Origin: Sulfobacillus thermosulfidooxidans
Lineage (GTDB): Bacteria; Bacillota; Sulfobacillia; Sulfobacillales; Sulfobacillaceae
Assembly (NCBI RefSeq): GCF_001280565.1
Contig: NZ_LGRO01000001.1
Location: 2,666,001-2,730,000, forward strand
DNA: 64,000 nt
Reading direction: 5' to 3'
The notes under the pieces are model-generated. The model saw nothing but the letters and a program-made list of their open reading frames with translations, was not told the origin of the DNA and did not search any database. Shown here piece after piece: positions 1 through 64,000 of the stretch. Made by a program: the position numbers and the translations under genes. Each line of letters begins with the position of its first letter. Within the stretch, counting starts at the first letter, position 1.

Positions 1-43
1 AACCATGGTCATGTACGGTAATTTTCGCTAAGAAGGGAAACCG

Positions 44-1267
44 ATGGAAAAACTCCTTGATGATACGCAGAGTTTTTTAGGCAAGGTGGAACCCAAATGG
101 TATCTTCTTTGGGCTATGTTATCGCAAACCGGAATGACATTCGTGCAGCAAGGTGTCATTGTCCTAGGATTTTTCTTGGCGACAAAATACGCCTTAAATT
201 TTCAACAAATTGGTTTTATTACGTCGGCTATGAGTTTGGGCGTAATGACCAGCATGGTGTTTATGGGCATTCTTGCCGATACGTGGGGTCCGAAACGGTT
301 GTTGTTCCGCGCAACATGGGTCATGGCCTTATTGGCGTTGGGATTACGCTGGGTCCAAGGCTTTGTGCTAGTCTTGGTGTGCTTCTTTTTACTGGGAATG
401 AGCTTGTCTGCTGTGCCGATGTCAGGCAGTAAAGCCATTTTCACCGCTTTTCAGGACCGCGACCGGGGAATGCCTATGGGCATTCGGCAAACCGGAGTGC
501 CTTTAGGGGCTGCGCTAGCCGCAGTGATATTACCGGTTATCGTGATACATTTCGGATTATCTGCGGTGTATTTGTTATTTATGGCAGAACTTGTGTTATT
601 CAATGGGATCTTTAGCGCAGTGATACCTAACATTAAATCATCGGTGCGGGAAACACCTAAGCACTCCTCTTCTTTTCGTCCATTGAAATGGCCTGCCATC
701 GTTTCCTTTCTGATGGTGGCGGGGCAATATTTTTTGGTGACGTTCACCTTGGAGTATCTCCATGATGAGCGTCATCTGACCTTAGGGCAATCTGGTTGGG
801 CTTTGGCCATGGCCCAAATTGGGGGAGGATTGGGCCGCATTCTTTTTGGTCGAATCAGTGACCGGTTAAAGGGGAACCGTCCACGGGTGATATCTTTCAC
901 TGGAATTTTAGGGAGTGGCATGATCGCAGTGATTTTGCTCTTACCGGCTCATGTTCCCTATTGGCTCATCGTGGGAGTTTGGTTTTTGACGGGAATGGGA
1001 ACGATTGGATGGAATGCCTTGTCTTTGACCTGGGCAGCGGAATCTGTCGCCTCTCAGCAAGCGGGTTTTGCCATGGGACTCGTTGGCACGATCATATTTT
1101 TGGGTTCGGCTATTTTTCCGCCGCTACTAGGATCCTTAATTGACTGGACCAAACATTTCGCGGGAGCATGGGCGACATTGATGGCTATTTTACTGCTGGC
1201 CAGTGCCGTTGCTTGGCATGCGGGAAGACAAAATGGAACGCATTCTCAGGCCTCGAATATTTCTTGA
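44..1267 (+). CDS. MFS transporter
   Basis: A 407-residue integral membrane protein with about twelve hydrophobic segments, the usual size of a major facilitator superfamily carrier. The loop after the second membrane segment reads GILADTWGPKR, the classic MFS signature, and a second copy, GRISDRLKGNR, follows the seventh segment, marking two six-helix halves. It should move a small solute across the cytoplasmic membrane by ion coupling; the substrate cannot be read from the sequence. A GAAGGGA ribosome site lies just upstream of the ATG. No co-directional partner is close: the next gene starts about 220 bases downstream. The family call is firm, the substrate unknown. Confidence 0.85.
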   Translation: MEKLLDDTQSFLGKVEPKWYLLWAMLSQTGMTFVQQGVIVLGFFLATKYALNFQQIGFITSAMSLGVMTSMVFMGILADTWGPKRLLFRATWVMALLALGLRWVQGFVLVLVCFFLLGMSLSAVPMSGSKAIFTAFQDRDRGMPMGIRQTGVPLGAALAAVILPVIVIHFGLSAVYLLFMAELVLFNGIFSAVIPNIKSSVRETPKHSSSFRPLKWPAIVSFLMVAGQYFLVTFTLEYLHDERHLTLGQSGWALAMAQIGGGLGRILFGRISDRLKGNRPRVISFTGILGSGMIAVILLLPAHVPYWLIVGVWFLTGMGTIGWNALSLTWAAESVASQQAGFAMGLVGTIIFLGSAIFPPLLGSLIDWTKHFAGAWATLMAILLLASAVAWHAGRQNGTHSQASNIS

Positions 1268-1487
1268 CGAGCTTGCCAATAAGGGCATAGGATGCTGCAA
1301 GATTTGCACGAATCTTTTAACCTAAGCGTTTTGTCTATAACTTAAGGCATTCCCACTGTGCAGAATGTCCTTCTAGGATGTTTTGATAGATGAAAATGCT
1401 GTAGAGCCAATAAGGCAGTAAAAAATAAAGATCACAGATCTCAGGGATACCAGAGATAATGATACAGCAGCTGGAGAAGGTAAAGGA
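1268..1487. other. Intergenic region, no gene seen
   Basis: This 220-base spacer has no credible coding frame. A weak AT-rich hairpin (arms 1299-1304 and 1311-1316, followed by two T) may end the MFS transcript, but it is too short to call as a terminator. I see no clear promoter for the oxidoreductase gene downstream. Confidence 0.4.
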
Positions 1488-2474
1488 GTGAATGGTTCAA
1501 TGATTCGTTGGGGAATTCTTGGAACCGCTGAGATTGTAAAGAGTGCGTTTTTACCCGCGCTGCATGAAACTGGAAATGGCGTGGCATGGCATATTGGCAG
1601 TCGGGATTTAGCACGGGCAGAACAGTTTGCCAAGGACTATAATGTGACTCGTGCGAGTGGCAGTTACCAGGCTGTTTTAGATGACGATCAGGTAGATGCC
1701 ATTTACATACCCTTACCCAATCACTTGCATTATGAATGGACATTAAAAGCTTTAGAAACGGGTAAAGCCATTTTATGCGAAAAACCGCTAACCGGGTCGC
1801 TAGCCCAAACCCAAGAGATTATCGAACGGGCACAACAGCGGCACGCTTTATTATGGGAGGCTTATGCATTTCAATTCCAGCCTCAGTGGCAACGAGTAGA
1901 AGAACTGATTCACCAAGGAGCGATTGGCGCTCCCCAAGAGATTCATGGAACCTTTAATACCGTGCTGGCACGACCGGATGATGTTCGGTGGGTAAAAACT
2001 TTTGACGGTGGTGCCTTCAATGATTTAGGTTGTTATCCTGTACACATTACCTCACTCCTATTGAAGAACACACCGAATCATATCATTGCCCAAGCCTTGA
2101 TGAAGGGCGAAGTAGACGGCGCTATGTGGGGAATCTTGACCTATCCTGGTCAAATACAGCTGATGATGAATGTGTCCTTTTTCCGCCGTTATGACACGTT
2201 TACCCGTTTTGTTGGAACTGAAGGGGAAATACGGATTACGAAAATGTATCATCCCGGTGCACGCGACGCTATCGAATGGCGGCAAGGGAATCGGGTTATC
2301 TATGAATACCCGATGAAGGGACAATTGCCTTTTACAGATATGCTTTCCCACATTCATCAAGTCATTCGCCAAGAATGTCAACCGGTTCAATTGGTGGCAG
2401 ACGTTGGCTTACCGACTGCACAAACCATGGAACGCGTGCGTCGTTCATGGCAAGAACTGTCCACTTTGGCATGA
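1488..2474 (+). CDS. Gfo/Idh/MocA family NAD(P)-dependent oxidoreductase
   Basis: A 328-residue sugar-type dehydrogenase. It opens with a Rossmann fold (WGILGTAEI) and carries the family's catalytic EKP motif (CEKPLTGS) near residue 98, followed by the substrate-binding domain with GGAFNDLGCYPVH. Members oxidise or reduce sugars, inositols and related polyols with bound NAD(P). The substrate is not evident. The start is uncertain: GTG at 1488 follows GGAGAAGG by 7 bases, while ATG at 1500 follows AAGGAG by about 11 bases and would remove four residues. It stands alone and converges on a glycosyltransferase gene. Confidence 0.85.
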   Translation: MNGSMIRWGILGTAEIVKSAFLPALHETGNGVAWHIGSRDLARAEQFAKDYNVTRASGSYQAVLDDDQVDAIYIPLPNHLHYEWTLKALETGKAILCEKPLTGSLAQTQEIIERAQQRHALLWEAYAFQFQPQWQRVEELIHQGAIGAPQEIHGTFNTVLARPDDVRWVKTFDGGAFNDLGCYPVHITSLLLKNTPNHIIAQALMKGEVDGAMWGILTYPGQIQLMMNVSFFRRYDTFTRFVGTEGEIRITKMYHPGARDAIEWRQGNRVIYEYPMKGQLPFTDMLSHIHQVIRQECQPVQLVADVGLPTAQTMERVRRSWQELSTLA

Positions 2475-2500
2475 GCATTTAATGATCATGCCTTATCTTA

Positions 2501-3412
2501 TTAACAGAGAAGACTGACCCGAGGGCCCGCATCCCGATCTCTTTTGGCTTGATGGTACCCTTGCCAAAAGGCCCGATGACGTTCGGAAAAATAACCGCGC
2601 TTTAGGCTGGCTTTAATTACCCGAGAGGCATAAAGTCTGGCGATCCAAAGAAATTGTTGGCCCATTGGGAGATTAAATAAGGCAAACCGCCAGTCATTGA
2701 GCATGATATCGGATTCGACAGCAATCGATTCGTCACGGGTACCTCCACTAGGTGCCGACAAGTGGTAAAGCCAGGCTTTGTGATTAAACCAAATCGCATA
2801 GCCGGCTTTTCTAATTCGAAAAGAAATATCGGTATCTTCACGAAACGCAGACCTGGTATAGCGTTCATCGAATCCACCGACATGCAGTAAGACCCTTTTG
2901 CGAAATGCCATGTTGCAGCCCCGGACACTATAGGCAGGAGCGGAAAAATCGGACCCGAAACCGGGTTCGCGCATTCCACAATATCCCATCCATCCGATGT
3001 GACGGTGAACCGCTAACGGCTGTTTTCCCGGTTCTAGGACTCTTCCGGCTGCGGCTCCCACATGGGGATTTTCTAAGAAAAGATTGACATGACAATGAAG
3101 AAATTGTTGGTCGGGAATTCGCACATCGTCATCAACAAAGATGATGAGATCTCCCCGGCTCTTGGTGATGCCCACATTACGGGCTCGGGTCAGACCAGGT
3201 TTTGGCGTTTGAATCCAGCGGATTGCGTGATTTTTATGCCATGTTTCCAGCAGGTCATGGACGTCACGACTATGGTATGGATCTTGATCAATGACCAAGA
3301 TTTCAAAAGATGGATAATCTAAATGAAGTAAATCGGTGATGGTGTTAATCAAACTGTCATCCCGGTGATAGGTTGCAATAATTATCGATACAAAAGGCAA
3401 GGATTCCATCAT
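2501..3412 (-). CDS. Family 2 glycosyltransferase
   Basis: A 303-residue GT-A fold enzyme. The N-terminus (FVSIIIATYHRDDSL) is the nucleotide-binding strand of GT2 enzymes. FVDDDVRIP carries the metal-binding DxD near residue 93, and FREDTDISFRIR carries the ED motif associated with the catalytic base. It should add a sugar from a nucleotide donor to a surface glycan or lipid-linked acceptor at the cytoplasmic face; donor and acceptor are unknown. No membrane segment is obvious. It lies downstream of, and on the same strand as, the TetR-type regulator gene, with a 54-base gap, so the two may be co-transcribed. Confidence 0.85.
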   Translation of the reverse strand: MMESLPFVSIIIATYHRDDSLINTITDLLHLDYPSFEILVIDQDPYHSRDVHDLLETWHKNHAIRWIQTPKPGLTRARNVGITKSRGDLIIFVDDDVRIPDQQFLHCHVNLFLENPHVGAAAGRVLEPGKQPLAVHRHIGWMGYCGMREPGFGSDFSAPAYSVRGCNMAFRKRVLLHVGGFDERYTRSAFREDTDISFRIRKAGYAIWFNHKAWLYHLSAPSGGTRDESIAVESDIMLNDWRFALFNLPMGQQFLWIARLYASRVIKASLKRGYFSERHRAFWQGYHQAKRDRDAGPRVSLLC

Positions 3413-3466
3413 CCTGGTTTCACACCTTACTATTTAATAGGGAATGGGCGTTTTCAAAAAAATCTT

Positions 3467-4087
3467 TCACGGTGATGGAAGTTCTGGCAGAGGGGTTAAT
3501 AGAGCGAGGAGATTGTGCGTGACATCATGGGCCGACCATGGCAGGATGCCTTCGACATGCCACCGCGTGACTAAAGCAAACAAGAGGCCAAGGCAGGTTT
3601 GTCCTAAAAATTCTGCAGGCAAATCGTGGCGAAAATGCCCAGCATCTTGTCCTTCTTTGATAATATGGGTCATTTGTCCACTCATCACGGTCGTTAACTG
3701 CTCATGTAATAACGCCCGAACTTCGGTATGCCTATCGGTATGTGCGAGCATTTGAAACAGTATCGCACGATTGAGAGGGTCGTGATAAACAGAAAAATAT
3801 TTCTCGACTACGGCTGCAATGGCTTGTGGTGAAGTGACCGTATCCGAATGGGGCGATCTTGTCGTTAAGACCTCTTGCACTTGCCCTAAAGGAGATGCAC
3901 TTTTGATGACTTCTAAAAAAAGGCTCTCTTTATCCTTGAAATACCAAAAAATAAGGCTTGTGGTTGAGATCCCGGCTGCCGACGCAATTTCCTTAATGGA
4001 TGCTTGAAATCCCTTCTGGGCAAATACCCTTTGGGCACCTTTTAGGATTTGGGCTTTAGTGTGCAGATCTTTGGCCACGGTTGACAA
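3467..4087 (-). CDS. TetR/AcrR family transcriptional regulator
   Basis: A 206-residue regulator with an N-terminal helix-turn-helix of TetR type (QRVFAQKGFQASIKEIASAAGIS, residues about 19-41; the recognition helix ends in SLIFWYFKDKESLF). The C-terminal ligand domain is divergent, so the ligand is unknown. The start is unclear: TTG at 4087 sits only about 3 bases after GGGAGGG, while GTG at 4078 has a 12-base spacing. A perfect 17-base inverted repeat lies 40 bases upstream and is the likely autoregulatory operator. The glycosyltransferase downstream (2501-3412) may be a target, but this is inferred only from position. Confidence 0.85.
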   Translation of the reverse strand: MSTVAKDLHTKAQILKGAQRVFAQKGFQASIKEIASAAGISTTSLIFWYFKDKESLFLEVIKSASPLGQVQEVLTTRSPHSDTVTSPQAIAAVVEKYFSVYHDPLNRAILFQMLAHTDRHTEVRALLHEQLTTVMSGQMTHIIKEGQDAGHFRHDLPAEFLGQTCLGLLFALVTRWHVEGILPWSAHDVTHNLLALLTPLPELPSP

Positions 4088-4126
4088 TAACCCTCCCTAC
4101 TGAGATTTGTCACGCGAATGTCATAT

Positions 4127-4143
4127 ACAATCACGTTGATTGT
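4127..4143. promoter_or_regulatory. Candidate TetR operator (perfect inverted repeat)
   Basis: ACAATCA-CGT-TGATTGT has perfect 7-base arms around a 3-base centre. It lies 40 bases upstream of the TetR-type gene, where an autoregulatory operator is expected. The size fits TetR-family sites. Binding by this protein is inferred. Confidence 0.5.
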
Positions 4144-4343
4144 CTTAATTATCCGCTCGTTCTGGTCGTGATCTAACCCCATGTCATTGATCGTTCCGAC
4201 GCAATAATAGGTTACTCGGGCATTATACCAAAGCTCGTACCCCAGATTGTTGTGGTTAAGATAATCCTTTATGGTACGATGCACTGCATGACCGTGTTTC
4301 AATGATGTGAGTTTTCCAAGCATCTCGTCTCCGGCTAATCTGC

Positions 4344-5234
4344 TTAAACAATGTGATTTTTCCGGTGACGTCGGCGGAATTGTCGAGCTGCATTGACGGC
4401 AATTGGATCTCGAACAAGATAATGTAAGCCCTTTACGAAGTCATGAAGGTTTTTTGATCGTAATCCCTGCACAATATGATCCCAGCCGATGCGCCCTTTA
4501 TAGAGGCGTTGATCCCATGTTGTCAGTTGTAAACGGGGGAACCAGTGTTCAACGATGTATTCTTCGCTTTGGGCCATAATATCTTTGCGGTGATGGGCTC
4601 CGTCGGCATGATCATAATAATCGAGAAGTACTTCATGGGTATAAGCGGCTTGATAGCCTTGGGATAATATGGATAACCACAAAAGCCAATCATCTGCGAC
4701 GGGGTAAGGAAGGAAAGGAAGGTCTATGTTCCAATTTAATTTTTCTAATGCATCGCGGCGGATCAAGACTTGACTCGGTGAAATCAGCTGATTAGCCACC
4801 TTTAAGTCGGCGAACAACAAATTGGGCCGGCGATCGCGGTATAGAACATAGTTACCGTGGGTATTAAAGATGCGCGCATTACAGGCAGCAAATCCCAAGG
4901 TCTCATCTTGCATGAGGATAGCCGCGAGATGAGACAAAAATTTTGGATGCCATGCATCATCCTGGTCCAAGAACGCACAAAATTCTGTGGTATTTGGAAG
5001 TTGAGAGAATCCAACCCAGCGTGCATAAAATACGCCGTGATTTTCCGGTAATTTCACATAGTGAACAGGATAGGCGGCAATAAGGTTTTCTACATTTTCT
5101 GGTTCCGGGGTACCATCTTCAATAACAAAGACAGTTAAATGGCCCGAAACTCCATCTTGCGCAAAGACGCTGTCTAATGCCCGCTGGATGAATGACCGGC
5201 CAAAATAGACAGGAATAACGATGCCAAAATTCAT
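4344..5234 (-). CDS. Family 2 glycosyltransferase
   Basis: A 296-residue GT-A enzyme beginning MNFGIVIPVYFGRSF, the first strand of the GT2 fold. FLDQDDAWHP supplies the DxD metal-binding motif, and a region with WLLWLSILSQG follows, as in rhamnosyl- and galactosyl-type GT2 enzymes. I prefer the ATG at 5234 because GGAG precedes it by 8 bases and the family normally starts at this strand. The frame stays open to a GTG at 5351, but that codon has no ribosome site and would add 39 residues with no match to the fold. It is separated from the TetR gene by a 256-base spacer. Sugar donor unknown. Confidence 0.83.
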   Translation of the reverse strand: MNFGIVIPVYFGRSFIQRALDSVFAQDGVSGHLTVFVIEDGTPEPENVENLIAAYPVHYVKLPENHGVFYARWVGFSQLPNTTEFCAFLDQDDAWHPKFLSHLAAILMQDETLGFAACNARIFNTHGNYVLYRDRRPNLLFADLKVANQLISPSQVLIRRDALEKLNWNIDLPFLPYPVADDWLLWLSILSQGYQAAYTHEVLLDYYDHADGAHHRKDIMAQSEEYIVEHWFPRLQLTTWDQRLYKGRIGWDHIVQGLRSKNLHDFVKGLHYLVRDPIAVNAARQFRRRHRKNHIV

Positions 5235-5459
5235 GAATTCACTCCATAACTGGTTTTCCAGGGTAATTCCTGGGCAGTAGGGAGAGATGGCTCTATGGGC
5301 TGCACCGTTATAATGTAAGACGCTTGGATGTTGGTGCACCAAACTCTCCACTTTAGGAAGGTAACTGAGCTTTTAACAGATAAAATGGAGGCCCAGTCAA
5401 TCGTCTTATCTTCCCCCTGACATTAGCTGGCAATATTATTTGTCTGTTGATAGGATGCG

Positions 5460-5903
5460 TCAATCTCGCTGCAGATTTTGTGTATCCGAAACGTGCTGTA
5501 AAAATCGTTGTAAGGCCCGGGTGAATTCGACACGTTCCTCAGGATTCATCCGTTTTATTCCTATTGCTGCGGGACTATCTAAGAAAAAGTCCAGGTGGGA
5601 AAGCATGTCTTCAGCTTCCCTAGTTAACGTCAAAACAATCCGGCGCCGATCGTGTTTGTCATTTTGTCTTTTGACCCAATTTTCTGTTTCCAAACGTTCG
5701 ATCATGCGGGTAAGTGACGTGGCTCGAATTCCTAAGGACTTGGCTAATTCTCCGGCTGTTTGTTCACCGGAGCGTAATTGAAACAAACAACGGATTTGCG
5801 CTAAACTCAGTCCATATTCGGTGCGCAGTTCATTTAATAGGGGTTCTGCGGTTAGTACAGCATCAAAAAACGCACGTAAAGCGGCTTTTACATCGTCTTC
5901 CAC
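5460..5903 (-). CDS. MarR family transcriptional regulator
   Basis: A 147-residue winged-helix regulator. The central segment shows the MarR DNA-binding core (LAKSLGIRATSLTRMIERLE, then wing residues KRQNDKHDRRRIVLTLT around 78-95). MarR proteins bind short palindromes as dimers and often respond to small phenolic ligands. Start is GTG at 5903, 8 bases after AAGGAG. The gene is divergent from the lytic transglycosylase gene at 6162 across a 258-base spacer, so it may regulate that gene or itself, but I see no convincing palindrome there. Target and ligand are unknown. Confidence 0.85.
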   Translation of the reverse strand: MEDDVKAALRAFFDAVLTAEPLLNELRTEYGLSLAQIRCLFQLRSGEQTAGELAKSLGIRATSLTRMIERLETENWVKRQNDKHDRRRIVLTLTREAEDMLSHLDFFLDSPAAIGIKRMNPEERVEFTRALQRFLQHVSDTQNLQRD

Positions 5904-6161
5904 GGTCTAGTCTCCTTAGCGTTATCACTCGTCATTTCGACCCAAGGCCGAGTATTCTCTTTGTCCTATTATGTTTTGACAAAATCCGACGGCAATACCA
6001 GAAAAACCTGGAATATCATCGATATCCTAGCAGTTTAGCAGGAAAAAGAGCATGTATCGCGAATATATTATGGCAGTGTGGCAGTGCGCAAGAAAGAATT
6101 TAGGCAGGATTCGATTTTTTTCTGCGGACTGCCGATAGAAGAAGGAGGGGTTTTTGGACGC

Positions 6162-7481
6162 ATGCGAGGCAAAATCGCCTTGGCGCTGACAGGAGCTAGT
6201 CTTCTTGTATTCGCTGGACCGGTCGTGATGACCTACGGGGCTTCGCTCCAACAGTTGCAACAAGAAGAAGCCCAAGCACAGGCTCAGCTAGCGGCGGAAC
6301 AGAGTCAGTACCAACAAACCCAAGCTGCTATCGATCAGGCGCAGCAAAAGATTAGTTCTCTTAATCAAAAATTGGCGCAAGATCAAGCGATGGTCGGATC
6401 CGCCAATCAACAAATTGCCTCAACCCAGGCGCGGATGCAGCAAACCCAAGCCTTATTAAGTAGTACCGAGGCACAACTGAATGCAACGCAAAACGAGTTG
6501 AATGCTACAGAGGCCAATTATCAAAAAACTGAGGCCTTAATTCAACAAACGCAAGCGAGTTTAATTCAGGAAAGCAAACTGTTAAATGGGCAATTACAGT
6601 TAATCGAAGAGCGCGGATCCATCGGATACTTGGATGTTCTATTAGGTGCCCATTCCTTTACCGATTTTGTCAGTCGTCTGTCTTTATTGGGCCAGATTGC
6701 GGGACAAGCGGCTGCAGAGGTTAATGTGATTAAAGAAGAAGAAGCGCAAGAAGCCAAAGAAAAAGCTAGCTTAAAAGCGGAGGCGACATTGCTTTCGGAA
6801 ACGCGTGCTTCGCTGGCAGCGCACCAAGCCTTATTACAACAAGAACAAAACATGTTGGCGCAAGAAGAAAGCCAGGCCATTGCTCTACATAATCAAGCCA
6901 TCAGTGCCGCTCAAAATGCCGCAAGCACATTGGCTCAACAAAAACAAGTCGAAGCAACATTAAAAAATCAGCAGGCCCAGATCCAACAAAATATGGCGCA
7001 ATTGGGTTCAAAAATTAACCAAATTGCTTCGCAAATCCAATCATTGTTAGGGCAATTTTCTCAAGGTACCTTATCCCGAAGAGCTTTATACAACGCCATG
7101 TTGCCCCTCGTTACTCCCATTGCTGAACAAGATAATCTACCTCCCGCCTTAGTGATTGCAGTAATTACGGAAGAATCGGGCGGTAATGCGCATGCCGTGA
7201 GTGTTACCGGAGCTATCGGTCTGATGCAGTTGGAGCCTGGAACTGCAGAAGTTCTAGGAATTCCTCCCAGTGAACTCTATAATCCCCAACAAAATCTGAT
7301 AGCAGGATGCTTATATCTCCGTGATATGTTAAATATGTTTGGAGGTAACTTATCTTTAGCCTTATCAGCGTATAATGCCGGTCCTGGTGCCGTTCAAGCG
7401 TATGGGGATCAAGTCGTTCCAGCTACTCAAGGTTACGTTGCCAATGTGGAAGCGTTATATGCTTTGTATAGCCAGTGGTAA
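6162..7481 (+). CDS. Secreted coiled-coil protein with C-terminal lytic transglycosylase domain
   Basis: A 439-residue exported cell-wall enzyme. The ATG at 6162 gives a good signal peptide (MRGKIALALTGASLLVFAGP). AGGAGG lies 13 bases upstream; the frame is open 28 codons further up without a signal. Residues about 25-300 are a long Gln/Ala-rich coiled coil, like the PcsB/EnvC/CwlO N-terminal domains. Residues about 320-439 are an SLT goosegg domain: ITEESGG with catalytic Glu338, then GLMQLEPGTA and SAYNAGPGAV. It should cleave the MurNAc-GlcNAc bond of peptidoglycan. Joining a PcsB-like coil to an SLT domain, rather than to a CHAP or NlpC domain, is less usual. A strong terminator follows the stop codon. 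Confidence 0.85.
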   Translation: MRGKIALALTGASLLVFAGPVVMTYGASLQQLQQEEAQAQAQLAAEQSQYQQTQAAIDQAQQKISSLNQKLAQDQAMVGSANQQIASTQARMQQTQALLSSTEAQLNATQNELNATEANYQKTEALIQQTQASLIQESKLLNGQLQLIEERGSIGYLDVLLGAHSFTDFVSRLSLLGQIAGQAAAEVNVIKEEEAQEAKEKASLKAEATLLSETRASLAAHQALLQQEQNMLAQEESQAIALHNQAISAAQNAASTLAQQKQVEATLKNQQAQIQQNMAQLGSKINQIASQIQSLLGQFSQGTLSRRALYNAMLPLVTPIAEQDNLPPALVIAVITEESGGNAHAVSVTGAIGLMQLEPGTAEVLGIPPSELYNPQQNLIAGCLYLRDMLNMFGGNLSLALSAYNAGPGAVQAYGDQVVPATQGYVANVEALYALYSQW

Positions 7482-7495
7482 TGACCAGTGATCGC

Positions 7496-7522
7496 AAAAA
7501 TCCCGCAGCTAGCGGGATTTTT
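7496..7522. terminator. Bidirectional intrinsic terminator
   Basis: A perfect 11-base stem, AAAAATCCCGC and GCGGGATTTTT, around an AGCTA loop, with A and T runs on both sides so that it can work in either direction. It serves the transglycosylase gene on the plus strand, and its right arm overlaps the last codons of the convergent membrane-protein gene ending at 7509. Confidence 0.9.
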
Positions 7523-8039
7523 CCATGTCTGGATTGGGCTGCTGTGATGCCTGATGGCGCCTCCATATCAGGATGGCTAAAATGATCCCCATGATGAAGG
7601 CCCACCAGGGATTTCCCCAAAACGCGGCAATCATGCCTACGCCAGCAATTACGGAAATCCACGAACTGGGCCGGGAATGTCTGGGGTCCATCGCCACAAT
7701 AAAGAGAGCAAGCACGAATAGAGAGGCTGGTATTCTGTAAAATAAACTACTAGCATGGGGTCCCAAATGGGTAGAAAAAATGATGGTGTCGACGGTAATG
7801 TAAAGGCCAGAGAATGCCGCCATTAACCATGGCAACCACGATTTCTGACGAAAAATTCGTCCAAGGATGAGATATAACACGGCCACACTCAACGGGGGCA
7901 GCCATACCCCCCAGGCCGCAGGCCATGAACGGAAAAACGGAAAGATGGGCACCATGGGAGAAAGGTAAGGACGGACAAGAGCAGATTCCAGCCACAAAGC
8001 GGCCAGAAGAAGCCAAGGGAGACGTTGTTTCCAAAACAC
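7509..8039 (-). CDS. Hypothetical multi-pass membrane protein
   Basis: A 176-residue protein with about five or six hydrophobic segments and a short charged tail (RRHQASQQPNPDMEKSR). I do not recognise the family. The preferred start is GTG at 8039, which lies 8 bases after AGGAG; an in-frame TTG at 8060 has the ribosome site inside the frame and is less likely. Hydrophobic stretches include LPWLLLAALWLESALV near the N-terminus and WWAFIMGIILAILIW near the C-terminus. It is divergent from ftsH. No catalytic motif is visible. Confidence 0.65.
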   Translation of the reverse strand: MFWKQRLPWLLLAALWLESALVRPYLSPMVPIFPFFRSWPAAWGVWLPPLSVAVLYLILGRIFRQKSWLPWLMAAFSGLYITVDTIIFSTHLGPHASSLFYRIPASLFVLALFIVAMDPRHSRPSSWISVIAGVGMIAAFWGNPWWAFIMGIILAILIWRRHQASQQPNPDMEKSR

Positions 8040-8212
8040 TATCGTTTCTCCTTTCACCAAATTTTGGTATGAGTATGCCCGTTTTAGAGCAAAACTAGCC
8101 CGAGAGCTAGAACCTATAGCGCAATCTTGACGAAAAGTGCTATTGTAATGTATCAGGCAAAAATTTTTTATTTTTATTTACGGAGCATTAGCTTCACAGC
8201 GGAGGGGATCCG

Positions 8213-10015
8213 ATGCAAAACCGGTGGTTTCGAGGCGTCATCACAATAGTCCTGGTGGTGCTCTTTATTTCGACATTGATGGACATCCTCAATGCCCGCA
8301 CAGCACAAGTTCAGGAACTTCCTTACAGTTCGCTGATCACAGCGAGCCTCAAACATCAGGTGACTAGCGCCGATGTCAATCCATCTCAACATGTGGTGAG
8401 TTGGACTAACAAACAGGGTCAGCATTATCAGACTGTATATGCGCCAGGCGAAACGAATACATTAAGTGCGCAGCTTAATAAGGAAGGCGCTAATGTCACG
8501 GTAGAAAAGCCTTCCAGTTCCTTTGTATGGATTGGTCTCATTGGGGACTTTTTGCCCGTGTTGATTGTGATCGGTTTTGTGTTTTTCTTCTTTAGACAAA
8601 GTCAAGGCGGCAACCGTATGATGTCTTTCGGTAAGAGCCAGGCGCGTTTACAGGCAGATAACTTACCGAAGGTGACATTTGCCGATGTTGCGGGGGTCGA
8701 TGAGGAGAAACAAGAACTCGAAGAAATTGTGGATTTCTTAAAAAATCCCAAACGGTACTTAGATATGGGGGCAAGAATTCCCAAGGGAGTTTTATTATTT
8801 GGTCCTCCTGGTACCGGAAAAACTCTTTTAGCGCGAGCAGTCGCCGGCGAAGCCGGGGTTCCCTTTTTCTCGGAAAGTGGTTCGGGATTTGTAGAGATGT
8901 TTGTGGGTGTAGGAGCGTCCCGGGTTCGCGATCTCTTCGAGCAAGCAAAAAAGAATGCACCATGTATTCTTTTTATCGATGAATTAGACGCTGTGGGTCG
9001 GATGCGGGGAGCTGGTTATGGCGGCGGCAATGATGAGCGTGAGCAAACCTTAAACCAATTACTTGTGGAAATGGATGGATTTGGTGTCAATGAGGGTGTT
9101 ATTGTTATGGCCGCGACCAACCGCCCTGACGTCTTAGATCCGGCATTATTGCGTCCGGGACGTTTTGACCGTCAAATTATGGTGCCCCGACCTGATCAAG
9201 CAGGACGAAGAAAGATTTTGGAAGTGCACGTGGCCAATAAACCTCTTGACGCGGATGTTGATCTCGACGTGATTGCCCGTAGGACGCCTGGATTTACCGG
9301 AGCGGATCTGGCCAATTTAGCGAATGAAGCGGCCCTTCTCGCTGCGCGGGAACGGCGGAAAAAGATCACCATGAAGAATTTTGAAGAAGCCGCAGAACGC
9401 GTTATGGCTGGGCCTCAAAAGAAAACACGGGTATTATCGGCATTTGAGAAGCGTGTCGTCGCTTTCCACGAAGGCGGACACACGTTGGTCGGGATGTTGG
9501 TTCCCCATGGGGACCCAGTAAACAAAGTGACAATCATTCCGCGTGGCATGGCTATGGGCTATACGATGCCCTTACCCGAAGAGGATCGCTATCTTGTAAC
9601 CAAAGAACAAATTCTGGATAAAGTGGCGATGTCACTAGGGGGAAGAGCGGCTGAGCAAATCGTTTTTGGTGAAATTTCCACGGGCGCCTCGGATGATTTA
9701 GAGAAATCGACCAAAATGGTTAAACAGATGATTACCGAATATGGTATGTCTGAGGAACTAGGGCCGATGACGTATGGAACCCGCCAAGATCAAGTGTTTT
9801 TGGGCCGCGATTTAGTCCGCCAACGGAATTATTCCGAAGAGGTGGCTTCAAAAATTGACCAAGCCGTGCGTCACATTATTTTGCAGCAATACGAGCGGGC
9901 CAAAAATATTTTGTTACAACATCGGGCCACATTGAACCGGATTGCCATTGAGCTGATTGAACGGGAAACCTTAGATGCTAAGGATCTTCAAGAAATCTTG
10001 CGTGCTACGACATAA
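8213..10015 (+). CDS. ftsH: ATP-dependent zinc metalloprotease FtsH
   Basis: A 600-residue membrane AAA+ protease that degrades misfolded and regulatory proteins at the membrane as a hexamer. Two membrane segments (about residues 8-24 and 104-127) flank the extracytoplasmic domain. The AAA+ module has Walker A GPPGTGKT (197-204), Walker B FIDELDAV (254-261), and a second region of homology with the arginine finger at [20 protein letters not shown]. The protease site is HEGGH (419-423), with the third ligand in the SDDLEKST segment near 493-500. HEGGH differs from the more common HEAGH only at a variable position. Length fits the family. A terminator follows at once. Confidence 0.97.
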
Positions 10016-10024
10016 GGCTCGCAT

Positions 10025-10053
10025 AAAGGGACGCAGACGGACTGCGTCCCTTT
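10025..10053. terminator. Intrinsic terminator after ftsH
   Basis: A perfect 12-base stem, AAAGGGACGCAG and CTGCGTCCCTTT, around an ACGGA loop. It lies 10 bases after the ftsH stop and 4 bases before the end of the convergent small gene, so it probably serves both. Confidence 0.9.
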
Positions 10054-10056
10054 GCA

Positions 10057-10317
10057 TTATTTGGGCCAGACCAGTTCTAAGTTGTGGCGTGTGATTAACC
10101 GGTCGCCCTCCTCACTATTAGGTACAGGCATGCGCTTGACTGCCCGCCGCGCAATCAAGTCAAGGATAAGCTCCGGAGGACGGGGATCCTCCTGCATAAT
10201 CAAGTTCAGTACTTCACGATCAATTTGTACCCGGTGTTGTGTTCTGGGTTGTTTGTCATCAGGTACAGGCACGCTCAGCCATTGTGATCCTTGAGACTTA
10301 TCAACTCTTAATGCCAC
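10057..10317 (-). CDS. Hypothetical small protein, 86 residues
   Basis: A short soluble protein of unknown family. It begins at GTG 10317, about 4 bases after GGGGGAT, and ends beside the terminator shared with ftsH, which favours a real gene. The sequence is polar and ordered (for example EVLNLIMQEDPRPPELILDLIARRAVKRMP), with no Cys, no membrane segment and no signal peptide. No function can be assigned. Confidence 0.6.
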   Translation of the reverse strand: MALRVDKSQGSQWLSVPVPDDKQPRTQHRVQIDREVLNLIMQEDPRPPELILDLIARRAVKRMPVPNSEEGDRLITRHNLELVWPK

Positions 10318-10621
10318 ATAAATCCCCCATCCGGAATATCCTGCTGCCAGTCCTATTCGGGACGAGCAACAAAACCGCCATGATTTTGTATTCCATCTCT
10401 ATATTAAACGCCAAACACCTTGCCCGCGTTACTATAGAGAACGAAAATGATTTTGTCTAGTAAATAACGTCGAATATTGCTCATCCTATTTCACCAATGA
10501 ATGAAGTAGGGTAGACCCAAGGGATACCATCGTCGGATAATCGGGAAACATGGTATAATGCTGGCGCTTGGAGGTCTTGTCCGAAGCTACCGGACGCTGG
10601 CGAATGAAAGAGGGGAATAGA
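10318..10621. other. Intergenic region with promoter of the sugar operon
   Basis: About 300 bases without a supported gene between the small minus-strand gene and the nucleotide-sugar operon. It holds the extended -10 promoter at 10551-10559. The open frame at 10239-10460 overlaps the small gene on the other strand and has no ribosome site, so I do not call it. Confidence 0.5.
10551..10559 (+). promoter_or_regulatory. Extended -10 promoter of the nucleotide-sugar operon
   Basis: TGGTATAAT is a perfect extended -10 element (TGnTATAAT) 63 bases before the first likely start codon of the operon. No good TTGACA lies at the standard spacing; instead GTCGGATAATCGGGA precedes it, nearly the same as the sequence before the promoter-like site at 23827. 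Confidence 0.65.
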
Positions 10622-12523
10622 TTGAAAAGACGGTTACGTCTTTATTTAAAAATAGCCTTCGCGATGTTGATTGATGCCATTATGATCAATGCATCGGTCT
10701 ATATGGCCCTATACCTTCGTTTTGACGTCCCTTATATTCCTGCGCAATATTTACACCCTTATCAACATATTGCTATCTATTTCACATTAACAACAATACT
10801 TTTGATGTGGTTTACCCGGGTTTATCACCGGATGTGGCAATATGCGGGACCGCGGGACGCCCAAGTGCTAATCGGGTCCATTTTAGGAAGCACGGTCTTT
10901 TTGGATGGCTATTTATTGCTCGATGGCGTGGCGCATTATCCTCGCGGGGTTTACCTTTTGTATGTTTTGTTCGCGTTAGCATTGGTAGGCGGATGGCGTT
11001 TTCTCATTCGTTCCTATTATGATTTTACCTGGGTGCCGCGGAGCAAGGCCGCTCCTAGAGTGCTCATTGTGGGGGCGGGGAAAGCGGGCCAACTAGTTGC
11101 TCAAGAACTCAGCCGCCATCCGGAAGTCGGTATTGCTGTCGGATTCTTAGATGATGATGTAGCCAAGCACGGCATGCAAATTGGCTCATTAAAAGTATTA
11201 GGCACAACGAAAACTTTAGCGCACGTTATTCATGATTATCACGTGGATCAAGTCTTGTTTGCGATTCCTTCGGCATCAGGTAAAATTTTACGGCCCTTGG
11301 TTGATCAATGCCGAGACCTCAATGTGAAAGCCAGGATGCTGCCTGCCTTAAATCAAATGATTGGTGGGCAAGTGCTCGTCAATCAAATTCGTGACGTGCA
11401 AATCGAAGACTTGTTACAACGAGAACCAGCGATTGTGGACTTAGGGGAAATTGCGAGCTATTTAACTAATAAGACGGTCATGGTGACGGGAGCCGGCGGA
11501 ACTATTGGTTCGGAATTATGTCGGCAGGTCGCGCAATTTACCCCACGTGCACTGGTGTTGTTGGGACTTGATGAAACCTCTATATTTGATATTGAACAAG
11601 AAATGCGCAATAAATTTCCAAATTTGCCCATAATCCCCGTAGTTGCGGATCTTCGCGACCAAGGGCGTATGCAGCAAGTCATGCAACAGACCCGGCCTCA
11701 GGTCGTTTTTCATGCCGCTGCTCATAAACATGTTCCCTTAATGGAAATTCAACCGCCAGAGGCCATCCGCAACAATGTGGAAGGATTGTGGGGATTTTTA
11801 GATATTTGTCAAAAAATGCATGTCGAGCGATTTGTCTTCATATCTACCGACAAAGCTGTGAATCCGACCAGCGTTTATGGTACGACGAAACGAATTGGAG
11901 AAATTCTGGGTAGTTTTTATGCCAAGCGTTACGGGATGCGTTTCGTAACCGTGCGCTTTGGCAATGTGCTAGGTTCAAGGGGCAGTGTCTTACCAACCTT
12001 TCAGAGACAAATAGCCCAAGGAGGGCCCTTGACGATTACGCATCCTGATATGGTGCGATATTTTATGACGGTCGCAGAAGCCTGCCAATTGGTCATTCAG
12101 GCCGGAGCCATGGGGGAAGGCGGCGATACATTTGTTTTGGATATGGGGGAGCCCTTACGGATTATGGACCTGGCCACAAATCTCATCCGCCTCTCCGGAT
12201 TACGCCCAGGCATTGATATTGACATTGTCTTCACCGGGTTAAGACCAGGGGAAAAACTCTACGAAGAACTATTAACCCCCGAAGATCAAACGAAAGCGAC
12301 CAAAAATTCGCGAATTTTTATCCATGTTGGGGAGACACCAGATCCTGAACGGGTCTTGCCCTTGCTCAGCGAATTGGTGGAAGCAGGGCGTTTAGCTGAT
12401 GAACCGCGCATTAGGAAATTATTAAAGGAGATTGTTCCCGAATATCAACCCCAATCCGACAATGTGTATTCGCTTACAACGCCGGAATTGCTGACCACAG
12501 GAGGACATGCTCGTGCTCACTAA
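10622..12523 (+). CDS. Membrane-bound UDP-GlcNAc 4,6-dehydratase, PglF/CapD type
   Basis: A long polysaccharide-biosynthesis dehydratase (633 residues from TTG 10622, 6 bases after AAAGAGGGG; ATG 10604 or TTG 10568 would add 6 or 18). Four N-terminal membrane helices lead to two Rossmann domains. Counting from 10568, the first nucleotide-binding loop is VGAGKAGQ (168-175), the catalytic-domain loop is TGAGGTIG (307-314), and the active site is STDKAVNP (426-433) with YGTTK (437-441). The long membrane form is typical of non-inverting enzymes such as PglF, which convert UDP-GlcNAc to the 4-keto-6-deoxy sugar. Its product is the expected substrate of the aminotransferase at 17896. Confidence 0.88.
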   Translation: MKRRLRLYLKIAFAMLIDAIMINASVYMALYLRFDVPYIPAQYLHPYQHIAIYFTLTTILLMWFTRVYHRMWQYAGPRDAQVLIGSILGSTVFLDGYLLLDGVAHYPRGVYLLYVLFALALVGGWRFLIRSYYDFTWVPRSKAAPRVLIVGAGKAGQLVAQELSRHPEVGIAVGFLDDDVAKHGMQIGSLKVLGTTKTLAHVIHDYHVDQVLFAIPSASGKILRPLVDQCRDLNVKARMLPALNQMIGGQVLVNQIRDVQIEDLLQREPAIVDLGEIASYLTNKTVMVTGAGGTIGSELCRQVAQFTPRALVLLGLDETSIFDIEQEMRNKFPNLPIIPVVADLRDQGRMQQVMQQTRPQVVFHAAAHKHVPLMEIQPPEAIRNNVEGLWGFLDICQKMHVERFVFISTDKAVNPTSVYGTTKRIGEILGSFYAKRYGMRFVTVRFGNVLGSRGSVLPTFQRQIAQGGPLTITHPDMVRYFMTVAEACQLVIQAGAMGEGGDTFVLDMGEPLRIMDLATNLIRLSGLRPGIDIDIVFTGLRPGEKLYEELLTPEDQTKATKNSRIFIHVGETPDPERVLPLLSELVEAGRLADEPRIRKLLKEIVPEYQPQSDNVYSLTTPELLTTGGHARAH

Positions 12524-13853
12524 TCATCCGACTACGACCTATTACGATCGCTTAATGGACCGCCTAACGAACCGCACCGCATTAATTGGGGTGGTGGGAC
12601 TTGGTTATGTTGGGTTACCTCTGGCAGTGGAACATGCGTTAGCCGGATTTTCGGTCATCGGCTTAGATGATAATCTGAGCAAAGTCGAGCGGGTAAATCG
12701 GGGCGAAAACTATATTCCGGATGTGGATAGTCAGACATTAAAGGCATTAACCCGGGACAAACGGCTGAAAGCGACGGGGGATTACCAGGATTTAACGGAA
12801 GCTGATGTCATTATCATTTGTGTCCCCACTCCTCTAACCACCAATAAAGAACCGGACTTGTCCTATATTTTGGCCGTGGCTGACAAGGTGCGAAAAATTA
12901 TGCGTCCTGGCCAGTTAATTGCGCTCGAAAGCACTACCTATCCTGGCACCACTGAGGAAGTGCTTCAACCAATCCTCGAAACCAGTGGCCTAAGAATCGG
13001 GGAAGAATTTTTCTTGGCTTTTTCTCCTGAGCGAGTGAATCCCGGCGATCCGGTTTACAAAACGCGCAATACCCCGAAATTAGTCGGAGGGGTTACCGAC
13101 AAGTGCCGGAAAGTGGCCACAGCCCTCTATCAACAGTCTATTACCCAGGTCATTCCGGTGTCTTCCCCGCGGGTTGCGGAACTCTCAAAAGTCTTTGAAA
13201 ATACGTACAGGGCTGTCAACATTGCTTTGGTAAATGAGCTGGCGTTATTGTGTGACCGAATGCAGCTTGATGTCTGGGAAGTGTTGGAAGCTGCCGGAAC
13301 CAAACCTTTTGGCATCCAAATTTTTCAACCAGGTCCTGGGGTGGGAGGGCACTGCATTCCACTTGATCCCTTTTATCTGAGTTGGAAAGCGCGCGAATAT
13401 GATTTTCCGACGCGGTTTATTGAATTGGCGGGCGAAATAAATCTGCGCATGCCATATTTTGTCGTCGACAAAGTGACGCGGGCGATGAATACGCGCAAAA
13501 AAGCGATTAATGGATCCCGAATTTTGTTATTAGGTATTGCCTACAAGAAGGATATCAATGACGAACGAGAATCGCCGGCCTTAAAAGTTTTCGAATTATT
13601 GGAGCAGCAAGGGGCGCATGTGGAATTTCATGATCCCTATGTGCCGGTTGTAAAACCCCACACGTTTTTCTCACGTCAAATTCGGTCTGTGGAATTGAGC
13701 CAAGAGCTATTGGAATCCCAAGACTGTGTGGTGATAACAACGGATCATTCATGCATTGATTATGAATGGGTGGTTAATCACAGCGCCTTGGTTGTGGATT
13801 CGCGCAACGCGACCAAGAAGCTCGGCGGGCGGGATAATATTGTCCGGTTGTAA
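12513..13853 (+). CDS. wbpA: UDP-N-acetylglucosamine 6-dehydrogenase (WbpA-like)
   Basis: A 446-residue NAD-dependent nucleotide-sugar dehydrogenase that oxidises C6 of UDP-GlcNAc twice to the uronic acid. It has the N-terminal GLGYVGLPLA fold, the central AELSKVFENTYRAVNIALVNE helix, and the active-site cysteine in GVGGHCIPLDP (Cys281). GTG at 12513 is the better start because AGGAGG precedes it by 8 bases; the ATG at 12507 is only 2 bases from that site. The gene overlaps the end of the dehydratase gene, so the two are translationally coupled. The four genes that follow complete one known pathway, which supports UDP-GlcNAc over UDP-ManNAc as substrate, although that is inferred. Confidence 0.87.
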   Translation: MLTNHPTTTYYDRLMDRLTNRTALIGVVGLGYVGLPLAVEHALAGFSVIGLDDNLSKVERVNRGENYIPDVDSQTLKALTRDKRLKATGDYQDLTEADVIIICVPTPLTTNKEPDLSYILAVADKVRKIMRPGQLIALESTTYPGTTEEVLQPILETSGLRIGEEFFLAFSPERVNPGDPVYKTRNTPKLVGGVTDKCRKVATALYQQSITQVIPVSSPRVAELSKVFENTYRAVNIALVNELALLCDRMQLDVWEVLEAAGTKPFGIQIFQPGPGVGGHCIPLDPFYLSWKAREYDFPTRFIELAGEINLRMPYFVVDKVTRAMNTRKKAINGSRILLLGIAYKKDINDERESPALKVFELLEQQGAHVEFHDPYVPVVKPHTFFSRQIRSVELSQELLESQDCVVITTDHSCIDYEWVVNHSALVVDSRNATKKLGGRDNIVRL

Positions 13854-13907
13854 GCGCATCTTGCCTGGAGCCTTATGATTCGGGAAAAGGAAGGATGACA
13901 ATTATTT

Positions 13908-14942
13908 ATGGCAATACGAGCGGCGTTGATAGGGTGTGGCAAGATTGGACAACGTCATCTGCAAGCCCTTGTCCATCAAGACGCTATTGATTTAGTGGCC
14001 ACGGTGGATGTCAACTTGGAACGGGCGGAAGCGGCTGCGGTGGCTTTTGACGCTATGGCCTTTGATCAAACCGATGTGATGTTAGATAAGGTGGACATTG
14101 ATGCGGCAATTATTGCGACACCTTCTGGTCTTCACCGTGAACTCGCTTTTCGGGTACTGGAACGGGGAAAGCATGTGATGGTGGAAAAGCCCCTTGCCCT
14201 CTCCTATCACGATGCGAAGGCCATTGTCGATTTCGCTAAACACCAGGGCGTGGTCGCCGTTGTTACGCAATTTAACCGGATGTTGCCCGCGATTCAGCAA
14301 TTGTTTCAGGCTCATCAAGATGGCCGGTTGGGGCGTATTGTCAATGGGGGTGTGGCTGTGAGATGGGCCAGACCCCAGTCTTACTATGATGAAGCTCCGT
14401 GGCGGGGCACTTATGCGATGGATGGGGGCGTCTTGTTTAACCAGGCCATTCATGCCATTGATGTGTTATTGCAATTGATGGGCCCTGTGAACGAAGTTTT
14501 TGCTTATACGGCGACCTTGACTCACCAGATTGAAGCAGAAGATAGCGTGTCGGGGACGATACGTTTTCATTCGGGAGCTTTAGCCTCCTTGGCTGCGACC
14601 ACATGTGTGCCCAAAACGAATTTAGAAGAACGATTAACTATTGTGGGGGAAAATGGTGTGGTGGTAATTGGCCCCACGGTCAATCAGATTCATACCTGGC
14701 GCGTGGGCAATGATAACGAACAAGAGGTGCGCCAAGCCATCTTGGATTTGCCTGCACGTCCTAGCTGGCAGAGTCATCATGATGCGTTGAAGGACTTTGC
14801 AGACGCCATAGAAAATGGAGTGACACCCCGTCTCGATGCGGCGACGGCACTGTGTGATATTGCCGTAATTGAGGCCCTTATGCTCTCGGGACGGGAAGGA
14901 CGTATTGTTCGCATGTCAGAAATCACAGGGGAACACGCATGA
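13908..14942 (+). CDS. wbpB: UDP-GlcNAcA 3-dehydrogenase (WbpB/WlbA-like)
   Basis: A 344-residue Gfo/Idh/MocA oxidoreductase. The Rossmann motif IGCGKIGQRH (8-17) is followed by the catalytic MVEKPLALS (Glu93, Lys94) and, later, GGVLFNQAIHAIDVLLQLMG. In the Wbp pathway this enzyme oxidises C3 of UDP-GlcNAc-uronic acid with tightly bound NAD, giving the 3-keto sugar for transamination. Its position between a WbpA-type dehydrogenase and a WbpD-type acetyltransferase is what makes this role more likely than a general sugar dehydrogenase. The stop overlaps the next start as ATGA. Confidence 0.82.
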   Translation: MAIRAALIGCGKIGQRHLQALVHQDAIDLVATVDVNLERAEAAAVAFDAMAFDQTDVMLDKVDIDAAIIATPSGLHRELAFRVLERGKHVMVEKPLALSYHDAKAIVDFAKHQGVVAVVTQFNRMLPAIQQLFQAHQDGRLGRIVNGGVAVRWARPQSYYDEAPWRGTYAMDGGVLFNQAIHAIDVLLQLMGPVNEVFAYTATLTHQIEAEDSVSGTIRFHSGALASLAATTCVPKTNLEERLTIVGENGVVVIGPTVNQIHTWRVGNDNEQEVRQAILDLPARPSWQSHHDALKDFADAIENGVTPRLDAATALCDIAVIEALMLSGREGRIVRMSEITGEHA

Positions 14943-15664
14943 AACCCATTGAACAAGGAATGCACTGTGTGATTGCAGAAGATGTTGAAATAGGGCGGAA
15001 TGTGATTTTGGGTCATCACGTCATTATTCATCCCCACGTGATTATTGAAGATAATGTGGTGATTGGCGATGGAACGATTTTAGGAAAGACACCATCAAAG
15101 AGTAAAACGAGTACGCTGAAAACGGGGAATTTAATGCCCCTTAAGATTGGTCAAGGTACAACCTTGGGCGCGCAAGTCATTCTTTACCAGGGTAGCACTA
15201 TTGGTCCGGAGTGTTTTATTGCCGACCAAGCTGTTGTGCGGGAACGCTGCCAACTGGGAACGCGCGTGGTTATTGGCCAGCGCAGCACGGTAGAGAATGA
15301 TTGCCAAATCGGGGATTATACCAAATTGCAAACCGCAGTCTATTTGACGGCGACGACCATCGTTGAAGACCATGTATTTATTGCCCCTATGGTGACCACC
15401 ACGAATGATCCCTATGTCGCACGAACAGAAGCCCGCCATGCGGCCATGCAGGGACCTATTATTCACCGTGGGGCCCGAATCGGCGGCGGAGCGGTCTTGT
15501 TGCCCGGGGTTCATATCGGTCAAGAAGCCTTGGTGGCAGCGGGAGCTGTAGTGACCCGGGATGTCCCAGCCTATCGTTTAGTGATGGGGGTTCCTGCGCG
15601 TGTAGTAAGACAAGTTCCAGAAGAACAATGGCTATTCTTACCCGATGGGCAACCAATGGAATGA
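14939..15664 (+). CDS. wbpD: UDP-amino-sugar N-acetyltransferase (WbpD-like, hexapeptide repeat)
   Basis: A 241-residue left-handed beta-helix acetyltransferase. Imperfect hexapeptide repeats (such as IGRNVILGHHVIIHPHVIIE) run through residues about 16-210, and a loop with APMVTTTNDPY and later GARIGGGAVLLPGVHIG is typical of acetyl-CoA-dependent trimers. In the pathway it acetylates the 3-amino group made by the WbpE-type enzyme. It starts with ATG at 14939, overlapping the previous stop, and AGGGGAA lies 6 bases upstream. It could also act on the 4-amino sugar of the PglE branch, for which no separate acetyltransferase is seen here. Confidence 0.85.
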   Translation: MKPIEQGMHCVIAEDVEIGRNVILGHHVIIHPHVIIEDNVVIGDGTILGKTPSKSKTSTLKTGNLMPLKIGQGTTLGAQVILYQGSTIGPECFIADQAVVRERCQLGTRVVIGQRSTVENDCQIGDYTKLQTAVYLTATTIVEDHVFIAPMVTTTNDPYVARTEARHAAMQGPIIHRGARIGGGAVLLPGVHIGQEALVAAGAVVTRDVPAYRLVMGVPARVVRQVPEEQWLFLPDGQPME

Positions 15665-15692
15665 GGATTACAGAATCACTCGATGATATTCA

Positions 15693-15719
15693 GGGAACGA
15701 AGGGAACGAAGGGAATGAG
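15693..15719 (+). repeat. Three tandem 9-base units before wbpE
   Basis: GGGAACGAA is repeated exactly twice and followed by a third unit, GGGAATGAG, ending 3 bases before the aminotransferase start at 15723. Each unit contains a GGGA core, so the array also forms the ribosome-binding region. Confidence 0.7.
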
Positions 15720-15722
15720 TGG

Positions 15723-16838
15723 ATGATGGAAGTCCCGTCTTTTACACTAACACGGCAGATGAAAGAAATGGAAGCAGAATTGTCTGCTGCCATAGAAAGG
15801 GTCATGGAATCAGGGCAGTTTATTCTAGGTGATGTCGTCAAAACCTTCGAAGAGCAAATGGCCAATTATACCCACAGTCGTTTTGCTATTGGAGTAGGAA
15901 ACGGATCCGATGCCTTATATCTGGCTTTGCGGGCTGTCAATATTGGACCGGGTGATGAGGTTCTCACGACACCTTTTACATTTTTTGCTACAGCCGGAAG
16001 TATTTTGAGAACCGGGGCCAAACCGGTCTTTACTGACATCCAAGTGGATACTTTTAATATGGACCCGGAACAAGCACGGACTCGGATAACCCCCCGGACC
16101 CGGGCCGTGCTTCCGGTCCACCTTTTTGGGCTGATGGCGGATGTTGAGGCATTACGACAAGATTTTGACGGGATTATTATTGAAGATGCTGCCCAGGCCA
16201 TCGGCGCAACATTGCGGGGCAAATCAGCAGGCAGTGTGGGTGATTTGGCGGCGTTTAGTTTTTTTCCGACAAAGAATTTAGGAGCACTGGGTGACGGCGG
16301 GTTAGTCACGACCCAGCGGGAAGAGTGGGCGAATGCTGTACGGGCACTGCGGGCGCACGGTTCCCGCAAGAAATATTATCATGAAGTCTTAGGAATGAAC
16401 TCGCGCTTAGATGCCTTGCAAGCAGCCATTTTATCTGCCAAACTTCCCTATTTGGACAAGTGGACCCAAAAGCGGCAGCACATTGCCAAGCGGTATAGTG
16501 AAGGGCTTAGCGCGCTGGACCTTGAAAGCGTGCATATTCCTCTTGTTCCCGAGGGTTTTACCCATGTGTTTCACCAGTATACGATTCGCGTCGAGAACAG
16601 GGACGGCTTGCAAGCCTTTTTGAAAAGTCAGGGCATCGGAACAACGGTCTATTATCCTTTGGCACTTCATCTTCAACCCGCTTTGCAGGATTTGGGCTAT
16701 CACCGGGGTGATTTTCCTATAAGTGAGCAAGTGCAACAGGAAGTGTTGTCTTTGCCGATGTTTCCGGAGTTGACAGATTCGGAAGTGGATTATGTGATTG
16801 AAATGATCGGTCATTTTTATGGGAAACGGGTGGGTTAA
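15723..16838 (+). CDS. wbpE: UDP-3-keto-sugar aminotransferase (WbpE-like, DegT/DnrJ/EryC1/StrS)
   Basis: A 371-residue PLP enzyme of the sugar aminotransferase family. Motifs include GNGSDALYLAL for cofactor phosphate binding, IIEDAAQAIGA with Asp155 for the pyridine nitrogen, and FSFFPTKNLGALGDGG with the Schiff-base Lys184. It should transfer an amino group, usually from glutamate, to C3 of the 3-keto uronic acid. Start ATG 15723 is followed at once by another ATG, so one residue is uncertain. Its place inside the wbpA-B-D-E-I order supports the C3 role; the second family member at 17896 is better placed for C4 chemistry. Confidence 0.87.
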   Translation: MMEVPSFTLTRQMKEMEAELSAAIERVMESGQFILGDVVKTFEEQMANYTHSRFAIGVGNGSDALYLALRAVNIGPGDEVLTTPFTFFATAGSILRTGAKPVFTDIQVDTFNMDPEQARTRITPRTRAVLPVHLFGLMADVEALRQDFDGIIIEDAAQAIGATLRGKSAGSVGDLAAFSFFPTKNLGALGDGGLVTTQREEWANAVRALRAHGSRKKYYHEVLGMNSRLDALQAAILSAKLPYLDKWTQKRQHIAKRYSEGLSALDLESVHIPLVPEGFTHVFHQYTIRVENRDGLQAFLKSQGIGTTVYYPLALHLQPALQDLGYHRGDFPISEQVQQEVLSLPMFPELTDSEVDYVIEMIGHFYGKRVG

Positions 16839-16841
16839 CGG

Positions 16842-17903
16842 ATGAAAGTGGTAAGCATCATCGGAGCCCGCCCACAATACATCAAGGCAGCCGTTGTTTC
16901 GCCGGTTCTGCGTCAATATGCTCAAGAAGTGCTTATTGATACGGGTCAGCATTACGACGAGAAATTATCTCAGATATTTTATGAGGGTCTGACCATTCCC
17001 CGTCCCGATTATGATTTGCACGTCGGATCAGGCACTCACGGCATTCAAACCGGAAAAATGCTCATGGCTCTAGATCCTATTTTAGAAAAAGAGCATCCAA
17101 ATTGGGTTGTTGTTTATGGAGATACCAATTCGACGTTAGCCGGAGCTTTGGCTGCGAGTAAACTCAATATTCCTGTTGCCCATATTGAAGCGGGGTTGCG
17201 AAGTTTCAACCGGGCTATGCCGGAAGAAATCAACCGGGTGTTAACAGACCATTTGGCATCCAAATTATATTGTCCCACCCAGCAGGCTGTAGAGAACTTG
17301 GCTCAAGAAGGCATTACTGAAGGCGTCGTGCTGTGCGGGGATGTTATGGATGTGTTATGGGACAAGACTCCAGATAATCCCGACGTATTGGCGCGTCTAA
17401 AACTGCCGTCAAAGTCCTTCGCCTTGGCCACAGTGCACCGGCAAGAAACCACAGATGACCCGGAAAAATTAAGGAACGTGTTAAAGGCACTCGGCGATTT
17501 GCCGTGGCCAGTTGTATTGCCTTTGCATCCAAGGACTCGGCAGCGCATCGAGCAGTTTCATTTGCAGGCGTTAATAGACGTCCCTCATCTCCAAATTATT
17601 GAACCCATTGGGTACCAAGATATGGTAACCTTGGAGCGGCATGCACAAGCCGTATTGACAGATTCCGGCGGCGTTCAACGAGAAGCGTGCCGGGCAGGGA
17701 CCCCCACCTATATTCTGCGCGATGAAACTGAGTGGACGGAACTTATTGAAAGCGGCCAAGCGGTGCTTTGTGGCACTCGTTACGAGCACATTCTTGATGC
17801 GGTGCAGCATCAGCGGGTTGGAAACCGGCCCACATTACCACTTGCGGATCCGGTAAGATGTATCGTAGAGGATTTGCAAAGGGGATATACTTCTCATGCG
17901 TGA
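16842..17903 (+). CDS. wbpI: UDP-sugar 2-epimerase (WbpI/WecB-like)
   Basis: A 353-residue non-hydrolysing UDP-GlcNAc 2-epimerase family protein. It opens with VVSIIGARPQYIKAA, has the active-site segments VYGDTNSTLAGALAA and HIEAGLRSFNR, and ends the core with DSGGVQREA. In this gene order it should invert C2 of UDP-2,3-diacetamido-glucuronic acid to give the mannuronic acid form, as WbpI does; a plain UDP-GlcNAc to UDP-ManNAc epimerase cannot be excluded. GGGTGGG precedes the ATG by about 7 bases. It overlaps the next gene by 8 bases. Confidence 0.87.
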   Translation: MKVVSIIGARPQYIKAAVVSPVLRQYAQEVLIDTGQHYDEKLSQIFYEGLTIPRPDYDLHVGSGTHGIQTGKMLMALDPILEKEHPNWVVVYGDTNSTLAGALAASKLNIPVAHIEAGLRSFNRAMPEEINRVLTDHLASKLYCPTQQAVENLAQEGITEGVVLCGDVMDVLWDKTPDNPDVLARLKLPSKSFALATVHRQETTDDPEKLRNVLKALGDLPWPVVLPLHPRTRQRIEQFHLQALIDVPHLQIIEPIGYQDMVTLERHAQAVLTDSGGVQREACRAGTPTYILRDETEWTELIESGQAVLCGTRYEHILDAVQHQRVGNRPTLPLADPVRCIVEDLQRGYTSHA

Positions 17904-19053
17904 ACATTTTTTACCTTATAACTTACCGGATTTAGGGCCGGAAGAAGAGGATGCTGTCATACAAGCCTTACGTAGCCATTGGATTAGCCGGGGACCTTTA
18001 ACCCAGAAATTTGAAGAAGAATTGTCTTCACAACTGCATGGAGAAACTGTTCTGGCATTAGCTTCGTGCACGGCGGGAATGCATTTAGCATTATTGGCTA
18101 ATGACATTGGGCCGGGCGATGAAGTGATTACCACGCCCTATACATTTGCCGCCTCGGTCAATGTGATTATTCATGCCGGAGCGACGCCGGTATTGGTTGA
18201 CATTGAAAAAGATACCGGGAATATCGATTTGGCCCTGGTTGAACAGGCTATCACGGAGAAAACTAAAGCCTTGTTACCCGTACATTATGCGGGACATGCT
18301 GTGGACATGCGGCAATTAAATCGCCTGCGTGATGTGTATCATCTGGTGGTGGTGGAAGATGCAGCCCATGCAATGGCCTCTTCGTATCAGGGGCAACCGA
18401 TAGGCACTTTTGGAAATTTCACTGCGTTTTCATTTTACGCCACCAAAAATCTGACAACAGGTGAGGGCGGGGCCTTGGTTGTGCCGGATCCGGAGTTAGC
18501 CGATAAAATTCGGATTTTATCCCTTCATGGCATGTCACGACACGCATGGAATCGCTACAGTGCGCAAGGGTCGTGGGTCTATCAAATCGAAGCGGCTGGC
18601 TTTAAATATAACATGACCGATTTGCAGGCCGCTTTAGGACTCGTGCAATTGCATAAGTTGACCCGCATGCAAAAACGCCGGCAAGATATTGCCAGACAAT
18701 TTGCGGAAGGATTGGCTGATTTACCTGTCATTTTGCCCATTGAAAAAGAATATGCCGGACATGCTTGGCACTTATACCCATTACGTCTTGTTACCGCTGC
18801 CTTGTCATTAAGTCGCGATCAGTTTATTGAAGAGCTAAAAATGCGCAATATCGGGGCGTCGGTCCATTTTATTCCCATTCATTTGCATCCATATTATCAA
18901 ATGCGGTATGGGTGGAAACCGGGACAATTTCCTAATGCAGAGCAGTTTTTTGAGGCGGAAGTTTCTCTCCCGTTATATCCGTCTATGAGCGATGACGATG
19001 TTAACGATGTCATTGAAGCTGTTCGGGATATTGTATTGAGTCATAGCCGCTGA
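17896..19053 (+). CDS. Sugar 4-aminotransferase (PglE/PseC-like, DegT family)
   Basis: A second, distinct PLP sugar aminotransferase of 385 residues. It has SCTAGMHLALLA for phosphate binding, VVEDAAHAMA with the PLP-binding Asp, and FSFYATKNLTTGEGG with Schiff-base Lys184. ATKNLTTGEGG is typical of enzymes that aminate C4 of 4-keto-6-deoxy-UDP-GlcNAc, such as PglE and ArnB. That is the product expected from the dehydratase at 10622, so the operon probably carries two sugar routes. AAAGGGGAT lies 10 bases before the ATG, and the gene overlaps the epimerase gene. Confidence 0.85.
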   Translation: MREHFLPYNLPDLGPEEEDAVIQALRSHWISRGPLTQKFEEELSSQLHGETVLALASCTAGMHLALLANDIGPGDEVITTPYTFAASVNVIIHAGATPVLVDIEKDTGNIDLALVEQAITEKTKALLPVHYAGHAVDMRQLNRLRDVYHLVVVEDAAHAMASSYQGQPIGTFGNFTAFSFYATKNLTTGEGGALVVPDPELADKIRILSLHGMSRHAWNRYSAQGSWVYQIEAAGFKYNMTDLQAALGLVQLHKLTRMQKRRQDIARQFAEGLADLPVILPIEKEYAGHAWHLYPLRLVTAALSLSRDQFIEELKMRNIGASVHFIPIHLHPYYQMRYGWKPGQFPNAEQFFEAEVSLPLYPSMSDDDVNDVIEAVRDIVLSHSR

Positions 19054-19054
19054 T

Positions 19055-19648
19055 ATGCGTTACATTAAACGTCTTTTTGATATCACGGTATCCTTCATCT
19101 TGTTGGTTGTTTTTAGTTGGCTTTTGGTGCTCATTGCCTTGTTGATTCGCCTGGATTCGCCGGGACCAGCGATCTTTGTGCAAACCCGCATTGGCAAAGA
19201 TGGACGACCGTTTCGCATGTGGAAATTTCGCACCATGTATTATGGAGCCGAGAAAAGATGGCAACCGCCGGCTCCTGAGGAAGCTCTGCATTACAAATTT
19301 CAAGATGAAGGGGATCTGCGCATTACTAAAATTGGACGATTTCTGCGTCGATCTTCTCTTGACGAGTTGCCCCAGCTTTTCAATGTCTTGGTGGGTCAGA
19401 TGTCCCTGGTCGGTCCACGGCCAGAAATTCCGGAAATGGTGGCATTATATCCGGCTTATGCGCATGAACGGCACCGCATGCGTCCTGGCATAACAGGATT
19501 AGCCCAGGTTATGGGACGGGGAGATTTAACGCTTGAAGAAAGCTTAAAATGGGATTTGGATTATTGTACACATTGGACATTCTGGCTGGATTTGGTCATT
19601 TTATGGAAAACGATGACGTCAGTATTGCGTCGTCAAGGCGCATATTAA
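19055..19648 (+). CDS. Small phosphoglycosyl transferase (PglC-like sugar transferase)
   Basis: A 197-residue monotopic enzyme that moves a sugar-1-phosphate from a UDP-sugar to undecaprenyl phosphate, the first membrane step of glycan assembly. One N-terminal hydrophobic hairpin (residues about 10-30) leads to the conserved core: KFRTM, SLDELPQLFNVL, and SLVGPRPEIPEM, which includes the PRP signature; the catalytic Asp-Glu pair is in SLDELPQ. The size matches PglC (about 200 residues) rather than the long WbaP type. It sits one base after the aminotransferase stop, so its substrate is likely the amino-dideoxy or diacetamido sugar made by this operon. Confidence 0.88.
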   Translation: MRYIKRLFDITVSFILLVVFSWLLVLIALLIRLDSPGPAIFVQTRIGKDGRPFRMWKFRTMYYGAEKRWQPPAPEEALHYKFQDEGDLRITKIGRFLRRSSLDELPQLFNVLVGQMSLVGPRPEIPEMVALYPAYAHERHRMRPGITGLAQVMGRGDLTLEESLKWDLDYCTHWTFWLDLVILWKTMTSVLRRQGAY

Positions 19649-19732
19649 AAAATATAGAGGAATTTTGGCACTTTATAGCGAATAAACTCTAAAAGCTGTG
19701 TTGACGTGTGGAAACAGTCGAATGGAGAAAGG

Positions 19733-20878
19733 ATGAGCGGTGTGGGGCGCCCCCGAGCCACATCAAGCCCGTCATGGTCAGTCATGACCTTGTCGGAAGT
19801 CACAGGATTACCCGTTTCTGTTATTTGGTCAGATTTGCAAAATGGCATTTTGTCGGGAACCATGATCCAGGGTAAGACAATCATTCGCTTAGAAGATCTC
19901 ATGGCATCGAAGCGGGACTCTTATCGATTGGTTGCAGAAAATCTGGGCAATACATCCCGGAAGGAACCGAAAGATGAAGATGATGGACCCACCCTCACGG
20001 TTCGACCTCCATTGTCCACTTCATGGAAAGCTGCTCACAGTGCCCTGTACCGAGGCGAAACGATTAAGGTATCCTTATACGATGTTTTACGCCAAGATCG
20101 ACTGCTATCCCATATCACCGCTCCTTCGCTATCGCCCGGCGTTATTGCGTTAAGCGGTTTTGCCGGACAAAAGGGAACACGTCCCGTCTACGTCATAGGT
20201 CCTCAGGCTCGTCTTGATCAGGAGTTAATTTCCTTGCGGTTACTGCCCCAAATTGTTTCAGCTTACCCGGTCGCGTTGCAAGCAGGCAAGCGCATTTTAT
20301 GGCAACTGCAAGAAAGTCCCCAGTATTTCAGTGATGTTCTCGCGCAATTAATTTTAGATTACGGGACGAAAATGATGGCCGCGCGCGTTGATGAGGCGTG
20401 GCACTACTATAAAAATCCCAGAGCAGCGCGCAAGTCTCATTGGGTTTATCGGCAAGATGGGACTTTGCGCACAGTGGGCGGCATTTTTTTCGCCTTGATC
20501 AAATCCGAGGGGTATTGGCATCCAGAAAAAGGGAGTGGATCGTCGGGCGCCGTGTTCCGGGGTGAAGTGTTGCCTATTTCGCCGAAAATTGTCCGCTGGG
20601 AAAACCGGGCGAAAGTTGAGGCGCGTGCTACGAAAGACATCGAGACCGATATTGCCATCGATCAAATCTATATCCCTAAAGCCTTTGAAATGCACCCACC
20701 ACGCGCGGCAAAAATAGAAAAAGCCCGCAACATGTCTGAGCAAGCCGCACCATTGTTGGTGAAACAATGGGATTTGGATAGCGAAGGTCGCCCAGCTTAC
20801 GTCTTACTCGATGGGTATATTCGCTATCTGGTTGCCAAAGAAAAACAGAGTAAGACGGTATCTGTTCGCATTATTTAG
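19733..20878 (+). CDS. Protein with HTH, PHAX-like RNA-binding segment and ParB-like C-terminus
   Basis: A 381-residue protein of unusual build. ATG 19733 follows GGAGAAAGG closely; GTG 19706 is a poorer start. Residues about 19-58 resemble a MerR/excisionase helix-turn-helix (TLSEVTGLPVSVIWSDLQNG). Residues about 100-186 are unassigned. Residues about 189-259 resemble the PHAX RNA-binding domain of eukaryotic snRNA export adaptors, ending in DGTLRTVGGIFFALIK, to be compared with the human motif RRRTPGGVFLNLLKN. Residues about 303-381 look like a ParB/sulfiredoxin-type domain (YVLLDGYIRYLVAKE). The parts suggest a nucleic-acid-binding protein; the PHAX match is from memory and needs a profile search. 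It lies 26 bases before the chromate-transporter gene. Confidence 0.65.
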   Translation: MSGVGRPRATSSPSWSVMTLSEVTGLPVSVIWSDLQNGILSGTMIQGKTIIRLEDLMASKRDSYRLVAENLGNTSRKEPKDEDDGPTLTVRPPLSTSWKAAHSALYRGETIKVSLYDVLRQDRLLSHITAPSLSPGVIALSGFAGQKGTRPVYVIGPQARLDQELISLRLLPQIVSAYPVALQAGKRILWQLQESPQYFSDVLAQLILDYGTKMMAARVDEAWHYYKNPRAARKSHWVYRQDGTLRTVGGIFFALIKSEGYWHPEKGSGSSGAVFRGEVLPISPKIVRWENRAKVEARATKDIETDIAIDQIYIPKAFEMHPPRAAKIEKARNMSEQAAPLLVKQWDLDSEGRPAYVLLDGYIRYLVAKEKQSKTVSVRII

Positions 20879-20905
20879 ATGCTATGACATCAAGGAGGCC
20901 ATGGT

Positions 20906-21439
20906 GTGGCTAAGTGGGTGCAGTTATTTTGGGGATTCTTTAAAGTTGGCATTTTGGGCTATGGGGGTGGGCCCGGTTCTATTTCCTTAATCCAGGCTAT
21001 CTCGGTGAACGGCTATCACTGGATGGACAATACGCAGTTTGCGGAAATGCTCGCTATCGGCAATGCTCTGCCCGGACCCATTGCCACAAAATTGGCTGCG
21101 GCCATTGGATGGCAGGTCGGCGGTGTGATGGGAGCCATCAGTGCCTTGGTGGGAGTGGTTTTGCCCTCTTTGGTCTTAATGTTGGGATTATATCAAGTGC
21201 TTCTGGCACACAAGTCTAATCCCTACGTAATTGGACTGATTCGCGGGGTCAAACCCATTGTGATTGTGTTACTGGTCTTATTGATTTTAGATTTAATTCC
21301 GGGAACTTTTCCGGCTCATCGCTACGTTATTCCTCTGGTGATTTTTATTCTGGGACTCGTCGCCATTAAAGAAATGAAAATTTCGCCGGTTTTAGTGATT
21401 ATTGGCTCAATGATTACCGGAGCCTTGTTGCTGCGCTGA
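20906..21439 (+). CDS. Half-size chromate transporter (ChrA family)
   Basis: A 177-residue membrane protein matching one half of ChrA. FKVGILGYGGGPGSISLIQ and NALPGPIATKLAAAIGW are the FGGP-like and PGP signatures of the family. Short ChrA proteins normally occur as adjacent pairs that form one transporter; here only one half is present, followed by a MerR gene. The partner may be elsewhere or this half may form a homodimer. Start is GTG 20906, 7 bases after AAGGAGG; the ATG at 20901 is in another frame. Actual transport of chromate is not shown by sequence. Confidence 0.82.
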   Translation: MAKWVQLFWGFFKVGILGYGGGPGSISLIQAISVNGYHWMDNTQFAEMLAIGNALPGPIATKLAAAIGWQVGGVMGAISALVGVVLPSLVLMLGLYQVLLAHKSNPYVIGLIRGVKPIVIVLLVLLILDLIPGTFPAHRYVIPLVIFILGLVAIKEMKISPVLVIIGSMITGALLLR

Positions 21440-21492
21440 AAAAAGCTATTTATTAGCCATCAGATATTCTCTAGTCAAACTATTACCTTTAC

Positions 21493-21521
21493 GTTAGAGT
21501 TATATTAAATTGCACTTTAAC
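21493..21521. promoter_or_regulatory. Possible MerR-type operator/promoter
   Basis: GTTAGAGT and ACTTTAAC form an inverted repeat with one mismatch around a 13-base AT-rich centre that contains TATATT. It lies about 30 bases before the MerR-type gene, where such regulators usually bind. The match is imperfect. Confidence 0.3.
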
Positions 21522-21551
21522 CTTAAGCACTCGGTGTGAGGTGATGAGTTC

Positions 21552-22013
21552 GTGGATATTCCTCATGAAATGCAAATTGGTGAATTAGCGCAACTGTGTC
21601 AGACCACAACGCGCACACTGCGCTATTACGAGGATGTGGGTTTAATTGAACCGATTAGACGGCTTGACGGAGGTTTTCGGGTGTATGATGGGCGCACCAT
21701 TCAACGCATTCGGCATATCCAGGAATTAAAAGAGTTGTTGGGCTGGTCTCTTGAGGAAATTCGGCAGGTCATCCAGGCTGAAGATGCTATTGAAAATCTT
21801 CGCACCCAATATCAAAGGTCTCATTCGCCCCAGGAACGATTAGAGGTATTAGCACGTGCAGCCATTGTGGTCCAAGGTGAGCTGGAATTAGTGAATGAAC
21901 GCATGAACCGGCTTGGTGAGATGAAACAAGCCCTCGAACAAAAGCTACTGCGATATGACCAATTATCCCAAGATCTCAAACAACAAATCAAAGATCACCG
22001 GAGCGAATCATGA
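21552..22013 (+). CDS. MerR family transcriptional regulator
   Basis: A 153-residue regulator. The N-terminal winged helix is clear: MQIGELAQLCQTTTRTLRYY, then EPIRRLDGGFRVYDGRTIQRIRHIQ. The C-terminal half is a long dimerisation helix with no metal-binding cysteines, so a drug-like ligand is more likely than a metal. GTG 21552 is 6 bases after AGGTGAT. Its stop overlaps the start of the MFS exporter gene (ATGA), so it probably controls that exporter, as is common for MerR/MFS pairs. Confidence 0.87.
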   Translation: MDIPHEMQIGELAQLCQTTTRTLRYYEDVGLIEPIRRLDGGFRVYDGRTIQRIRHIQELKELLGWSLEEIRQVIQAEDAIENLRTQYQRSHSPQERLEVLARAAIVVQGELELVNERMNRLGEMKQALEQKLLRYDQLSQDLKQQIKDHRSES

Positions 22014-23488
22014 CGGCGAGAAAATACGCCGTGTTAGCGGTAACGAGTTTAGGGGCACTGCTTTCTGCATTGAATTTCAGCACGCTGATTATTGCGTTGC
22101 CCGATCTTATCCGCAGTTTGTCGATCTCACTATTATCGGCCATGTGGATCATGATGGCTTATATGGTGGCCCAAACCGTCATCGTGTTGATGGCAGGAAG
22201 TTTAGCGGACCGCTTTGGCCGCCGACGCCTGTATATTTTAGGCATGCTTATTTTTACCGTAGTCTCTTTGATCGCGGGCTTCGTGCATTCGGCTCCATGG
22301 CTCATCGCTTTAAGAGTCTTGCAAGGAACGGGTGGAGCCATGTTAATGGCGAATAGCGCGGCGATTGTGGCTGATGCCTTTGACCCTCACGAATTAGGCC
22401 GTGCGCTCGGCATTAATGTGATGGTTGTGGCTGTGGGCCAAATTATTGGTCCCGTGTTAGGGGGATGGCTGACGACGGATTACGGCTGGCAATGGACGTT
22501 TTGGTTTAATGTGCCCTTTGGGATTATAGCGGTATTTTTTGCCGTAAAAGTGTTAGGCTTATCCTTCCAGCCTATGAAATCGCCTGCCCAATCGTTCGAT
22601 GCTTTAGGGGTGGTCAGCTATGTTCTGGCTGTGAGTGGTTTATTGATCGCGCTCACGTGGGGATCTATCAAACATTGGGATCAATGGGCTGTCTATCTTG
22701 GCTTTATAGCTTTTGTCATCTTCATGCCCGTATTTCTTTGGAACGAAATGCGTGCCAAAGAACCTATTTTACATTTGAGCTTGTTTAAAAACCGTACCTT
22801 TGGTTTTGGCAACATCTCTGCTGCCCTTTTAGCCATATCGCGTATGGCGATTTTGTTTTTGCTCATCTTTTATTTTCAGGGCCCGAAAGGTGATAGTGCC
22901 CTTAAGGCCGGGATTTTGTCTATTCCTTTAGCAGCGGGGATGCTGGTTTTCGCCCCGATTTCGGGCTGGATGGCGGATTTTTTGGGGGCATTGCTGCCCA
23001 CCACGTTAGGAACGGTCTTGACTGTCGTAGGCTTAGTGGGTCTAGGCTTAGATATCCAGGTACAAACCCCGTACTGGCAGCTGGCCTTGTGGATGATCAT
23101 AGCTGGCATTGGCTCAGGCCTTTTTAATTCGCCGAATACCAGCAATATCATGAACGCGGCCGGGGTCAACAGGCGGGGAGAAGCCTCCGGCATCAGGTCA
23201 TTGACCACCAATACCGGTATGCTTGTTTCCGTAGCTTTTTCCCTCGTGTTGGTTACTCAAAGCATTCCAAAATCCGCTATGTTAGCAATCTTTGCCGGAA
23301 CTGTCCGCGGCATTCCCCCGCATGAAGCCCGGGGATCCATTGCCGGATTTATTGAGGGGCTCCACCTGGCATTTTTGGTCATGGCATTTATTGCTTTATT
23401 GGCTACCGTCTTGTCTATTCTTCGTGCCGACTCCGTGAGACTGCACCCTTCCCGGTCGTTGGATTCGATCAAACATACGGGCCCTTGA
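22010..23488 (+). CDS. MFS drug-resistance transporter, DHA2 (14-helix) type
   Basis: A 492-residue carrier with about fourteen hydrophobic segments, the length and pattern of EmrB/QacA-type proton antiporters. GSLADRFGRRRLY is the A motif in the loop after helix 2. LRVLQGTGGAMLMANSAAIV and GQIIGPVLGGWL are the B and C motifs, the latter typical of antiporters. It should export toxic organic compounds at the cytoplasmic membrane. Translation is coupled to the MerR gene through the ATGA overlap. The substrate is not known. Confidence 0.88.
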   Translation: MTARKYAVLAVTSLGALLSALNFSTLIIALPDLIRSLSISLLSAMWIMMAYMVAQTVIVLMAGSLADRFGRRRLYILGMLIFTVVSLIAGFVHSAPWLIALRVLQGTGGAMLMANSAAIVADAFDPHELGRALGINVMVVAVGQIIGPVLGGWLTTDYGWQWTFWFNVPFGIIAVFFAVKVLGLSFQPMKSPAQSFDALGVVSYVLAVSGLLIALTWGSIKHWDQWAVYLGFIAFVIFMPVFLWNEMRAKEPILHLSLFKNRTFGFGNISAALLAISRMAILFLLIFYFQGPKGDSALKAGILSIPLAAGMLVFAPISGWMADFLGALLPTTLGTVLTVVGLVGLGLDIQVQTPYWQLALWMIIAGIGSGLFNSPNTSNIMNAAGVNRRGEASGIRSLTTNTGMLVSVAFSLVLVTQSIPKSAMLAIFAGTVRGIPPHEARGSIAGFIEGLHLAFLVMAFIALLATVLSILRADSVRLHPSRSLDSIKHTGP

Positions 23489-23928
23489 GGTCTCGCTATC
23501 TCTTCATAGACCCATGGCATTTTGATTTTATATTTGACATGAACCGGACAACTGGTTGTGAATAAAATTTCATCAGGACATGCAAATTTATCATTCTAAA
23601 CTAGGCTTGGTCTAGGATATAGTAAACATATCTTAAATATTTCATCGTGTGGCGAGGATTTGCATTAGATATGACATCAACGATACAGAAGTACGTCCTT
23701 AAAGTGGAGGTGACATGAAATTCACGATAAAATAGGATATTAAACGAAAAACACACAAAATGCAATCAAACCTTTGTTCATCCGGCTGAATTCGCGCGAT
23801 TCTTACTGTCGGAATAATCGGGAGTATGCTATACTAAATTCAACCTGAAGCACCTTCCCTACGAATTTCTCCTTTCCCACTTATCTCTGCCGGTCTCTGT
23901 TTTCGTTCCCATGAACGGAGGGATGACC
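23489..23928. other. 440-base intergenic region before the sporulation operon
   Basis: No gene is supported here. It contains an extended -10 promoter candidate at 23827-23835 and a seven-codon-length frame with a GGAGGTGA site (23715-23735). A CTAGG direct repeat (about 23601-23616) is the only other visible pattern. Base composition is noticeably more AT-rich than in the flanking genes, as expected of a regulatory region. Confidence 0.5.
23827..23835 (+). promoter_or_regulatory. Extended -10 promoter candidate before yhbH-spoVR-prkA
   Basis: TGCTATACT fits TGnTATAmT and lies about 95 bases before the first start codon. It is preceded by GTCGGAATAATCGGGAG, almost the same block as the one before the promoter at 10551. 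The -35 position has no TTGACA. Confidence 0.5.
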
Positions 23929-24969
23929 ATGGATCTCTATGACCACAAAGGCGAACTGGATCGCCAATGGTATTTAAGGAAACTGAGTCAAGCGATTAAG
24001 GCAAAATTGCCAGAACTGATTACGCAAGAAGCCGTGATGGGAAGTGCGCCAGATCAACGCATTCGTGTCGCGGTTCGGAAACTGGAAGAACCCGATTTTC
24101 GTTACCAGCCCCAGGGATCCGCCGGACAAGGCAATGGTCTTGGACCCGGTCAAGAGGGCGGGGACGATGTGGTCTGGATTGAATTGACCACAGAAGAAAT
24201 CATGGATTTGCTGCTTGAGGATTTAAAACTCCCCCGGTTAGATGACAAGCCACGAGGTGTGTTACATGGGGAAGAAGATCGCTATGACGACATCTCAACA
24301 CACGGACCGTGGTCTAATATCGATAAACGGCGGAGCCTCTATCAAGCGGCCAAGCAAGGCCGCGATTATTTAACCCAGGATGACTTGCGTTACCGGAGTT
24401 GGCGTACGTATCCCAAGCCGGTCACCGCTGCGGTGATTACTCTCGTTCGTGATGCGTCGGGCTCTATGGACGAATCTAAACGCTATCTTTCCAAATCGGC
24501 CGCGTGGTGGCTTGTTCAATGGATTCGCCGTCAATACCGTTACGCCGAAATTCGGTATTTCTTGCATACAACCGTGCCGGTAGAAGTGGATGAAAAAGAT
24601 TTTTTCAACCGAGAAATTACTGGGGGAACCGCGATTTTATCGACCTATCAAACGATTTTGCAATTGTGGGATCATGATTTTCCTCATGAGGATTGGAATC
24701 GGTATTTATTACATTTTTCTGATGGTGATATTTGGTCAGATTACGGCCGGGAACTCATAGAAATTATTCAGACCCTGTTATCCACCTCATCGCTGTTGGG
24801 GTATTTCGAAGTGGAAGGACACAAAGGCGTATCGCCCCTGTGGTCTTTGTTCCGCAAGAGCGCCGAACTCGGCGGTCATTTTCATCCGGCCATGCGGATG
24901 GCCAAGATTGATAGCAAGGAGCATATTCTTCCCGCGATTCGCGCTGTCATCGATGGCCATGGCAGCTAA
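23929..24969 (+). CDS. yhbH: DUF444 family protein, YhbH/YeaH type
   Basis: A 346-residue soluble protein of the YhbH (Bacillus sporulation) and YeaH (enterobacterial) family. The N-terminal half is charged with a Gly-rich linker. From residue about 165 a von Willebrand A-like domain appears, with the MIDAS-type motif DASGSM (175-180) and GGTAILSTYQTI later, suggesting metal-dependent protein binding. The ATG at 23929 is 7 bases after GGAGG; earlier ATGs at 23911 and 23923 overlap that site. The gene heads an operon with spoVR and prkA, a linkage widely kept in bacteria and tied to stress or sporulation. Its biochemical role is not established. Confidence 0.9.
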   Translation: MDLYDHKGELDRQWYLRKLSQAIKAKLPELITQEAVMGSAPDQRIRVAVRKLEEPDFRYQPQGSAGQGNGLGPGQEGGDDVVWIELTTEEIMDLLLEDLKLPRLDDKPRGVLHGEEDRYDDISTHGPWSNIDKRRSLYQAAKQGRDYLTQDDLRYRSWRTYPKPVTAAVITLVRDASGSMDESKRYLSKSAAWWLVQWIRRQYRYAEIRYFLHTTVPVEVDEKDFFNREITGGTAILSTYQTILQLWDHDFPHEDWNRYLLHFSDGDIWSDYGRELIEIIQTLLSTSSLLGYFEVEGHKGVSPLWSLFRKSAELGGHFHPAMRMAKIDSKEHILPAIRAVIDGHGS

Positions 24970-25008
24970 GAGCATGTTTTTGGTGTCAAGGACCTGGAGG
25001 TGATAACA

Positions 25009-26358
25009 ATGGTCCACGGAACATTAGACGACTGGGTCAAAGAGATGGATGAGTTAGTGCATGCTCATGGACTCACTCCTCTGCCGACCGAATTTCACCT
25101 CGTATCCGATGAAGATATCTATACTTTATCATCTTACTTTGCGCCAGGACGGTATCGTCACTGGACCCATGGAGAACGGTATTGGATGGCTAAACAGCGG
25201 GATGAACAAGGTCTCGGGAGGATTTATGAGCTTGTGGTTAATGGCGACCCGGCCTTAGCCTACTTGCTGGATAAGAACGCGGATGCTTATAACGTTCTTG
25301 TCATCGGCCATGTTTTAGGCCATACCGATTTTTTTGCTCGCAACCAATTTCTCAGTGCCGTGCGTCGGCCCAATATCGGGATGTGGTTTCGCGAACATGC
25401 CGAGTGGTTGGAAGATCTTCACCGTCAGCGCAGCTTTTCCCGCGTGGAGAAGCTTATTGATGCCGCTCATACGCTCTATCAATTGGTTGACCCGTATTAC
25501 CGAGCACCGGATTTTGTCCGTATTCCCGATAAAGAAAAGAGTAAAGGCCAACAACGTTCGTTTGATTGGGTGAAAGAGCTGTATGAACCCAAAGCCCTCG
25601 ACCACGATGATGACGTGAGCTATGTGCCGGCGTATAAGATCTGGCCTTATACTCAGGATGTTTTGGCTTTGGTTGCAGATTTCGGCCATTTGGCAGATGA
25701 AGAACGCATGGCTTTACGGATGTTGCGGGAGGAAATGCTGTATTTTCAGCCCCAAGCGCGGACGAAGTTCATGAACGAAGGATGGGCAACATTTTGGCAT
25801 GTTCGCCTCACCCGGGAATTTTCGCAATGGGACGCCCAAGATCATATTGAAGCCATGCGTATGCATGCTCTCGTCACGCAAAGCCGCAATTTCTTTAATC
25901 CGTACTACTTTGGGTGGACATTGTGGGAGCTTATTAGCGAACTTCATGGACTCGATACGTGCTTTCAGATTGTTGCGGAACAAACAGATTTGCAGTGGAT
26001 CAACCAGTGGATTACGCCAGACTTGGTGCGATTGGCACAAGACAAAAATTTGTGGCCGTTAGAGCGTCCTATTGACCCGCAAGATCCAAACAAAGGAACA
26101 GAATATTATCCAGTTGAGGATTTGATGCGAGATGTCCAGCGGGTTTTTCTTCCCGATACTCCCGAAATATTTGTGGAGCAAATTGATGCCCAAAGCCATC
26201 GGCTGGACTTGATATACCATGGTGACAAACCCCTGCACAAAGATTACACCCAGGATGTTTTGAATGCGATTGCTTACTTGTGGGGTGGAGATGTGATGCT
26301 GACCAGTGCGCACAAAATCTGGTATGGCAATGAAGCCGATTGGAGAAGGAGGGCTTAA
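25009..26358 (+). CDS. spoVR: SpoVR family protein
   Basis: A 449-residue protein of the SpoVR/YcgB family. Family hallmarks include YHLTLRQ-like N-terminal folding replaced here by EDIYTLSSYFAPGRYRHW, YVLIGH-type VIGHVLGHTDFFARN, and the central LYFQPQARTKFMNEGWATFWHVRL, containing the conserved NEGWA..WH motif. In Bacillus, SpoVR is needed for normal spore cortex formation; its reaction is unknown. ATG 25009 follows CTGGAGG by 8 bases; GTG 25000 overlaps that site. The stop is one base before the prkA start, so the genes are tightly coupled. Confidence 0.93.
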   Translation: MVHGTLDDWVKEMDELVHAHGLTPLPTEFHLVSDEDIYTLSSYFAPGRYRHWTHGERYWMAKQRDEQGLGRIYELVVNGDPALAYLLDKNADAYNVLVIGHVLGHTDFFARNQFLSAVRRPNIGMWFREHAEWLEDLHRQRSFSRVEKLIDAAHTLYQLVDPYYRAPDFVRIPDKEKSKGQQRSFDWVKELYEPKALDHDDDVSYVPAYKIWPYTQDVLALVADFGHLADEERMALRMLREEMLYFQPQARTKFMNEGWATFWHVRLTREFSQWDAQDHIEAMRMHALVTQSRNFFNPYYFGWTLWELISELHGLDTCFQIVAEQTDLQWINQWITPDLVRLAQDKNLWPLERPIDPQDPNKGTEYYPVEDLMRDVQRVFLPDTPEIFVEQIDAQSHRLDLIYHGDKPLHKDYTQDVLNAIAYLWGGDVMLTSAHKIWYGNEADWRRRA

Positions 26359-26359
26359 T

Positions 26360-28261
26360 ATGGCACGATTTGATACAGATTGGTTAACCAAACACCAACC
26401 CCCTCAGGGGGCATGGACATGGGAAGGCACGTTTGCGGATTACCTGATTAAGGTGCAACAAACGCCGTCCATCGCCGATTTGGCCCATGCCCGCATCTAC
26501 CGGATGATTATGTCGCACGGGGTTGAGAAGCTTGAGGGACAAGAAGTTCCCCGATATAAATTCTTTAGTCAAGACATTTTCGGTATTGACGACACCATTA
26601 ATGAAATCGTCGAGTATTTTTCGGCTGCGGCACGTGGGATGGATATTAGACGCCGGATTTTGTTAATGATGGGGAGTCCCGGCACCGGAAAATCGACCAT
26701 TACCGCAATTTTAAAAAAGGGATTGGAAGAATACTCCCGGACCGATGAGGGGGCCCTTTATGCCATTAGTTTTTGTCCCCAACAAGAAGAACCATTACAT
26801 TTATTGCCGGAGGCTGCCCGCCGCGAATTTATGCAAGAAACCGGTGTGACGATTGAAGGCGATTTATGTCCTTATTGCCAGTGGATGATTGATCATGAAT
26901 ATCAAGGACGCTTACAAGAAGTGCCCGTCAAACGCGTCTTAATTTCTGAATCGCGCAGAATCGGCATTGGGACTTTTGCTCCTTCGGATAGCAAGGTTCA
27001 GGACATTAGCGAACTTGTAGGTTCGATGGATCTCTCGACAATTTCACGCTATGGTTCGGAATCTGATCCCCGTGCGTACCGGTTTGATGGAGCGTTCAAT
27101 GCGGCTAACCGGGGAATTATGGAGTTTATAGAAATGTTAAAAGCCCAACCAGATTTTCTGCATGGGTTATTGACATTGGCCCAGGAGCGAAAGATTAAAG
27201 TGGGACGTTTTGGCTTGTTTGATGCCGATGAAGCCATTATTGCCCATACCAATGAAAATGAATTTGAACGTTTTGTCAGCAACAAGGCGTATGAGGCGTT
27301 GCATAACCGGGTCCTGTTAATTAAAGTGCCGTATAACCTGACCGTCAGTCAAGAAATCCGGACCTATCAAAAGATGATGAACCTGGGAGGACAAAAACTC
27401 GGTAAGCACATTGCGCCGAATACGCTCAAAGTGGCGGCAATGTTTGGCGTCGGTACAAGACTCGCGCGAGATGCCAAATTTTCCATCAAGGAAAAACTCA
27501 CACTTTATGATGGCAAAGAGTTACCTGATGTGCAGCAACGGGAAATCAACCGGGTTCGGGAACTGGCTCGTAAGCAAGGTGAAGGATTTCAAGGCATTTC
27601 GCCCCGGCATATTCTAGATGCCTTGTCTTATGCTATGGCGAGTGATAAAGAGCCTTGCGTCACCCCTACTGCGATGTTGCGGGCTATTCGGGAAAGCTTT
27701 GAGCAGCACATTACGCAGGTCAAAAACCAAGATTTATTGGAAGCGCTGAAAGCGACCCATGAATTATATGATGAAGCCGCCAAAAATGAGATTCAAAGGG
27801 CCTTTGTCGATTCGTTTCAAGATGCGGCGCAGTTATTGTATGACAACTATTTGGAACATGCTGAAGCTCGTATCATGCATTCGACGGTTAAAGACCCGGT
27901 TACGGGAGAAGAAGTCGAACCCAACGAAAAGATTTTGCAAGATCTGGAGAAGGCCCTTGGCATTAGTGATGCCGCGGCCACGGCATTTCGCCAAGAGATG
28001 GTGAATAAGGCAGGAGCCATGGCCCGCAGAGGCCAATCACTCAGTTGGGATTCCCATCCCAAAATGAAGGAGGCCATTGAAAAGAAATTATTTGCCGATG
28101 TGGCCAACCTTGTCAAAGTCACGACGTCCACGAAAGTGTTGAACGATCAACAAAAAAACCGGGTCATGGAGGTTAAGCGGCGGTTAATTGATGATATGGG
28201 ATATTGCGAGCATTGTGCTCAAGAGCTGTTGGATTATGTAGGCTATTTGTTGACCAAATAA
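26360..28261 (+). CDS. prkA: PrkA family serine protein kinase/AAA+ protein
   Basis: A 633-residue protein with an N-terminal AAA+ module and a C-terminal region distantly like protein kinases. The P-loop is GSPGTGKST (105-113). A segment with CPYCQW and downstream CEHCAQ supplies paired cysteines. In Bacillus subtilis PrkA affects sporulation; the AAA+ part has been described as ATP-dependent protease-like in some reports, so the activity is debated. ATG 26360 follows AAGGAGGG with good spacing and lies one base past the spoVR stop; an upstream ATG at 26306 is inside spoVR and is not needed. Confidence 0.93.
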   Translation: MARFDTDWLTKHQPPQGAWTWEGTFADYLIKVQQTPSIADLAHARIYRMIMSHGVEKLEGQEVPRYKFFSQDIFGIDDTINEIVEYFSAAARGMDIRRRILLMMGSPGTGKSTITAILKKGLEEYSRTDEGALYAISFCPQQEEPLHLLPEAARREFMQETGVTIEGDLCPYCQWMIDHEYQGRLQEVPVKRVLISESRRIGIGTFAPSDSKVQDISELVGSMDLSTISRYGSESDPRAYRFDGAFNAANRGIMEFIEMLKAQPDFLHGLLTLAQERKIKVGRFGLFDADEAIIAHTNENEFERFVSNKAYEALHNRVLLIKVPYNLTVSQEIRTYQKMMNLGGQKLGKHIAPNTLKVAAMFGVGTRLARDAKFSIKEKLTLYDGKELPDVQQREINRVRELARKQGEGFQGISPRHILDALSYAMASDKEPCVTPTAMLRAIRESFEQHITQVKNQDLLEALKATHELYDEAAKNEIQRAFVDSFQDAAQLLYDNYLEHAEARIMHSTVKDPVTGEEVEPNEKILQDLEKALGISDAAATAFRQEMVNKAGAMARRGQSLSWDSHPKMKEAIEKKLFADVANLVKVTTSTKVLNDQQKNRVMEVKRRLIDDMGYCEHCAQELLDYVGYLLTK

Positions 28262-28316
28262 TGATTTTGTTATCGCCACTAAAGACTAGTTCCGCTATAC
28301 TATATTCCGTAAGAGA

Positions 28317-28344
28317 TGAAGCCATGGATTAATCCATGGCTTCA
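28317..28344. promoter_or_regulatory. Perfect 28-base palindrome upstream of 28375
   Basis: TGAAGCCATGGA-TTAA-TCCATGGCTTCA is exactly self-complementary. It can form a hairpin with a 12-base stem and TTAA loop, but no T run follows, so a factor-independent terminator is unlikely. It lies between a TATACT box at 28296-28301 and the ribosome site of the next gene. It could be an operator or a 5' mRNA hairpin. Confidence 0.55.
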
Positions 28345-28374
28345 AGAATCATTGGGTTTAGGAGGGTATTTTTT

Positions 28375-28749
28375 ATGGGAAAGTCCATTGCCTGGATTCT
28401 AGGCGGCCTTGTCGTAGTGGTGGGGTCATTTTTGATGACCGATGCTGTGCATGTTTGGGGACTTAACCAGCGCTATGCCGTCAGCATCGAAAATCCCGAG
28501 GCCGGATCGGCTTCGGCGTATGAAGTCAAAGTCTATGTGCCAGCCGGAAACGGTCAAATTACTTATCAAATCAATCATGCCGGTCTTGTTAATAAAGTGA
28601 CCGTGAATGAACAACCGACGGCACGGTGGGTAAACTTAGGAACATTTTCTTCGAAGGACCAAGGGAATTTTACGGTTGAAGAATTGAATGTTCCAGAGCG
28701 GACTCAAGGCCCGTCGGCAGGACCATTAACGCAGTTTATTCCTCAATAA
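28375..28749 (+). CDS. Hypothetical membrane-anchored protein, 124 residues
   Basis: The N-terminus (KSIAWILGGLVVVVGSFLM) is a single membrane anchor or uncleaved signal; the remainder is a small beta-rich extracytoplasmic domain with no cysteine. ATG 28375 is 7 bases after TTAGGAGGG; an upstream ATG at 28336 lies within the palindrome and is rejected. The family is not recognised. A TATACT box and the palindrome upstream, with a terminator at 28780, suggest that it is its own transcription unit. Confidence 0.7.
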   Translation: MGKSIAWILGGLVVVVGSFLMTDAVHVWGLNQRYAVSIENPEAGSASAYEVKVYVPAGNGQITYQINHAGLVNKVTVNEQPTARWVNLGTFSSKDQGNFTVEELNVPERTQGPSAGPLTQFIPQ

Positions 28750-28779
28750 TTCGACATTATCCCTATAATGGTTCCACCT

Positions 28780-28819
28780 AAAACCCCAAGAGACCGGATT
28801 TATGGCTTCTTGGGGTTTT
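28780..28819 (+). terminator. Intrinsic terminator
   Basis: A perfect 12-base stem, AAAACCCCAAGA and TCTTGGGGTTTT, with a 16-base loop lies 31 bases after the hypothetical membrane-anchored gene. The T-rich right arm ends the transcript; the A-rich left arm would allow function from the opposite strand too. Confidence 0.8.
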
Positions 28820-29046
28820 GTGTGATGATTCATCAGCGGTTTTTCCCAGCAGGCTCTATGGATTCTCGTGTAAGATAAAAGACATGGGGCGAGCGAGACA
28901 TTTCTCACCCAATTTTAAATTTGCTATGCTGTAATACGGTGTGATGATGTGAAAAGAGTATGTCAAAAATTATCACAGCGTTTATTAATTCATCTCATAA
29001 TAGCGGATACAAGGTATAAGAATTTAGGGGAGAGATTACCGAGCTC

Positions 29047-30285
29047 ATGGATTTCAAACCGCTCCGTTTTATCTTTTTGACCCAATATTATCCACCAGAA
29101 CCTGGGGCTGCATCATTGCGGTTAGAAGCTATGGCTCAGGAACTGACCCGAAGAGGACATTCGGTGGTGGTGGTGACGGCATTGCCTCATCATCTGGGCA
29201 CCGGGGCAAAACGCCAACCGTTTATGGTGCGCGAAACGATTCGCGGCATTGAGGTTGTTCGTATGTGGATTTGGCGTATTTCACCCACCAAAAGATTTTG
29301 GTGGCGTCTGCTCAATTATTTTTCGTTTGTGGTAACAAGTTTTTGGGGACTCCGCCAATTTTCGCCCCCGGATTATTTACTGGTAGAATCCCCTCCGTTA
29401 TTTTTGGGAATTACAGCACGTTTGTATTCCAAGTTCTATCATGTGCCTTATATCTTATCGATCTCCGATCTCTGGCCAGAATCGGCTGTTGCTTTGGGCC
29501 TGGTTAAAAATCCTTGGTTAATCCGGGTAACAAAGGGGTTAGAACTGTCGTTGTATCGCCATGCCCATTATGTTTCTACGGTTACCCTGGGCATTCGACA
29601 GGCGGTGATTGATACTCAGACTATCGAGCCAAGCCGCGTGCTATTTTTTCCCAATGGCGTAGACTTGGATCAGTTTCCTCAATTGCCTGCTCAAGAGTCG
29701 TTGCGGCGAAAATTTGGTGGACCGGAGACGAAAATTTTTCTTTATCCGGGCACTTTAGGTTATGCGCAAGGGTTGGACGTTATCATTGATGCCGCAGTAC
29801 ATCTTAAAAACGAACCGGATATTGTTTTTGTCCTGGTCGGGGAAGGACCCGTAAAACAACATTTGCTTCAGCGAGTGCAAACGGAAGGCCTGACTAATGT
29901 TTTTTTCGAGGCATTGCAACCAGTTGAAAAAATGCCGGAATATTTTGCAATTTCAAGAGCGGTTGTGGTGCCGTTGCGCAAGCACCCGCTATTTCTTGGT
30001 GCCCGTCCTTCTAAAGTGTTTCCGGCCTGGTCCGCTAAAATTCCGATTATCTATGTCGGAGAAGGGGAAATGGCGGAACTGGTTCGCAAATCAGCAGGAG
30101 GGATGGTGGTGCCGCCTGAAGATGGCGAGGGTTTAGCCAATGCGGTAATGCACTTAGCGCATATGGAGGAGGAGTCGTGGAAACAAATGGGACAACGGGG
30201 CTGGCAATTTGTTCATGACCACTATACCTGGCAACATATTGCTGATGAATGGTTAAAGGGGATTCAACCCCGTCCGGGCCTATGA
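29047..30285 (+). CDS. Family 4 glycosyltransferase (WcaI-like)
   Basis: A 412-residue GT-B enzyme. The N-terminus (FLTQYYPPEPGAASLRLEAMA) is the acceptor-domain signature of colanic-acid-type GT4 enzymes such as WcaI. The donor domain has KIFLYPGTLGYAQGLDVII, FVLVGEGPVKQHL and then ISRAVVVPLRKHPLFLGARPSK. The usual E-x7-E pair is less obvious than in other GT4 genes here. It should add a hexose to a polyprenyl-linked chain at the inner membrane face. It is coupled to the next glycosyltransferase by a four-base ATGA overlap. Confidence 0.86.
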   Translation: MDFKPLRFIFLTQYYPPEPGAASLRLEAMAQELTRRGHSVVVVTALPHHLGTGAKRQPFMVRETIRGIEVVRMWIWRISPTKRFWWRLLNYFSFVVTSFWGLRQFSPPDYLLVESPPLFLGITARLYSKFYHVPYILSISDLWPESAVALGLVKNPWLIRVTKGLELSLYRHAHYVSTVTLGIRQAVIDTQTIEPSRVLFFPNGVDLDQFPQLPAQESLRRKFGGPETKIFLYPGTLGYAQGLDVIIDAAVHLKNEPDIVFVLVGEGPVKQHLLQRVQTEGLTNVFFEALQPVEKMPEYFAISRAVVVPLRKHPLFLGARPSKVFPAWSAKIPIIYVGEGEMAELVRKSAGGMVVPPEDGEGLANAVMHLAHMEEESWKQMGQRGWQFVHDHYTWQHIADEWLKGIQPRPGL

Positions 30286-31358
30286 CCAAACCCCGTCTTC
30301 TACTCATCGGCCATTACCCCTTAGATACGCTTGACCGTGCCCCCAAAGTGCGTATTATGCATATGGCTGAATCACTCGCGAAAATCAGTACTCTGACCAT
30401 TATCGCCGGCACGCGTCAAGAGCGAGCGATATGGTTTGATGAGGCATTGAAACGCGGAGTCTTGGACGCGATTGATGCGGTTTATGTGGAAAGTGCCAGT
30501 TCCTTCGCAACGCCAGCTGATATAAGATTTCTTTGGGCAGTCAAACGCAAAGCGATCCCGCTGGCCATTTACGTTCGGGATTACTACCAACGTTTTCCCA
30601 AATTATATCCACCCAAAAATTATCGTGAACGCGTGATGAAATGGCTTTATGTGCTCACGCTTTTCGCATACCGCTATCTTGCCGATATCATTTATGTGCC
30701 CTCAAGAGCACTCGGTCAGTTGGTCGGAGGAAAAGAGATTCGTCTTCTTCCTCCTGGTGGGGTTTTATATCCTGTGCCGCCCTTAATAAAACCGAGCCAA
30801 CAACCCGAACCATGGATTTTGTATGTGGGCGCAGGCGGTCCTTATGATGGAGTTGATTTATTAATCAAAGCCGTGCACAAACTTCATCAATCGATGCCGG
30901 ATGTGCATCTGGCATTGGTGATGCGACGTGCGGAATGGCCTAAATTATCCCCAGTTTCTTATATCACACTGGTTGAAGCTCACGGTCAGGGTCTCGAATA
31001 TTGGTATGCTCGTGCCTCCGTGGCTGTCATTCCCCGGCGCGATACGGCCTATACCCGCTTGGCATGGCCCGTTAAATTGATGGATTATCTGTCGCATGGG
31101 CTTGGCGTAATAGTGACCGATCAATCCGAAGCAGCACGGTTTGTGGAACGCTATCAGGTCGGCCAAATGAGCCAGCCTGATAGCGAATCTTTAGCTAAGA
31201 CCCTAGAAAGCTGCTTGCGTTCACCCCAGTTGCTGGATCTCTATGCTCACAATGCGCGCCGGGTTATTGAACAAGAACATAGTTGGGATCACCGGGCGCA
31301 AACATTAGTGGCAGATTTGCTGGCTAAGAAATCCTTAGGAACTAAACGTGGCCTGTGA
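30282..31358 (+). CDS. Glycosyltransferase, GT-B fold
   Basis: A 358-residue protein whose C-terminal half fits a GT-B donor domain (PWILYVGAGGPYDGVDLLI, then IPRRDTAYTRLAWPVKLMDYL and SHGLGVIVTD). The N-terminal half is less typical of family 4. ATG 30282 overlaps the previous stop as ATGA and is clearly better than the longer frame from 30249. The last 24 bases overlap the end of the convergent lipoprotein gene. The donor sugar is unknown; pairing with the preceding gene suggests that they build one disaccharide unit. Confidence 0.78.
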   Translation: MTKPRLLLIGHYPLDTLDRAPKVRIMHMAESLAKISTLTIIAGTRQERAIWFDEALKRGVLDAIDAVYVESASSFATPADIRFLWAVKRKAIPLAIYVRDYYQRFPKLYPPKNYRERVMKWLYVLTLFAYRYLADIIYVPSRALGQLVGGKEIRLLPPGGVLYPVPPLIKPSQQPEPWILYVGAGGPYDGVDLLIKAVHKLHQSMPDVHLALVMRRAEWPKLSPVSYITLVEAHGQGLEYWYARASVAVIPRRDTAYTRLAWPVKLMDYLSHGLGVIVTDQSEAARFVERYQVGQMSQPDSESLAKTLESCLRSPQLLDLYAHNARRVIEQEHSWDHRAQTLVADLLAKKSLGTKRGL

Positions 31359-31997
31359 GCTGGTCGGGTCAGTGGTGCCATTAAACACCAGTTCATAGGA
31401 TGACCGGGCCGGGACAAGAACGGTGATGTCTCCTGTCAAAGGTCTATCTGGCAGTATTTGGGTTACGTCGGCGCTAGGACTTTTTGGTGTAGGAGGATAA
31501 GGGAATAAGGAGTTATTTTCATTTAAACCCTTTAAGGAAAAATCATTCCAGCTATAAGATCTGTTGCCAGCTAGCACACTGACGTCATTTAAGGCAAGAC
31601 CAATTATCCCTGAGGTAGGATTTTCCACCTTAAGGGTAAGCAAATCAACTTGTAACGATTGCCCATTAATTGTGGTGGTCCCCTCATTTGTGGCGTGTTC
31701 AACCACAATGTGAAGCTCCTGGTACGATCCGGCTCCCGGCGGCGGAGGCGGGGTTACCGATTGTTCTTGGCTTGGTGTGGTGGATGAGGGACTTGATGAT
31801 GAAGATAGAGAACTTGGCGCCACACTGGGTGAGGGGCTCAAAGAGGGCGAGGGGGACGATGTTGGCACTGCCGAGGAATGGGTTTGAACTGTGTGATGGG
31901 TGGTGGATGCGCTGTGAAAGCCGCATCCCGCCAAAATCATCATCAGAGGTAGAGGCACTGCTAACAACCGGTAAGAGCGTTTCGACACACGTATCAT
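31335..31997 (-). CDS. Lipoprotein with Ser/Pro-rich linker
   Basis: A 220-residue predicted lipoprotein. The lipobox LAGC places the lipidated cysteine at residue 25. Residues about 28-95 are almost wholly Ser, Thr and Pro, a flexible wall-spanning linker, and residues about 96-220 form a beta-rich domain resembling DUF4352-type extracellular modules (LKVENPTSGIIGLALNDVSV). The function is unknown. It lies 82 bases downstream of, and in the same direction as, the GH18 protein gene, so the two may share a transcript. Its end overlaps the convergent glycosyltransferase gene by 24 bases. Confidence 0.75.
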   Translation of the reverse strand: MIRVSKRSYRLLAVPLPLMMILAGCGFHSASTTHHTVQTHSSAVPTSSPSPSLSPSPSVAPSSLSSSSSPSSTTPSQEQSVTPPPPPGAGSYQELHIVVEHATNEGTTTINGQSLQVDLLTLKVENPTSGIIGLALNDVSVLAGNRSYSWNDFSLKGLNENNSLFPYPPTPKSPSADVTQILPDRPLTGDITVLVPARSSYELVFNGTTDPTSSQATFSS

Positions 31998-32079
31998 AGC
32001 AAGACACCTTTCTGTAACGATGCTGAGTAGGCTAATAGCTGAATCTTTTCACGCATTCGATCATAGCACGAATGTCGAA

Positions 32080-35000
32080 TTATGGCTGGCCATGAAATAC
32101 CGGAGTTAATTGGGCCATATCTGTCCAATATCCGGTCGTTTCAAACGGCAAGCGCCATGCAGCAATGCCGCCCAAATGATTGGCTAATGCCAATTCGATC
32201 CGGTCTTTAATGGACCTAGATGTTTCGGACCAATAAATATTTTGGCCAATATTCCACTGATTAATGACTTGCTGCAAGGCTTGGGCTGTTGCTGCGTCAT
32301 AGACTCCGGGCGTTTGGGTGTTTACCGAAAAATCCTGTTGAAAAGCCTCGAGGGCACTTTGAGTGGCCGAGCCAAAATACCCATCGGTCCATAGCCAGGG
32401 CCTTGGGGTTTGACCGTTTTGGAGGGCGTACTGCAGCAACACAATATTTAACAGATTTTGTAAGTTTGCAACTTCGGGGGAATAGGCATTCCCATTTTGG
32501 ATAGACAGCCCAGGGGATGGTGCTTGGGCCAAAGGACCCGCCGTAAATACGATCTCTTTTTCCACGGGATCCCATAATGGAGTGATATTTTGTTGTTGTA
32601 ATAAGCTTTGGATGGCGCGGTAACTCACGGCTCCTTGTCCCACCACACCGTTATTGGTGACGGTCCATTCGTGTCCATAAGGAGCCACTCCCAAAATAAT
32701 TTGACTGGGATTGACGCCCTGTGCTAGGGCGTTTTGTACTAGTTGGCTGACCCAAGGATATCCCGCGGTAGGTCCTGGCCACGTGCTCGAGTTATGCTCG
32801 GGATAAGCCATCATATTTATGAAATTGACATAGGGAGCTATGGCCTGATAGTTGTAGATGGTGTCCGGATAACTTGATGGATAAACAGCGACCATCAGTA
32901 GTTTATTGTCTTGATGCAGGGCAGTCCCGAGTTGCTGAATAAAATTCGTATATTGCTGTGACGCCTGTTGTAAGCTAAGACCGCCATCCCCGTTGTTTTC
33001 AAAATCGATGGTGATTCCATCGAAATTATATTGATTGACCAGGTTGACAATTTGCTGGACAAGTGATGACACATCTTGTGGTGTGGAGATGGGACCATTA
33101 CCAGGACTGTAATAGTTGCCAATAGAGGGTAACACCATGACCCCTTCTTGATGGGCTTGTTGGGTCACATATTGGACGTTGTTTAGTCCGTTGATCAACG
33201 GGGCTGCGTAAGAGCCTTGGGTGGACCAACTGGTAATATTCCAATTACCACTGGCGTCTTGAGACAAATTAAACCAGGCAGGATTAATCACCGACAATTC
33301 GTTGCCATGTTGAAGAAGATCTTCAAATGACGAATTGTTGACACCATTAGGGAAATTGTCCACAAAAAAGCCATAACCCATTGAGAGAAACCCGTTAAAT
33401 TGCTGTAACGGTGTGGGAGCCGTGGAACTCGTGGCTGTGATAGGCGATTCGATCACGCTTACCACATTGGACGGGATGGACAAAGACGGCCCGTCTCCAA
33501 AACTATAGGCTTGGCCTTGGCTGGTAATAATATCGTAGCCTTGTTGGTCAAAACTGGGAAGGAGTTCTTCCGCACCCGTGGCATTTGGGGATGGTTCGCC
33601 ATAAATTTTGGCGTCCCCGAATGCCGTGACGGTACCGTTAGACTGTAAGATCCAATATCCTTGCCCGTCTAATGTTGGCACGATTTGCACCGCGGGGGAA
33701 GGCGGTGGACTAGACGGACTAGATGGATCAGGGGATTGCGACGATATTCCTGGTATTGTGGTGCTTTCTAAATCGCTGCCCATTTTAAGTCCGGCAATGA
33801 CTTGGGATGATGGAACGGTCACGACATTTTGAAAACTGTAACCTAAATTATACAAAACGGTAGGATTGGGAATGTGCCGCAATACGCCGTTTTGGTCGAG
33901 ATAGACGGGACTTTGACCTTGAACTTGTAATAGAGTTCCTGTGGGGAAAGCCCGGGAAGGTGTCGTCAAAGTCGGTCCTATAGGCAAGTTGGGCAGCGAG
34001 GGGACTTTGAGGACTTGATTCCATTGATACCCCATTTCTAAAAATACATTCGCATTGGCAATATGTTGAAGAACCCCATTATTAACCATATAGATTTGGG
34101 GCGTGCCTTGTTGTTGTATTAAAGTTCCCGATGGATAATACGTCACGGGAGTATTCAATGTCGGACCCATAGGCCAGTTAGCCCCTAATTGGCTAACGCT
34201 TACAATAGGCTGTCCAATCAGACCCATTTGCACAAATGTTGACCAGTTGCCAATATGATGCAAAACGCCCTGCATCACCAAATAAATAGCATGATGCCCC
34301 GTCACTTGAAGCAATGTGCCCGACGGATAAGGCGTTACGAGAGGGTTGCCAATATTCATACCTGTCAATGAGGGCACGACCTGAATCTGATTCCACTGGT
34401 AACCCATGGAAAGAAACATGGCCGCACTAGGTATATGATGCAGGGTGCCGTTTTCGACTACCCAGACAGGAGCCGTGCCTTGTTGTTGAACAAGTGTTCC
34501 ATTGGGATAGGATGCTGTTGAATTGGTGGTGGCATTGCTTGTCGAGGTGGCTGATGTACTCAGAGAGCCATAATTTTTCGCATCCCCGAATGCTTCGACT
34601 TGTCCATTTTGACTGACAATCCAATAACCTTGGCCATCTGGTGTGGTGGCAATACTTGAGACATTTGAATTCGTGGCATTGCCATAACTCGTAGCATTGC
34701 CCAGAGCATAGACAGTGCCGTTTTGGGTTAATACATAAGCGCCTTGACCTGACGGGGTCACTGCCATGGACAGAGCTCGGGCACTACCGGATGGTAAGGA
34801 CGGGAACGATGTAGCATCACCAAACGCGTAAATATGACCATCCTGCGTTAAAATCCAATATCCACGGTAGTCTGGAGTTGGAACAAGTTGGATGGCTGGT
34901 GATGAGGTGGAGGCATTAATGGTGGTCAAATCCCCATAAAACGGGACATTGCCATTCACCGTAACCTGTCCATTAGAAGACAAAGCATAAGAACCACGGC

Positions 35001-35376
35001 TGATGCCTAAAAAGGTTATGCTATTGGAGGTAAGACCTTGCGATGTGGTGACGGTAATGGGACCAGGATCTGCCGTTTGCGGAATGGAAACGGTAATTGC
35101 GGTATTGGACCACGATAAAATGGGCGCATATTGCCCGTCAATCGTTACCGTGGCCGCAGTGGTGCCAAATCCTTGCCCATTGATGGTCAAATCATTTTGA
35201 CTTTGGGATAATACATACCCACTGATATTGACCGGGCTTTGCGCAAATGCACCAGACATGGCGATTTGACTTAAAATCAGTGCGGATGAAATGAGGGCCA
35301 TTTTTGGCCCGGCAGTTCGGGAAAGAGATTTGCGAAACAAAGATCGGCGATGGCGCCTGACCCGCGTTTGTCTCAT
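32080..35376 (-). CDS. Large secreted GH18 glycosidase with beta-propeller-like and tandem repeats
   Basis: A 1098-residue exported protein. A basic N-terminus and hydrophobic core (about 26-46) form a signal peptide. Residues about 48-125 look like an IPT/TIG domain. Residues 127-275 and 562-640 carry propeller-like repeats (GYWILTQDGHIYAFGDA). Residues about 289-540 hold four copies of a roughly 63-residue repeat (YPSGTLLQVTG). The GH18 domain spans about 660-1095, with the catalytic motif DGITIDFE at 786-793 (acid Glu793). A peptidoglycan-binding module (about 960-1040; WTDGYFGSATQSALEAFQQD) is inserted within the GH18 barrel. It probably cleaves cell-wall or spore glycans, like YaaH/SleL enzymes, or extracellular chitin; the substrate is inferred. 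Confidence 0.85.
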   Translation of the reverse strand: MRQTRVRRHRRSLFRKSLSRTAGPKMALISSALILSQIAMSGAFAQSPVNISGYVLSQSQNDLTINGQGFGTTAATVTIDGQYAPILSWSNTAITVSIPQTADPGPITVTTSQGLTSNSITFLGISRGSYALSSNGQVTVNGNVPFYGDLTTINASTSSPAIQLVPTPDYRGYWILTQDGHIYAFGDATSFPSLPSGSARALSMAVTPSGQGAYVLTQNGTVYALGNATSYGNATNSNVSSIATTPDGQGYWIVSQNGQVEAFGDAKNYGSLSTSATSTSNATTNSTASYPNGTLVQQQGTAPVWVVENGTLHHIPSAAMFLSMGYQWNQIQVVPSLTGMNIGNPLVTPYPSGTLLQVTGHHAIYLVMQGVLHHIGNWSTFVQMGLIGQPIVSVSQLGANWPMGPTLNTPVTYYPSGTLIQQQGTPQIYMVNNGVLQHIANANVFLEMGYQWNQVLKVPSLPNLPIGPTLTTPSRAFPTGTLLQVQGQSPVYLDQNGVLRHIPNPTVLYNLGYSFQNVVTVPSSQVIAGLKMGSDLESTTIPGISSQSPDPSSPSSPPPSPAVQIVPTLDGQGYWILQSNGTVTAFGDAKIYGEPSPNATGAEELLPSFDQQGYDIITSQGQAYSFGDGPSLSIPSNVVSVIESPITATSSTAPTPLQQFNGFLSMGYGFFVDNFPNGVNNSSFEDLLQHGNELSVINPAWFNLSQDASGNWNITSWSTQGSYAAPLINGLNNVQYVTQQAHQEGVMVLPSIGNYYSPGNGPISTPQDVSSLVQQIVNLVNQYNFDGITIDFENNGDGGLSLQQASQQYTNFIQQLGTALHQDNKLLMVAVYPSSYPDTIYNYQAIAPYVNFINMMAYPEHNSSTWPGPTAGYPWVSQLVQNALAQGVNPSQIILGVAPYGHEWTVTNNGVVGQGAVSYRAIQSLLQQQNITPLWDPVEKEIVFTAGPLAQAPSPGLSIQNGNAYSPEVANLQNLLNIVLLQYALQNGQTPRPWLWTDGYFGSATQSALEAFQQDFSVNTQTPGVYDAATAQALQQVINQWNIGQNIYWSETSRSIKDRIELALANHLGGIAAWRLPFETTGYWTDMAQLTPVFHGQP
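33757..34509 (-). repeat. Four imperfect ~190-base tandem repeats coding for a ~63-residue unit
   Basis: Within the GH18 gene, four consecutive units begin YPNGTLVQQQG, YPSGTLLQVTG, YPSGTLIQQQG and FPTGTLLQVQG. Each goes on to a G-x-L-x-HI motif and a MGYQWNQ-like end. They are diverged at DNA level, so this is old internal duplication rather than recent slippage. Confidence 0.75.
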
Positions 35377-35675
35377 ACGTGGAAATCCTCCTAGGATGTG
35401 CTCAACAGGCTGTGCCTAAAACCGACAACTTTTAACAATAACATCTACTGTATACGGCACACTTCGCGAAATATCCTCCTTTGGTCCGGAATTTATTTCC
35501 GTATTGTGTGGGCTAATGGATCAGAGATTTTCAGAGTGTTGGAAGACAGCGACCAAAATGTCCACAAAGATTTAAATGCTTGGGCGGTTTTTAAGACAAT
35601 TGCTTGGTCTTGTCGTATGATAAAGAACGGTTTAGATACAAGGACCGGTAAGACGGTATAGAAGGAGGGAATGGT
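35377..35675. other. Intergenic region between divergent GH18 and glycosyltransferase genes
   Basis: About 300 bases with no supported gene. The open frame 35398-35661 has no ribosome site or family signal. A promoter candidate for the rightward operon lies at 35610-35638. The GH18 gene has AGGAGGA before its ATG on the minus strand, but I see no clear promoter for it. Confidence 0.5.
35610..35638 (+). promoter_or_regulatory. Promoter candidate of the rightward glycosyltransferase operon
   Basis: TTGTCG and TAGATA are separated by exactly 17 bases, 38 bases before the CTG start at 35676. Each box has two mismatches to the sigma-70/sigma-A consensus. Confidence 0.4.
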
Positions 35676-36770
35676 CTGCGGATTATAGTCGATGCCCTGC
35701 TTTATCAACCCCAGTCAGCAGGTATTGGGCGTTACATCGGATCTTTATTAGCTGCGTATATAAGCCAATATAACGCGATAGATTACCTTGACGTGTTGGT
35801 TTTGCCAGGGCAGAAGATTCCCGGTGTAGAGATGATCTATCCTCCGGACTCTTTGGATAGCAGTCGTAAAAGGATTTGGTATGAACAGTGGCGATTACCT
35901 CTGTGGCTATCTACACGCTCCTATGACGTGGTACATTTTCCCGACTATCAATTGCCTGTCTTGCGTCCACTCAAGCATACGGTCATCACCGTCCATGATC
36001 TTGTGGCATTTAAATATCCCCAGATGTTTCCGTGGGCGCAGTCTGTGGTGAAGAGAGAATTGATGAAACAGTCGGTGAAAATTGCCGACCATATCATTGT
36101 CCCGAGTGAGGCCACGGCGGGGGATCTGCAAGAAATTTTACATGTGCCCCGGGAAAAAATCTCGGTGATCGCGCATGGTGTAACGTGCCAAATCCGCAAA
36201 AACCTGGACAATGTGCGCGACCGCCCCTATTTCTTGGCGGTGGGAACCATCGAACCCCGAAAAAATTTTGAAGGGGTGATTCATGCCTTTGCCGAATTTG
36301 TTCATGCCAATCATTTGCAAGGGCAGGTCGATTTAGTTATTGCTGGAAAAAAGGGATGGTTGTATGCCCCTGTGTTAGAGGCTCCCAAAAAATGGAACAT
36401 TGAAGAGTCCGTCTCTTTGTTAGAATACGTTTCAGATGAGACATTACAAGCGCTGTATCAACATAGCATAGCGCTGGTCTATCCAAGCTTTTATGAGGGA
36501 TTTGGTTTGCCTATATTAGAAGCGATGGCTCAGGGGACACCGGTGATTTCTTCGAATCAGGGAGCGTTAGCAGAAGTGTGCGGCGACGCCGCACTCATTG
36601 TTGATCCCAAAAATATTGACGAGCTCGCGCAATATATGCTGGATTTATGGGAAAAGCCGACATTACGGGAAGCGTTAAGGCAAAAAGGGCAAAAGCGGGC
36701 ACAGTCTTATACCTGGGTTCAGGCAGCACAAAAGACCCGTGAGGTTTACCAGCACGTGGCCCAATTATAA
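35676..36770 (+). CDS. Family 4 glycosyltransferase starting at CTG
   Basis: A 364-residue GT-B enzyme. The frame is open upstream of the first standard start (GTG 35793), and the missing part translates as a typical GT4 N-terminus (RIIVDALLYQPQSAGIGRYI). The only start consistent with it is CTG at 35676, 6 bases after AGGAGGG; the nearby ATG at 35671 is in another frame and stops after five codons. The donor domain has GTIEPRKNFEGVI and SFYEGFGLPILEAMAQG, with the E-x7-E pair. It resembles mannosyltransferases of the MtfA/WbaZ kind. It heads a cluster of glycan genes. Confidence 0.83.
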   Translation: MRIIVDALLYQPQSAGIGRYIGSLLAAYISQYNAIDYLDVLVLPGQKIPGVEMIYPPDSLDSSRKRIWYEQWRLPLWLSTRSYDVVHFPDYQLPVLRPLKHTVITVHDLVAFKYPQMFPWAQSVVKRELMKQSVKIADHIIVPSEATAGDLQEILHVPREKISVIAHGVTCQIRKNLDNVRDRPYFLAVGTIEPRKNFEGVIHAFAEFVHANHLQGQVDLVIAGKKGWLYAPVLEAPKKWNIEESVSLLEYVSDETLQALYQHSIALVYPSFYEGFGLPILEAMAQGTPVISSNQGALAEVCGDAALIVDPKNIDELAQYMLDLWEKPTLREALRQKGQKRAQSYTWVQAAQKTREVYQHVAQL

Positions 36771-36793
36771 ATTGCCAGGCGGGAGGATGTTTT

Positions 36794-38254
36794 ATGCGAG
36801 CCGAAGTAACCAAAATCCGGGAACAAATTTTTGCTAAAACGATGTGGGCTCCATTGATTATTGTTGCATTGGGTGCCGTCATCGCTATTCGTTGGGGAAT
36901 GTTGGGAGCCATTATCTTTTTTGCGGGATACATTTGGTTGGCCACATTATCTTTGCCTCTTGCCGCCTTGCTTTATATTCTGGCGGCTCCCTTTCCCATC
37001 GGCATGATTGTACACCATCATAAATTTTATGTCGCCGATTTTATGGCCATTGTGCTGGCAATCAAATTGTTCATGGCGAATGTCCATAAAGGATTCAACG
37101 GTCTTGTGGACACGTTTTTACCGAAAGCTTTTCGCTTACCCCTTCTCTTTCTTTTGTTTCTGTCCGTGTTATCGTTAGGGGAAAGCCTCAGTCGTTTTGG
37201 CACCGTCATTAAAATTCTTGAGTATGTTGAGTTCTTTGTCGTTATGGTCGCCGTGTTTCGGAATGCGGGAACCGACGAAAGAATCTGGAACGGATATTTT
37301 ACCGCGCTCTTTGTGGCGGTGAGTGCGGTGACGGTATATGGACTGTATCAATTTTTGTTTCAGCTGGGACCGGTTTATAACATTGTGGATGGCCATCACG
37401 TGAGAGCGACCGGATTTTTTGGACAGCCCAATGTATTTGGGGCGTTTAACGATGAAACTTTTCCCTTGGCAGTGGCTTTATTGACTTTAGGACCTCGCTA
37501 TCTCAAGAAGGGATGGCTGGTGGTTGCTACGGTCCTCACAGCTTTAGGAGCTGTCCTGTCCTATTCCCGGGGGTCATGGGTGGCCGATGCGGCAGCTGTC
37601 TTTTTCATGTTGGTGTTGGTAGCCGTGACAAAACCCAAACAGATGAAAACGTTCGCCGCATACGGGATTGGCATTCCCATCATCATGTTTATTACGGTAT
37701 TTTTCTTGGGAAAGACCGATTTAAGTCATACGGCTTTATTCATCGGAGCCCATAAAAATACCATCGAACGGCTCAAAACCACTGTTACCGCGCTTTTAAA
37801 TCCCCAAGGGCATTTTGATACGGACCAACGGCTATTAATTTGGAAATCAGCCCTACAAGCGATTCGGCAGCATCCCCTCTTAGGCGTGGGGTTAGGGAAC
37901 TTTCATTTGTTTATCCAACAACATCCTCCCAAAGGACTTGCCGCCGTTCCTCCGATGGCGCATGACCTATATCTGGAATGGGGAGCGGATTTAGGCGTGG
38001 GCGGAATCATCGCGGCACTATGGTTTGAATGGTCATGGATTAGTAAGGCCGTGCGAATGATCCGGCAAAAGGCAATGGGTCTGAGTGCATATGGATATGC
38101 GGCCTTGATGGGATCTTTTGGCACCGCTGTGGCCTTTATTGTGCATAATTGGGTCGATTTTTTAATTGATCAAGGAGTGATTGTCCCGTTATTAATCGCC
38201 TTAGCTTTTATTGCCGCACAATATGACCGTTATCGAAATGGGTCGGTTTCCTAA
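36794..38254 (+). CDS. O-antigen ligase/polymerase family membrane protein
   Basis: A 486-residue protein with about eleven hydrophobic segments. The large outer loop and the motif HPLLGVGLGNFHLFIQQH (about residues 357-374) identify the Wzy_C/O-antigen ligase superfamily, whose members polymerise or transfer polyprenyl-linked glycans on the outer face of the membrane. In a Gram-positive it could be a Wzy-type polymerase or a ligase attaching glycan to protein or wall. ATG 36794 is 7 bases after GGAGG. Its last base is shared with the next gene's start codon (TAATG). Confidence 0.85.
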   Translation: MRAEVTKIREQIFAKTMWAPLIIVALGAVIAIRWGMLGAIIFFAGYIWLATLSLPLAALLYILAAPFPIGMIVHHHKFYVADFMAIVLAIKLFMANVHKGFNGLVDTFLPKAFRLPLLFLLFLSVLSLGESLSRFGTVIKILEYVEFFVVMVAVFRNAGTDERIWNGYFTALFVAVSAVTVYGLYQFLFQLGPVYNIVDGHHVRATGFFGQPNVFGAFNDETFPLAVALLTLGPRYLKKGWLVVATVLTALGAVLSYSRGSWVADAAAVFFMLVLVAVTKPKQMKTFAAYGIGIPIIMFITVFFLGKTDLSHTALFIGAHKNTIERLKTTVTALLNPQGHFDTDQRLLIWKSALQAIRQHPLLGVGLGNFHLFIQQHPPKGLAAVPPMAHDLYLEWGADLGVGGIIAALWFEWSWISKAVRMIRQKAMGLSAYGYAALMGSFGTAVAFIVHNWVDFLIDQGVIVPLLIALAFIAAQYDRYRNGSVS

Positions 38255-39360
38255 TGCGGGTCGCTTTAGTTCATGACTGGCTCGTGACCATGGGAGGGGC
38301 AGAGCGGGTCTTAGAGGCTTTAGCCCAGATGTATCCTGATGCTCCCATTTACACAGGGGTAGTGGATTTTGATCATTTATCGCCGGGATTGCGGCAAAAA
38401 CACATTATTCCCTCCCTGGTACAAAGATTGCCCCGGGCTAAGAGATGGTATAATCGTTATTTGCCATTTCTGCTTTATGGATTCGAGCAATTCGATCTAT
38501 CGCAATATGATTTGGTGATTTCATCGTCGGCGGCCGTGGCTAAAGGAGTGATTACTCCGGTAGATACGGTGCATGTGGCCTATGTGCACACGCCTATGCG
38601 TTATGCCTGGGATTTGTATCATGATTACCGCAATCGGGAAGCCAAGGGAATCACAAAACGGCTGATGGGTCCTGTCTTTCATTATGTGAGAATGTGGGAC
38701 AGGCTAGCCGCTGATCGGCCTGATGTGTTGGTAGCCAATTCCCATTTGGTGCAACGCCGAATTCTAAAGCATTATCACCGGCACGCGCAAATTGTGTATC
38801 CGCCGGTGGCAATTGATCGCTTTGAGGTAAAAAAGCCGGGGTCCTATTACCTGGTCTTATCCCGTTTAGTTGCCTATAAGCGGATTGATTTAGCTATTGA
38901 AGCGGCCAATCAGATGGGAATTCCCTTAGTCGTGGCGGGGGATGGGCCAGAACGGGTTCATTTAAAACACATGGCGGGAAACACTATTAAATTCACTGGC
39001 GCTGTCAGCGATGACGTGGCCAAGCAACTGGTCGAAAATGCTAAAGCTTTAATTTTTCCGGGGGAAGAGGATTTTGGAATTGTGCCCATAGAGATGCAGG
39101 CAGCCGGTCACCCCGTTATTGCCTTTGGGCGAGGCGGCGTGTTAGATACCGTTATCGATGGGGAAACCGGCGTGTTTTTTCATAGCCAGGATGTACAGCA
39201 CCTTATCCAGGCCATTCGAACAGCGGAAAATATGGCATGGGACGCCCAGAAGATTCGCCGTCACAGTGAAAAATTTCGGCCAGAACGGTTTCGTGAAGCC
39301 ATGTCTTTGGTTATCGATGAGGCGTTGTCTCATCATGAACCGAGTCCTAAATCTCAATGA
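38254..39360 (+). CDS. Family 4 glycosyltransferase (WbaZ-like)
   Basis: A 368-residue GT-B enzyme. The N-terminus ALVHDWLVTMGGAERVLEAL is characteristic of WbaZ/ExpE-type mannosyl- or galactosyltransferases. Further motifs are VAYVHTPMRYAWD, YYLVLSRLVAYKRIDLAIEA and FPGEEDFGIVPIEMQAAGHP, where E-x7-E is complete. The start overlaps the polymerase stop as TAATG with no strong ribosome site, so translation is probably coupled. It should extend a lipid-linked oligosaccharide; donor not known. Confidence 0.88.
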   Translation: MRVALVHDWLVTMGGAERVLEALAQMYPDAPIYTGVVDFDHLSPGLRQKHIIPSLVQRLPRAKRWYNRYLPFLLYGFEQFDLSQYDLVISSSAAVAKGVITPVDTVHVAYVHTPMRYAWDLYHDYRNREAKGITKRLMGPVFHYVRMWDRLAADRPDVLVANSHLVQRRILKHYHRHAQIVYPPVAIDRFEVKKPGSYYLVLSRLVAYKRIDLAIEAANQMGIPLVVAGDGPERVHLKHMAGNTIKFTGAVSDDVAKQLVENAKALIFPGEEDFGIVPIEMQAAGHPVIAFGRGGVLDTVIDGETGVFFHSQDVQHLIQAIRTAENMAWDAQKIRRHSEKFRPERFREAMSLVIDEALSHHEPSPKSQ

Positions 39361-39466
39361 CACAGAGCGAAATAGAGGGTCTATATCACCTGACTTACTG
39401 ATGCGGTATGATAACATTAGACATTTTTAGACAGAAACACTATTAGAGGGGATAACTCCAACCTTC

Positions 39467-40570
39467 ATGAAGATTGCTATGGATATTTCGATTATGGAAG
39501 AGTGCCGAACGGGTACCGAGGAATATACAGAAGGTCTGGTATGGGGACTGAATCGGGTCGGAACCCAAGTCTTAGGAGTCGGACGTCAAGGTCAGGCTTT
39601 ATTGCCCGATCAAACTTGTTTGGGCTTATCTCCTCGGCATAAACGGTCTTTGTGGCATAAATGGTGGTGGGAGAATGTTGGCATTTTATCCAGCCCCAAA
39701 GATGTATCCTTGGTGCATATTCCTTATATGATGCATCCACCCAGGCCCTTAGCCGTCCCGACAGTGGTCACCGTGCATGATTTGATCCCTTACCGTCTTC
39801 AAGCCTATCATGGTCGCCTGCGGGAACGATTGTATTTCGGTCAGATTCGGAAATATCTTCCTTTGGCCAGTCAAATCGTTGCGATATCTCAAGCCACGTA
39901 CCGCGATATTGCAGATTTTTTTCCCGGCTGGATTGCAAAGGTCACGGTAATCCCCAATGGCGTGCATCCCGATTATTTTCGCCCGGTTGCGGTAGAACAA
40001 ATGGAACAACTGACCAGCACCTATGGGCTGGTTAAGCGTCCGCGTCTTTTATACGTGGGAGGCTATGATCCGAGAAAAAATGTTCAGACATTGCTTGAAG
40101 CCTGCCAAAAAGTTTTTGCACGCTTGAAGGACGGGGAATTGGTCTTAGTGGGGGCGTTAAATCATGAAGGGACGACGAGGCTTGTGAAGGAACTCGGTAT
40201 GGAAGATCGGGTGATTCTAACACCCTATTTGACTCGCCGTAATGTGGTAGCCCTCTACCAAGCGGCGGATTTGTTTGTTTATCCCTCAATGTATGAAGGC
40301 TTTGGCCTGCCCCCGGCGCAAGCTCTGGCCATGGGAATTCCCGTTATTGCCGGTGATATTTCGGCTGTGTCCGAGGTGGTAGGCGATTCCGGGTTATTAG
40401 TGCCCCCCAAGGAGGTTGATGCCTGGGTGGACACCATTATGAAAGTCATTCAAACACCCGCCCTGGCGCAAAAAATGGCGGCACGGGGACGGGCCCGTGC
40501 GGAAGATTTTAGCTGGGAAAATATTGCTCGACAATATCAAAAACTTTATCATCGCTTAGCCCGGGAATAG
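39467..40570 (+). CDS. Family 4 glycosyltransferase
   Basis: A 367-residue GT-B enzyme. MKIAMDISIMEECRTGTEEYTEGL is a family N-terminus with a T-G-x-E-E-Y variant of the usual G-I-G-R-Y motif. The C-terminal half has YVGGYDPRKNVQTLLEA and SMYEGFGLPPAQALAMG, although the second Glu of E-x7-E is replaced by Gln here (EGFGLPPAQ), an oddity worth noting. GAGGGGAT lies 14 bases before the ATG, a long spacing. A 106-base gap precedes the gene, so it may have its own promoter. Donor and acceptor are unknown. Confidence 0.86.
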   Translation: MKIAMDISIMEECRTGTEEYTEGLVWGLNRVGTQVLGVGRQGQALLPDQTCLGLSPRHKRSLWHKWWWENVGILSSPKDVSLVHIPYMMHPPRPLAVPTVVTVHDLIPYRLQAYHGRLRERLYFGQIRKYLPLASQIVAISQATYRDIADFFPGWIAKVTVIPNGVHPDYFRPVAVEQMEQLTSTYGLVKRPRLLYVGGYDPRKNVQTLLEACQKVFARLKDGELVLVGALNHEGTTRLVKELGMEDRVILTPYLTRRNVVALYQAADLFVYPSMYEGFGLPPAQALAMGIPVIAGDISAVSEVVGDSGLLVPPKEVDAWVDTIMKVIQTPALAQKMAARGRARAEDFSWENIARQYQKLYHRLARE

Positions 40571-40623
40571 CCCTAGGGGCATCAGGAGGTTACCAACAAA
40601 CTGGGAATCGAGGTAAATGGACA

Positions 40624-41550
40624 ATGCATTTATTAATCACAGGCGGTGCAGGATTTATTGGATCCCATCTGTGTGAAAAGGCGCTCGACTACGGCCACCG
40701 CGTTACGGTTGTCGATAATCTGAGTCAAGGTCTGAGGGAAAATATTCCTCAAGCGGCAGGGTTTGTTTATGGTGACATTTTACAACCAGAAGTGTGGCTA
40801 GATAAAATTGGGCCCGTGGACGTCGTCATCCATTTGGCTGCACAAATTAGCGTTCCGGCATCCGAAATTGATCCGCTAACCGATTTGCGTCTCAATTTGG
40901 AGGGTACTCTCCGAATGTTGATGGCAGCCAAGGCCTTAGGCGCGACTCAGTTCCGGACAGCATCCTCAGCCGCTGTCTATGGTGATGTGCTGCATTTGCC
41001 CCTTCAAGAGGACGGCCCGGTCCATCCGATTTCGTTTTATGGATGGTCGAAATATACGGCGGAGCAATATGTGTTTCATTTTGCTGAGATGCATGGACTC
41101 GATGCCGTCGTATTTCGTTTAGCCAATGTTTATGGGCCAAGACAACGTACCCAGGGCGAAGGGGGCGTGGTAGCGGTTTTTTGTGAAGGCATGGCCCAAA
41201 ACCGTGTGCTGGAAATTCACGGGGATGGACAGCAAACCAGGGATTTTATCTATGTGGGAGATGTGGCACGAGCTTTTTTGCACCGCTTAGAGAATCCCGG
41301 GCCCAAAACGGTTTATAACGTGAGTACCGAGACACGCACGTCCGTGTATGATCTGTTTCTGGCACTGGCCAAAATAGCAGGAAAACCGCAAGATGGTTAT
41401 CATTTGGCGCCTATGAGGCTTGGGGATATCCATGATAGCGTGTTGTCTCAAGAAAAGGCGAGAGCTTGGGGATTTGTTCCTAAGACTTCGTTAGAGGAAG
41501 GCTTAGAGCAAACATGGCAATATTTCCTCAACCGGGAGCTTAAGCCCTAA
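40624..41550 (+). CDS. NAD-dependent sugar epimerase/dehydratase (GalE-like SDR)
   Basis: A 308-residue extended short-chain dehydrogenase. The cofactor loop is ITGGAGFIGSHL, the active-site YxxxK is YGWSK, and RDFIYVGDVARAFLHRLE lies in the C-terminal substrate region. It is close in plan to UDP-glucose 4-epimerases, supplying galactose-type donors to the neighbouring glycosyltransferases; another C4-epimerase or a GDP-sugar specificity cannot be excluded. GAGGT precedes the ATG by about 10 bases. Its stop shares a base with the next start (TAATG). Confidence 0.86.
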   Translation: MHLLITGGAGFIGSHLCEKALDYGHRVTVVDNLSQGLRENIPQAAGFVYGDILQPEVWLDKIGPVDVVIHLAAQISVPASEIDPLTDLRLNLEGTLRMLMAAKALGATQFRTASSAAVYGDVLHLPLQEDGPVHPISFYGWSKYTAEQYVFHFAEMHGLDAVVFRLANVYGPRQRTQGEGGVVAVFCEGMAQNRVLEIHGDGQQTRDFIYVGDVARAFLHRLENPGPKTVYNVSTETRTSVYDLFLALAKIAGKPQDGYHLAPMRLGDIHDSVLSQEKARAWGFVPKTSLEEGLEQTWQYFLNRELKP

Positions 41551-42680
41551 TGCGCGTATTATGGGTTCTTTCCTCATTGGAAGGAACAGAAGGAACGATG
41601 ACTGCGGCTATCGTGGCGTCGGCTCTTTTGCATCACGGATTTGCCCTTGATGTTTTGCCATTAAATCCTTTACCACCACAATCGGTGCCCTATCCTTTCC
41701 CAGACAATGTGGAAATCCTTGATTGCCCTTATGTTAACCGCTTGAGTGGAGTTGCGCCATTGACAGGGTTAAAAGGATTGAAAGGATATAAAGGATTGTT
41801 TCGCCGGCTTTATAGCTATTATGACCGGGTCATATTGGATCAAAACCTGGATTTCGAGCTGAAGGCCATTATGGCAAGTGGAAAACATCATGTTGATGCT
41901 CGTACTACCCTAATTGCCCACCGCTCATTATCAGAATTAATGGCGACACGGGGTGATCAAGCTCTTCCGATCAAGCAATTAATGCAAAGGTGGTATCCCC
42001 AAATCTCCCGCGTTATCACTCTATCAAGTCACATCGGGGAGGAGTTAAGGCAACAGTTTGCTGTGCCGTCGTCGCACATTATCCACTTGTCATTACCTCT
42101 ATCGGCCATCGAAACTACAACGAATTCGTTTCTATGGCCAGGAGGATTTGCCCCCAAAGCTCCCGTTGTGGGGATATTTGGTTGGCTGAATGTGTTTAAA
42201 GGGGTTGAGGGCCTTTTGATGATAGCGAAAACGCTTTATGACCAAGGCCTGTTTTTTCATATGGTGGTTCTCGGAGATGGGCCATCTAGGCGGAGCCTGG
42301 AACAATTGGCGCAATCGTTGTCCTTAGACTGCCTTTTTCCAAAGTGGCCATCCGATGTCTTGGCGTGGTTTCGCGCCTGTGACATTATCGTGGCTCCTCA
42401 ATATTTAGATGGCAGTGGGATCGATGTTCAGCTGGCCATGTTTGCTGGCGTTCCGGTTTTGGGATATGAGGGTCCTTCGGCCGTGAGCGAGCTTATATCG
42501 GCCCATAAGATGGGAGAATTAGTGGAAATGGGAAATCCCATGGCGATGGCAGACAAACTCGCAGCGTGGCTCAGCCAGCCCCAAATACGCGAGCGTTATC
42601 GATTCCCCCACAATGAGGTTACAGACCAGCTGTTTGGTTTGCCTATGCAAACAAAGTGGATGGATGCGTTAACGCGTTAA
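41550..42680 (+). CDS. Glycosyltransferase, GT-B fold
   Basis: A 376-residue protein. The donor domain is recognisable: VVGIFGWLNVFKGVEGLLMI, MVVLGDGPSRRSLEQLA, and CDIIVAPQYLDGSGIDVQLAMFAG. The N-terminal half is divergent, apart from VLWVLSSLEGTEGTMTAAIV, which resembles a family-4 start. A short run, LKGLKGYKG (about residues 74-82), is encoded by imperfect 9-base repeats. It overlaps the epimerase gene by one base and the convergent flavoprotein gene by 12 bases. The sugar donor is unknown; position suggests a late step in the cluster's glycan. Confidence 0.78.
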   Translation: MRVLWVLSSLEGTEGTMTAAIVASALLHHGFALDVLPLNPLPPQSVPYPFPDNVEILDCPYVNRLSGVAPLTGLKGLKGYKGLFRRLYSYYDRVILDQNLDFELKAIMASGKHHVDARTTLIAHRSLSELMATRGDQALPIKQLMQRWYPQISRVITLSSHIGEELRQQFAVPSSHIIHLSLPLSAIETTTNSFLWPGGFAPKAPVVGIFGWLNVFKGVEGLLMIAKTLYDQGLFFHMVVLGDGPSRRSLEQLAQSLSLDCLFPKWPSDVLAWFRACDIIVAPQYLDGSGIDVQLAMFAGVPVLGYEGPSAVSELISAHKMGELVEMGNPMAMADKLAAWLSQPQIRERYRFPHNEVTDQLFGLPMQTKWMDALTR

Positions 42681-43802
42681 GGGGCGAAGATGAAGTTTAG
42701 CGAGCAGGGTGGCTTGGGTTTTTGCCAGCAGTTGATCATAGCTTGACTCGCCTTGAGTCAGAGCTAGATACTCTTCGAGTAATTCTGTATGATGTAAAAA
42801 CCACTCGGTCCAGAACCCGGCGAGAGGATAAAAAAGATGGGACATTTTGATGGCAGGGCGTAAGTGCGTCCAGAAATCGTCACGGATGCGGGCATTGTAA
42901 CTTTCGGTGCCCGTATTATGTTGATAGGCGATATTAATGGTCTCACTGGCGATATGCGCACTATAGAGCGCGGAAAAAATACCTTCCGCAGAAAAACTAT
43001 CCATGAGTCCTGCGGCATCGCCGACCAGAACGGCGTGGCCAGTGGCCAAAGAACTAAAATGGATACGGTAAGGCAAAGGATGAGCCAATATCGTATCCAA
43101 GGCTGAACTGGGAAAAGACGCCATGACATACTCTTGCAATAACCTTTTCAGCGAGGGAAGTTTGCTGGCTTTGAAGGATCCCACGCCAATATTGGCTATA
43201 GATCCATGAGGAATAATCCATGCATAGCCCCATGGATAGCGCGATACGTCAATTTCTACCAAGTCTTTATGATGATCGAGCAAAGAGCTGGGAAAGGGAA
43301 TTTCCGTTTCCACGGCGGCCCCATTATGGGGCCGGGCCAATCCTAAATATTTGGCCGTGACACCTTTGGCACCATCGGCCCCGATGAGATAGCGGCTGTA
43401 ATAATAATGATTAGGCGTTTTTACGATGTACTGTTCTCCATCAAAGGCTAAGGCCGTTACAGGGGTGTTAAACATGACTTGGGCTCCGGCTTTTTGTGCC
43501 TCTTGGACGAGCCAGTGATCAAACTGGGACCGGTCCACAGTATAACAAAACGGCTTGGGGGTTGTGAGCGTGCGCGATCCTTTTTTGCCTCGAAAAGTCC
43601 AGGATGTGGGGGAAGATAACACCTGGTTCATAAATTGGTCGGGAAGTAATGGCACTGCCCGAGAGGTTATGGCTCCTCCGCAGGGTTTTTTGCGGGGAAA
43701 TGTTGCCTGTTCTAACACCAACACGTGCTTACCACTTTGAGCAAGGAGCCTGGCTGCAGTAGAACCCGCGGGACCGGCTCCAATAATAATGATGTCCTCC
43801 AT
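42669..43802 (-). CDS. Geranylgeranyl reductase family FAD-dependent oxidoreductase
   Basis: A 377-residue flavoprotein. The FAD-binding Rossmann motif is IIGAGPAGSTAARLLAQSG near the N-terminus, and the second FAD contact is GHAVLVGDAAGLMDSFSAEGI, typical of the geranylgeranyl reductase/digeranylgeranylglycerophospholipid reductase group. PRKKPCGGAIT has the family cysteine. Such enzymes saturate isoprenoid double bonds, for example on menaquinone or polyprenyl lipids. GGGGG precedes the start. The gene is convergent with, and overlaps, the glycosyltransferase gene, so a link to a polyprenyl glycan carrier is possible but unproven. Confidence 0.83.
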   Translation of the reverse strand: MEDIIIIGAGPAGSTAARLLAQSGKHVLVLEQATFPRKKPCGGAITSRAVPLLPDQFMNQVLSSPTSWTFRGKKGSRTLTTPKPFCYTVDRSQFDHWLVQEAQKAGAQVMFNTPVTALAFDGEQYIVKTPNHYYYSRYLIGADGAKGVTAKYLGLARPHNGAAVETEIPFPSSLLDHHKDLVEIDVSRYPWGYAWIIPHGSIANIGVGSFKASKLPSLKRLLQEYVMASFPSSALDTILAHPLPYRIHFSSLATGHAVLVGDAAGLMDSFSAEGIFSALYSAHIASETINIAYQHNTGTESYNARIRDDFWTHLRPAIKMSHLFYPLAGFWTEWFLHHTELLEEYLALTQGESSYDQLLAKTQATLLAKLHLRPLTR

Positions 43803-43977
43803 GACTTAACCCCCTAAAATAGACATAAACCTTGCGTTATTTCCCCATTCCGTTTTAGTGTAACATGAGAGGTTTTTTGAATATGGCAGAAAACTATAAT
43901 CAAATCGATTTCAAGCCCATGAATAATTGGGTGATATTACCGGCATCAACCATATATGCTGATAGGAGATTAATTGA

Positions 43978-45060
43978 ATGATGCATTTTAAAAGCAAACA
44001 TGTTGTGATTTTGGGATCCGCTTTAATCCTTGCAGGCTGTGGAACCACTGCCAAGACTCCGTCTCATTCTCATAATTCTCCTCCTTCCCAAGGTGGCTCG
44101 GTTTCCCCGTCTCAAGCCTCGTTAAAAAATCTTGATCCGTTAACAGGCTTGCCATCTGCCCATCATGGTCCGTTATTAGCGGTAATGGTAGAAAATAGTG
44201 AATATGGGCGCCCGCAATATGGTCTTCGCTCCGCGGATGTGGTTTATGAAGCTTATACCGAATTCTTTTATTATTCCCGGTTTATGCTTTTGTTTTATGG
44301 AAAAGAACCGCCTCAAGTCGGTCCGGTAAGATCTGCCAGGCCGTATTTCGTCAGTTGGGTTCATGGATGGCCCGGGGCGGCTTATGTGCATGCGGGGGCG
44401 TCCGATCCAGGATATGTGAGCATTAACCAAGATCACATTCACAATTTGGACGTTGATGCGAATGCCTATGGACTCGCTTACCGGGTTAGCTACCGGCCGG
44501 CTCCCCATAATTTATTTGTGAGTATTCCTAAAGCAGCCCAGATGGCACAAGCATCTTGGGGAAATCCGAGGATTACTCCTCATTGGCAATTTGGTTCCAG
44601 ACCGGGAAAAACGCCACCCCGCTATCAAACGATTACGTTGACATGGAATACCCATAATACGATTGAACAATGGCGTTGGGATGAACAACAAAGAGGATGG
44701 ACCCGGTGGGTAATGTGTCCGGAATGTCCGGATAACCAATATGTGCAGGTAATGGGCGAAAATAGTCATAAACCTGTTTTGGCATCGAATATCATCATTC
44801 AATATACCCAAGAAGAGTATTTACCTGATCCGGCTCATACGGGATGGATTCAAATTCAAACCCATGGTCAGGGCAAAGCTCTTCTGATTTTAGGCAATCA
44901 TATTTATCAGGGAACATGGCGTAATCAAGGACCTGGGATGCCCACAAAATTTTATTTAAATAATGGGGAACCGGCCAAATTTGCTCCCGGTCAAACCTGG
45001 ATCGAAGTCGTGCCCAATAGCCAATCGGCATCTAATCCTTTTCAATTGCAATTGCAATAA
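43978..45060 (+). CDS. DUF3048 (YerB-like) lipoprotein
   Basis: A 360-residue lipoprotein. The lipobox LAGC puts the lipidated cysteine at residue 21; a Ser/Pro/His linker follows. Two beta domains characteristic of the YerB family come next (LDPLTGLPSAHHGPLLAVMVENS, then GPVRSARPYFVSWVHGWPGAAYVHAGASD). YerB-like proteins are common in Firmicutes and have no settled function; a wall-associated role is likely. ATG 43978 is 8 bases after AGGAG; ATG 43981 is an equal option. It is flanked by a divergent gene and a long spacer, so it is probably expressed alone. Confidence 0.85.
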   Translation: MMHFKSKHVVILGSALILAGCGTTAKTPSHSHNSPPSQGGSVSPSQASLKNLDPLTGLPSAHHGPLLAVMVENSEYGRPQYGLRSADVVYEAYTEFFYYSRFMLLFYGKEPPQVGPVRSARPYFVSWVHGWPGAAYVHAGASDPGYVSINQDHIHNLDVDANAYGLAYRVSYRPAPHNLFVSIPKAAQMAQASWGNPRITPHWQFGSRPGKTPPRYQTITLTWNTHNTIEQWRWDEQQRGWTRWVMCPECPDNQYVQVMGENSHKPVLASNIIIQYTQEEYLPDPAHTGWIQIQTHGQGKALLILGNHIYQGTWRNQGPGMPTKFYLNNGEPAKFAPGQTWIEVVPNSQSASNPFQLQLQ

Positions 45061-45168
45061 TGCGATCAATGATGAGATCGATGGTAAAATTTGAAGAATT
45101 CACCCCTGTATGAGCTATGCCTTTAGGTCATCGTCATGAATTTTTATCATTCATGACAGCTACTGGGC

Positions 45169-45177
45169 TGATATAAT
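45169..45177 (+). promoter_or_regulatory. Extended -10 promoter of the WbaP-type transferase gene
   Basis: TGATATAAT is a perfect TGnTATAAT element 26 bases before the GTG start. The -35 region has no TTGACA, consistent with extended -10 promoters. A perfect 9-base hairpin (45133-45141 with 45149-45157) lies just upstream. Confidence 0.65.
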
Positions 45178-45203
45178 GAGGATATTGAAACTGGGGTGAT
45201 AGG

Positions 45204-46607
45204 GTGTTCAAACACTGGACCAATAGATGGGATGAGTTGGCGGTTTTAGTCGATACCGGCGTTGCCTATTTAGCCTATCTCATTGCGGTGCATGTGTATT
45301 TAACGTGGATTAATCCTCATGTGACGACGGTGCAATTAGTCACTTTTTATTTTTCCTTTTCGCCGGTTTTGTTAGCATTAAATTGGCTGGTGCTTAAATT
45401 TAACTTCAAGGGATACTCAAGACGATGGAATCAGCTTCCCGCCGAAGCGAGGATGCTCGTGTTGTCCAACCTGGAGAGTACCTTAGCATTGGCCCTATTA
45501 ATTTTCTTTGTCAAAGCGACATGGTTTTCCCGCCTCATTTTCGTGCTGCTTCCGGCGATTTCTTTAATCTTGCAGTTAACGGTGCACACTTTGACCAAAG
45601 TGGGCGTGAACCGGTTTCGGTTGGGAGGCATAGATGTTAGGCGCCTTATTGTGATGGGTTATCCTAAGCGAGTGAAAATTTTTGCCCGGACGGTTGATGC
45701 TGTCCCGGAAGCCGGCATGAAAGTCATTGACCGTTTGGAAATCCCCTTGGGATCTGTTGAAAAGGGCCAGCAGGGAATTGATAAGCTCCGGCAATTACTA
45801 CATTCTACAGTAGTGGATACGGTTGTCTTAGCGTTGCCCATGGCCGATGACGTGATGATGAGTGCTATTCGCATGGCCCATCAGCAAGGTAAAGAAGTGC
45901 GGTTAGTGTTAGACGAAGTGGGAGCGTTCGCCTACAAATCTGTGCTCTATGATTTTTACGGGAATTCCGTTTTAGTGGTCAATTCCAGCCGTGGTCAACA
46001 ATCCGCCCGTCAAGCCATCAAGCGGATAATGGATGTTATCTTCTCGTTTTTGGGACTCATTATCACATTGCCGATTATGGCACTGGTAGCCTTGTTAATC
46101 AAATGGGACAGTCCTGATGGCCCCGTATTTTTTGTTCAACAACGCGTGGGCCTCAATGGGCGCTTATTTCCCTGTTTCAAATTTCGGACCATGGTTCCCA
46201 ATGCTGAAAGCCTTAAAGAGGAAATTGCCCATTTGAATGTGATGAGTGGTCCCGTGTTTAAGGTTCCAGATGATCCTCGTGTCACCCGTATCGGCAAATT
46301 TTTACGTAAAACGAGTCTTGATGAGCTTCCCCAATTACTCAATGTTTTATTAGGACATATGAGCTTAGTGGGACCGAGACCGGCTCTTCCTTCAGAAGTC
46401 GAACGTTACGGTGCGGATTACCGTAAACGCTTATCGGTCCGTCCGGGTATTACATGTTTATGGCAAATTTCAGGGCGAAACGAGATCGATTTTGAGCAAT
46501 GGATGCAGTTGGATATGGAATATATCGACTCATGGTCCCTCTTGTTAGACTTTAAAATTCTCTTGAAAACTATTCCCGCTGTTCTTCAACAAAAAGGTGC
46601 TCACTAG
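45204..46607 (+). CDS. Polyprenyl phosphate sugar-1-phosphate transferase (WbaP-type)
   Basis: A 467-residue initiating phosphoglycosyl transferase of the long class. Four N-terminal membrane helices (about 12-130) precede a Rossmann-like domain, a fifth reentrant helix (about 270-295) and the catalytic domain with FKFRTM, SLDELPQLLNVL and SLVGPRPALPSE. It should attach glucose- or galactose-1-phosphate to undecaprenyl phosphate at the cytoplasmic face. This is the second initiating enzyme in the window; it differs from the small PglC-like one at 19055 in size and topology, which points to two glycan pathways. GTG 45204 is the only sensible start, with a strong promoter just upstream. Confidence 0.9.
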   Translation: MFKHWTNRWDELAVLVDTGVAYLAYLIAVHVYLTWINPHVTTVQLVTFYFSFSPVLLALNWLVLKFNFKGYSRRWNQLPAEARMLVLSNLESTLALALLIFFVKATWFSRLIFVLLPAISLILQLTVHTLTKVGVNRFRLGGIDVRRLIVMGYPKRVKIFARTVDAVPEAGMKVIDRLEIPLGSVEKGQQGIDKLRQLLHSTVVDTVVLALPMADDVMMSAIRMAHQQGKEVRLVLDEVGAFAYKSVLYDFYGNSVLVVNSSRGQQSARQAIKRIMDVIFSFLGLIITLPIMALVALLIKWDSPDGPVFFVQQRVGLNGRLFPCFKFRTMVPNAESLKEEIAHLNVMSGPVFKVPDDPRVTRIGKFLRKTSLDELPQLLNVLLGHMSLVGPRPALPSEVERYGADYRKRLSVRPGITCLWQISGRNEIDFEQWMQLDMEYIDSWSLLLDFKILLKTIPAVLQQKGAH

Positions 46608-46618
46608 GCGGATATAAG

Positions 46619-46658
46619 CGAATAGGGGAGGATAGCATAAGCTATTCTCCCCTATTCG
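46619..46658 (+). terminator. Strong hairpin, probable terminator
   Basis: An 18-base stem with one G-T pair (arms 46619-46636 and 46641-46658) and an ATAA loop lies 12 bases after the WbaP-type gene. The stem is very stable, but only ACTTTGC follows rather than a T run, so termination is likely but not certain. Confidence 0.6.
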
Positions 46659-46730
46659 ACTTTGCATCTGAAGTCTGCCTATCTTATGATGGATGAAAGT
46701 TTTTCCAAAGGATTATAAGGGAGGCCCGAC

Positions 46731-47207
46731 ATGCCGGAATTAGAGCCCCAACTCTTGCATGTGATTGGAGATGCACCCGAAGGACCCTGGAGCGTTTTTT
46801 CATTGCCTACGGGAGATTATACAGCCATGGTCTCGGTGATTATCCCGCGCTCACTGTGGCTCGAATTGAGTCAGCGCGATCCCTTTTCTTCTGATTTGTC
46901 ACTTATTGAACGAATCGGACGCATGGCAATTTTGCACCGCTTACAACATTCAGAGTCTCTAGAGACTATTGTCGTGGACCCTAGTGATATTCAAGAATTA
47001 TGGCAGGATGCTGAAGAACCCTGGTATATGACCTTACGGCGATGTGGACAGTGTCAGCAGATGGTCCCTCATGGGGAAGTTCTTGAGGCCTTAGCCAATG
47101 CTTTGCCACCTAATTCGCGGGGACAAATCACCGTGGAAGTGCTCTGTCCATCCTGTATGGTGCAAACATCCCATGTTCTTAATCCGTGGGGAGTGATTAC
47201 GCGGTAA
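46731..47207 (+). CDS. Hypothetical protein with four-cysteine zinc-ribbon motif
   Basis: A 158-residue soluble protein that I do not recognise. Two CxxC pairs, CGQC (105-108) and CPSC (139-142), are spaced as in a zinc ribbon near the C-terminus; the N-terminal 100 residues are acidic with several Trp (GPWSVF, WLELSQRDPF). No membrane segment or signal is seen. The ribosome site is GGGAGG, close upstream of ATG 46731. It lies between a terminator and the protease gene, 87 bases before the latter's likely start, and could be co-transcribed with it. No function can be assigned. Confidence 0.65.
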   Translation: MPELEPQLLHVIGDAPEGPWSVFSLPTGDYTAMVSVIIPRSLWLELSQRDPFSSDLSLIERIGRMAILHRLQHSESLETIVVDPSDIQELWQDAEEPWYMTLRRCGQCQQMVPHGEVLEALANALPPNSRGQITVEVLCPSCMVQTSHVLNPWGVITR

Positions 47208-47294
47208 AGTTTTTAACGGTCTTGCGCAAAGAAGAGCGCGCCTCTAAGCGAAATGAAGGCGGGAGCAGTTCACGAGAAAGGTGAGTGGAATACG

Positions 47295-48872
47295 ATGCAG
47301 GGGAAGCTCGTGAAGGCCATAGGACATTTGTTGCCGGAGGAAATCCTTCAGAATTATCCGCATATGGCCCATAAGGAGCGGATTATCGAGTGGGCATGTG
47401 TCTTCCAATCGCGTCACGAAACGGATCTTGAAAGACGATTAGCCTCGGATTCTGGCGTGTTAACACGTGAGGAAGTCCTCCAACTTTATGGACCAGATCC
47501 CCAGCTTATTGACCGGGCCTGCCAATGGCTAAGTCGCCATGGGGTAACCCTGTTGAAACAAGATGGCTTTATCTTGTGGTTGCGGGGGAGTTTGAGACAG
47601 ATTGAAGAGACGTTGAACATGCGGTTCGGAGAACAAGATGGCCAGTTTATGCCACTGAGTGAGCCCTTTGTGCCCGAGTGGTTGGCTCCATATCTTGTCG
47701 GATTTGTGGGCTTGGAAAACGTGTCCCGGTTATATCCCCGGTTTCGATTCCCGACGCGCCCCGAACAATTGGCCAATAATGCGCAAGGCTTCTTTCCCCT
47801 TGATATTCAAACAGCTTACGCGTTTCCCGCTTCGCTTAATGGTTCGGGGATTACGATTGGCCTTCTCGAATTTTCCAATGGCTTTAATCCCCAAGATGTG
47901 ATGACCTTCTGGAACCAATTTGGTATTGCTTGCCCGAATGTGCAATTTGTATCGGTTGATGGCACCCCGAATGATCTAGGGGTGAATGCCTACGATTTGG
48001 AAGCGACACTAGACATTGAATGGGCGGGGGCCATGGCTCCTGGCGCGAACTTGGTGGTTTATGAAGCAAACGCGGGCTCGTCAGATACCTCTTTTGCTTT
48101 ATCCGTACTCAAGGCGTTGCAATATGCCTATAACGATATGGTCAATTGTCCTGATATTTTATCGATTAGTTATGGGGATGGAGAAACACGGTTTCCCGTG
48201 TCTACTATGCAAGCATGGGATGTGGTGGCCCGAAATGCCGCCTTGATTGGCATGACGATCTTCGTGGCTTCTGGGGATCAGGGCGCTTACGGTCTACATG
48301 GACCCGGACGAAAAATTTGCCATGTGGATGCGCCGGCGAACTGTCCGCATATGCTGTCGGTCGGCGGTACGCATTTGCTCTTAAATAGCCAGGGGCAGAT
48401 TGTGGAAGAAACGGGTTGGACGGATGTGAATAATAACGGCGCATCGGGTGGGGGCATCAGTCAGGTGTTCGCGGTGCCAACCTATCAAGAGGGTATGAAC
48501 CTGCCGGTGAAAGCGGGTTATCACCCGGGACGCGGGGTTCCCGATGTGGCGTTGAATGCCGATCCGGATACAGGCTACGCCGTCTTTTTTCAAGGGATGT
48601 GGACTGTTGTGGGAGGAACATCCGTGTCTTCCCCCATTTGGGCGGCTATAACCGCGCTGATTAATCAAAATCGGGCCTTGCAGGGGAAATCTCTTATCGG
48701 GTATATGAATCCCCGTCTTTATGCATTGGATCATGCCTCGACCTTTCATGATATTACCGTGGGGAATAATTCTTATGATGGGGTGAGAGGTTATGATTGC
48801 ACCCCGGGATGGGATGCTGTGACGGGATGGGGAAGTCCTATCGTGGCCTCCGTGGTCAACAGCTTGTCTTAA
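47295..48872 (+). CDS. S53 family serine-carboxyl peptidase (sedolisin/kumamolisin)
   Basis: A 525-residue acid protease proenzyme. Residues about 1-160 are the S53 propeptide; the mature domain holds the catalytic set: Glu236 and Asp240 in YDLEATLDIEW, Asp328 in ASGDQGAYG, and nucleophile Ser443 in GGTSVSSP. A C-terminal calcium site is formed by residues in HDITVGNNSYDG and the closing GWDAVTGWGSP. The enzymes work at pH 3-4, fitting an acidophile that digests extracellular protein. I see no classical signal peptide, as in kumamolisins. ATG 47295 follows AAAGGTGAG by about 9 bases; ATG 47253 has no ribosome site. Confidence 0.92.
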   Translation: MQGKLVKAIGHLLPEEILQNYPHMAHKERIIEWACVFQSRHETDLERRLASDSGVLTREEVLQLYGPDPQLIDRACQWLSRHGVTLLKQDGFILWLRGSLRQIEETLNMRFGEQDGQFMPLSEPFVPEWLAPYLVGFVGLENVSRLYPRFRFPTRPEQLANNAQGFFPLDIQTAYAFPASLNGSGITIGLLEFSNGFNPQDVMTFWNQFGIACPNVQFVSVDGTPNDLGVNAYDLEATLDIEWAGAMAPGANLVVYEANAGSSDTSFALSVLKALQYAYNDMVNCPDILSISYGDGETRFPVSTMQAWDVVARNAALIGMTIFVASGDQGAYGLHGPGRKICHVDAPANCPHMLSVGGTHLLLNSQGQIVEETGWTDVNNNGASGGGISQVFAVPTYQEGMNLPVKAGYHPGRGVPDVALNADPDTGYAVFFQGMWTVVGGTSVSSPIWAAITALINQNRALQGKSLIGYMNPRLYALDHASTFHDITVGNNSYDGVRGYDCTPGWDAVTGWGSPIVASVVNSLS

Positions 48873-48888
48873 CAGGCAAGCTTTTTTT
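48861..48888 (+). terminator. Intrinsic terminator overlapping the protease stop codon
   Basis: AGCTTGTC and GGCAAGCT (one G-T pair) form an 8-base stem with a TTAACA loop, followed by a run of T. The left arm uses the last sense codons of the protease and the loop contains its stop codon. It isolates the protease from arsR. Confidence 0.75.
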
Positions 48889-48901
48889 ATGATCTTAAAC
48901 A

Positions 48902-48918
48902 TAATAATATAATTATTA
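48902..48918. promoter_or_regulatory. Candidate ArsR operator
   Basis: AATAAT-ATA-ATTATT is a perfect inverted repeat, extended by one further pair, 27 bases before the arsR start. AT-rich palindromes overlapping the promoter are usual for ArsR autoregulation. Low complexity weakens the call. Confidence 0.4.
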
Positions 48919-48944
48919 ATGTATCAGGGAGGGGAGCAGGCCAA

Positions 48945-49286
48945 ATGACCACGGAAGAGGTCAGTATCTTATTTAAAGCGTTGAGTGATCAGACCCGATT
49001 GCGCATGGTCACCTTACTTTCCCGCCGGGAGTATTGCAACTGTGAGTTTGTGGCAATTTTCGGGATTTCACAACCGGCTATTTCTCGCCATATTGCCCGT
49101 CTCAAAGAGGCACGTTTAATCCATGAAAGGCGGCAGGGACAATGGATATATTACTCCTTGAATCCGGCTACGTGGGAGAGTCTTCCTTCCTTTGCGCAAA
49201 TTCTTGAGGACTTGGGGAGACATGATTCTGTCATTCTCAGAACCTTAGAACAAGCGCCGGGATGTCCTGTGCCAGAGCATGAGTGA
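48945..49286 (+). CDS. arsR: ArsR family transcriptional repressor
   Basis: A 113-residue winged-helix repressor. The recognition region is FGISQPAISRHIARLKEARLI, and the metal-sensing segment is REYCNCEFV, a CxC pair at the place of the arsenic-binding cysteines of classical ArsR. A further cysteine occurs near the C-terminus (PGCPVPEHE). It should leave its operator on binding arsenite or antimonite and so switch on the efflux gene 38 bases downstream. GGGAGGGGAG gives a very strong ribosome site. Confidence 0.88.
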   Translation: MTTEEVSILFKALSDQTRLRMVTLLSRREYCNCEFVAIFGISQPAISRHIARLKEARLIHERRQGQWIYYSLNPATWESLPSFAQILEDLGRHDSVILRTLEQAPGCPVPEHE

Positions 49287-49324
49287 CATGAACATTATTG
49301 CAAGATGAGTACAAAGGGGACTGT

Positions 49325-50617
49325 GTGTTGCTGGCGATTATCTTATTTGTTATCGTTCTGGTTTTAGTGATTGTTCAGCCAAAAGGGCTGTCCATAGGCT
49401 TTAGTGCAGCGGGTGGCGCGGTTATCGCTTTATTACTCCGACTTGTGTCCCTAGCCAATGTGATTGAAGTGGTGGATATTGTCTGGGATGCCACCTTAAC
49501 GTTTGTAGCGCTCATCCTCATTTCGATGGTTTTGGATCGAATTGGTTTTTTCGAATGGGCGGCGCTGAGTATGAGTCGCCTCGCCAAAGATAGTGGGTAT
49601 AAATTGTTTGTATGGATAGGACTATTGGGCGCGGTCGTGGCGATGTTTTTCGCCAATGACGGGGCTGCCCTCATTTTGACCCCATTGGTTTATGAACAAA
49701 CGCGCATTTTAAAATTGTCCCCCAAAGCGACGTTGGCGTTAATCATGACCAGCGGTTTTATTGCTGATACCACCTCGGTTCCGCTTGTGATTTCCAATTT
49801 AGTCAATATTGTGTCTGCTGACTATTTCCATCTCGGTTTCTTATCTTACATGGTACACATGCTTCCTGTCGATCTTGTCGCCCTCAGTGCGAGTTTAACG
49901 GCGTTATTCATCTATTACCGCCAGCAACTTCCCGTAAACATTGACACGAGTGCCTTACCTGACCCCAAAAGCCGGATCAAAGATTTTCGGGTATTTCGCC
50001 TGGCGTGGATTATTCTTCCCCTGTTACTCCTAGGATATTTTCTTAGCCAGTTTCTTCATTGGCCGGTCTCAATTTTTACGATGGCGGCAGCGGCCGCGTT
50101 ATTAGTGGGGGCTGCCCGAAGCCCTTATATTTCATCGCTTCAGCTTGTTAAAGAGGCTCCATGGAAAATTGTCGTCTTTTCCATTGGCATGTACATTGTG
50201 GTTTTTGGATTGAGAAATCAAGGGCTGACAGCGATTTTGGGTCACCAATTTAACGGGCTCAGTGCGCAAGGCACCTTAACAGCCGCCGTGGGCACAGGAT
50301 TTATTGCGGCCGTTCTTTCATCGGTTATGAATAATATGCCGACGGTTTTAATTGATGCTTTAGCGATCCACCATGCCCATCTTTCTGCGTCCATGACGCA
50401 TTTAATGGCCTATGCTAATGTTATTGGCTCGGATTTGGGTCCGAAACTCACACCCATTGGGTCTTTGGCGACGCTGTTATGGCTTCACGTCTTAGAGCAG
50501 CGCCAGGTTCGGATTAGCTATCTTTATTACATGAAAGTCGGTTTTGTCCTCACGATTCCCGTGCTGTTGACGACTTTAGCTGCATTAGCGATTTGGACCA
50601 GCGTGATTGGGGCTTAA
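49325..50617 (+). CDS. arsB: Arsenite efflux protein ArsB
   Basis: A 430-residue carrier of the ArsB/NhaD ion transporter superfamily with about twelve hydrophobic segments. Conserved parts include FFANDGAALILTPLVYEQ, SGFIADTTSVPLVISNLVNI and VMNNMPTVLIDALAI, the paired NDGA and NNMP loops of ArsB. It exports arsenite, driven by membrane potential. GTG 49325, 6 bases after AAGGGG, is preferred; the frame is open to a TTG at 49298 without a ribosome site. Acidophiles living on metal sulfides commonly need this gene. Confidence 0.9.
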   Translation: MLLAIILFVIVLVLVIVQPKGLSIGFSAAGGAVIALLLRLVSLANVIEVVDIVWDATLTFVALILISMVLDRIGFFEWAALSMSRLAKDSGYKLFVWIGLLGAVVAMFFANDGAALILTPLVYEQTRILKLSPKATLALIMTSGFIADTTSVPLVISNLVNIVSADYFHLGFLSYMVHMLPVDLVALSASLTALFIYYRQQLPVNIDTSALPDPKSRIKDFRVFRLAWIILPLLLLGYFLSQFLHWPVSIFTMAAAAALLVGAARSPYISSLQLVKEAPWKIVVFSIGMYIVVFGLRNQGLTAILGHQFNGLSAQGTLTAAVGTGFIAAVLSSVMNNMPTVLIDALAIHHAHLSASMTHLMAYANVIGSDLGPKLTPIGSLATLLWLHVLEQRQVRISYLYYMKVGFVLTIPVLLTTLAALAIWTSVIGA

Positions 50618-50664
50618 CATGATAGTGTGATTTTGGGCTCTAGCATACGAGAAAAAACAAGAAA

Positions 50665-50695
50665 GAGCTCTTGGGCCGATGCGATCCAAGAGCTC
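50665..50695. terminator. Intrinsic terminator between arsB and the UDP-xylose synthase gene
   Basis: GAGCTCTTGG and CCAAGAGCTC form a perfect 10-base stem with an 11-base loop, between two convergent genes. An A-rich stretch precedes it, which provides a T run for the leftward transcript; for the rightward one the T run is weak. Confidence 0.65.
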
Positions 50696-50723
50696 GTAGA
50701 GAATGCTTAACCTTTGATGGGGA

Positions 50724-51677
50724 TTATTGGCCTAACTGTTCTTTGAAATAGGCAAAGGTTTTTTCGAGTCCCTCTTCCAAAGAAACTTTAGGAGACCAAC
50801 CTAAATACTTTTTGGCCTTGTCAATATTCGGGCAGCGATTTGTGGGATCATCGGCCGGCAATGGGCGAAATTCCGTGTAGAGAGGAACTCCTGCTACCTT
50901 GGCGACTGCTTGAGCAAAGTTTAAGATGGTTCGTTCTTCTGGATTACCAATATTAAACACTTCACCAGACAAACCGTCGCGGATGATGGCTTGATAAATC
51001 CCTTCCACTTCGTCAGAAACATAGCAAAAACTGCGTGTTTGTTGCCCATCGCCATAGACCGTTAAAGGCTTGCCTTCTAAGGCTTGACGCACAAAATTAG
51101 GTACGACGCGACCATCTTCTGATTGCATGCGTGGTCCATAACAGTTAAAAAATCGTAAAATCCGCAGGTCAAGCCCAAATTGGCGATGATATTCCATGGC
51201 GATGGCTTCACCATAGCGCTTGCCTTCATCATAACAGGCACGTTCACCGTTGGGATTGACATGGCCCCAGTAGGTCTCACTTTGGGGTGACACTTGGGGA
51301 TCGCCATAGACTTCCGAGGTCGATCCCAGAATAAAACGGGCTTGAAATTTTCGGGCGAGTTTCAACGCGTTTTCCGTACCAATGGAATTGACGCGTAATG
51401 TTTCTAAAGCGAGGCGGCGGTAATGAATGGGAGATGCGGCAGAAGCCAAATGGACAACAACGTCTGCTTGGTCAATACCCAAGACATCATCAGGGGGATA
51501 TTCTGTGATATCCCATGTTAGGCGCCTGATTTGATCATCACGATGATGCTTCAAATTATCCCATGTTCCGGTGGCCAGGTTGTCAATGGCCACCACAAAA
51601 TAGTCGTTTGCCACCAATTTGTCCACTAAATGACTGCCCATAAATCCTGCAGCACCGGTCACAATAGCCGTTTTCAT
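50724..51677 (-). CDS. UDP-glucuronate decarboxylase (UDP-xylose synthase)
   Basis: A 317-residue extended SDR that decarboxylates UDP-glucuronate to UDP-xylose. The cofactor loop is TGAAGFMGSHL. Signature parts shared with UXS enzymes are STSEVYGDPQVSPQSETYWG, RACYDEGKRYGEA with the YxxxK pair, and FFNCYGPRMQSEDGRVV. The C-terminus (LPADDPTNRCPNI, LGWSPKVSLEEGLEKT) is also diagnostic. The gene lies directly downstream of the UDP-glucose 6-dehydrogenase gene, which supplies the substrate. Confidence 0.92.
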   Translation of the reverse strand: MKTAIVTGAAGFMGSHLVDKLVANDYFVVAIDNLATGTWDNLKHHRDDQIRRLTWDITEYPPDDVLGIDQADVVVHLASAASPIHYRRLALETLRVNSIGTENALKLARKFQARFILGSTSEVYGDPQVSPQSETYWGHVNPNGERACYDEGKRYGEAIAMEYHRQFGLDLRILRFFNCYGPRMQSEDGRVVPNFVRQALEGKPLTVYGDGQQTRSFCYVSDEVEGIYQAIIRDGLSGEVFNIGNPEERTILNFAQAVAKVAGVPLYTEFRPLPADDPTNRCPNIDKAKKYLGWSPKVSLEEGLEKTFAYFKEQLGQ

Positions 51678-51726
51678 CGATTTTCGTCCCTTTCTTTATC
51701 CCAACGTTGCTCAGTTTGTGATAGGC

Positions 51727-53103
51727 TTAGCGGCCGATTCCCCGGTAACGGATCCCGAGCCGGCTAGCTTCCTCCGGATCAAAGATGTTACGACCATCAA
51801 TGATTACGGGGAAATCTAGACGGCTAATAATCTCAGTTAGAGAGATTTGGCGAAAGATGTCCCATTCCGTCATGACTAAAAGCGCATGCGCTCCGTCTAC
51901 CGCGGCTAAGGCACTCGAGGCATATCGAATGTCCCAGTGCGGATATTGCCTGCGCATATTGTCCATCGCTACGGGGTCATAAACAATGACCCGGGCATTT
52001 AAATGCAGCAATTCTTGAATCACGCTGAGCGCAGGCGCATCACGCAAATCATCGGTTCCTGGTTTAAAGGCTAAACCCCACAGAGCTATCCGCCGACCTT
52101 TAAGCGTTTTTAATTCTTCTTGGAGGCGTTTAATAACTCCCTTGCGCTGTTGAGTATTGACGTGTTGGGTGGATTCGAGTAACGCGGGTTCGTATCCATA
52201 TTCTTTAGCCGTATAAATCAAGGCGGCCAGATCTTTGCCAAAACAACTTCCGCCCCAACCAATGCCTGCATTGAGAAATTTGGGGCCAATGCGTGTATCG
52301 AGTCCAATGCCTTGCATGACCGTGTTAATGTCAGCACCCACGCGCTCACAAATATTTGCCATTTCATTCGCAAATGATATCTTGGTCGATAAAAAGGCGT
52401 TGGCCGCATATTTAATCATCTCGGCGGATAGCCGATCGGTGGTGATTAATGGAATTCTTTGGATTCCCACGGGTCTTGGAACATCTTGGGGCGGTTCAAA
52501 CGTTTGGTCTAAAATGGGCTGATAAAGATCTGTGAGACGTTCCAAAGCCCAAGCATGATCAGCTCCGAGAACGATTCGATCGGGATAGAGAGTATCATGA
52601 ATGGCCGTGCCTTCTCGAAGAAACTCCGGATTGGAGGCGACCGTGAAGACGCCATCCGCAATGGGATGGCCCCATTTTTGGGCAAACCCATCATCGATCC
52701 ACATTTCGACCAAATTGGCTGAGCCGATGGGAACCGTCGCCTTATTCACAATCACGTACGTGCGATTTTCGCCTAAGTGCTGACCAATCGTCATAGCAGC
52801 TTGGTGAACATAGTCCAAATTTGGAGCTCCATCTGGTAGGGGAGGAGTTCCTACTGCGATAAAGATAATATCAGCATTTTGAACCGCTGAGGATGGGTCC
52901 ATACTGGCTTCAAGCGTTTGGGATTGTCTCACGCGTTGTAATAAATTTTCCAGTCCATATTCAAAAATAGGAGGCTGTGCCTGGTTGATCATAGCGACTT
53001 TGGACGGGTCAACGTCAATCAAGGTCACATGATGCCCTAACTGTGCCAATACTGCGCCCGTCACTAAGCCAACATACCCAGCTCCAAATACGACAACATT
53101 CAT
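51727..53103 (-). CDS. ugd: UDP-glucose 6-dehydrogenase
   Basis: A 458-residue NAD-dependent dehydrogenase that oxidises UDP-glucose to UDP-glucuronate. VVVFGAGYVGLVTGAVLAQ is the N-terminal fold, AEMIKYAANAFLSTKISFANE is the central helix, and GWGGSCFGKD holds the catalytic cysteine. WGLAFKPGTDDLRDAPA is the C-terminal domain. ATG 53103 is preferred because GGGATGG precedes it and the protein then begins at the first strand; ATG 53130 would add nine residues. It sits between a glycosyltransferase gene and the UDP-xylose synthase gene in one leftward operon. Confidence 0.93.
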   Translation of the reverse strand: MNVVVFGAGYVGLVTGAVLAQLGHHVTLIDVDPSKVAMINQAQPPIFEYGLENLLQRVRQSQTLEASMDPSSAVQNADIIFIAVGTPPLPDGAPNLDYVHQAAMTIGQHLGENRTYVIVNKATVPIGSANLVEMWIDDGFAQKWGHPIADGVFTVASNPEFLREGTAIHDTLYPDRIVLGADHAWALERLTDLYQPILDQTFEPPQDVPRPVGIQRIPLITTDRLSAEMIKYAANAFLSTKISFANEMANICERVGADINTVMQGIGLDTRIGPKFLNAGIGWGGSCFGKDLAALIYTAKEYGYEPALLESTQHVNTQQRKGVIKRLQEELKTLKGRRIALWGLAFKPGTDDLRDAPALSVIQELLHLNARVIVYDPVAMDNMRRQYPHWDIRYASSALAAVDGAHALLVMTEWDIFRQISLTEIISRLDFPVIIDGRNIFDPEEASRLGIRYRGIGR

Positions 53104-53116
53104 AGATGTTCCATCC

Positions 53117-54262
53117 CTATCCATTGTCATTTGTCGATCGCTCTGACATCAAATGATGATAAACTTTCAAGGTCTCTTGCGCGATCACATCTTGGGAATA
53201 ATGGTGAAGGACACGCTGGCGCCCTTCCCGCCCTAAGGCGAACCGCAACCCCGCATTATCATACAGCGACTCTAACGCTTTGAATAGGGCTGTGGGAGAC
53301 CCTTCGGGAACGACAAGTCCCGCTTGGCCAATCACCTGGGGAATTTCTCCGCTACTTGAACCAATCACGGCAACTTCTGAGGCCATGGCTTCGGTTAAAA
53401 CACGGCCAAATTGTTCTTTCCAGCGGGACGTGGTACGCGAGGGAAGCACTAACACATCGAGTATATTCATGATTTCGGGCATTTTTTGTGTGCTGACCCA
53501 GGGGATAATTTGCAGTTGTGACGTTAATTGCACCGATTCGGCGCGTTTTTGTATGATTTCAGCCCAGGGCCCGGATCCCACCAATAATAAAACGGCTTCC
53601 GGATGCTGAGATAATAAAGGGACAGAGGCCTGCCATAAATCATCAAGGCCTTTTTCTTCAATCAGCCGGCCCACATACCCGATGACAAATCGACCGGACA
53701 TATTCCAATCTTTCTTGATTTCCCGTTTATCTAACGGCTGATATAATGTCACATCCGTGCCAAATTGGGGGACAACCCAAATCTGCTTCTGAAATCCTTT
53801 TTGGCGCAAGACATCCTTGGCTTCTTGATTGCCTGCCATCGCAGCCAAGGATTGGCGAAAGACCTCTTGCTCCATGGCCGAGAAAGGCCATGGATAGTGT
53901 TTGTAAATGTTTTGCCAGGTAAAAAAAAGCGAAGGAATTTTAAGCCGTGTCGCAATCCGTGTGGCCTGATACGTCACGGTGCTATAGTGCTCCTCATCGA
54001 TATGTAATAAGTCAGGACGGTAACGCCGGATAATGGCACCTAATTCCGGGTAGAAATGAAAATGATTGCGGCCGTTTAAGCGAATGGGTGTGAGAAACAA
54101 GGGATATGTATAATCTTGTTCTCGTGGTTCAAAATCCAGCGATCCCCATTTGGGAGGCACAACCAACCCGACCTCTACAGTGGGGTCGAGTTGGTTCATA
54201 TATTCGACTTTGGTTCGGTAACTCTGAGAAACGCAGGCCTTAGATATCATGAGGACACGCAT
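53117..54262 (-). CDS. Family 4 glycosyltransferase
   Basis: A 381-residue GT-B enzyme heading the UDP-xylose operon. It begins MRVLMISKACVSQSYRTK and continues with DLLHIDEEHYSTVTYQ and FVIGYVGRLIEEKGLDDLW. The donor loop is VLPSRTTSRWKEQFGRVLTEAMASE, in which E-F/Q-x-G-R-V-x-x-E matches the family's C-terminal binding site. ATG 54262 is 9 bases after AGGAGGG; the longer frame to 54322 is not needed. By linkage it may use UDP-xylose or UDP-glucuronate. It is 13 bases from the dehydrogenase gene and overlaps none. Confidence 0.87.
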   Translation of the reverse strand: MRVLMISKACVSQSYRTKVEYMNQLDPTVEVGLVVPPKWGSLDFEPREQDYTYPLFLTPIRLNGRNHFHFYPELGAIIRRYRPDLLHIDEEHYSTVTYQATRIATRLKIPSLFFTWQNIYKHYPWPFSAMEQEVFRQSLAAMAGNQEAKDVLRQKGFQKQIWVVPQFGTDVTLYQPLDKREIKKDWNMSGRFVIGYVGRLIEEKGLDDLWQASVPLLSQHPEAVLLLVGSGPWAEIIQKRAESVQLTSQLQIIPWVSTQKMPEIMNILDVLVLPSRTTSRWKEQFGRVLTEAMASEVAVIGSSSGEIPQVIGQAGLVVPEGSPTALFKALESLYDNAGLRFALGREGRQRVLHHYSQDVIAQETLKVYHHLMSERSTNDNG

Positions 54263-54318
54263 GGGGATGACCCTCCTATATAAACCGGTGCCTTGTGATG
54301 TCGTTTCCCGAATCGTCA

Positions 54319-56148
54319 TCAAGATGACGATTCGGAATCTGAGGTGTCATGTTCTTCATCAAAATTCCATGAGGTGTGAAGCCAGGATTCAAAAATCGTT
54401 TGTTGAAGCGGCGTGGGATCTTTAACCGGGGCAATGGTCACTTTGTCAAAGGGTTTAGGGGCTAAGACAATAGAAACGGTTTGCAATTGCCCTTGACGGA
54501 AGAATGCGACCGTAACCGTGTCACCCACCTGATGATCATATTCGAGCCGGTGAGTGAGGTCCTCCGGTTTGTGCAACTGGTATCCATTGAGCGCCACAAT
54601 CTCGTCGCCCGCATTGAGCAATGTCGCTGCAGGTCCACTGGTATAACTTTGACTAATGACAATGCGGTGGCCATCGACAATTTTGGTGTCAATGCCGAGC
54701 CATGGCAAAGGAATCTGCGTCGTTTTATTGGGGGAGATGTCCTCATCATCTTGTGAAGGTTTAGTGTATTGGCGCTGTATGTCCAGTCCGGCTACCCGTA
54801 AGGCTTCGTCGATGGGAATGGATTCCGTCCCATAAATATACTTGTCAAAAAACTCCTGAAAAGAACTTTGGGCGACTTCTTCGACCGTATCTTGATAGAC
54901 CGACTCCGGAAATCCCATGTTTTTAGCGCCGTAGCGTTCATAAAGTTTGCGCAAAACATCATCTAACGACGCCTGATTTTGGGTCCGTTTGCGGATTTCG
55001 AGGTCTAAGCATGTTCCCACTAAATCCCCTTTGAGATAATAGGAAATCGTACGGTTAATGGAATCTTCATCCGGTTTGTAGAGTTTGATCCAGGTATCAA
55101 AACTCGATTCGGCTAGCGACTGGACGAATCGGCCAGGACGTTTCTCATAATCCGCCAGTTTTTTGCCTAAACTATGCAGGTAGTCTTTGACGGAGTAGAG
55201 CTCAGCCCGCCGTAAGGTTAAATAGGCATAATAATCAGTGAATCCTTCCATAGCCCAGAGCAAATGCGTATAAACCTCTTTGTTATAGTCAAAAGGTCCC
55301 AGCATGTCAGGATGAATGCGTTTCACATTCCAGAGATGGAAAAATTCGTGGGACAAAAGTCCCAATACCCGTTTGTAATTCTTCCAAGGGCGAAACATAA
55401 AGCGTTCGACTCCACAGGTCGTCGAATTGAGGTGTTCGAGTCCGCCCGTAGATTTATCAGACAAATGCAGGATAAAAGTATAGTGATTATATGGTAAAGA
55501 TCCGAATATTTGGCGCTGGGACAATACAATTTTTTCGACATCACGGGTTAGTTGCGCGAGATCTTCATTCCCGTGGCCATATACGGCGAGCGTATGTTTT
55601 TTGTTATCGACTTCAAAGGTTGTGATACTCTGTGTGCCGACTTCAAACGGACTATCAATGAGAATATCGTAATTTTCCGCCTTAAATTGGGCGATACCAC
55701 TATGATCCTCATCAAGACCGGTAGAAATCTTCCATAATGGGGGTTTCTCCAAACTGAGGTAATAGGGAATCTCTTTATAATCATCGATTAAAAGAAAGAG
55801 CTGAGCGCCATTGAAATAAGCGTGACTTTGATCCAGGTGAGAAGTCGATACACCGAATTCAAAAGCATAGATCCGGTACTCAATATGTATACTAGCCTCC
55901 GTCGTGGTTTCAAAAAGCCAGCGATTTTTGGCGGCGTGGATCACTTCTAAGGATTCCTGTCCGGCTTTAACCGATAAATCAAAAAGGTGACGGGAAAAAT
56001 CTTCGATTTTATACGCCCCGGGTGTCCATACTGGCAAGGACAGTTCATGGCGTCCTTGGGGCAATTGGTCAATATCAAGCGTCACATGGTAAACATGGCT
56101 GCCCGGCTCGAGAAAGCTGACCGTAAAATAACAAATAGGTTGTTGCAC
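54319..56148 (-). CDS. M61 family metallopeptidase with PDZ domain
   Basis: A 609-residue protease related to glycyl aminopeptidases. Residues about 1-180 are the beta N-terminal domain; the zinc site is HEFFH (267-271), with the third ligand Glu301 in WAMEGFTDYY, and GGLEHLNST (235-243) resembles the substrate-binding loop of M1/M61 enzymes. A PDZ domain lies at about 490-580. There is no signal peptide, so it may be cytoplasmic. GTG 56148 is about 6 bases after AAGGGGGAT. The frame ends 57 bases upstream of the glycosyltransferase start; co-transcription with it is possible. Its cellular substrate is unknown. Confidence 0.88.
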   Translation of the reverse strand: MQQPICYFTVSFLEPGSHVYHVTLDIDQLPQGRHELSLPVWTPGAYKIEDFSRHLFDLSVKAGQESLEVIHAAKNRWLFETTTEASIHIEYRIYAFEFGVSTSHLDQSHAYFNGAQLFLLIDDYKEIPYYLSLEKPPLWKISTGLDEDHSGIAQFKAENYDILIDSPFEVGTQSITTFEVDNKKHTLAVYGHGNEDLAQLTRDVEKIVLSQRQIFGSLPYNHYTFILHLSDKSTGGLEHLNSTTCGVERFMFRPWKNYKRVLGLLSHEFFHLWNVKRIHPDMLGPFDYNKEVYTHLLWAMEGFTDYYAYLTLRRAELYSVKDYLHSLGKKLADYEKRPGRFVQSLAESSFDTWIKLYKPDEDSINRTISYYLKGDLVGTCLDLEIRKRTQNQASLDDVLRKLYERYGAKNMGFPESVYQDTVEEVAQSSFQEFFDKYIYGTESIPIDEALRVAGLDIQRQYTKPSQDDEDISPNKTTQIPLPWLGIDTKIVDGHRIVISQSYTSGPAATLLNAGDEIVALNGYQLHKPEDLTHRLEYDHQVGDTVTVAFFRQGQLQTVSIVLAPKPFDKVTIAPVKDPTPLQQTIFESWLHTSWNFDEEHDTSDSESSS

Positions 56149-56301
56149 GAAAATCCCCCTTACATCCTACAATTTTTCTCGGTTGCATGTTGTGTTGCCA
56201 CGATTTAGTTTTGGCATGACACGACAGATTCCGTAAAATATCCCACAAGCTTCGGCTTTTTGAGCGTCAAACCTATGTTAGCATATCCATTTGCTAGCGA
56301 G

Positions 56302-57456
56302 TTAGCGCGCTTTGTCCATGAATACGGCGAGGCGCTTTGCCGCTTCTTTAAGGCGATTTTCACTTTCCGTTAAAGAAATACGGATATACCCCTCGCCGCC
56401 CTCACCAAACCCGATACCTGGAGCGACAATCACCTGAAGGGATTCCGCCAAGTCTTTTGCAAAGTCTAAGGAAGAAGGAAAGGTCTGCGGTAAAGCCATC
56501 CATTGAAAAATAGATCCTTGCGTTGCGGGGGGACGGTAAGAGGGTGGTAAGGCTTCGAGAAACGCATCGCGCCGTCTTTGGTATAAACTTCTTAGTGCAC
56601 CCACAAATTCCTCGGAATCTGTGAGCGCTGTGATGGCGGCTTCTTGGATGGCCCCATATTGACTGCAATGGAGATGATCTTGCAGGGTTTCCAAATACTG
56701 AATGATCTCGGCATGACCGGCGGCAAAGCCTAAACGAAATCCGGCCATATTAAATGACTTGGAAATCGTCGTAAATTCAATGCCCACAGCTTTGCCCCCG
56801 GGACGGGCCAAAAGACTTTCCGATCGCCTGCCATCAAAGACGATGTCGCCATAGGCTAAGTCATGGGCCAAAATGGTTCCTGTATCCATGGCTTTGGTAA
56901 TGACTGCATCAAACAATTCTCTAGAAGCCAGTTTACCTGTCGGATTGTTGGGATAATTTAAGAACGCTAAACGGATATCGGCCGTCAAGAGATCCGGATC
57001 GGGATAACCTGTTTGGGGATGAAGCGGCCATTTTTTCATTTTGGCTCCGGCAAGTTGAATTCCTGACCAGTAATCGGGGTAGCCGGGATCAGGGACGAGA
57101 GCATGGTCGCCCGGATTTAACAAGGCCAAAGAAATTTCTTGTAGACCAATTTTGCTTCCGATTAAGATAGCAATTTCCTTTTCCGCATCGAGATCAACAC
57201 CGTAATGCACGTGGTAGTAGTGTGCTACGGTTTGTTTTAAGGCGGGAAGGCCTTTAAAAGAAATATAGCGGTGGTAAGTGGGATTCTCTGCCGCTTGTTG
57301 CAATTTTTTAATCACGAAATCCGGAGCCGGCTGATCAGGGTTGCCTTGTCCTAAATTAATCACGTCATAACCGGCTTGTTTGAGTTGTTCAGCACGGGAA
57401 ATGAGTTGAGCAAAAAATTGTGTGGGCAGGCGCTTAAGACGCTGTGCGGGTTCCAT
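56302..57456 (-). CDS. Class I/II PLP-dependent aminotransferase (MtnE-like)
   Basis: A 384-residue enzyme of fold type I. Motifs include DVINLGQGNPDQPAP near the N-terminus, LVPDPGYPDYWSGIQLA, NYPNNPTGK and the Schiff-base lysine in TTISKSFNMAGFR. The N-terminal pattern closely recalls Bacillus MtnE, which transaminates ketomethiobutyrate in methionine salvage; LL-diaminopimelate or aspartate aminotransferase remain possible. ATG 57456 is 11 bases after AAGGAG; GTG 57468 overlaps the ribosome site. No methionine-salvage partner is nearby, so substrate assignment is weak. Confidence 0.82.
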   Translation of the reverse strand: MEPAQRLKRLPTQFFAQLISRAEQLKQAGYDVINLGQGNPDQPAPDFVIKKLQQAAENPTYHRYISFKGLPALKQTVAHYYHVHYGVDLDAEKEIAILIGSKIGLQEISLALLNPGDHALVPDPGYPDYWSGIQLAGAKMKKWPLHPQTGYPDPDLLTADIRLAFLNYPNNPTGKLASRELFDAVITKAMDTGTILAHDLAYGDIVFDGRRSESLLARPGGKAVGIEFTTISKSFNMAGFRLGFAAGHAEIIQYLETLQDHLHCSQYGAIQEAAITALTDSEEFVGALRSLYQRRRDAFLEALPPSYRPPATQGSIFQWMALPQTFPSSLDFAKDLAESLQVIVAPGIGFGEGGEGYIRISLTESENRLKEAAKRLAVFMDKAR

Positions 57457-57566
57457 GAAAGAGAACACTCCTTATAATATTGGGATGATATTCGGATCTC
57501 GATGAAAAGAATTCGGTCGAGAGGGATTTTGTTACTCATTATACGGAAAATCTAAAAAGAGCGGAA

Positions 57567-57595
57567 AAAAGACTTCCCGAAACGGGAAGTCTTTT
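57567..57595. terminator. Intrinsic terminator after sor
   Basis: AAAAGACTTCCCG and CGGGAAGTCTTTT form a perfect 13-base stem with an AAA loop. A and T runs on either side allow both directions. It lies 32 bases past the sor stop on the minus strand. Confidence 0.92.
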
Positions 57596-57626
57596 AAATA
57601 ATTTTTTAATAGGATAAGAGGAATAA

Positions 57627-58547
57627 TTACTCGTTGAGATATTCCCGCCATGATGTGTCTTCCATCATCGGGCTCCATAATGTCACGTAAGGTCCCTGTA
57701 CCAAGGTGGCTAATGCCTTGTCGTGCTGGGCACGGTAACGGCCGTTGATGACCACACGGGAAATACCAAACATCGCCGAGTTTAAGTCCATCCATTCCAT
57801 GTGAACAAGGTACTTGGTTGGGGTCTTCTTGGCTTCGATGAGTTTGAAATTGCCTTCTTTATTCTTGGGGGGATTGTCTCCCAACGTTTGCAACGCCTGG
57901 TGAATCCCTTCGGGTTGCAGTTGGAAGCTTCCAATGGCGGATGCACCGATTTGCTTTAAGACCATGTAACCTAAGAAACCAGGAGCCTTCTGGAACATCT
58001 TCATCAAATCAGTAATGGCGGTTTCAAATTCTTGTTCGCGGCCGGGAATGATGTAGTGATCCGATCCCGCAATCACGCGCTGACCGTACGGCATGGCTAC
58101 AGGAGCCGGTTGCTGTCCGGCCATGAAGGCTGCTCCGAGCTTCGAAGGAACGTCAGTCATCGCAATGACTTCCGGCAAATCGGAACTGACGATTTCATAC
58201 ACATCTTCCCAAGGTCCCTCAACAACCATGCCTAAGCAGCTGGAGCAGAGACGGAAAATACTGTCGAATTGTTGGTAGTGCATTTCTTCATGGTCTTCCC
58301 AGCGCTTCCACATGGTGTACTGGCGAATACCAATGGGGTTTAATTCTTCATGCATGTCCATTTTGGCGCCGCCGTAACGACCGCCCATGGGGAACACACC
58401 GATTTGGACGTGGTTCTGGAATCCAACGAATCCGGGGTGATTCGCGGTAACCATACAAACTTTTGGTCCAACTTGTTGAAAAGCTTGAAAACTAGATTCA
58501 GCATTAACCACTTTAGCATCATTAATTGCGATATATGGACGAGGCAT
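57627..58547 (-). CDS. sor: Sulfur oxygenase reductase
   Basis: A 306-residue enzyme that disproportionates and oxygenates elemental sulfur to sulfite, thiosulfate and sulfide without external cofactors; the known enzyme is a 24-subunit cytoplasmic sphere. It matches the Acidianus enzyme from end to end (MPRPYIAINDAKVV at the start, SWREYLNE at the end). The mononuclear iron ligands His86, His90 and Glu114 are all present, as are the active-site Cys31 and the Cys101-x-x-Cys104 pair, at the same numbers as in Acidianus. ATG 58547 is 9 bases after AAGGAGGG. It is monocistronic, between a terminator and a divergent gene. Confidence is high. Confidence 0.96.
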   Translation of the reverse strand: MPRPYIAINDAKVVNAESSFQAFQQVGPKVCMVTANHPGFVGFQNHVQIGVFPMGGRYGGAKMDMHEELNPIGIRQYTMWKRWEDHEEMHYQQFDSIFRLCSSCLGMVVEGPWEDVYEIVSSDLPEVIAMTDVPSKLGAAFMAGQQPAPVAMPYGQRVIAGSDHYIIPGREQEFETAITDLMKMFQKAPGFLGYMVLKQIGASAIGSFQLQPEGIHQALQTLGDNPPKNKEGNFKLIEAKKTPTKYLVHMEWMDLNSAMFGISRVVINGRYRAQHDKALATLVQGPYVTLWSPMMEDTSWREYLNE

Positions 58548-58828
58548 CTTCGTATACCCTCCTTAAATATGACTCTGCTTTGGGCACAGAGTACGAAATG
58601 ATGGCAATTTTTTGTTCCCGGGTCGTTTTAATTTGTCTTTTGGTCGCGTGACCATTGACCTCGGTCAATTCGTATTGTACACCTTTGATTTCGAAATGGA
58701 TCAACTTGTTTCAAAAAAAATCGAAAGCAGTTTAAAAAAGAACCAGTCCTTGCTCCTCAGACTGACCTATGCCAGAATCGACACAATGGAACACCATTTA
58801 TGATGAAGATTCTCGAAAGAGGCCGAAT
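58548..58828. other. Divergent intergenic region, sor versus membrane protein
   Basis: A 281-base spacer holding two inverted repeats side by side at 58641-58669. I see no strong -10/-35 pair for either gene; TACAAT on the minus strand (19 bases after TTGATC) is the best candidate for sor, but the spacing is long. Confidence 0.4.
58641..58669. promoter_or_regulatory. Two adjacent palindromes upstream of sor
   Basis: TGGTC-GCGT-GACCA (58641-58654) abuts ATTGACC-TC-GGTCAAT (58654-58669), both perfect. Both share the GGTC/GACC core, so one dimeric regulator could bind both. They lie 94-122 bases before the sor start. Confidence 0.4.
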
Positions 58829-60214
58829 ATGACGGAAAGTGTGTGGATAAAACCTGAAGTGGAGAATCGTGACGCCCAATATTTCAGCGTCACGCTATAT
58901 AGTCGTATTTTCGCTTACGTGGCAATTGTCCTGTCTGCGCAGATTTTTCGGTGGAGCTTATATGTCGCACATGGGTTTGACCTGGGATTTTACCAGCAAG
59001 CTTTGGCGGCATGGGTTCATGAAGGACTTCGTGCTGCGTCGACTTATTTTCCGGGACCCGTATTAGCACACAATGACGCCTGGTTGATGATTCTTCTCGC
59101 GTATCCCGCTACCTGGCTCGGTACGGGTTTTCTGTTTTTTATAGAAACCCTGGGTTTGGCACTAGGATATATTCCCTTGGCAAAACTGGCCAAGATATGG
59201 GGCTTATCCCCAAAAACCTTGACCGTAATAGGGGGATTATATCTTCTCAATCCCTTATTGATTGCCGGTAATCTTTATGATTTTCATATGAGTCTCTTGG
59301 CTATTCCCGTATTATTGTGGGCTTTTGTCTTGGCTCAACAATCCCGGTTAACAGCGTTTACCGTGACTCTTTTTCTATTCACGGGATTTGGAATCCACGG
59401 GACATTGACTATGGCTTTATTCATCATGGTTTTATTGTTGCAAAAAGACCGGCGGTTTGCTTTTCTGACGTTTGTTATGCTCGTCGTGTGGTTTCTCGTA
59501 TTGCACATGGGATTTCACCTACCCTGGGCTCGTTGGCTTTTGCCAGGGGTTTATCCGCTAACCCTTCATCTCTCGTTTCGGACGGTGCTTTATAGCATTT
59601 GGGTATTAGCGCCCTTTTTGTTTGTAGGGATGCTGATTGTTCGGCAAAAGGTATTTTACTTGAGTCCTTATTGGATTGTGGCCCTGATCGCCTTAAGTGT
59701 TCATCTGTTCTCAAGCAATTTGGCCCAAACCTCACCATTTGACCAAGACTCTGCTTGGTTGGTACCGTTTTTATTGTGGGCCGTGATGGACACGTTAAGA
59801 CATTGTTCTTGGGTTGCCAGGTCAAAAAAAGCACACGGATTGATCAATGCGGTGCTTTTGGGCATGCTCGCATTAATGGCTTTAGATTTTTATCATTCGG
59901 CTTGGCGCGTCAGGCCTGAAAATACGCAGGCACTGACCAGTGCTATTGCTCATGTTTCCCTCCGCCATGAAATTTATGCGCAAAATAATGTGCTACCCCA
60001 TTTGGGCATGACCCCTTATGCAGTGCCCTTAAGTCGTCTTAATCCCTCGCACCTGACTGATGGGGTGCAGGTGATTTGGGATACCCAGTTTAGGGATCAA
60101 ACCACGTCATCACAGGTCTACGCATTTTTGCGTACCCTATCTCACTCCCAAAAGGCCAGCATTGTGTTTCAAGATTCTGGCGTCATCGTGTTAAAAATTT
60201 CTTCGCGACATTAA
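58829..60214 (+). CDS. DUF2079 family membrane protein, GT39-like
   Basis: A 461-residue protein with about ten hydrophobic segments. FDLGFYQQALAAWVHEG (about 50-66) and VLAHNDAWLMILLAYPATWL are the hallmark N-terminal loops of the DUF2079 family, thought to be distant relatives of GT39/GT-C lipid-linked glycosyltransferases. Such a protein would act on the outer face of the membrane. ATG 58829 is about 6 bases after AGAGG; ATG 58769 would add twenty residues with no ribosome site. It precedes the polysaccharide exporter genes by 117 bases, which suits a role in glycan assembly. Its activity is inferred. Confidence 0.8.
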   Translation: MTESVWIKPEVENRDAQYFSVTLYSRIFAYVAIVLSAQIFRWSLYVAHGFDLGFYQQALAAWVHEGLRAASTYFPGPVLAHNDAWLMILLAYPATWLGTGFLFFIETLGLALGYIPLAKLAKIWGLSPKTLTVIGGLYLLNPLLIAGNLYDFHMSLLAIPVLLWAFVLAQQSRLTAFTVTLFLFTGFGIHGTLTMALFIMVLLLQKDRRFAFLTFVMLVVWFLVLHMGFHLPWARWLLPGVYPLTLHLSFRTVLYSIWVLAPFLFVGMLIVRQKVFYLSPYWIVALIALSVHLFSSNLAQTSPFDQDSAWLVPFLLWAVMDTLRHCSWVARSKKAHGLINAVLLGMLALMALDFYHSAWRVRPENTQALTSAIAHVSLRHEIYAQNNVLPHLGMTPYAVPLSRLNPSHLTDGVQVIWDTQFRDQTTSSQVYAFLRTLSHSQKASIVFQDSGVIVLKISSRH

Positions 60215-60331
60215 TCGCCATGGGCCCAAGGCGTACGCCTGTTGGCATTTTAGCCATAGATGTCTAAAATGAGCGAAGGATATCTTGTGCCGGCGACCGG
60301 ATTTTAGGGTGGAATAAGGAGCGAAAAAAGC

Positions 60332-61192
60332 GTGTCAAAGCCTGTCCGTGTGGAAGAATCATCACAAGAGAGTGCGTCTTCGCCCTCTATGTCATTATGG
60401 AAAAACCAGTGGCAAAAGCGGTTGCATCAAATCGGATTATGGGCCGAGTTAACGCGCAATTTGGCCGTACGAGATGTGGAAACCCGTTACAAACATTCCA
60501 TGTTGGGGTTATATTGGGCTATTATTAACCCTTTAGTCACGGCGGCGATTTTTGGGTTTGTCTTTGGGGTAATTTTTCATGCTTCGAGCAAGCCGATTCC
60601 CTATGTGGTTTTTATGTTGACGGGAATCACATTTTGGAACTTTTTTGCTAATGGCGTGATGTCGGCGGTTGGCAGCATTTCCGGTAATGCCGCTTTACTG
60701 GCGAAGATTTATTTTCCTCGTATTGTCTTGCCGACGGCATCAGTGTTGGCGCGCTTTATTGATTTTTTGTTTTCATTACTTGTGCTCATTGTCTTTATCT
60801 TCATCTATCACACCCCGATTTATTGGACGAGCTTATGGATTCCCGTTATTTTAGTGCTGCAGATATTTTTTACGCTTGGGATTGGCTACTTAGTGGCGGC
60901 CTTAAATGTGCTCTACCGTGATGTCAACCAGCTTATGGGTCTTATTCTTTTGGTTTGGATGTATTTTTCTCCCGTCATGTATCCGGTGACCAATTTGAAA
61001 CCGAGCCTCCGCAGTATTTTATTAATGAACCCCATGGGCAGTCTTTTACAAATGGAACGCGATGTGATTTTTACCGGTCATTTGCAATATCCCATTTTCG
61101 CTTGGGTAGCTCTGGCCTGGACGGTCTTTGTGTTTTTGGCCGGGATTAGTCTTTTCAGACGAATCGAACCGCTATTTGCTGAGGTGATGTAG
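60332..61192 (+). CDS. Polysaccharide ABC exporter permease (Wzm/TagG type)
   Basis: A 286-residue ABC-2 type permease with six hydrophobic segments. Family marks are LAVRDVETRYKHSMLGLYWAI before the first membrane helix, PLVTAAIFGFVFGVIF, and the LNVLYRDVNQLMGLI amphipathic segment that precedes the last helices. With its ATPase partner it moves completed, lipid-linked O-antigen-like or teichoic-acid-like glycans across the membrane. GTG 60332 is 10 bases after AGGAG. Its stop is directly followed by the ATPase start at 61193. Confidence 0.93.
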   Translation: MSKPVRVEESSQESASSPSMSLWKNQWQKRLHQIGLWAELTRNLAVRDVETRYKHSMLGLYWAIINPLVTAAIFGFVFGVIFHASSKPIPYVVFMLTGITFWNFFANGVMSAVGSISGNAALLAKIYFPRIVLPTASVLARFIDFLFSLLVLIVFIFIYHTPIYWTSLWIPVILVLQIFFTLGIGYLVAALNVLYRDVNQLMGLILLVWMYFSPVMYPVTNLKPSLRSILLMNPMGSLLQMERDVIFTGHLQYPIFAWVALAWTVFVFLAGISLFRRIEPLFAEVM

Positions 61193-62401
61193 GTGGCGAC
61201 CATTGTTGTGGATCATGTCTGGAAACAATTTATGCTGCGCCGGGACCGGGCCGATAGTGTGGGGCAACTTTTGACCCGTATGATTCCCAAGCGCCGCAAA
61301 AAGGCACCGGCAGAACCTTTCTGGGCTTTAAAAGATATCTCGTTGAACATGCCTGCAGGGACCTCATTTGGTATTGTGGGCAACAACGGTTCGGGGAAAA
61401 GCACATTATTAAAAATTTTGACACGCACGATGAGTCCGACGCGCGGTCACATTCATATTGAAGGCCGGGTTTCGGCCCTGGTGGAGTTGGGTGCTGGTTT
61501 TCATCCCGACTTTACTGGTCGGGAAAATGTCTACTTGAACGCGTCGATTTTAGGTATCAGCCGCCGGGCTATTGAAAAAAAGATGGACGATATTATTGAT
61601 TTTGCGGAAATTCGACCGTTTATTGATACCCCGGTCAAGTATTATTCATCCGGAATGCATGCCCGTTTGGGATTTGCCGTAGCGACCAGCGTTGAGCCCG
61701 AAATTCTTATTGTGGACGAGGTTCTTGCAGTCGGTGATGAAGCTTTCCAACAAAAATGTATGGACCGTATTTTTCATATGAAACGGGAAGGCACGAGTAT
61801 TTTGTTGGTGTCTCATGATCTCTCATCCATTGAACGGCTTATGGATCAAGCCATTTGGATTAATAAGGGTGTCATGCAAAAATCCGGTCTTCCTCGCGAC
61901 GTGGTCTTAGCATATCGTCAAAGCGTGTTGGATCAAAATCCACCAAATCCTGTAGAGGAATTCTCCTCCTCTGAAGCAAGACGGGATACTGAAGGCCCTT
62001 TGCAGTTGCAACAGGCTTTTGTACGCAGTCGGGACAAAATTATTGATACCTTGTTATCGGGGGACTCCTTAAATGTTGTTGTCGTCATGGAAAATCATGG
62101 GGACCAGGCGTTTAGGGGACATTTGAGCTTGGCCTTAAGACGGCCGGATGGGCTTGAAATTGCCAGTTTCTCGACGTTACTGGACGGGACACCAGTGCTC
62201 TTCCCACAAGGAACGGTGCGGGTATCGTTGAATATGCCGGAATTGTACTTAACGGCGGGCCAATATGAAATGAGCGTGACTTTATATGATGATAATGGTC
62301 GCCGGTTGAAAGAATGGCCGGGAGCCATTTCCTTGGCTGTACAATCGATGGCAAGAAGCCCAGGACTTTTGGTGCTTCCCCACACGTGGCAGGTGGAATA
62401 G
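61193..62401 (+). CDS. Polysaccharide ABC exporter ATPase (Wzt type with C-terminal domain)
   Basis: A 402-residue ATP-binding protein. Walker A is GNNGSGKST (63-71), the signature is YSSGMHARL (151-159), and Walker B with the D-loop is LIVDEVLAVGDE (172-183). Residues about 265-402 add a beta-sandwich domain absent from TagH-like short forms; in Wzt this domain recognises the cap at the non-reducing end of the glycan. That implies a chain-terminating modification should exist for this polymer. Start is GTG 61193. It overlaps the next glycosyltransferase by one base. Confidence 0.93.
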   Translation: MATIVVDHVWKQFMLRRDRADSVGQLLTRMIPKRRKKAPAEPFWALKDISLNMPAGTSFGIVGNNGSGKSTLLKILTRTMSPTRGHIHIEGRVSALVELGAGFHPDFTGRENVYLNASILGISRRAIEKKMDDIIDFAEIRPFIDTPVKYYSSGMHARLGFAVATSVEPEILIVDEVLAVGDEAFQQKCMDRIFHMKREGTSILLVSHDLSSIERLMDQAIWINKGVMQKSGLPRDVVLAYRQSVLDQNPPNPVEEFSSSEARRDTEGPLQLQQAFVRSRDKIIDTLLSGDSLNVVVVMENHGDQAFRGHLSLALRRPDGLEIASFSTLLDGTPVLFPQGTVRVSLNMPELYLTAGQYEMSVTLYDDNGRRLKEWPGAISLAVQSMARSPGLLVLPHTWQVE

Positions 62402-63492
62402 TGACAAAGCCTGTTATTGGTATAGATGCCCGTTACGGAATGCACAGTCCCCGCCGAGGTATTGGGGAATATATCTACCAATTGCTTCGCCATTTAGCGG
62501 ATATTCCCAGATCCTATGATCTTCTCCTGTATGCTGATGAACGAGCAGATAGGGAGATCATCAAACAATTTCGCTCGGCATTTCCTATAGAGATTTTGAA
62601 GGCTCCCAATTTCTTTTGGTGGGAACAATTTGCTATGCCGCATGCGGCGCGTTCTTTGTCACTCATTCACGGGACGGCCAACATCGGCCCGTTACGCACT
62701 AGACAACCTTTAGTCCTGACGGTTCATGACGTCATTGAATGGCACCGGGGCAAGGATTTCGGAGGTCAAATTCCCTTACGCCATCATTTGAGCCGGTTAT
62801 ACCGGATGAATGCCCTCAAGTATTTAGTGCACAAAAGCGCGCTGATCTTTACGGTGTCTCATCATGCGGCATTAGACATTGCGTCGACGTTACACGTTCC
62901 CATCGATCAGATCATTGTGACGCCCTTGGCCCCTAAATATCAAGCTGACAAGGTCAAATGGCCCAAAAAGCCCTTTGTCTTAGTGTTGGGAGCCATGGAC
63001 CCCAGAAAAAATCTGGCCTTGGTGATGAAAACGGCGGCTTTGTTAGTTAGCCGTGGGGTGTCCTTTAAAGTCGTGGGAATTGAATCCCGTCACTTATCCC
63101 GGGTAATGCAGGATGCTTTGGTCCCGGAGAATGTGGAATTATGCACAATGATTGATGACGTTGCCTTAGCGGATTTATATGCTGAAGCCAGCTGTTTTGT
63201 TTATCCTAGCCTTTACGAGGGGTTTGGTCTACCGATTTTGGAGGCGATGTCCTTGGGCTGTCCGGTGATTACTGGAACCAATAGTTCATTGCCTGAAATC
63301 GGGGGTGATGCGGCTTTCTATGTTGATCCACTCGATCCCTCTCACTTGGCCGATGCAATATGGCAGGTCATCACCCATCCGGATCAACAAAAAGATTTGG
63401 CGGAACGGGGACAACAGCGTGCGGGACGGTTTGACTGGAATAAGACGGCTTCACTGACTGATGAAGGATATCGGCGTGTTCTAGGGATTTAG
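62401..63492 (+). CDS. Family 4 glycosyltransferase
   Basis: A 363-residue GT-B enzyme. The start (GTG 62401) shares its first base with the ATPase stop, and AGGTGG lies close upstream; the protein then begins TKPVIGIDARYGMHSPRRGIGEYI, an exact family-4 N-terminus. An earlier ATG at 62314 is inside the ATPase gene. The donor domain holds GAMDPRKNLALVM and SLYEGFGLPILEAMSLG with E-x7-E. It resembles the enzymes at 35676 and 63531 in the N-terminal motif and, like them, probably adds a mannose-type sugar to the exported glycan. Confidence 0.9.
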   Translation: MTKPVIGIDARYGMHSPRRGIGEYIYQLLRHLADIPRSYDLLLYADERADREIIKQFRSAFPIEILKAPNFFWWEQFAMPHAARSLSLIHGTANIGPLRTRQPLVLTVHDVIEWHRGKDFGGQIPLRHHLSRLYRMNALKYLVHKSALIFTVSHHAALDIASTLHVPIDQIIVTPLAPKYQADKVKWPKKPFVLVLGAMDPRKNLALVMKTAALLVSRGVSFKVVGIESRHLSRVMQDALVPENVELCTMIDDVALADLYAEASCFVYPSLYEGFGLPILEAMSLGCPVITGTNSSLPEIGGDAAFYVDPLDPSHLADAIWQVITHPDQQKDLAERGQQRAGRFDWNKTASLTDEGYRRVLGI

Positions 63493-63530
63493 GGTAATGG
63501 AAAGCGATTAGGCAATGGAGGGGAAAGACA

Positions 63531-64000
63531 ATAGCCACGGTTGTTGCTATGGATGTGCGAGTTTTGTCTGGCCAACGTGAACGCGTTGGAATTGCTCAAT
63601 ATATAGCGCGTTTATTGGCTGAATATCAACATGATGGCCAAGATGTAGCCTTGTACCCTCTGTCCTATGAAAAGAATGATAGTGAATTGGATGGGGTAGG
63701 CGTTCGTGTCATTCGTCGTATCAAAGGAATCCCCTGGCAAAGTCTCTTACTGCCGTGGCATTTACGGCGTCATCACTATGATGTGTTTCATGGCCCGGCA
63801 TTTAGTATTCCGCCCTTCAGTCCCATCCCATCTGTTGTGACGATCCATGATGCCGCCTTCTACCGTATGCCTGAGGTCGTTAGGTCGGATACGGTTCGCT
63901 ATCTGATGCAGGTCGTGCCGCGTTCAATGCGCAATGCGACCAAGATTATCGTTCCTTCTGGGGAAGTGCGAGACGACTTGTTGAAAATGGCTTCGACTTT
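63531..64000 (+). CDS. Family 4 glycosyltransferase, 3' end cut by window; apparent ATA start
   Basis: At least 156 residues of a GT-B enzyme: ATVVAMDVRVLSGQRERVGI is the family's first strand and GIG-like loop, then VVTIHDAAFYRMPE, as in the enzyme at 62401. Reading back in frame, no ATG, GTG, TTG or CTG occurs between the stop at 63495 and ATG 63549. ATG 63549 would delete the first beta strand and lies 25 bases from GGAGGGG. ATA 63531 has that site at 7 bases and restores the normal N-terminus. A base error in the sequence is the main alternative. The gene continues beyond the window. Confidence 0.75.
   Translation, partial: MATVVAMDVRVLSGQRERVGIAQYIARLLAEYQHDGQDVALYPLSYEKNDSELDGVGVRVIRRIKGIPWQSLLLPWHLRRHHYDVFHGPAFSIPPFSPIPSVVTIHDAAFYRMPEVVRSDTVRYLMQVVPRSMRNATKIIVPSGEVRDDLLKMAST

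Follow-up and report, generated by a model that had tools for sequence, protein, structure and literature searches.

A GH18 hydrolase of Sulfobacillus with a peptidoglycan-binding domain nested in its barrel domain and a lipoprotein encoded next to it

The stretch of DNA analysed here, referred to as the window, comprises 64,000 nucleotides of the acidophilic bacterium Sulfobacillus thermosulfidooxidans (contig NZ_LGRO01000001.1, positions 2,666,001 to 2,730,000) and contains, on its minus strand, an ORF that occupies exactly 32080..35376 and encodes a protein of 1098 amino acids. In our judgement the chances are about even that this protein is a secreted GH18 hydrolase active on the cell's own peptidoglycan wall, where it would be held by a clamp nested in its catalytic domain and by a membrane-anchored partner, a substrate and a partnership that we infer. 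The full domain plan is no one-off; proteins that share it form a family conserved within a single bacterial order. From N- to C-terminus it consists of a signal peptide, an IPT domain, a propeller interrupted by four repeats of about 63 residues, a Pro/Ser linker and the GH18 domain. The GH18 domain, IPT domain and linker of this ORF had been noticed in a preliminary description of the window and are borne out by the ORF reading, Pfam and the sequence. The parts of the protein, and the gene that follows it, are listed below in window coordinates.

35242..35376, minus strand: predicted signal peptide, residues 1-45, with a long basic n-region, a helix at 24-41 and AFA before Q46 (read from the sequence and the AlphaFold2 helix)
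35011..35196, minus strand: IPT/TIG domain, residues 61-122 (Pfam PF01833, 26.8 bits against a cut-off of 20.9), all-beta in the model
34552..34998, minus strand: beta-propeller part 1, residues 127-275, strands of blades 1-4 (structure models)
33757..34509, minus strand: four tandem EccB-like repeats of about 63 residues, residues 290-540 (units 34330-34509, 34138-34329, 33949-34137 and 33757-33948)
33694..33738, minus strand: Pro/Ser-rich linker, residues 547-561 (sequence; pLDDT below 50 for 539-557)
33442..33693, minus strand: beta-propeller part 2, residues 562-645, blades 5-6 and closing strand (structure models)
32530..33396, minus strand: GH18 catalytic domain part A, residues 661-949 (Pfam PF00704; D791 at 33004-33006, E793 at 32998-33000)
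32248..32529, minus strand: insert with three-helix PG_binding_1, residues 950-1043 (Pfam match 967-1034; model, spacing and HMM tests)
32098..32247, minus strand: GH18 catalytic domain part B, residues 1044-1093, comprising the partner strand, alpha7, beta8 with W1074, and alpha8
31335..31997, minus strand: lipoprotein gene, 220 aa, with an LAGC lipobox, a Ser/Pro linker and a weakly DUF4352-like domain (31338-31733)

No single Pfam, NCBIfam or PDB match spans the full plan, the NCBIfam matches being partial and far under cut-off (ChiD, 49.8 bits of 750), and a description of such a protein was not found in the open-licence literature. To this extent the view that the plan is undescribed holds good, but the site of the insertion is a known one, that of the chitinase insertion domain (CID), as the available part of the relevant study shows (PMC2805709). 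No RNA family reached its gathering threshold within the window.

The nested domain is matched by PG_binding_1 (PF01471) over residues 967-1034, window 32275-32478, with 30.6 bits against a Pfam cut-off of 23. In the AlphaFold2 model it forms a three-helix fold (helices 967-986, 1003-1015 and 1028-1040), with a pLDDT of 83-96 for the blocks of residues 961-1040. These helices are bracketed by strands 941-949 and 1044-1050, and alpha7 (1053-1065) and beta8 (1070-1074) come after them, so that the module lies topologically inside the barrel domain. The model thus agrees with the preliminary description, which had placed the module within the GH18 barrel rather than at an end and had named a position outside it as the refuting outcome. 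That description was right as to the location within GH18 (about 32257-32499) and mistaken in setting the insert beside the last strand, as the model puts it between beta7 and alpha7 of the barrel, within the final hairpin of a small alpha+beta element. A pTM of 0.47 and some GH18 stretches of low confidence (pLDDT 47 for block 861-870) mean that the model does not fix the mutual placement of the domains.

The site between beta7 and alpha7 is the one used in CID-bearing GH18 enzymes. According to the part of the literature available, the CID of GH18 subfamily A sits between strand 7 and helix 7, where it forms a wall of the substrate cleft; its fold is FKBP-like, with five or six strands and a single helix (PMC2805709). 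The corresponding segment here also has five strands and one helix in the model (901-949 and 1044-1050), and insertion at that place is therefore not new in itself; what departs from an FKBP-like CID free of any further domain is that the helical PG_binding_1, in an insert of about 94 residues, occupies the element's last hairpin. Measured from W to W across the insertion site, the spacing separates the two kinds of protein without overlap, at 168-195 residues for the 43 nested GH18 ORFs (including three re-fetched copies, L120-L122) and 66-97 for the 75 plain ones, with 3 of the 121 ORFs lacking an anchor and left uncounted. For the HMM test on the insert duplicate ORFs were removed, so that many genes of L042-L075 entered it only as copies taken from elsewhere.

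Near-full-length matches are present in at least 24 of the 61 genomes searched, the window's own included, with 41-94% identity for the other 23, and together with the non-overlapping spacing this places the structural pattern beyond chance. Within the window's order, 35 of 42 genomes (its own and those of the same genus, family or order) have nested genes, against 0 of 112 others of the class. These tallies were made at E <= 1e-50, at which divergent nested genes can be missed: G015 and G023 have GH18 matches that extend to residue 1089. When the insert is left out of the alignment, a single branch with an SH-aLRT of 96 parts 40 nested from 42 plain GH18s; this tree, built by the method 'quick' with long-branch warnings, took in 42 of the 75 plain rows, the others having been thinned by hand. 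It is compatible with a single origin of the nested GH18s.

Family membership of the catalytic domain is established by the GH18 profile on residues 691-1076 (Pfam, E 4.3e-32) and by a TIM-barrel fold that VIA-align matches to GH18 structures with Z about 30-32. The top structural matches include SleL (4s3j, Z 32.5 over 661..1098, with a second SleL value of 31.8), tied with chitinases; insect chitinases come within 1 Z of SleL, so that likeness of fold does not decide between peptidoglycan and chitin, and plant chitinases are not far behind. The catalytic motif reads DGITIDFE, corresponding to the GH18 motif DGxxxDxE, and D791 and E793 are invariant in all 34 aligned rows. The same holds for the MxY motif, in both its M and its Y, and for the beta8 W. 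Thr789 stands where the DxDxE core has its first Asp. That Asp is likewise missing in 5jh8, 4q6t and 4wiw (Asn, Asn and Val, respectively), the structures closest by sequence, but their barrels contain no PG_binding domain, and the matches of 5jh8 and 4q6t are broken in two by the insert; by VIA-align 301 of the 317 residues of 5jh8 are aligned, spread over model 662-1092. A second protein of the same genome (L041, 518 aa, the same gene as L005) also combines GH18 with PG_binding-type repeats, but there the repeats, recognised by eye and from weak hits of the insert profile, are N-terminal and the GH18 domain is plain.

The preliminary description had the propeller split by four tandem repeats of about 63 residues, and this is what is seen: propeller strands flank the repeats on both sides, and all four units are present in 29 of 29 aligned sequences, the window's included. 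Two structure models give six strand sets with a closing strand at 640-644, and hence a six-bladed propeller, with the Pro/Ser linker (547-561) following the repeats and preceding blade 5. By VIA-align propellers are aligned over model 4..522, that is residues 127-645, a range spanned by both the Pizza6 design 6i39 (Z 17.4, 221 of 251 residues) and LRP6 (17.5); since the seven-bladed design 7bid is tied with these (Z 17.0), the count of six blades rests on the strands. Propellers fill the VIA-align list for the repeat-bearing model, and that EccB is missing from it is no evidence.

The units measure 60, 64, 63 and 64 residues (290-349, 350-413, 414-476 and 477-540), and units 2, 3 and 4 are 38%, 58% and 38% identical to unit 1. 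They appear to resemble the repeats of EccB, a protein of type VII secretion. When the repeat profile was compared by hhalign with units excised by hand from six of the nine EccB loci tried (L189 was omitted as divergent), the match was 73.7% for all units together, 33% for R2, 22% for R4 and about 3% for R1 and R3, against 0.2-1.8% for eight controls; against whole EccB it was only 1.8% and 5.6%. EccB1 chains are among the Foldseek matches, and an intermediate repeat protein (L210) matches the EccB model with E 6.7e-6 and 25.5 bits, under the cut-off of 27. Only 2 of 19 repeat modules match EccB (PF05108), weakly (best E 0.043); PF05108 has no match in the window's own genome at E up to 1, which speaks against membership of the whole family. 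No PDB chain matched the four-repeat profile up to E 10, and no EccB chain matched the single-repeat profile at E up to 1. The link is carried only by the unit-by-unit comparison, Foldseek and L210. EccB too has four related repeats (R1-R4), but according to the available part of its structural study they are divided by a central core domain, in a protein with a transmembrane helix (PMC4769845), whereas the present ones are strictly tandem and sit inside the propeller of a hydrolase. The same source reports that the PlyCB-like fold of the EccB repeats led its authors to suggest peptidoglycan binding, experimental support being absent by their own statement (PMC4769845). The repeat is not an orphan: a search of other genomes found it in other phyla among the matches listed, partly adjoining peptidoglycan enzymes. 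Peptidoglycan-related domains occur in 6 of the 16 repeat proteins scanned outside the order (loci L204 and L207 were left out), and Pfam detects none in the other 10.

A lipoprotein gene begins 82 bp past the stop codon of the enzyme gene. Of the 36 members of its family in the class, 34 have a nested GH18 gene immediately upstream, some overlapping or almost abutting it, and the pairing is also kept where the N-terminal modules of the enzyme differ; 19 of 53 nested places (including two in G033 that are possibly pieces of one gene) have no adjoining lipoprotein. The lipobox pattern is present in 28 of 29 homologues. The domain beyond it gave no significant Pfam match, DUF4352 being hit in 4 of 16 members with a best E of 0.0051, and no convincing PDB match (two chains, E 0.23 and 0.87). 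The lipoprotein is probably a membrane-anchored partner of the enzyme.

Glycosyltransferases and a Wzy_C polymerase/ligase flank the enzyme gene in the window, and the main rival substrate is accordingly a GlcNAc-containing exopolysaccharide (EPS) of the cell, which an enzyme belonging to the EPS cluster would trim or release, with its PG_binding domain serving only as a surface anchor. The intact catalytic residues suit such a role, and the glycosyltransferase of 35793 recurs within the fetched flanks of 12 of 26 loci and at least one glycosyltransferase of the cluster in 14 of 26, a figure that we count against the preferred reading. However, 9 of the 26 loci retain the enzyme-lipoprotein pair with no match to EPS genes in the fetched flanks, and the insert is at the cleft-wall site and not at an end, as would be expected of a plain anchor. 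We regard an EPS substrate as unlikely.

It is improbable that the protein is a secreted chitinase which digests fungal or other chitin for food. In the available part of a genomic study, the GH18 genes of S. thermosulfidooxidans are counted as chitinases, which are among its most abundant glycoside hydrolase classes, and their use on fungal lysates is considered (PMC5418355); the near-equal alignment of insect and plant chitinases agrees with this. Yet the binding domain of the catalytic unit is a peptidoglycan module, Pfam shows no chitin-binding module, and pairing with a lipoprotein is unexpected for a food enzyme.

A sporulation enzyme acting on forespore cortex or septal peptidoglycan, in the manner of SleL/YaaH, would be in keeping with the spore-forming Sulfobacillus lineage, with SleL as top (though tied) structural match and with the prkA, spoVR and DUF444 genes upstream of the enzyme gene. 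SleL (4s3j, 4s3k) shares the GH18 barrel, and peptidoglycan is the proposed substrate of both proteins, but SleL has no nested insert, while the window protein has the nested PG_binding_1, propeller, repeats and lipoprotein neighbour. SleL/YaaH cortex-lytic enzymes combine terminal LysM modules with GH18, and no LysM is among the Pfam matches of the window protein, which places it outside that group. The prkA gene is in the fetched flank of only 4 of 26 loci. A promoter scan with the sigma-E consensus gave a sigma-E-like match ahead of the gene (GGATATT, 15 bp, TATACAGT; 3 mismatches), and the nearest relative (L009) has one at the same place, also with 3 mismatches; L045 has one with 4 mismatches, one base off. 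Better matches in other orthologues lie elsewhere upstream (L057, 1 mismatch with spacing 13; L051, 2), and 17 of the 31 upstream regions scanned have none within 4 mismatches. The promoter match in the window and its nearest relative favours a sporulation role, but its lack of conservation tells against that role, to which we give little credence; the match was not taken as evidence for the preferred reading. That the protein serves chiefly as a structural or lectin-like component of the wall, with catalysis unimportant, would suit the more than half of it that consists of binding and scaffold modules (Pfam and model), but is very improbable given that both catalytic residues, D and E, are invariant in all 34 rows.

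The reading as a hydrolase of the cell's own wall is supported by a PG_binding_1 domain above the Pfam cut-off within GH18 at the cleft-wall site of the CID, by SleL among the best structural matches with invariant catalytic residues, by the one tree branch, the occurrence throughout most of the order and the lipoprotein pairing, and by EccB-like repeats that accompany peptidoglycan-related domains in some proteins elsewhere. Thr789, the 10 repeat proteins with no such domain and the 19 places with no lipoprotein are counted against it. Under the wall-hydrolase reading the nested domain would grip the glycan strand beside the cleft while the active site cuts after N-acetylglucosamine by substrate-assisted catalysis, with E793 as the acid and with D791; retention in the wall would fall to the propeller and EccB-like repeats, and the lipoprotein, membrane-anchored and presumably made from the same transcript, would localise or control the enzyme. 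Its likely use would be to turn over or remodel the wall of vegetative cells when the external pH is very low, and the wall might also be opened for export of the exopolysaccharide encoded by the flanking genes. A bolder proposal, which we hold tentatively and think rather doubtful as a whole, is that the Sulfobacillus order possesses an undescribed two-gene wall-remodelling machine, in which a peptidoglycan clamp in the cleft wall lets the hydrolase hold on to glycan strands, and perhaps slide along them, while the enzyme is tied to the membrane by a lipoprotein of its own. The proposal also takes the 63-residue repeat, which EccB would share and which is common in Patescibacteria, to be a general, unnamed peptidoglycan-binding repeat.

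Should the nested domain and the lipoprotein pairing have the meaning that they suggest, this branch, at least, of the Sulfobacillus GH18s would consist of enzymes of the cell's own wall, at work outside the membrane at very low pH, and not of chitin degraders. A binding module at the cleft-wall site of GH18 provides a comparison case for how that site sets the choice of substrate. The repeat, for its part, may serve to bind the wall both in Patescibacteria and in EccB, a role which for EccB has been suggested by the authors of its structural study, in the part available (PMC4769845).

The nested GH18 gene, so called because a PG_binding_1 domain lies inside the catalytic barrel, occupies 32080-35376 on the minus strand and encodes 1098 residues. 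The preliminary description gave its plan as an IPT domain, propeller-like repeats split by four 63-residue repeats, a Pro/Ser linker and GH18. Pfam and the sequence agree with this, with propeller-type repeats flanking the four tandem units on both sides between IPT and GH18:

Residues 61-122: TIG/IPT (Pfam, 26.8 bits, cut-off 20.9)
Residues 290-540: four tandem repeat units of 60, 64, 63 and 64 residues, between IPT and GH18
Residues 547-561: Pro/Ser stretch after the four repeats, followed by two more propeller repeats and then GH18
Residues 691-1076: GH18 (Pfam, E 4.3e-32)
Residues 967-1034: PG_binding_1 (Pfam, 30.6 bits, cut-off 23)

The further claim that the peptidoglycan-binding module lies within the barrel was checked by structure prediction. 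The full-length alignment comprised the window protein and 28 other rows from Sulfobacillus or Bacillota loci, and the AlphaFold2 model of the full protein (29 sequences, mean pLDDT 80.3, pTM 0.47) has the module inserted between strand 7 and helix 7:

Residues 893-897: barrel strand 7
Residues 901-907, 910-917, 934-936 and 941-949: strands of a small alpha+beta element, with a helix at 919-928
Residues 967-986, 1003-1015 and 1028-1040: three PG_binding helices (pLDDT blocks 83-96 over 961-1040)
Residues 1044-1050: a strand, followed by helix 7 (1053-1065), strand 8 (1070-1074) and helix 8

Confidence is uneven across the barrel, with the lowest block (pLDDT 47) at 861-870. GH18 structures cover approximately model positions 661-1098 in VIA-align at Z 30-32.5, with the spore cortex-lytic enzyme SleL (4s3j, Z 32.5), an insect chitinase (5y2a, 32.3) and 5jh8 (31.9, 301/317 residues) tied. 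The phmmer alignments of 4q6t and 5jh8, two GH18 structures without the insert, are each split in two by residues ~950-1040. The insertion point is the same as that of the chitinase insertion domain (CID), which one report describes as lying between strand 7 and helix 7, walling the cleft and consisting of five or six strands and a single helix (PMC2805709). The insert is surrounded by an element of five strands and a single helix; judged from this secondary structure, the PG_binding domain appears to sit within a CID-like element and not to have displaced it. No description of a PG_binding domain inserted in GH18, in Sulfobacillus or in a CID context included, was found in the open-licence literature.

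As controls, a GH18 profile without the insert and a separate insert profile were applied to 121 GH18 ORFs from fetched loci. In 43 nested ORFs, which include three re-fetched copies, W904 (after strand 7) and W1074 (strand 8) are 168-195 residues apart, as against 66-97 residues in 75 plain ORFs, which lack the insert; 3 of the 121 had no anchor. The plain controls included four from the window's own genome (L005-L008), and L005, the same gene as L041, has PG_binding-like repeats (by eye) at its N-terminus and none within the barrel. In a tree built without the insert (82 rows, 40 nested and 42 plain; method 'quick', long branches flagged) a single branch parts both sets with SH-aLRT 96. This is compatible with one origin of the nested enzymes, although it does not prove it.

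Using profile A1 at E <= 1e-50, nested genes were counted in 35 of 42 genomes of the order and in none of the 112 others of the class (154 searched). Across 398 genomes of the phylum, nested-gene scores among the matches listed occur only in G000, G009 and G011, all of the window's family; the next best genome among those matches reaches E 4e-39, and those listed outside the family end no later than model position 278 of 416. In the phylum of a Catenulispora-labelled MAG, GH18 matches were found in 22 of 296 genomes, all ending by position 273. One fetched record entitled 'Actinomycetes bacterium' (L070, JAIMBI010000014.1) carries a gene of the Sulfobacillus-order type; given this and an 827-aa open frame of the same size as that of G041, from the same order, the title looks wrong.

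The 1098-residue plan is matched over nearly its full length in at least 24 of 61 genomes searched, and the N-terminal modules, judged from the sequences, differ between proteins sharing the nested core. In the window's own genome the paralogue L038 has the four repeats without the propeller and L039 has two Ig-like stretches (by eye). L070 has an unsplit propeller, and an 847-aa copy in L067 has IPT and propeller with a short linker at the site of the four repeats. Tandem gene copies were seen in L071 (4129-7329 and 8742-11960) and L067 (4132-7326 and 10489-13029, the second without the four repeats). The propeller shows six sets of strands in a second model, which covers residues 124-660 (24 sequences, pLDDT 82.9). 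The six-bladed propellers LRP6 (Z 17.5) and the Pizza6 design 6i39 (Z 17.4, 221/251 residues) align to it, with the seven-bladed design 7bid tied at Z 17.0. These alignments span approximately model positions 4 to 522, or protein residues 127-645, and so in the model the ring is completed across the four repeats, an insertion between blades 4 and 5. Relatives in L067 and L070, with their uninterrupted propellers, are in agreement with this.

No Pfam family covers the 63-residue repeats, and the four-repeat profile matched no PDB chain up to E 10. Foldseek with the second model listed, among propellers, chains of the type VII secretion protein EccB1 (3x3m, 4kk7, 5ebd, 3x3n) and B chains of the ESX-5 complex (7nps, 7np7), at E 2e-6 to 2e-5 with 11-16% identity and poor global superposition. 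When repeat profile A4 was compared with EccB units R1-R4, hhalign gave probabilities of 73.7% for all units, 33% for R2, 22% for R4 and ~3% for R1 and R3, as against 0.2-1.8% for eight control stretches; whole-protein comparisons with EccB gave 1.8% and 5.6%. Sought in other genomes, as the preliminary description had proposed, the repeat was found at E <= 1e-3 in at least 32 of 145 genomes of the phylum to which a Gottesmanbacteria MAG belongs (Patescibacteria) and at least 5 of 149 of an actinobacterial set. Within the window's phylum the four-repeat profile at E <= 1e-5 matched 3 of 199 genomes, of which two belong to the window's family. In L210, a repeat protein from the Gottesmanbacteria MAG's phylum, residues 231-289 match the EccB family PF05108 at E 6.7e-6 (25.5 bits, below the cut-off of 27), which raises the idea that EccB may have descended from a widespread wall-protein repeat.

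Among 16 repeat proteins scanned from outside the order, six carry Amidase_2, SpoIID, Peptidase_S11 (three) or LysM; the other ten have a matrixin protease, SIR2-like, fn3 or glycosyltransferase domain or a weak EccB match only (one each), or no domain (five). The EccB1 repeats have been likened to the wall-associated phage protein PlyCB, with peptidoglycan binding suggested without data (PMC4769845). This likeness and the peptidoglycan-related domains beside the repeats make a wall-binding role plausible. L210 (265-1728, plus strand), L211, L212, L214, L215 and L216 have a common N-terminal stretch like PKYLLVxLQKEQSLI, lysozyme- or lytic-transglycosylase-like by eye and without a Pfam match, and three of them run on into a D-Ala-D-Ala carboxypeptidase. 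In another genome of the window's phylum a family 2 glycosyltransferase (L152, 712-1701, plus strand) ends in a single repeat. A secreted-looking 506-aa protein of the window's own genome (L040, C1:2501700-2502098) begins with two repeats followed by an uncharacterised region.

The nested gene lies at the edge of an exopolysaccharide (EPS) cluster:

23911-28261: consecutive DUF444, SpoVR and PrkA genes, a stress/sporulation kinase set, just upstream of the EPS cluster
29047-42680: EPS-type cluster with several glycosyltransferases and a Wzy_C O-antigen ligase/polymerase (from 39467 on, read from ORFs and sequence only)
31335-31997, minus strand: lipoprotein gene directly downstream of the enzyme gene

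The lipoprotein has 220 residues, a lipobox (LAGC), a Ser/Pro linker and a C-terminal domain with a weak likeness to DUF4352, which 4 of 16 members match, at E 0.0051 at best. Of the 154 genomes of the class, 29 have its family, and all 29 also have the nested enzyme; 34 of 36 members lie directly downstream of a nested GH18 gene on the same strand. Conversely, 34 of 53 nested places have the lipoprotein, as do 28 of the 34 loci L042-L075 (the L075 enzyme gene runs off the contig end). The gaps in these 28, measured with starts picked by script, are -8 to 92 bp, with five pairs overlapping by 4 bp, and 28 of 29 homologues have the lipobox pattern. The pairing is kept in the propeller and four-repeat types and in the Ig-like type of L059-L061 and L063, although it does not hold for the Ig-like paralogue L039. 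Enzyme and lipoprotein probably form a two-gene unit. In the flanks of 26 loci, fetched at unequal length, the lipoprotein gene is present in 23, PrkA in 4 and one or more cluster glycosyltransferases in 14 (that of 35793 in 12); the lipoprotein is thus a more constant companion of the enzyme than the EPS genes are. A small secreted-looking protein at 28336-28749 matches Golvesin_C at 29.7 bits, short of the cut-off of 31.6. Approximately seven Sulfobacillus upstream regions (window ~35405-35490) have a common block like AAxAGAGGA, ~20 bp later CCGTA and then, further down, TGTCGG (by eye), which may be a promoter for a different sigma factor.

The usual GH18 route is substrate-assisted. All 34 rows examined share D791 and E793 (DGITIDFE), the M and Y of MxY and the strand 8 tryptophan and arginine, suggesting that the window enzyme is very likely active by that route. 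Thr789 replaces the first Asp of DxDxE, which is missing too in 4q6t, 5jh8 (Asn) and 4wiw (Val). Because EPS genes surround the nested gene, EPS is a serious alternative as the substrate. Sulfobacillus GH18 genes have been presented as chitinases for fungal lysates (PMC5418355), a reading that appears to rest on family assignment. Since the cleft wall contains a peptidoglycan-binding domain, and both the repeats and the lipoprotein suggest a place in the envelope, we infer that the enzyme most likely acts on the peptidoglycan of its own cell. The observation in the preliminary description is correct and its main reading stands, function being what we infer: the window protein is a new GH18 variant, conserved in one order, with a PG_binding domain at the CID site and EccB-like repeats inside a propeller.
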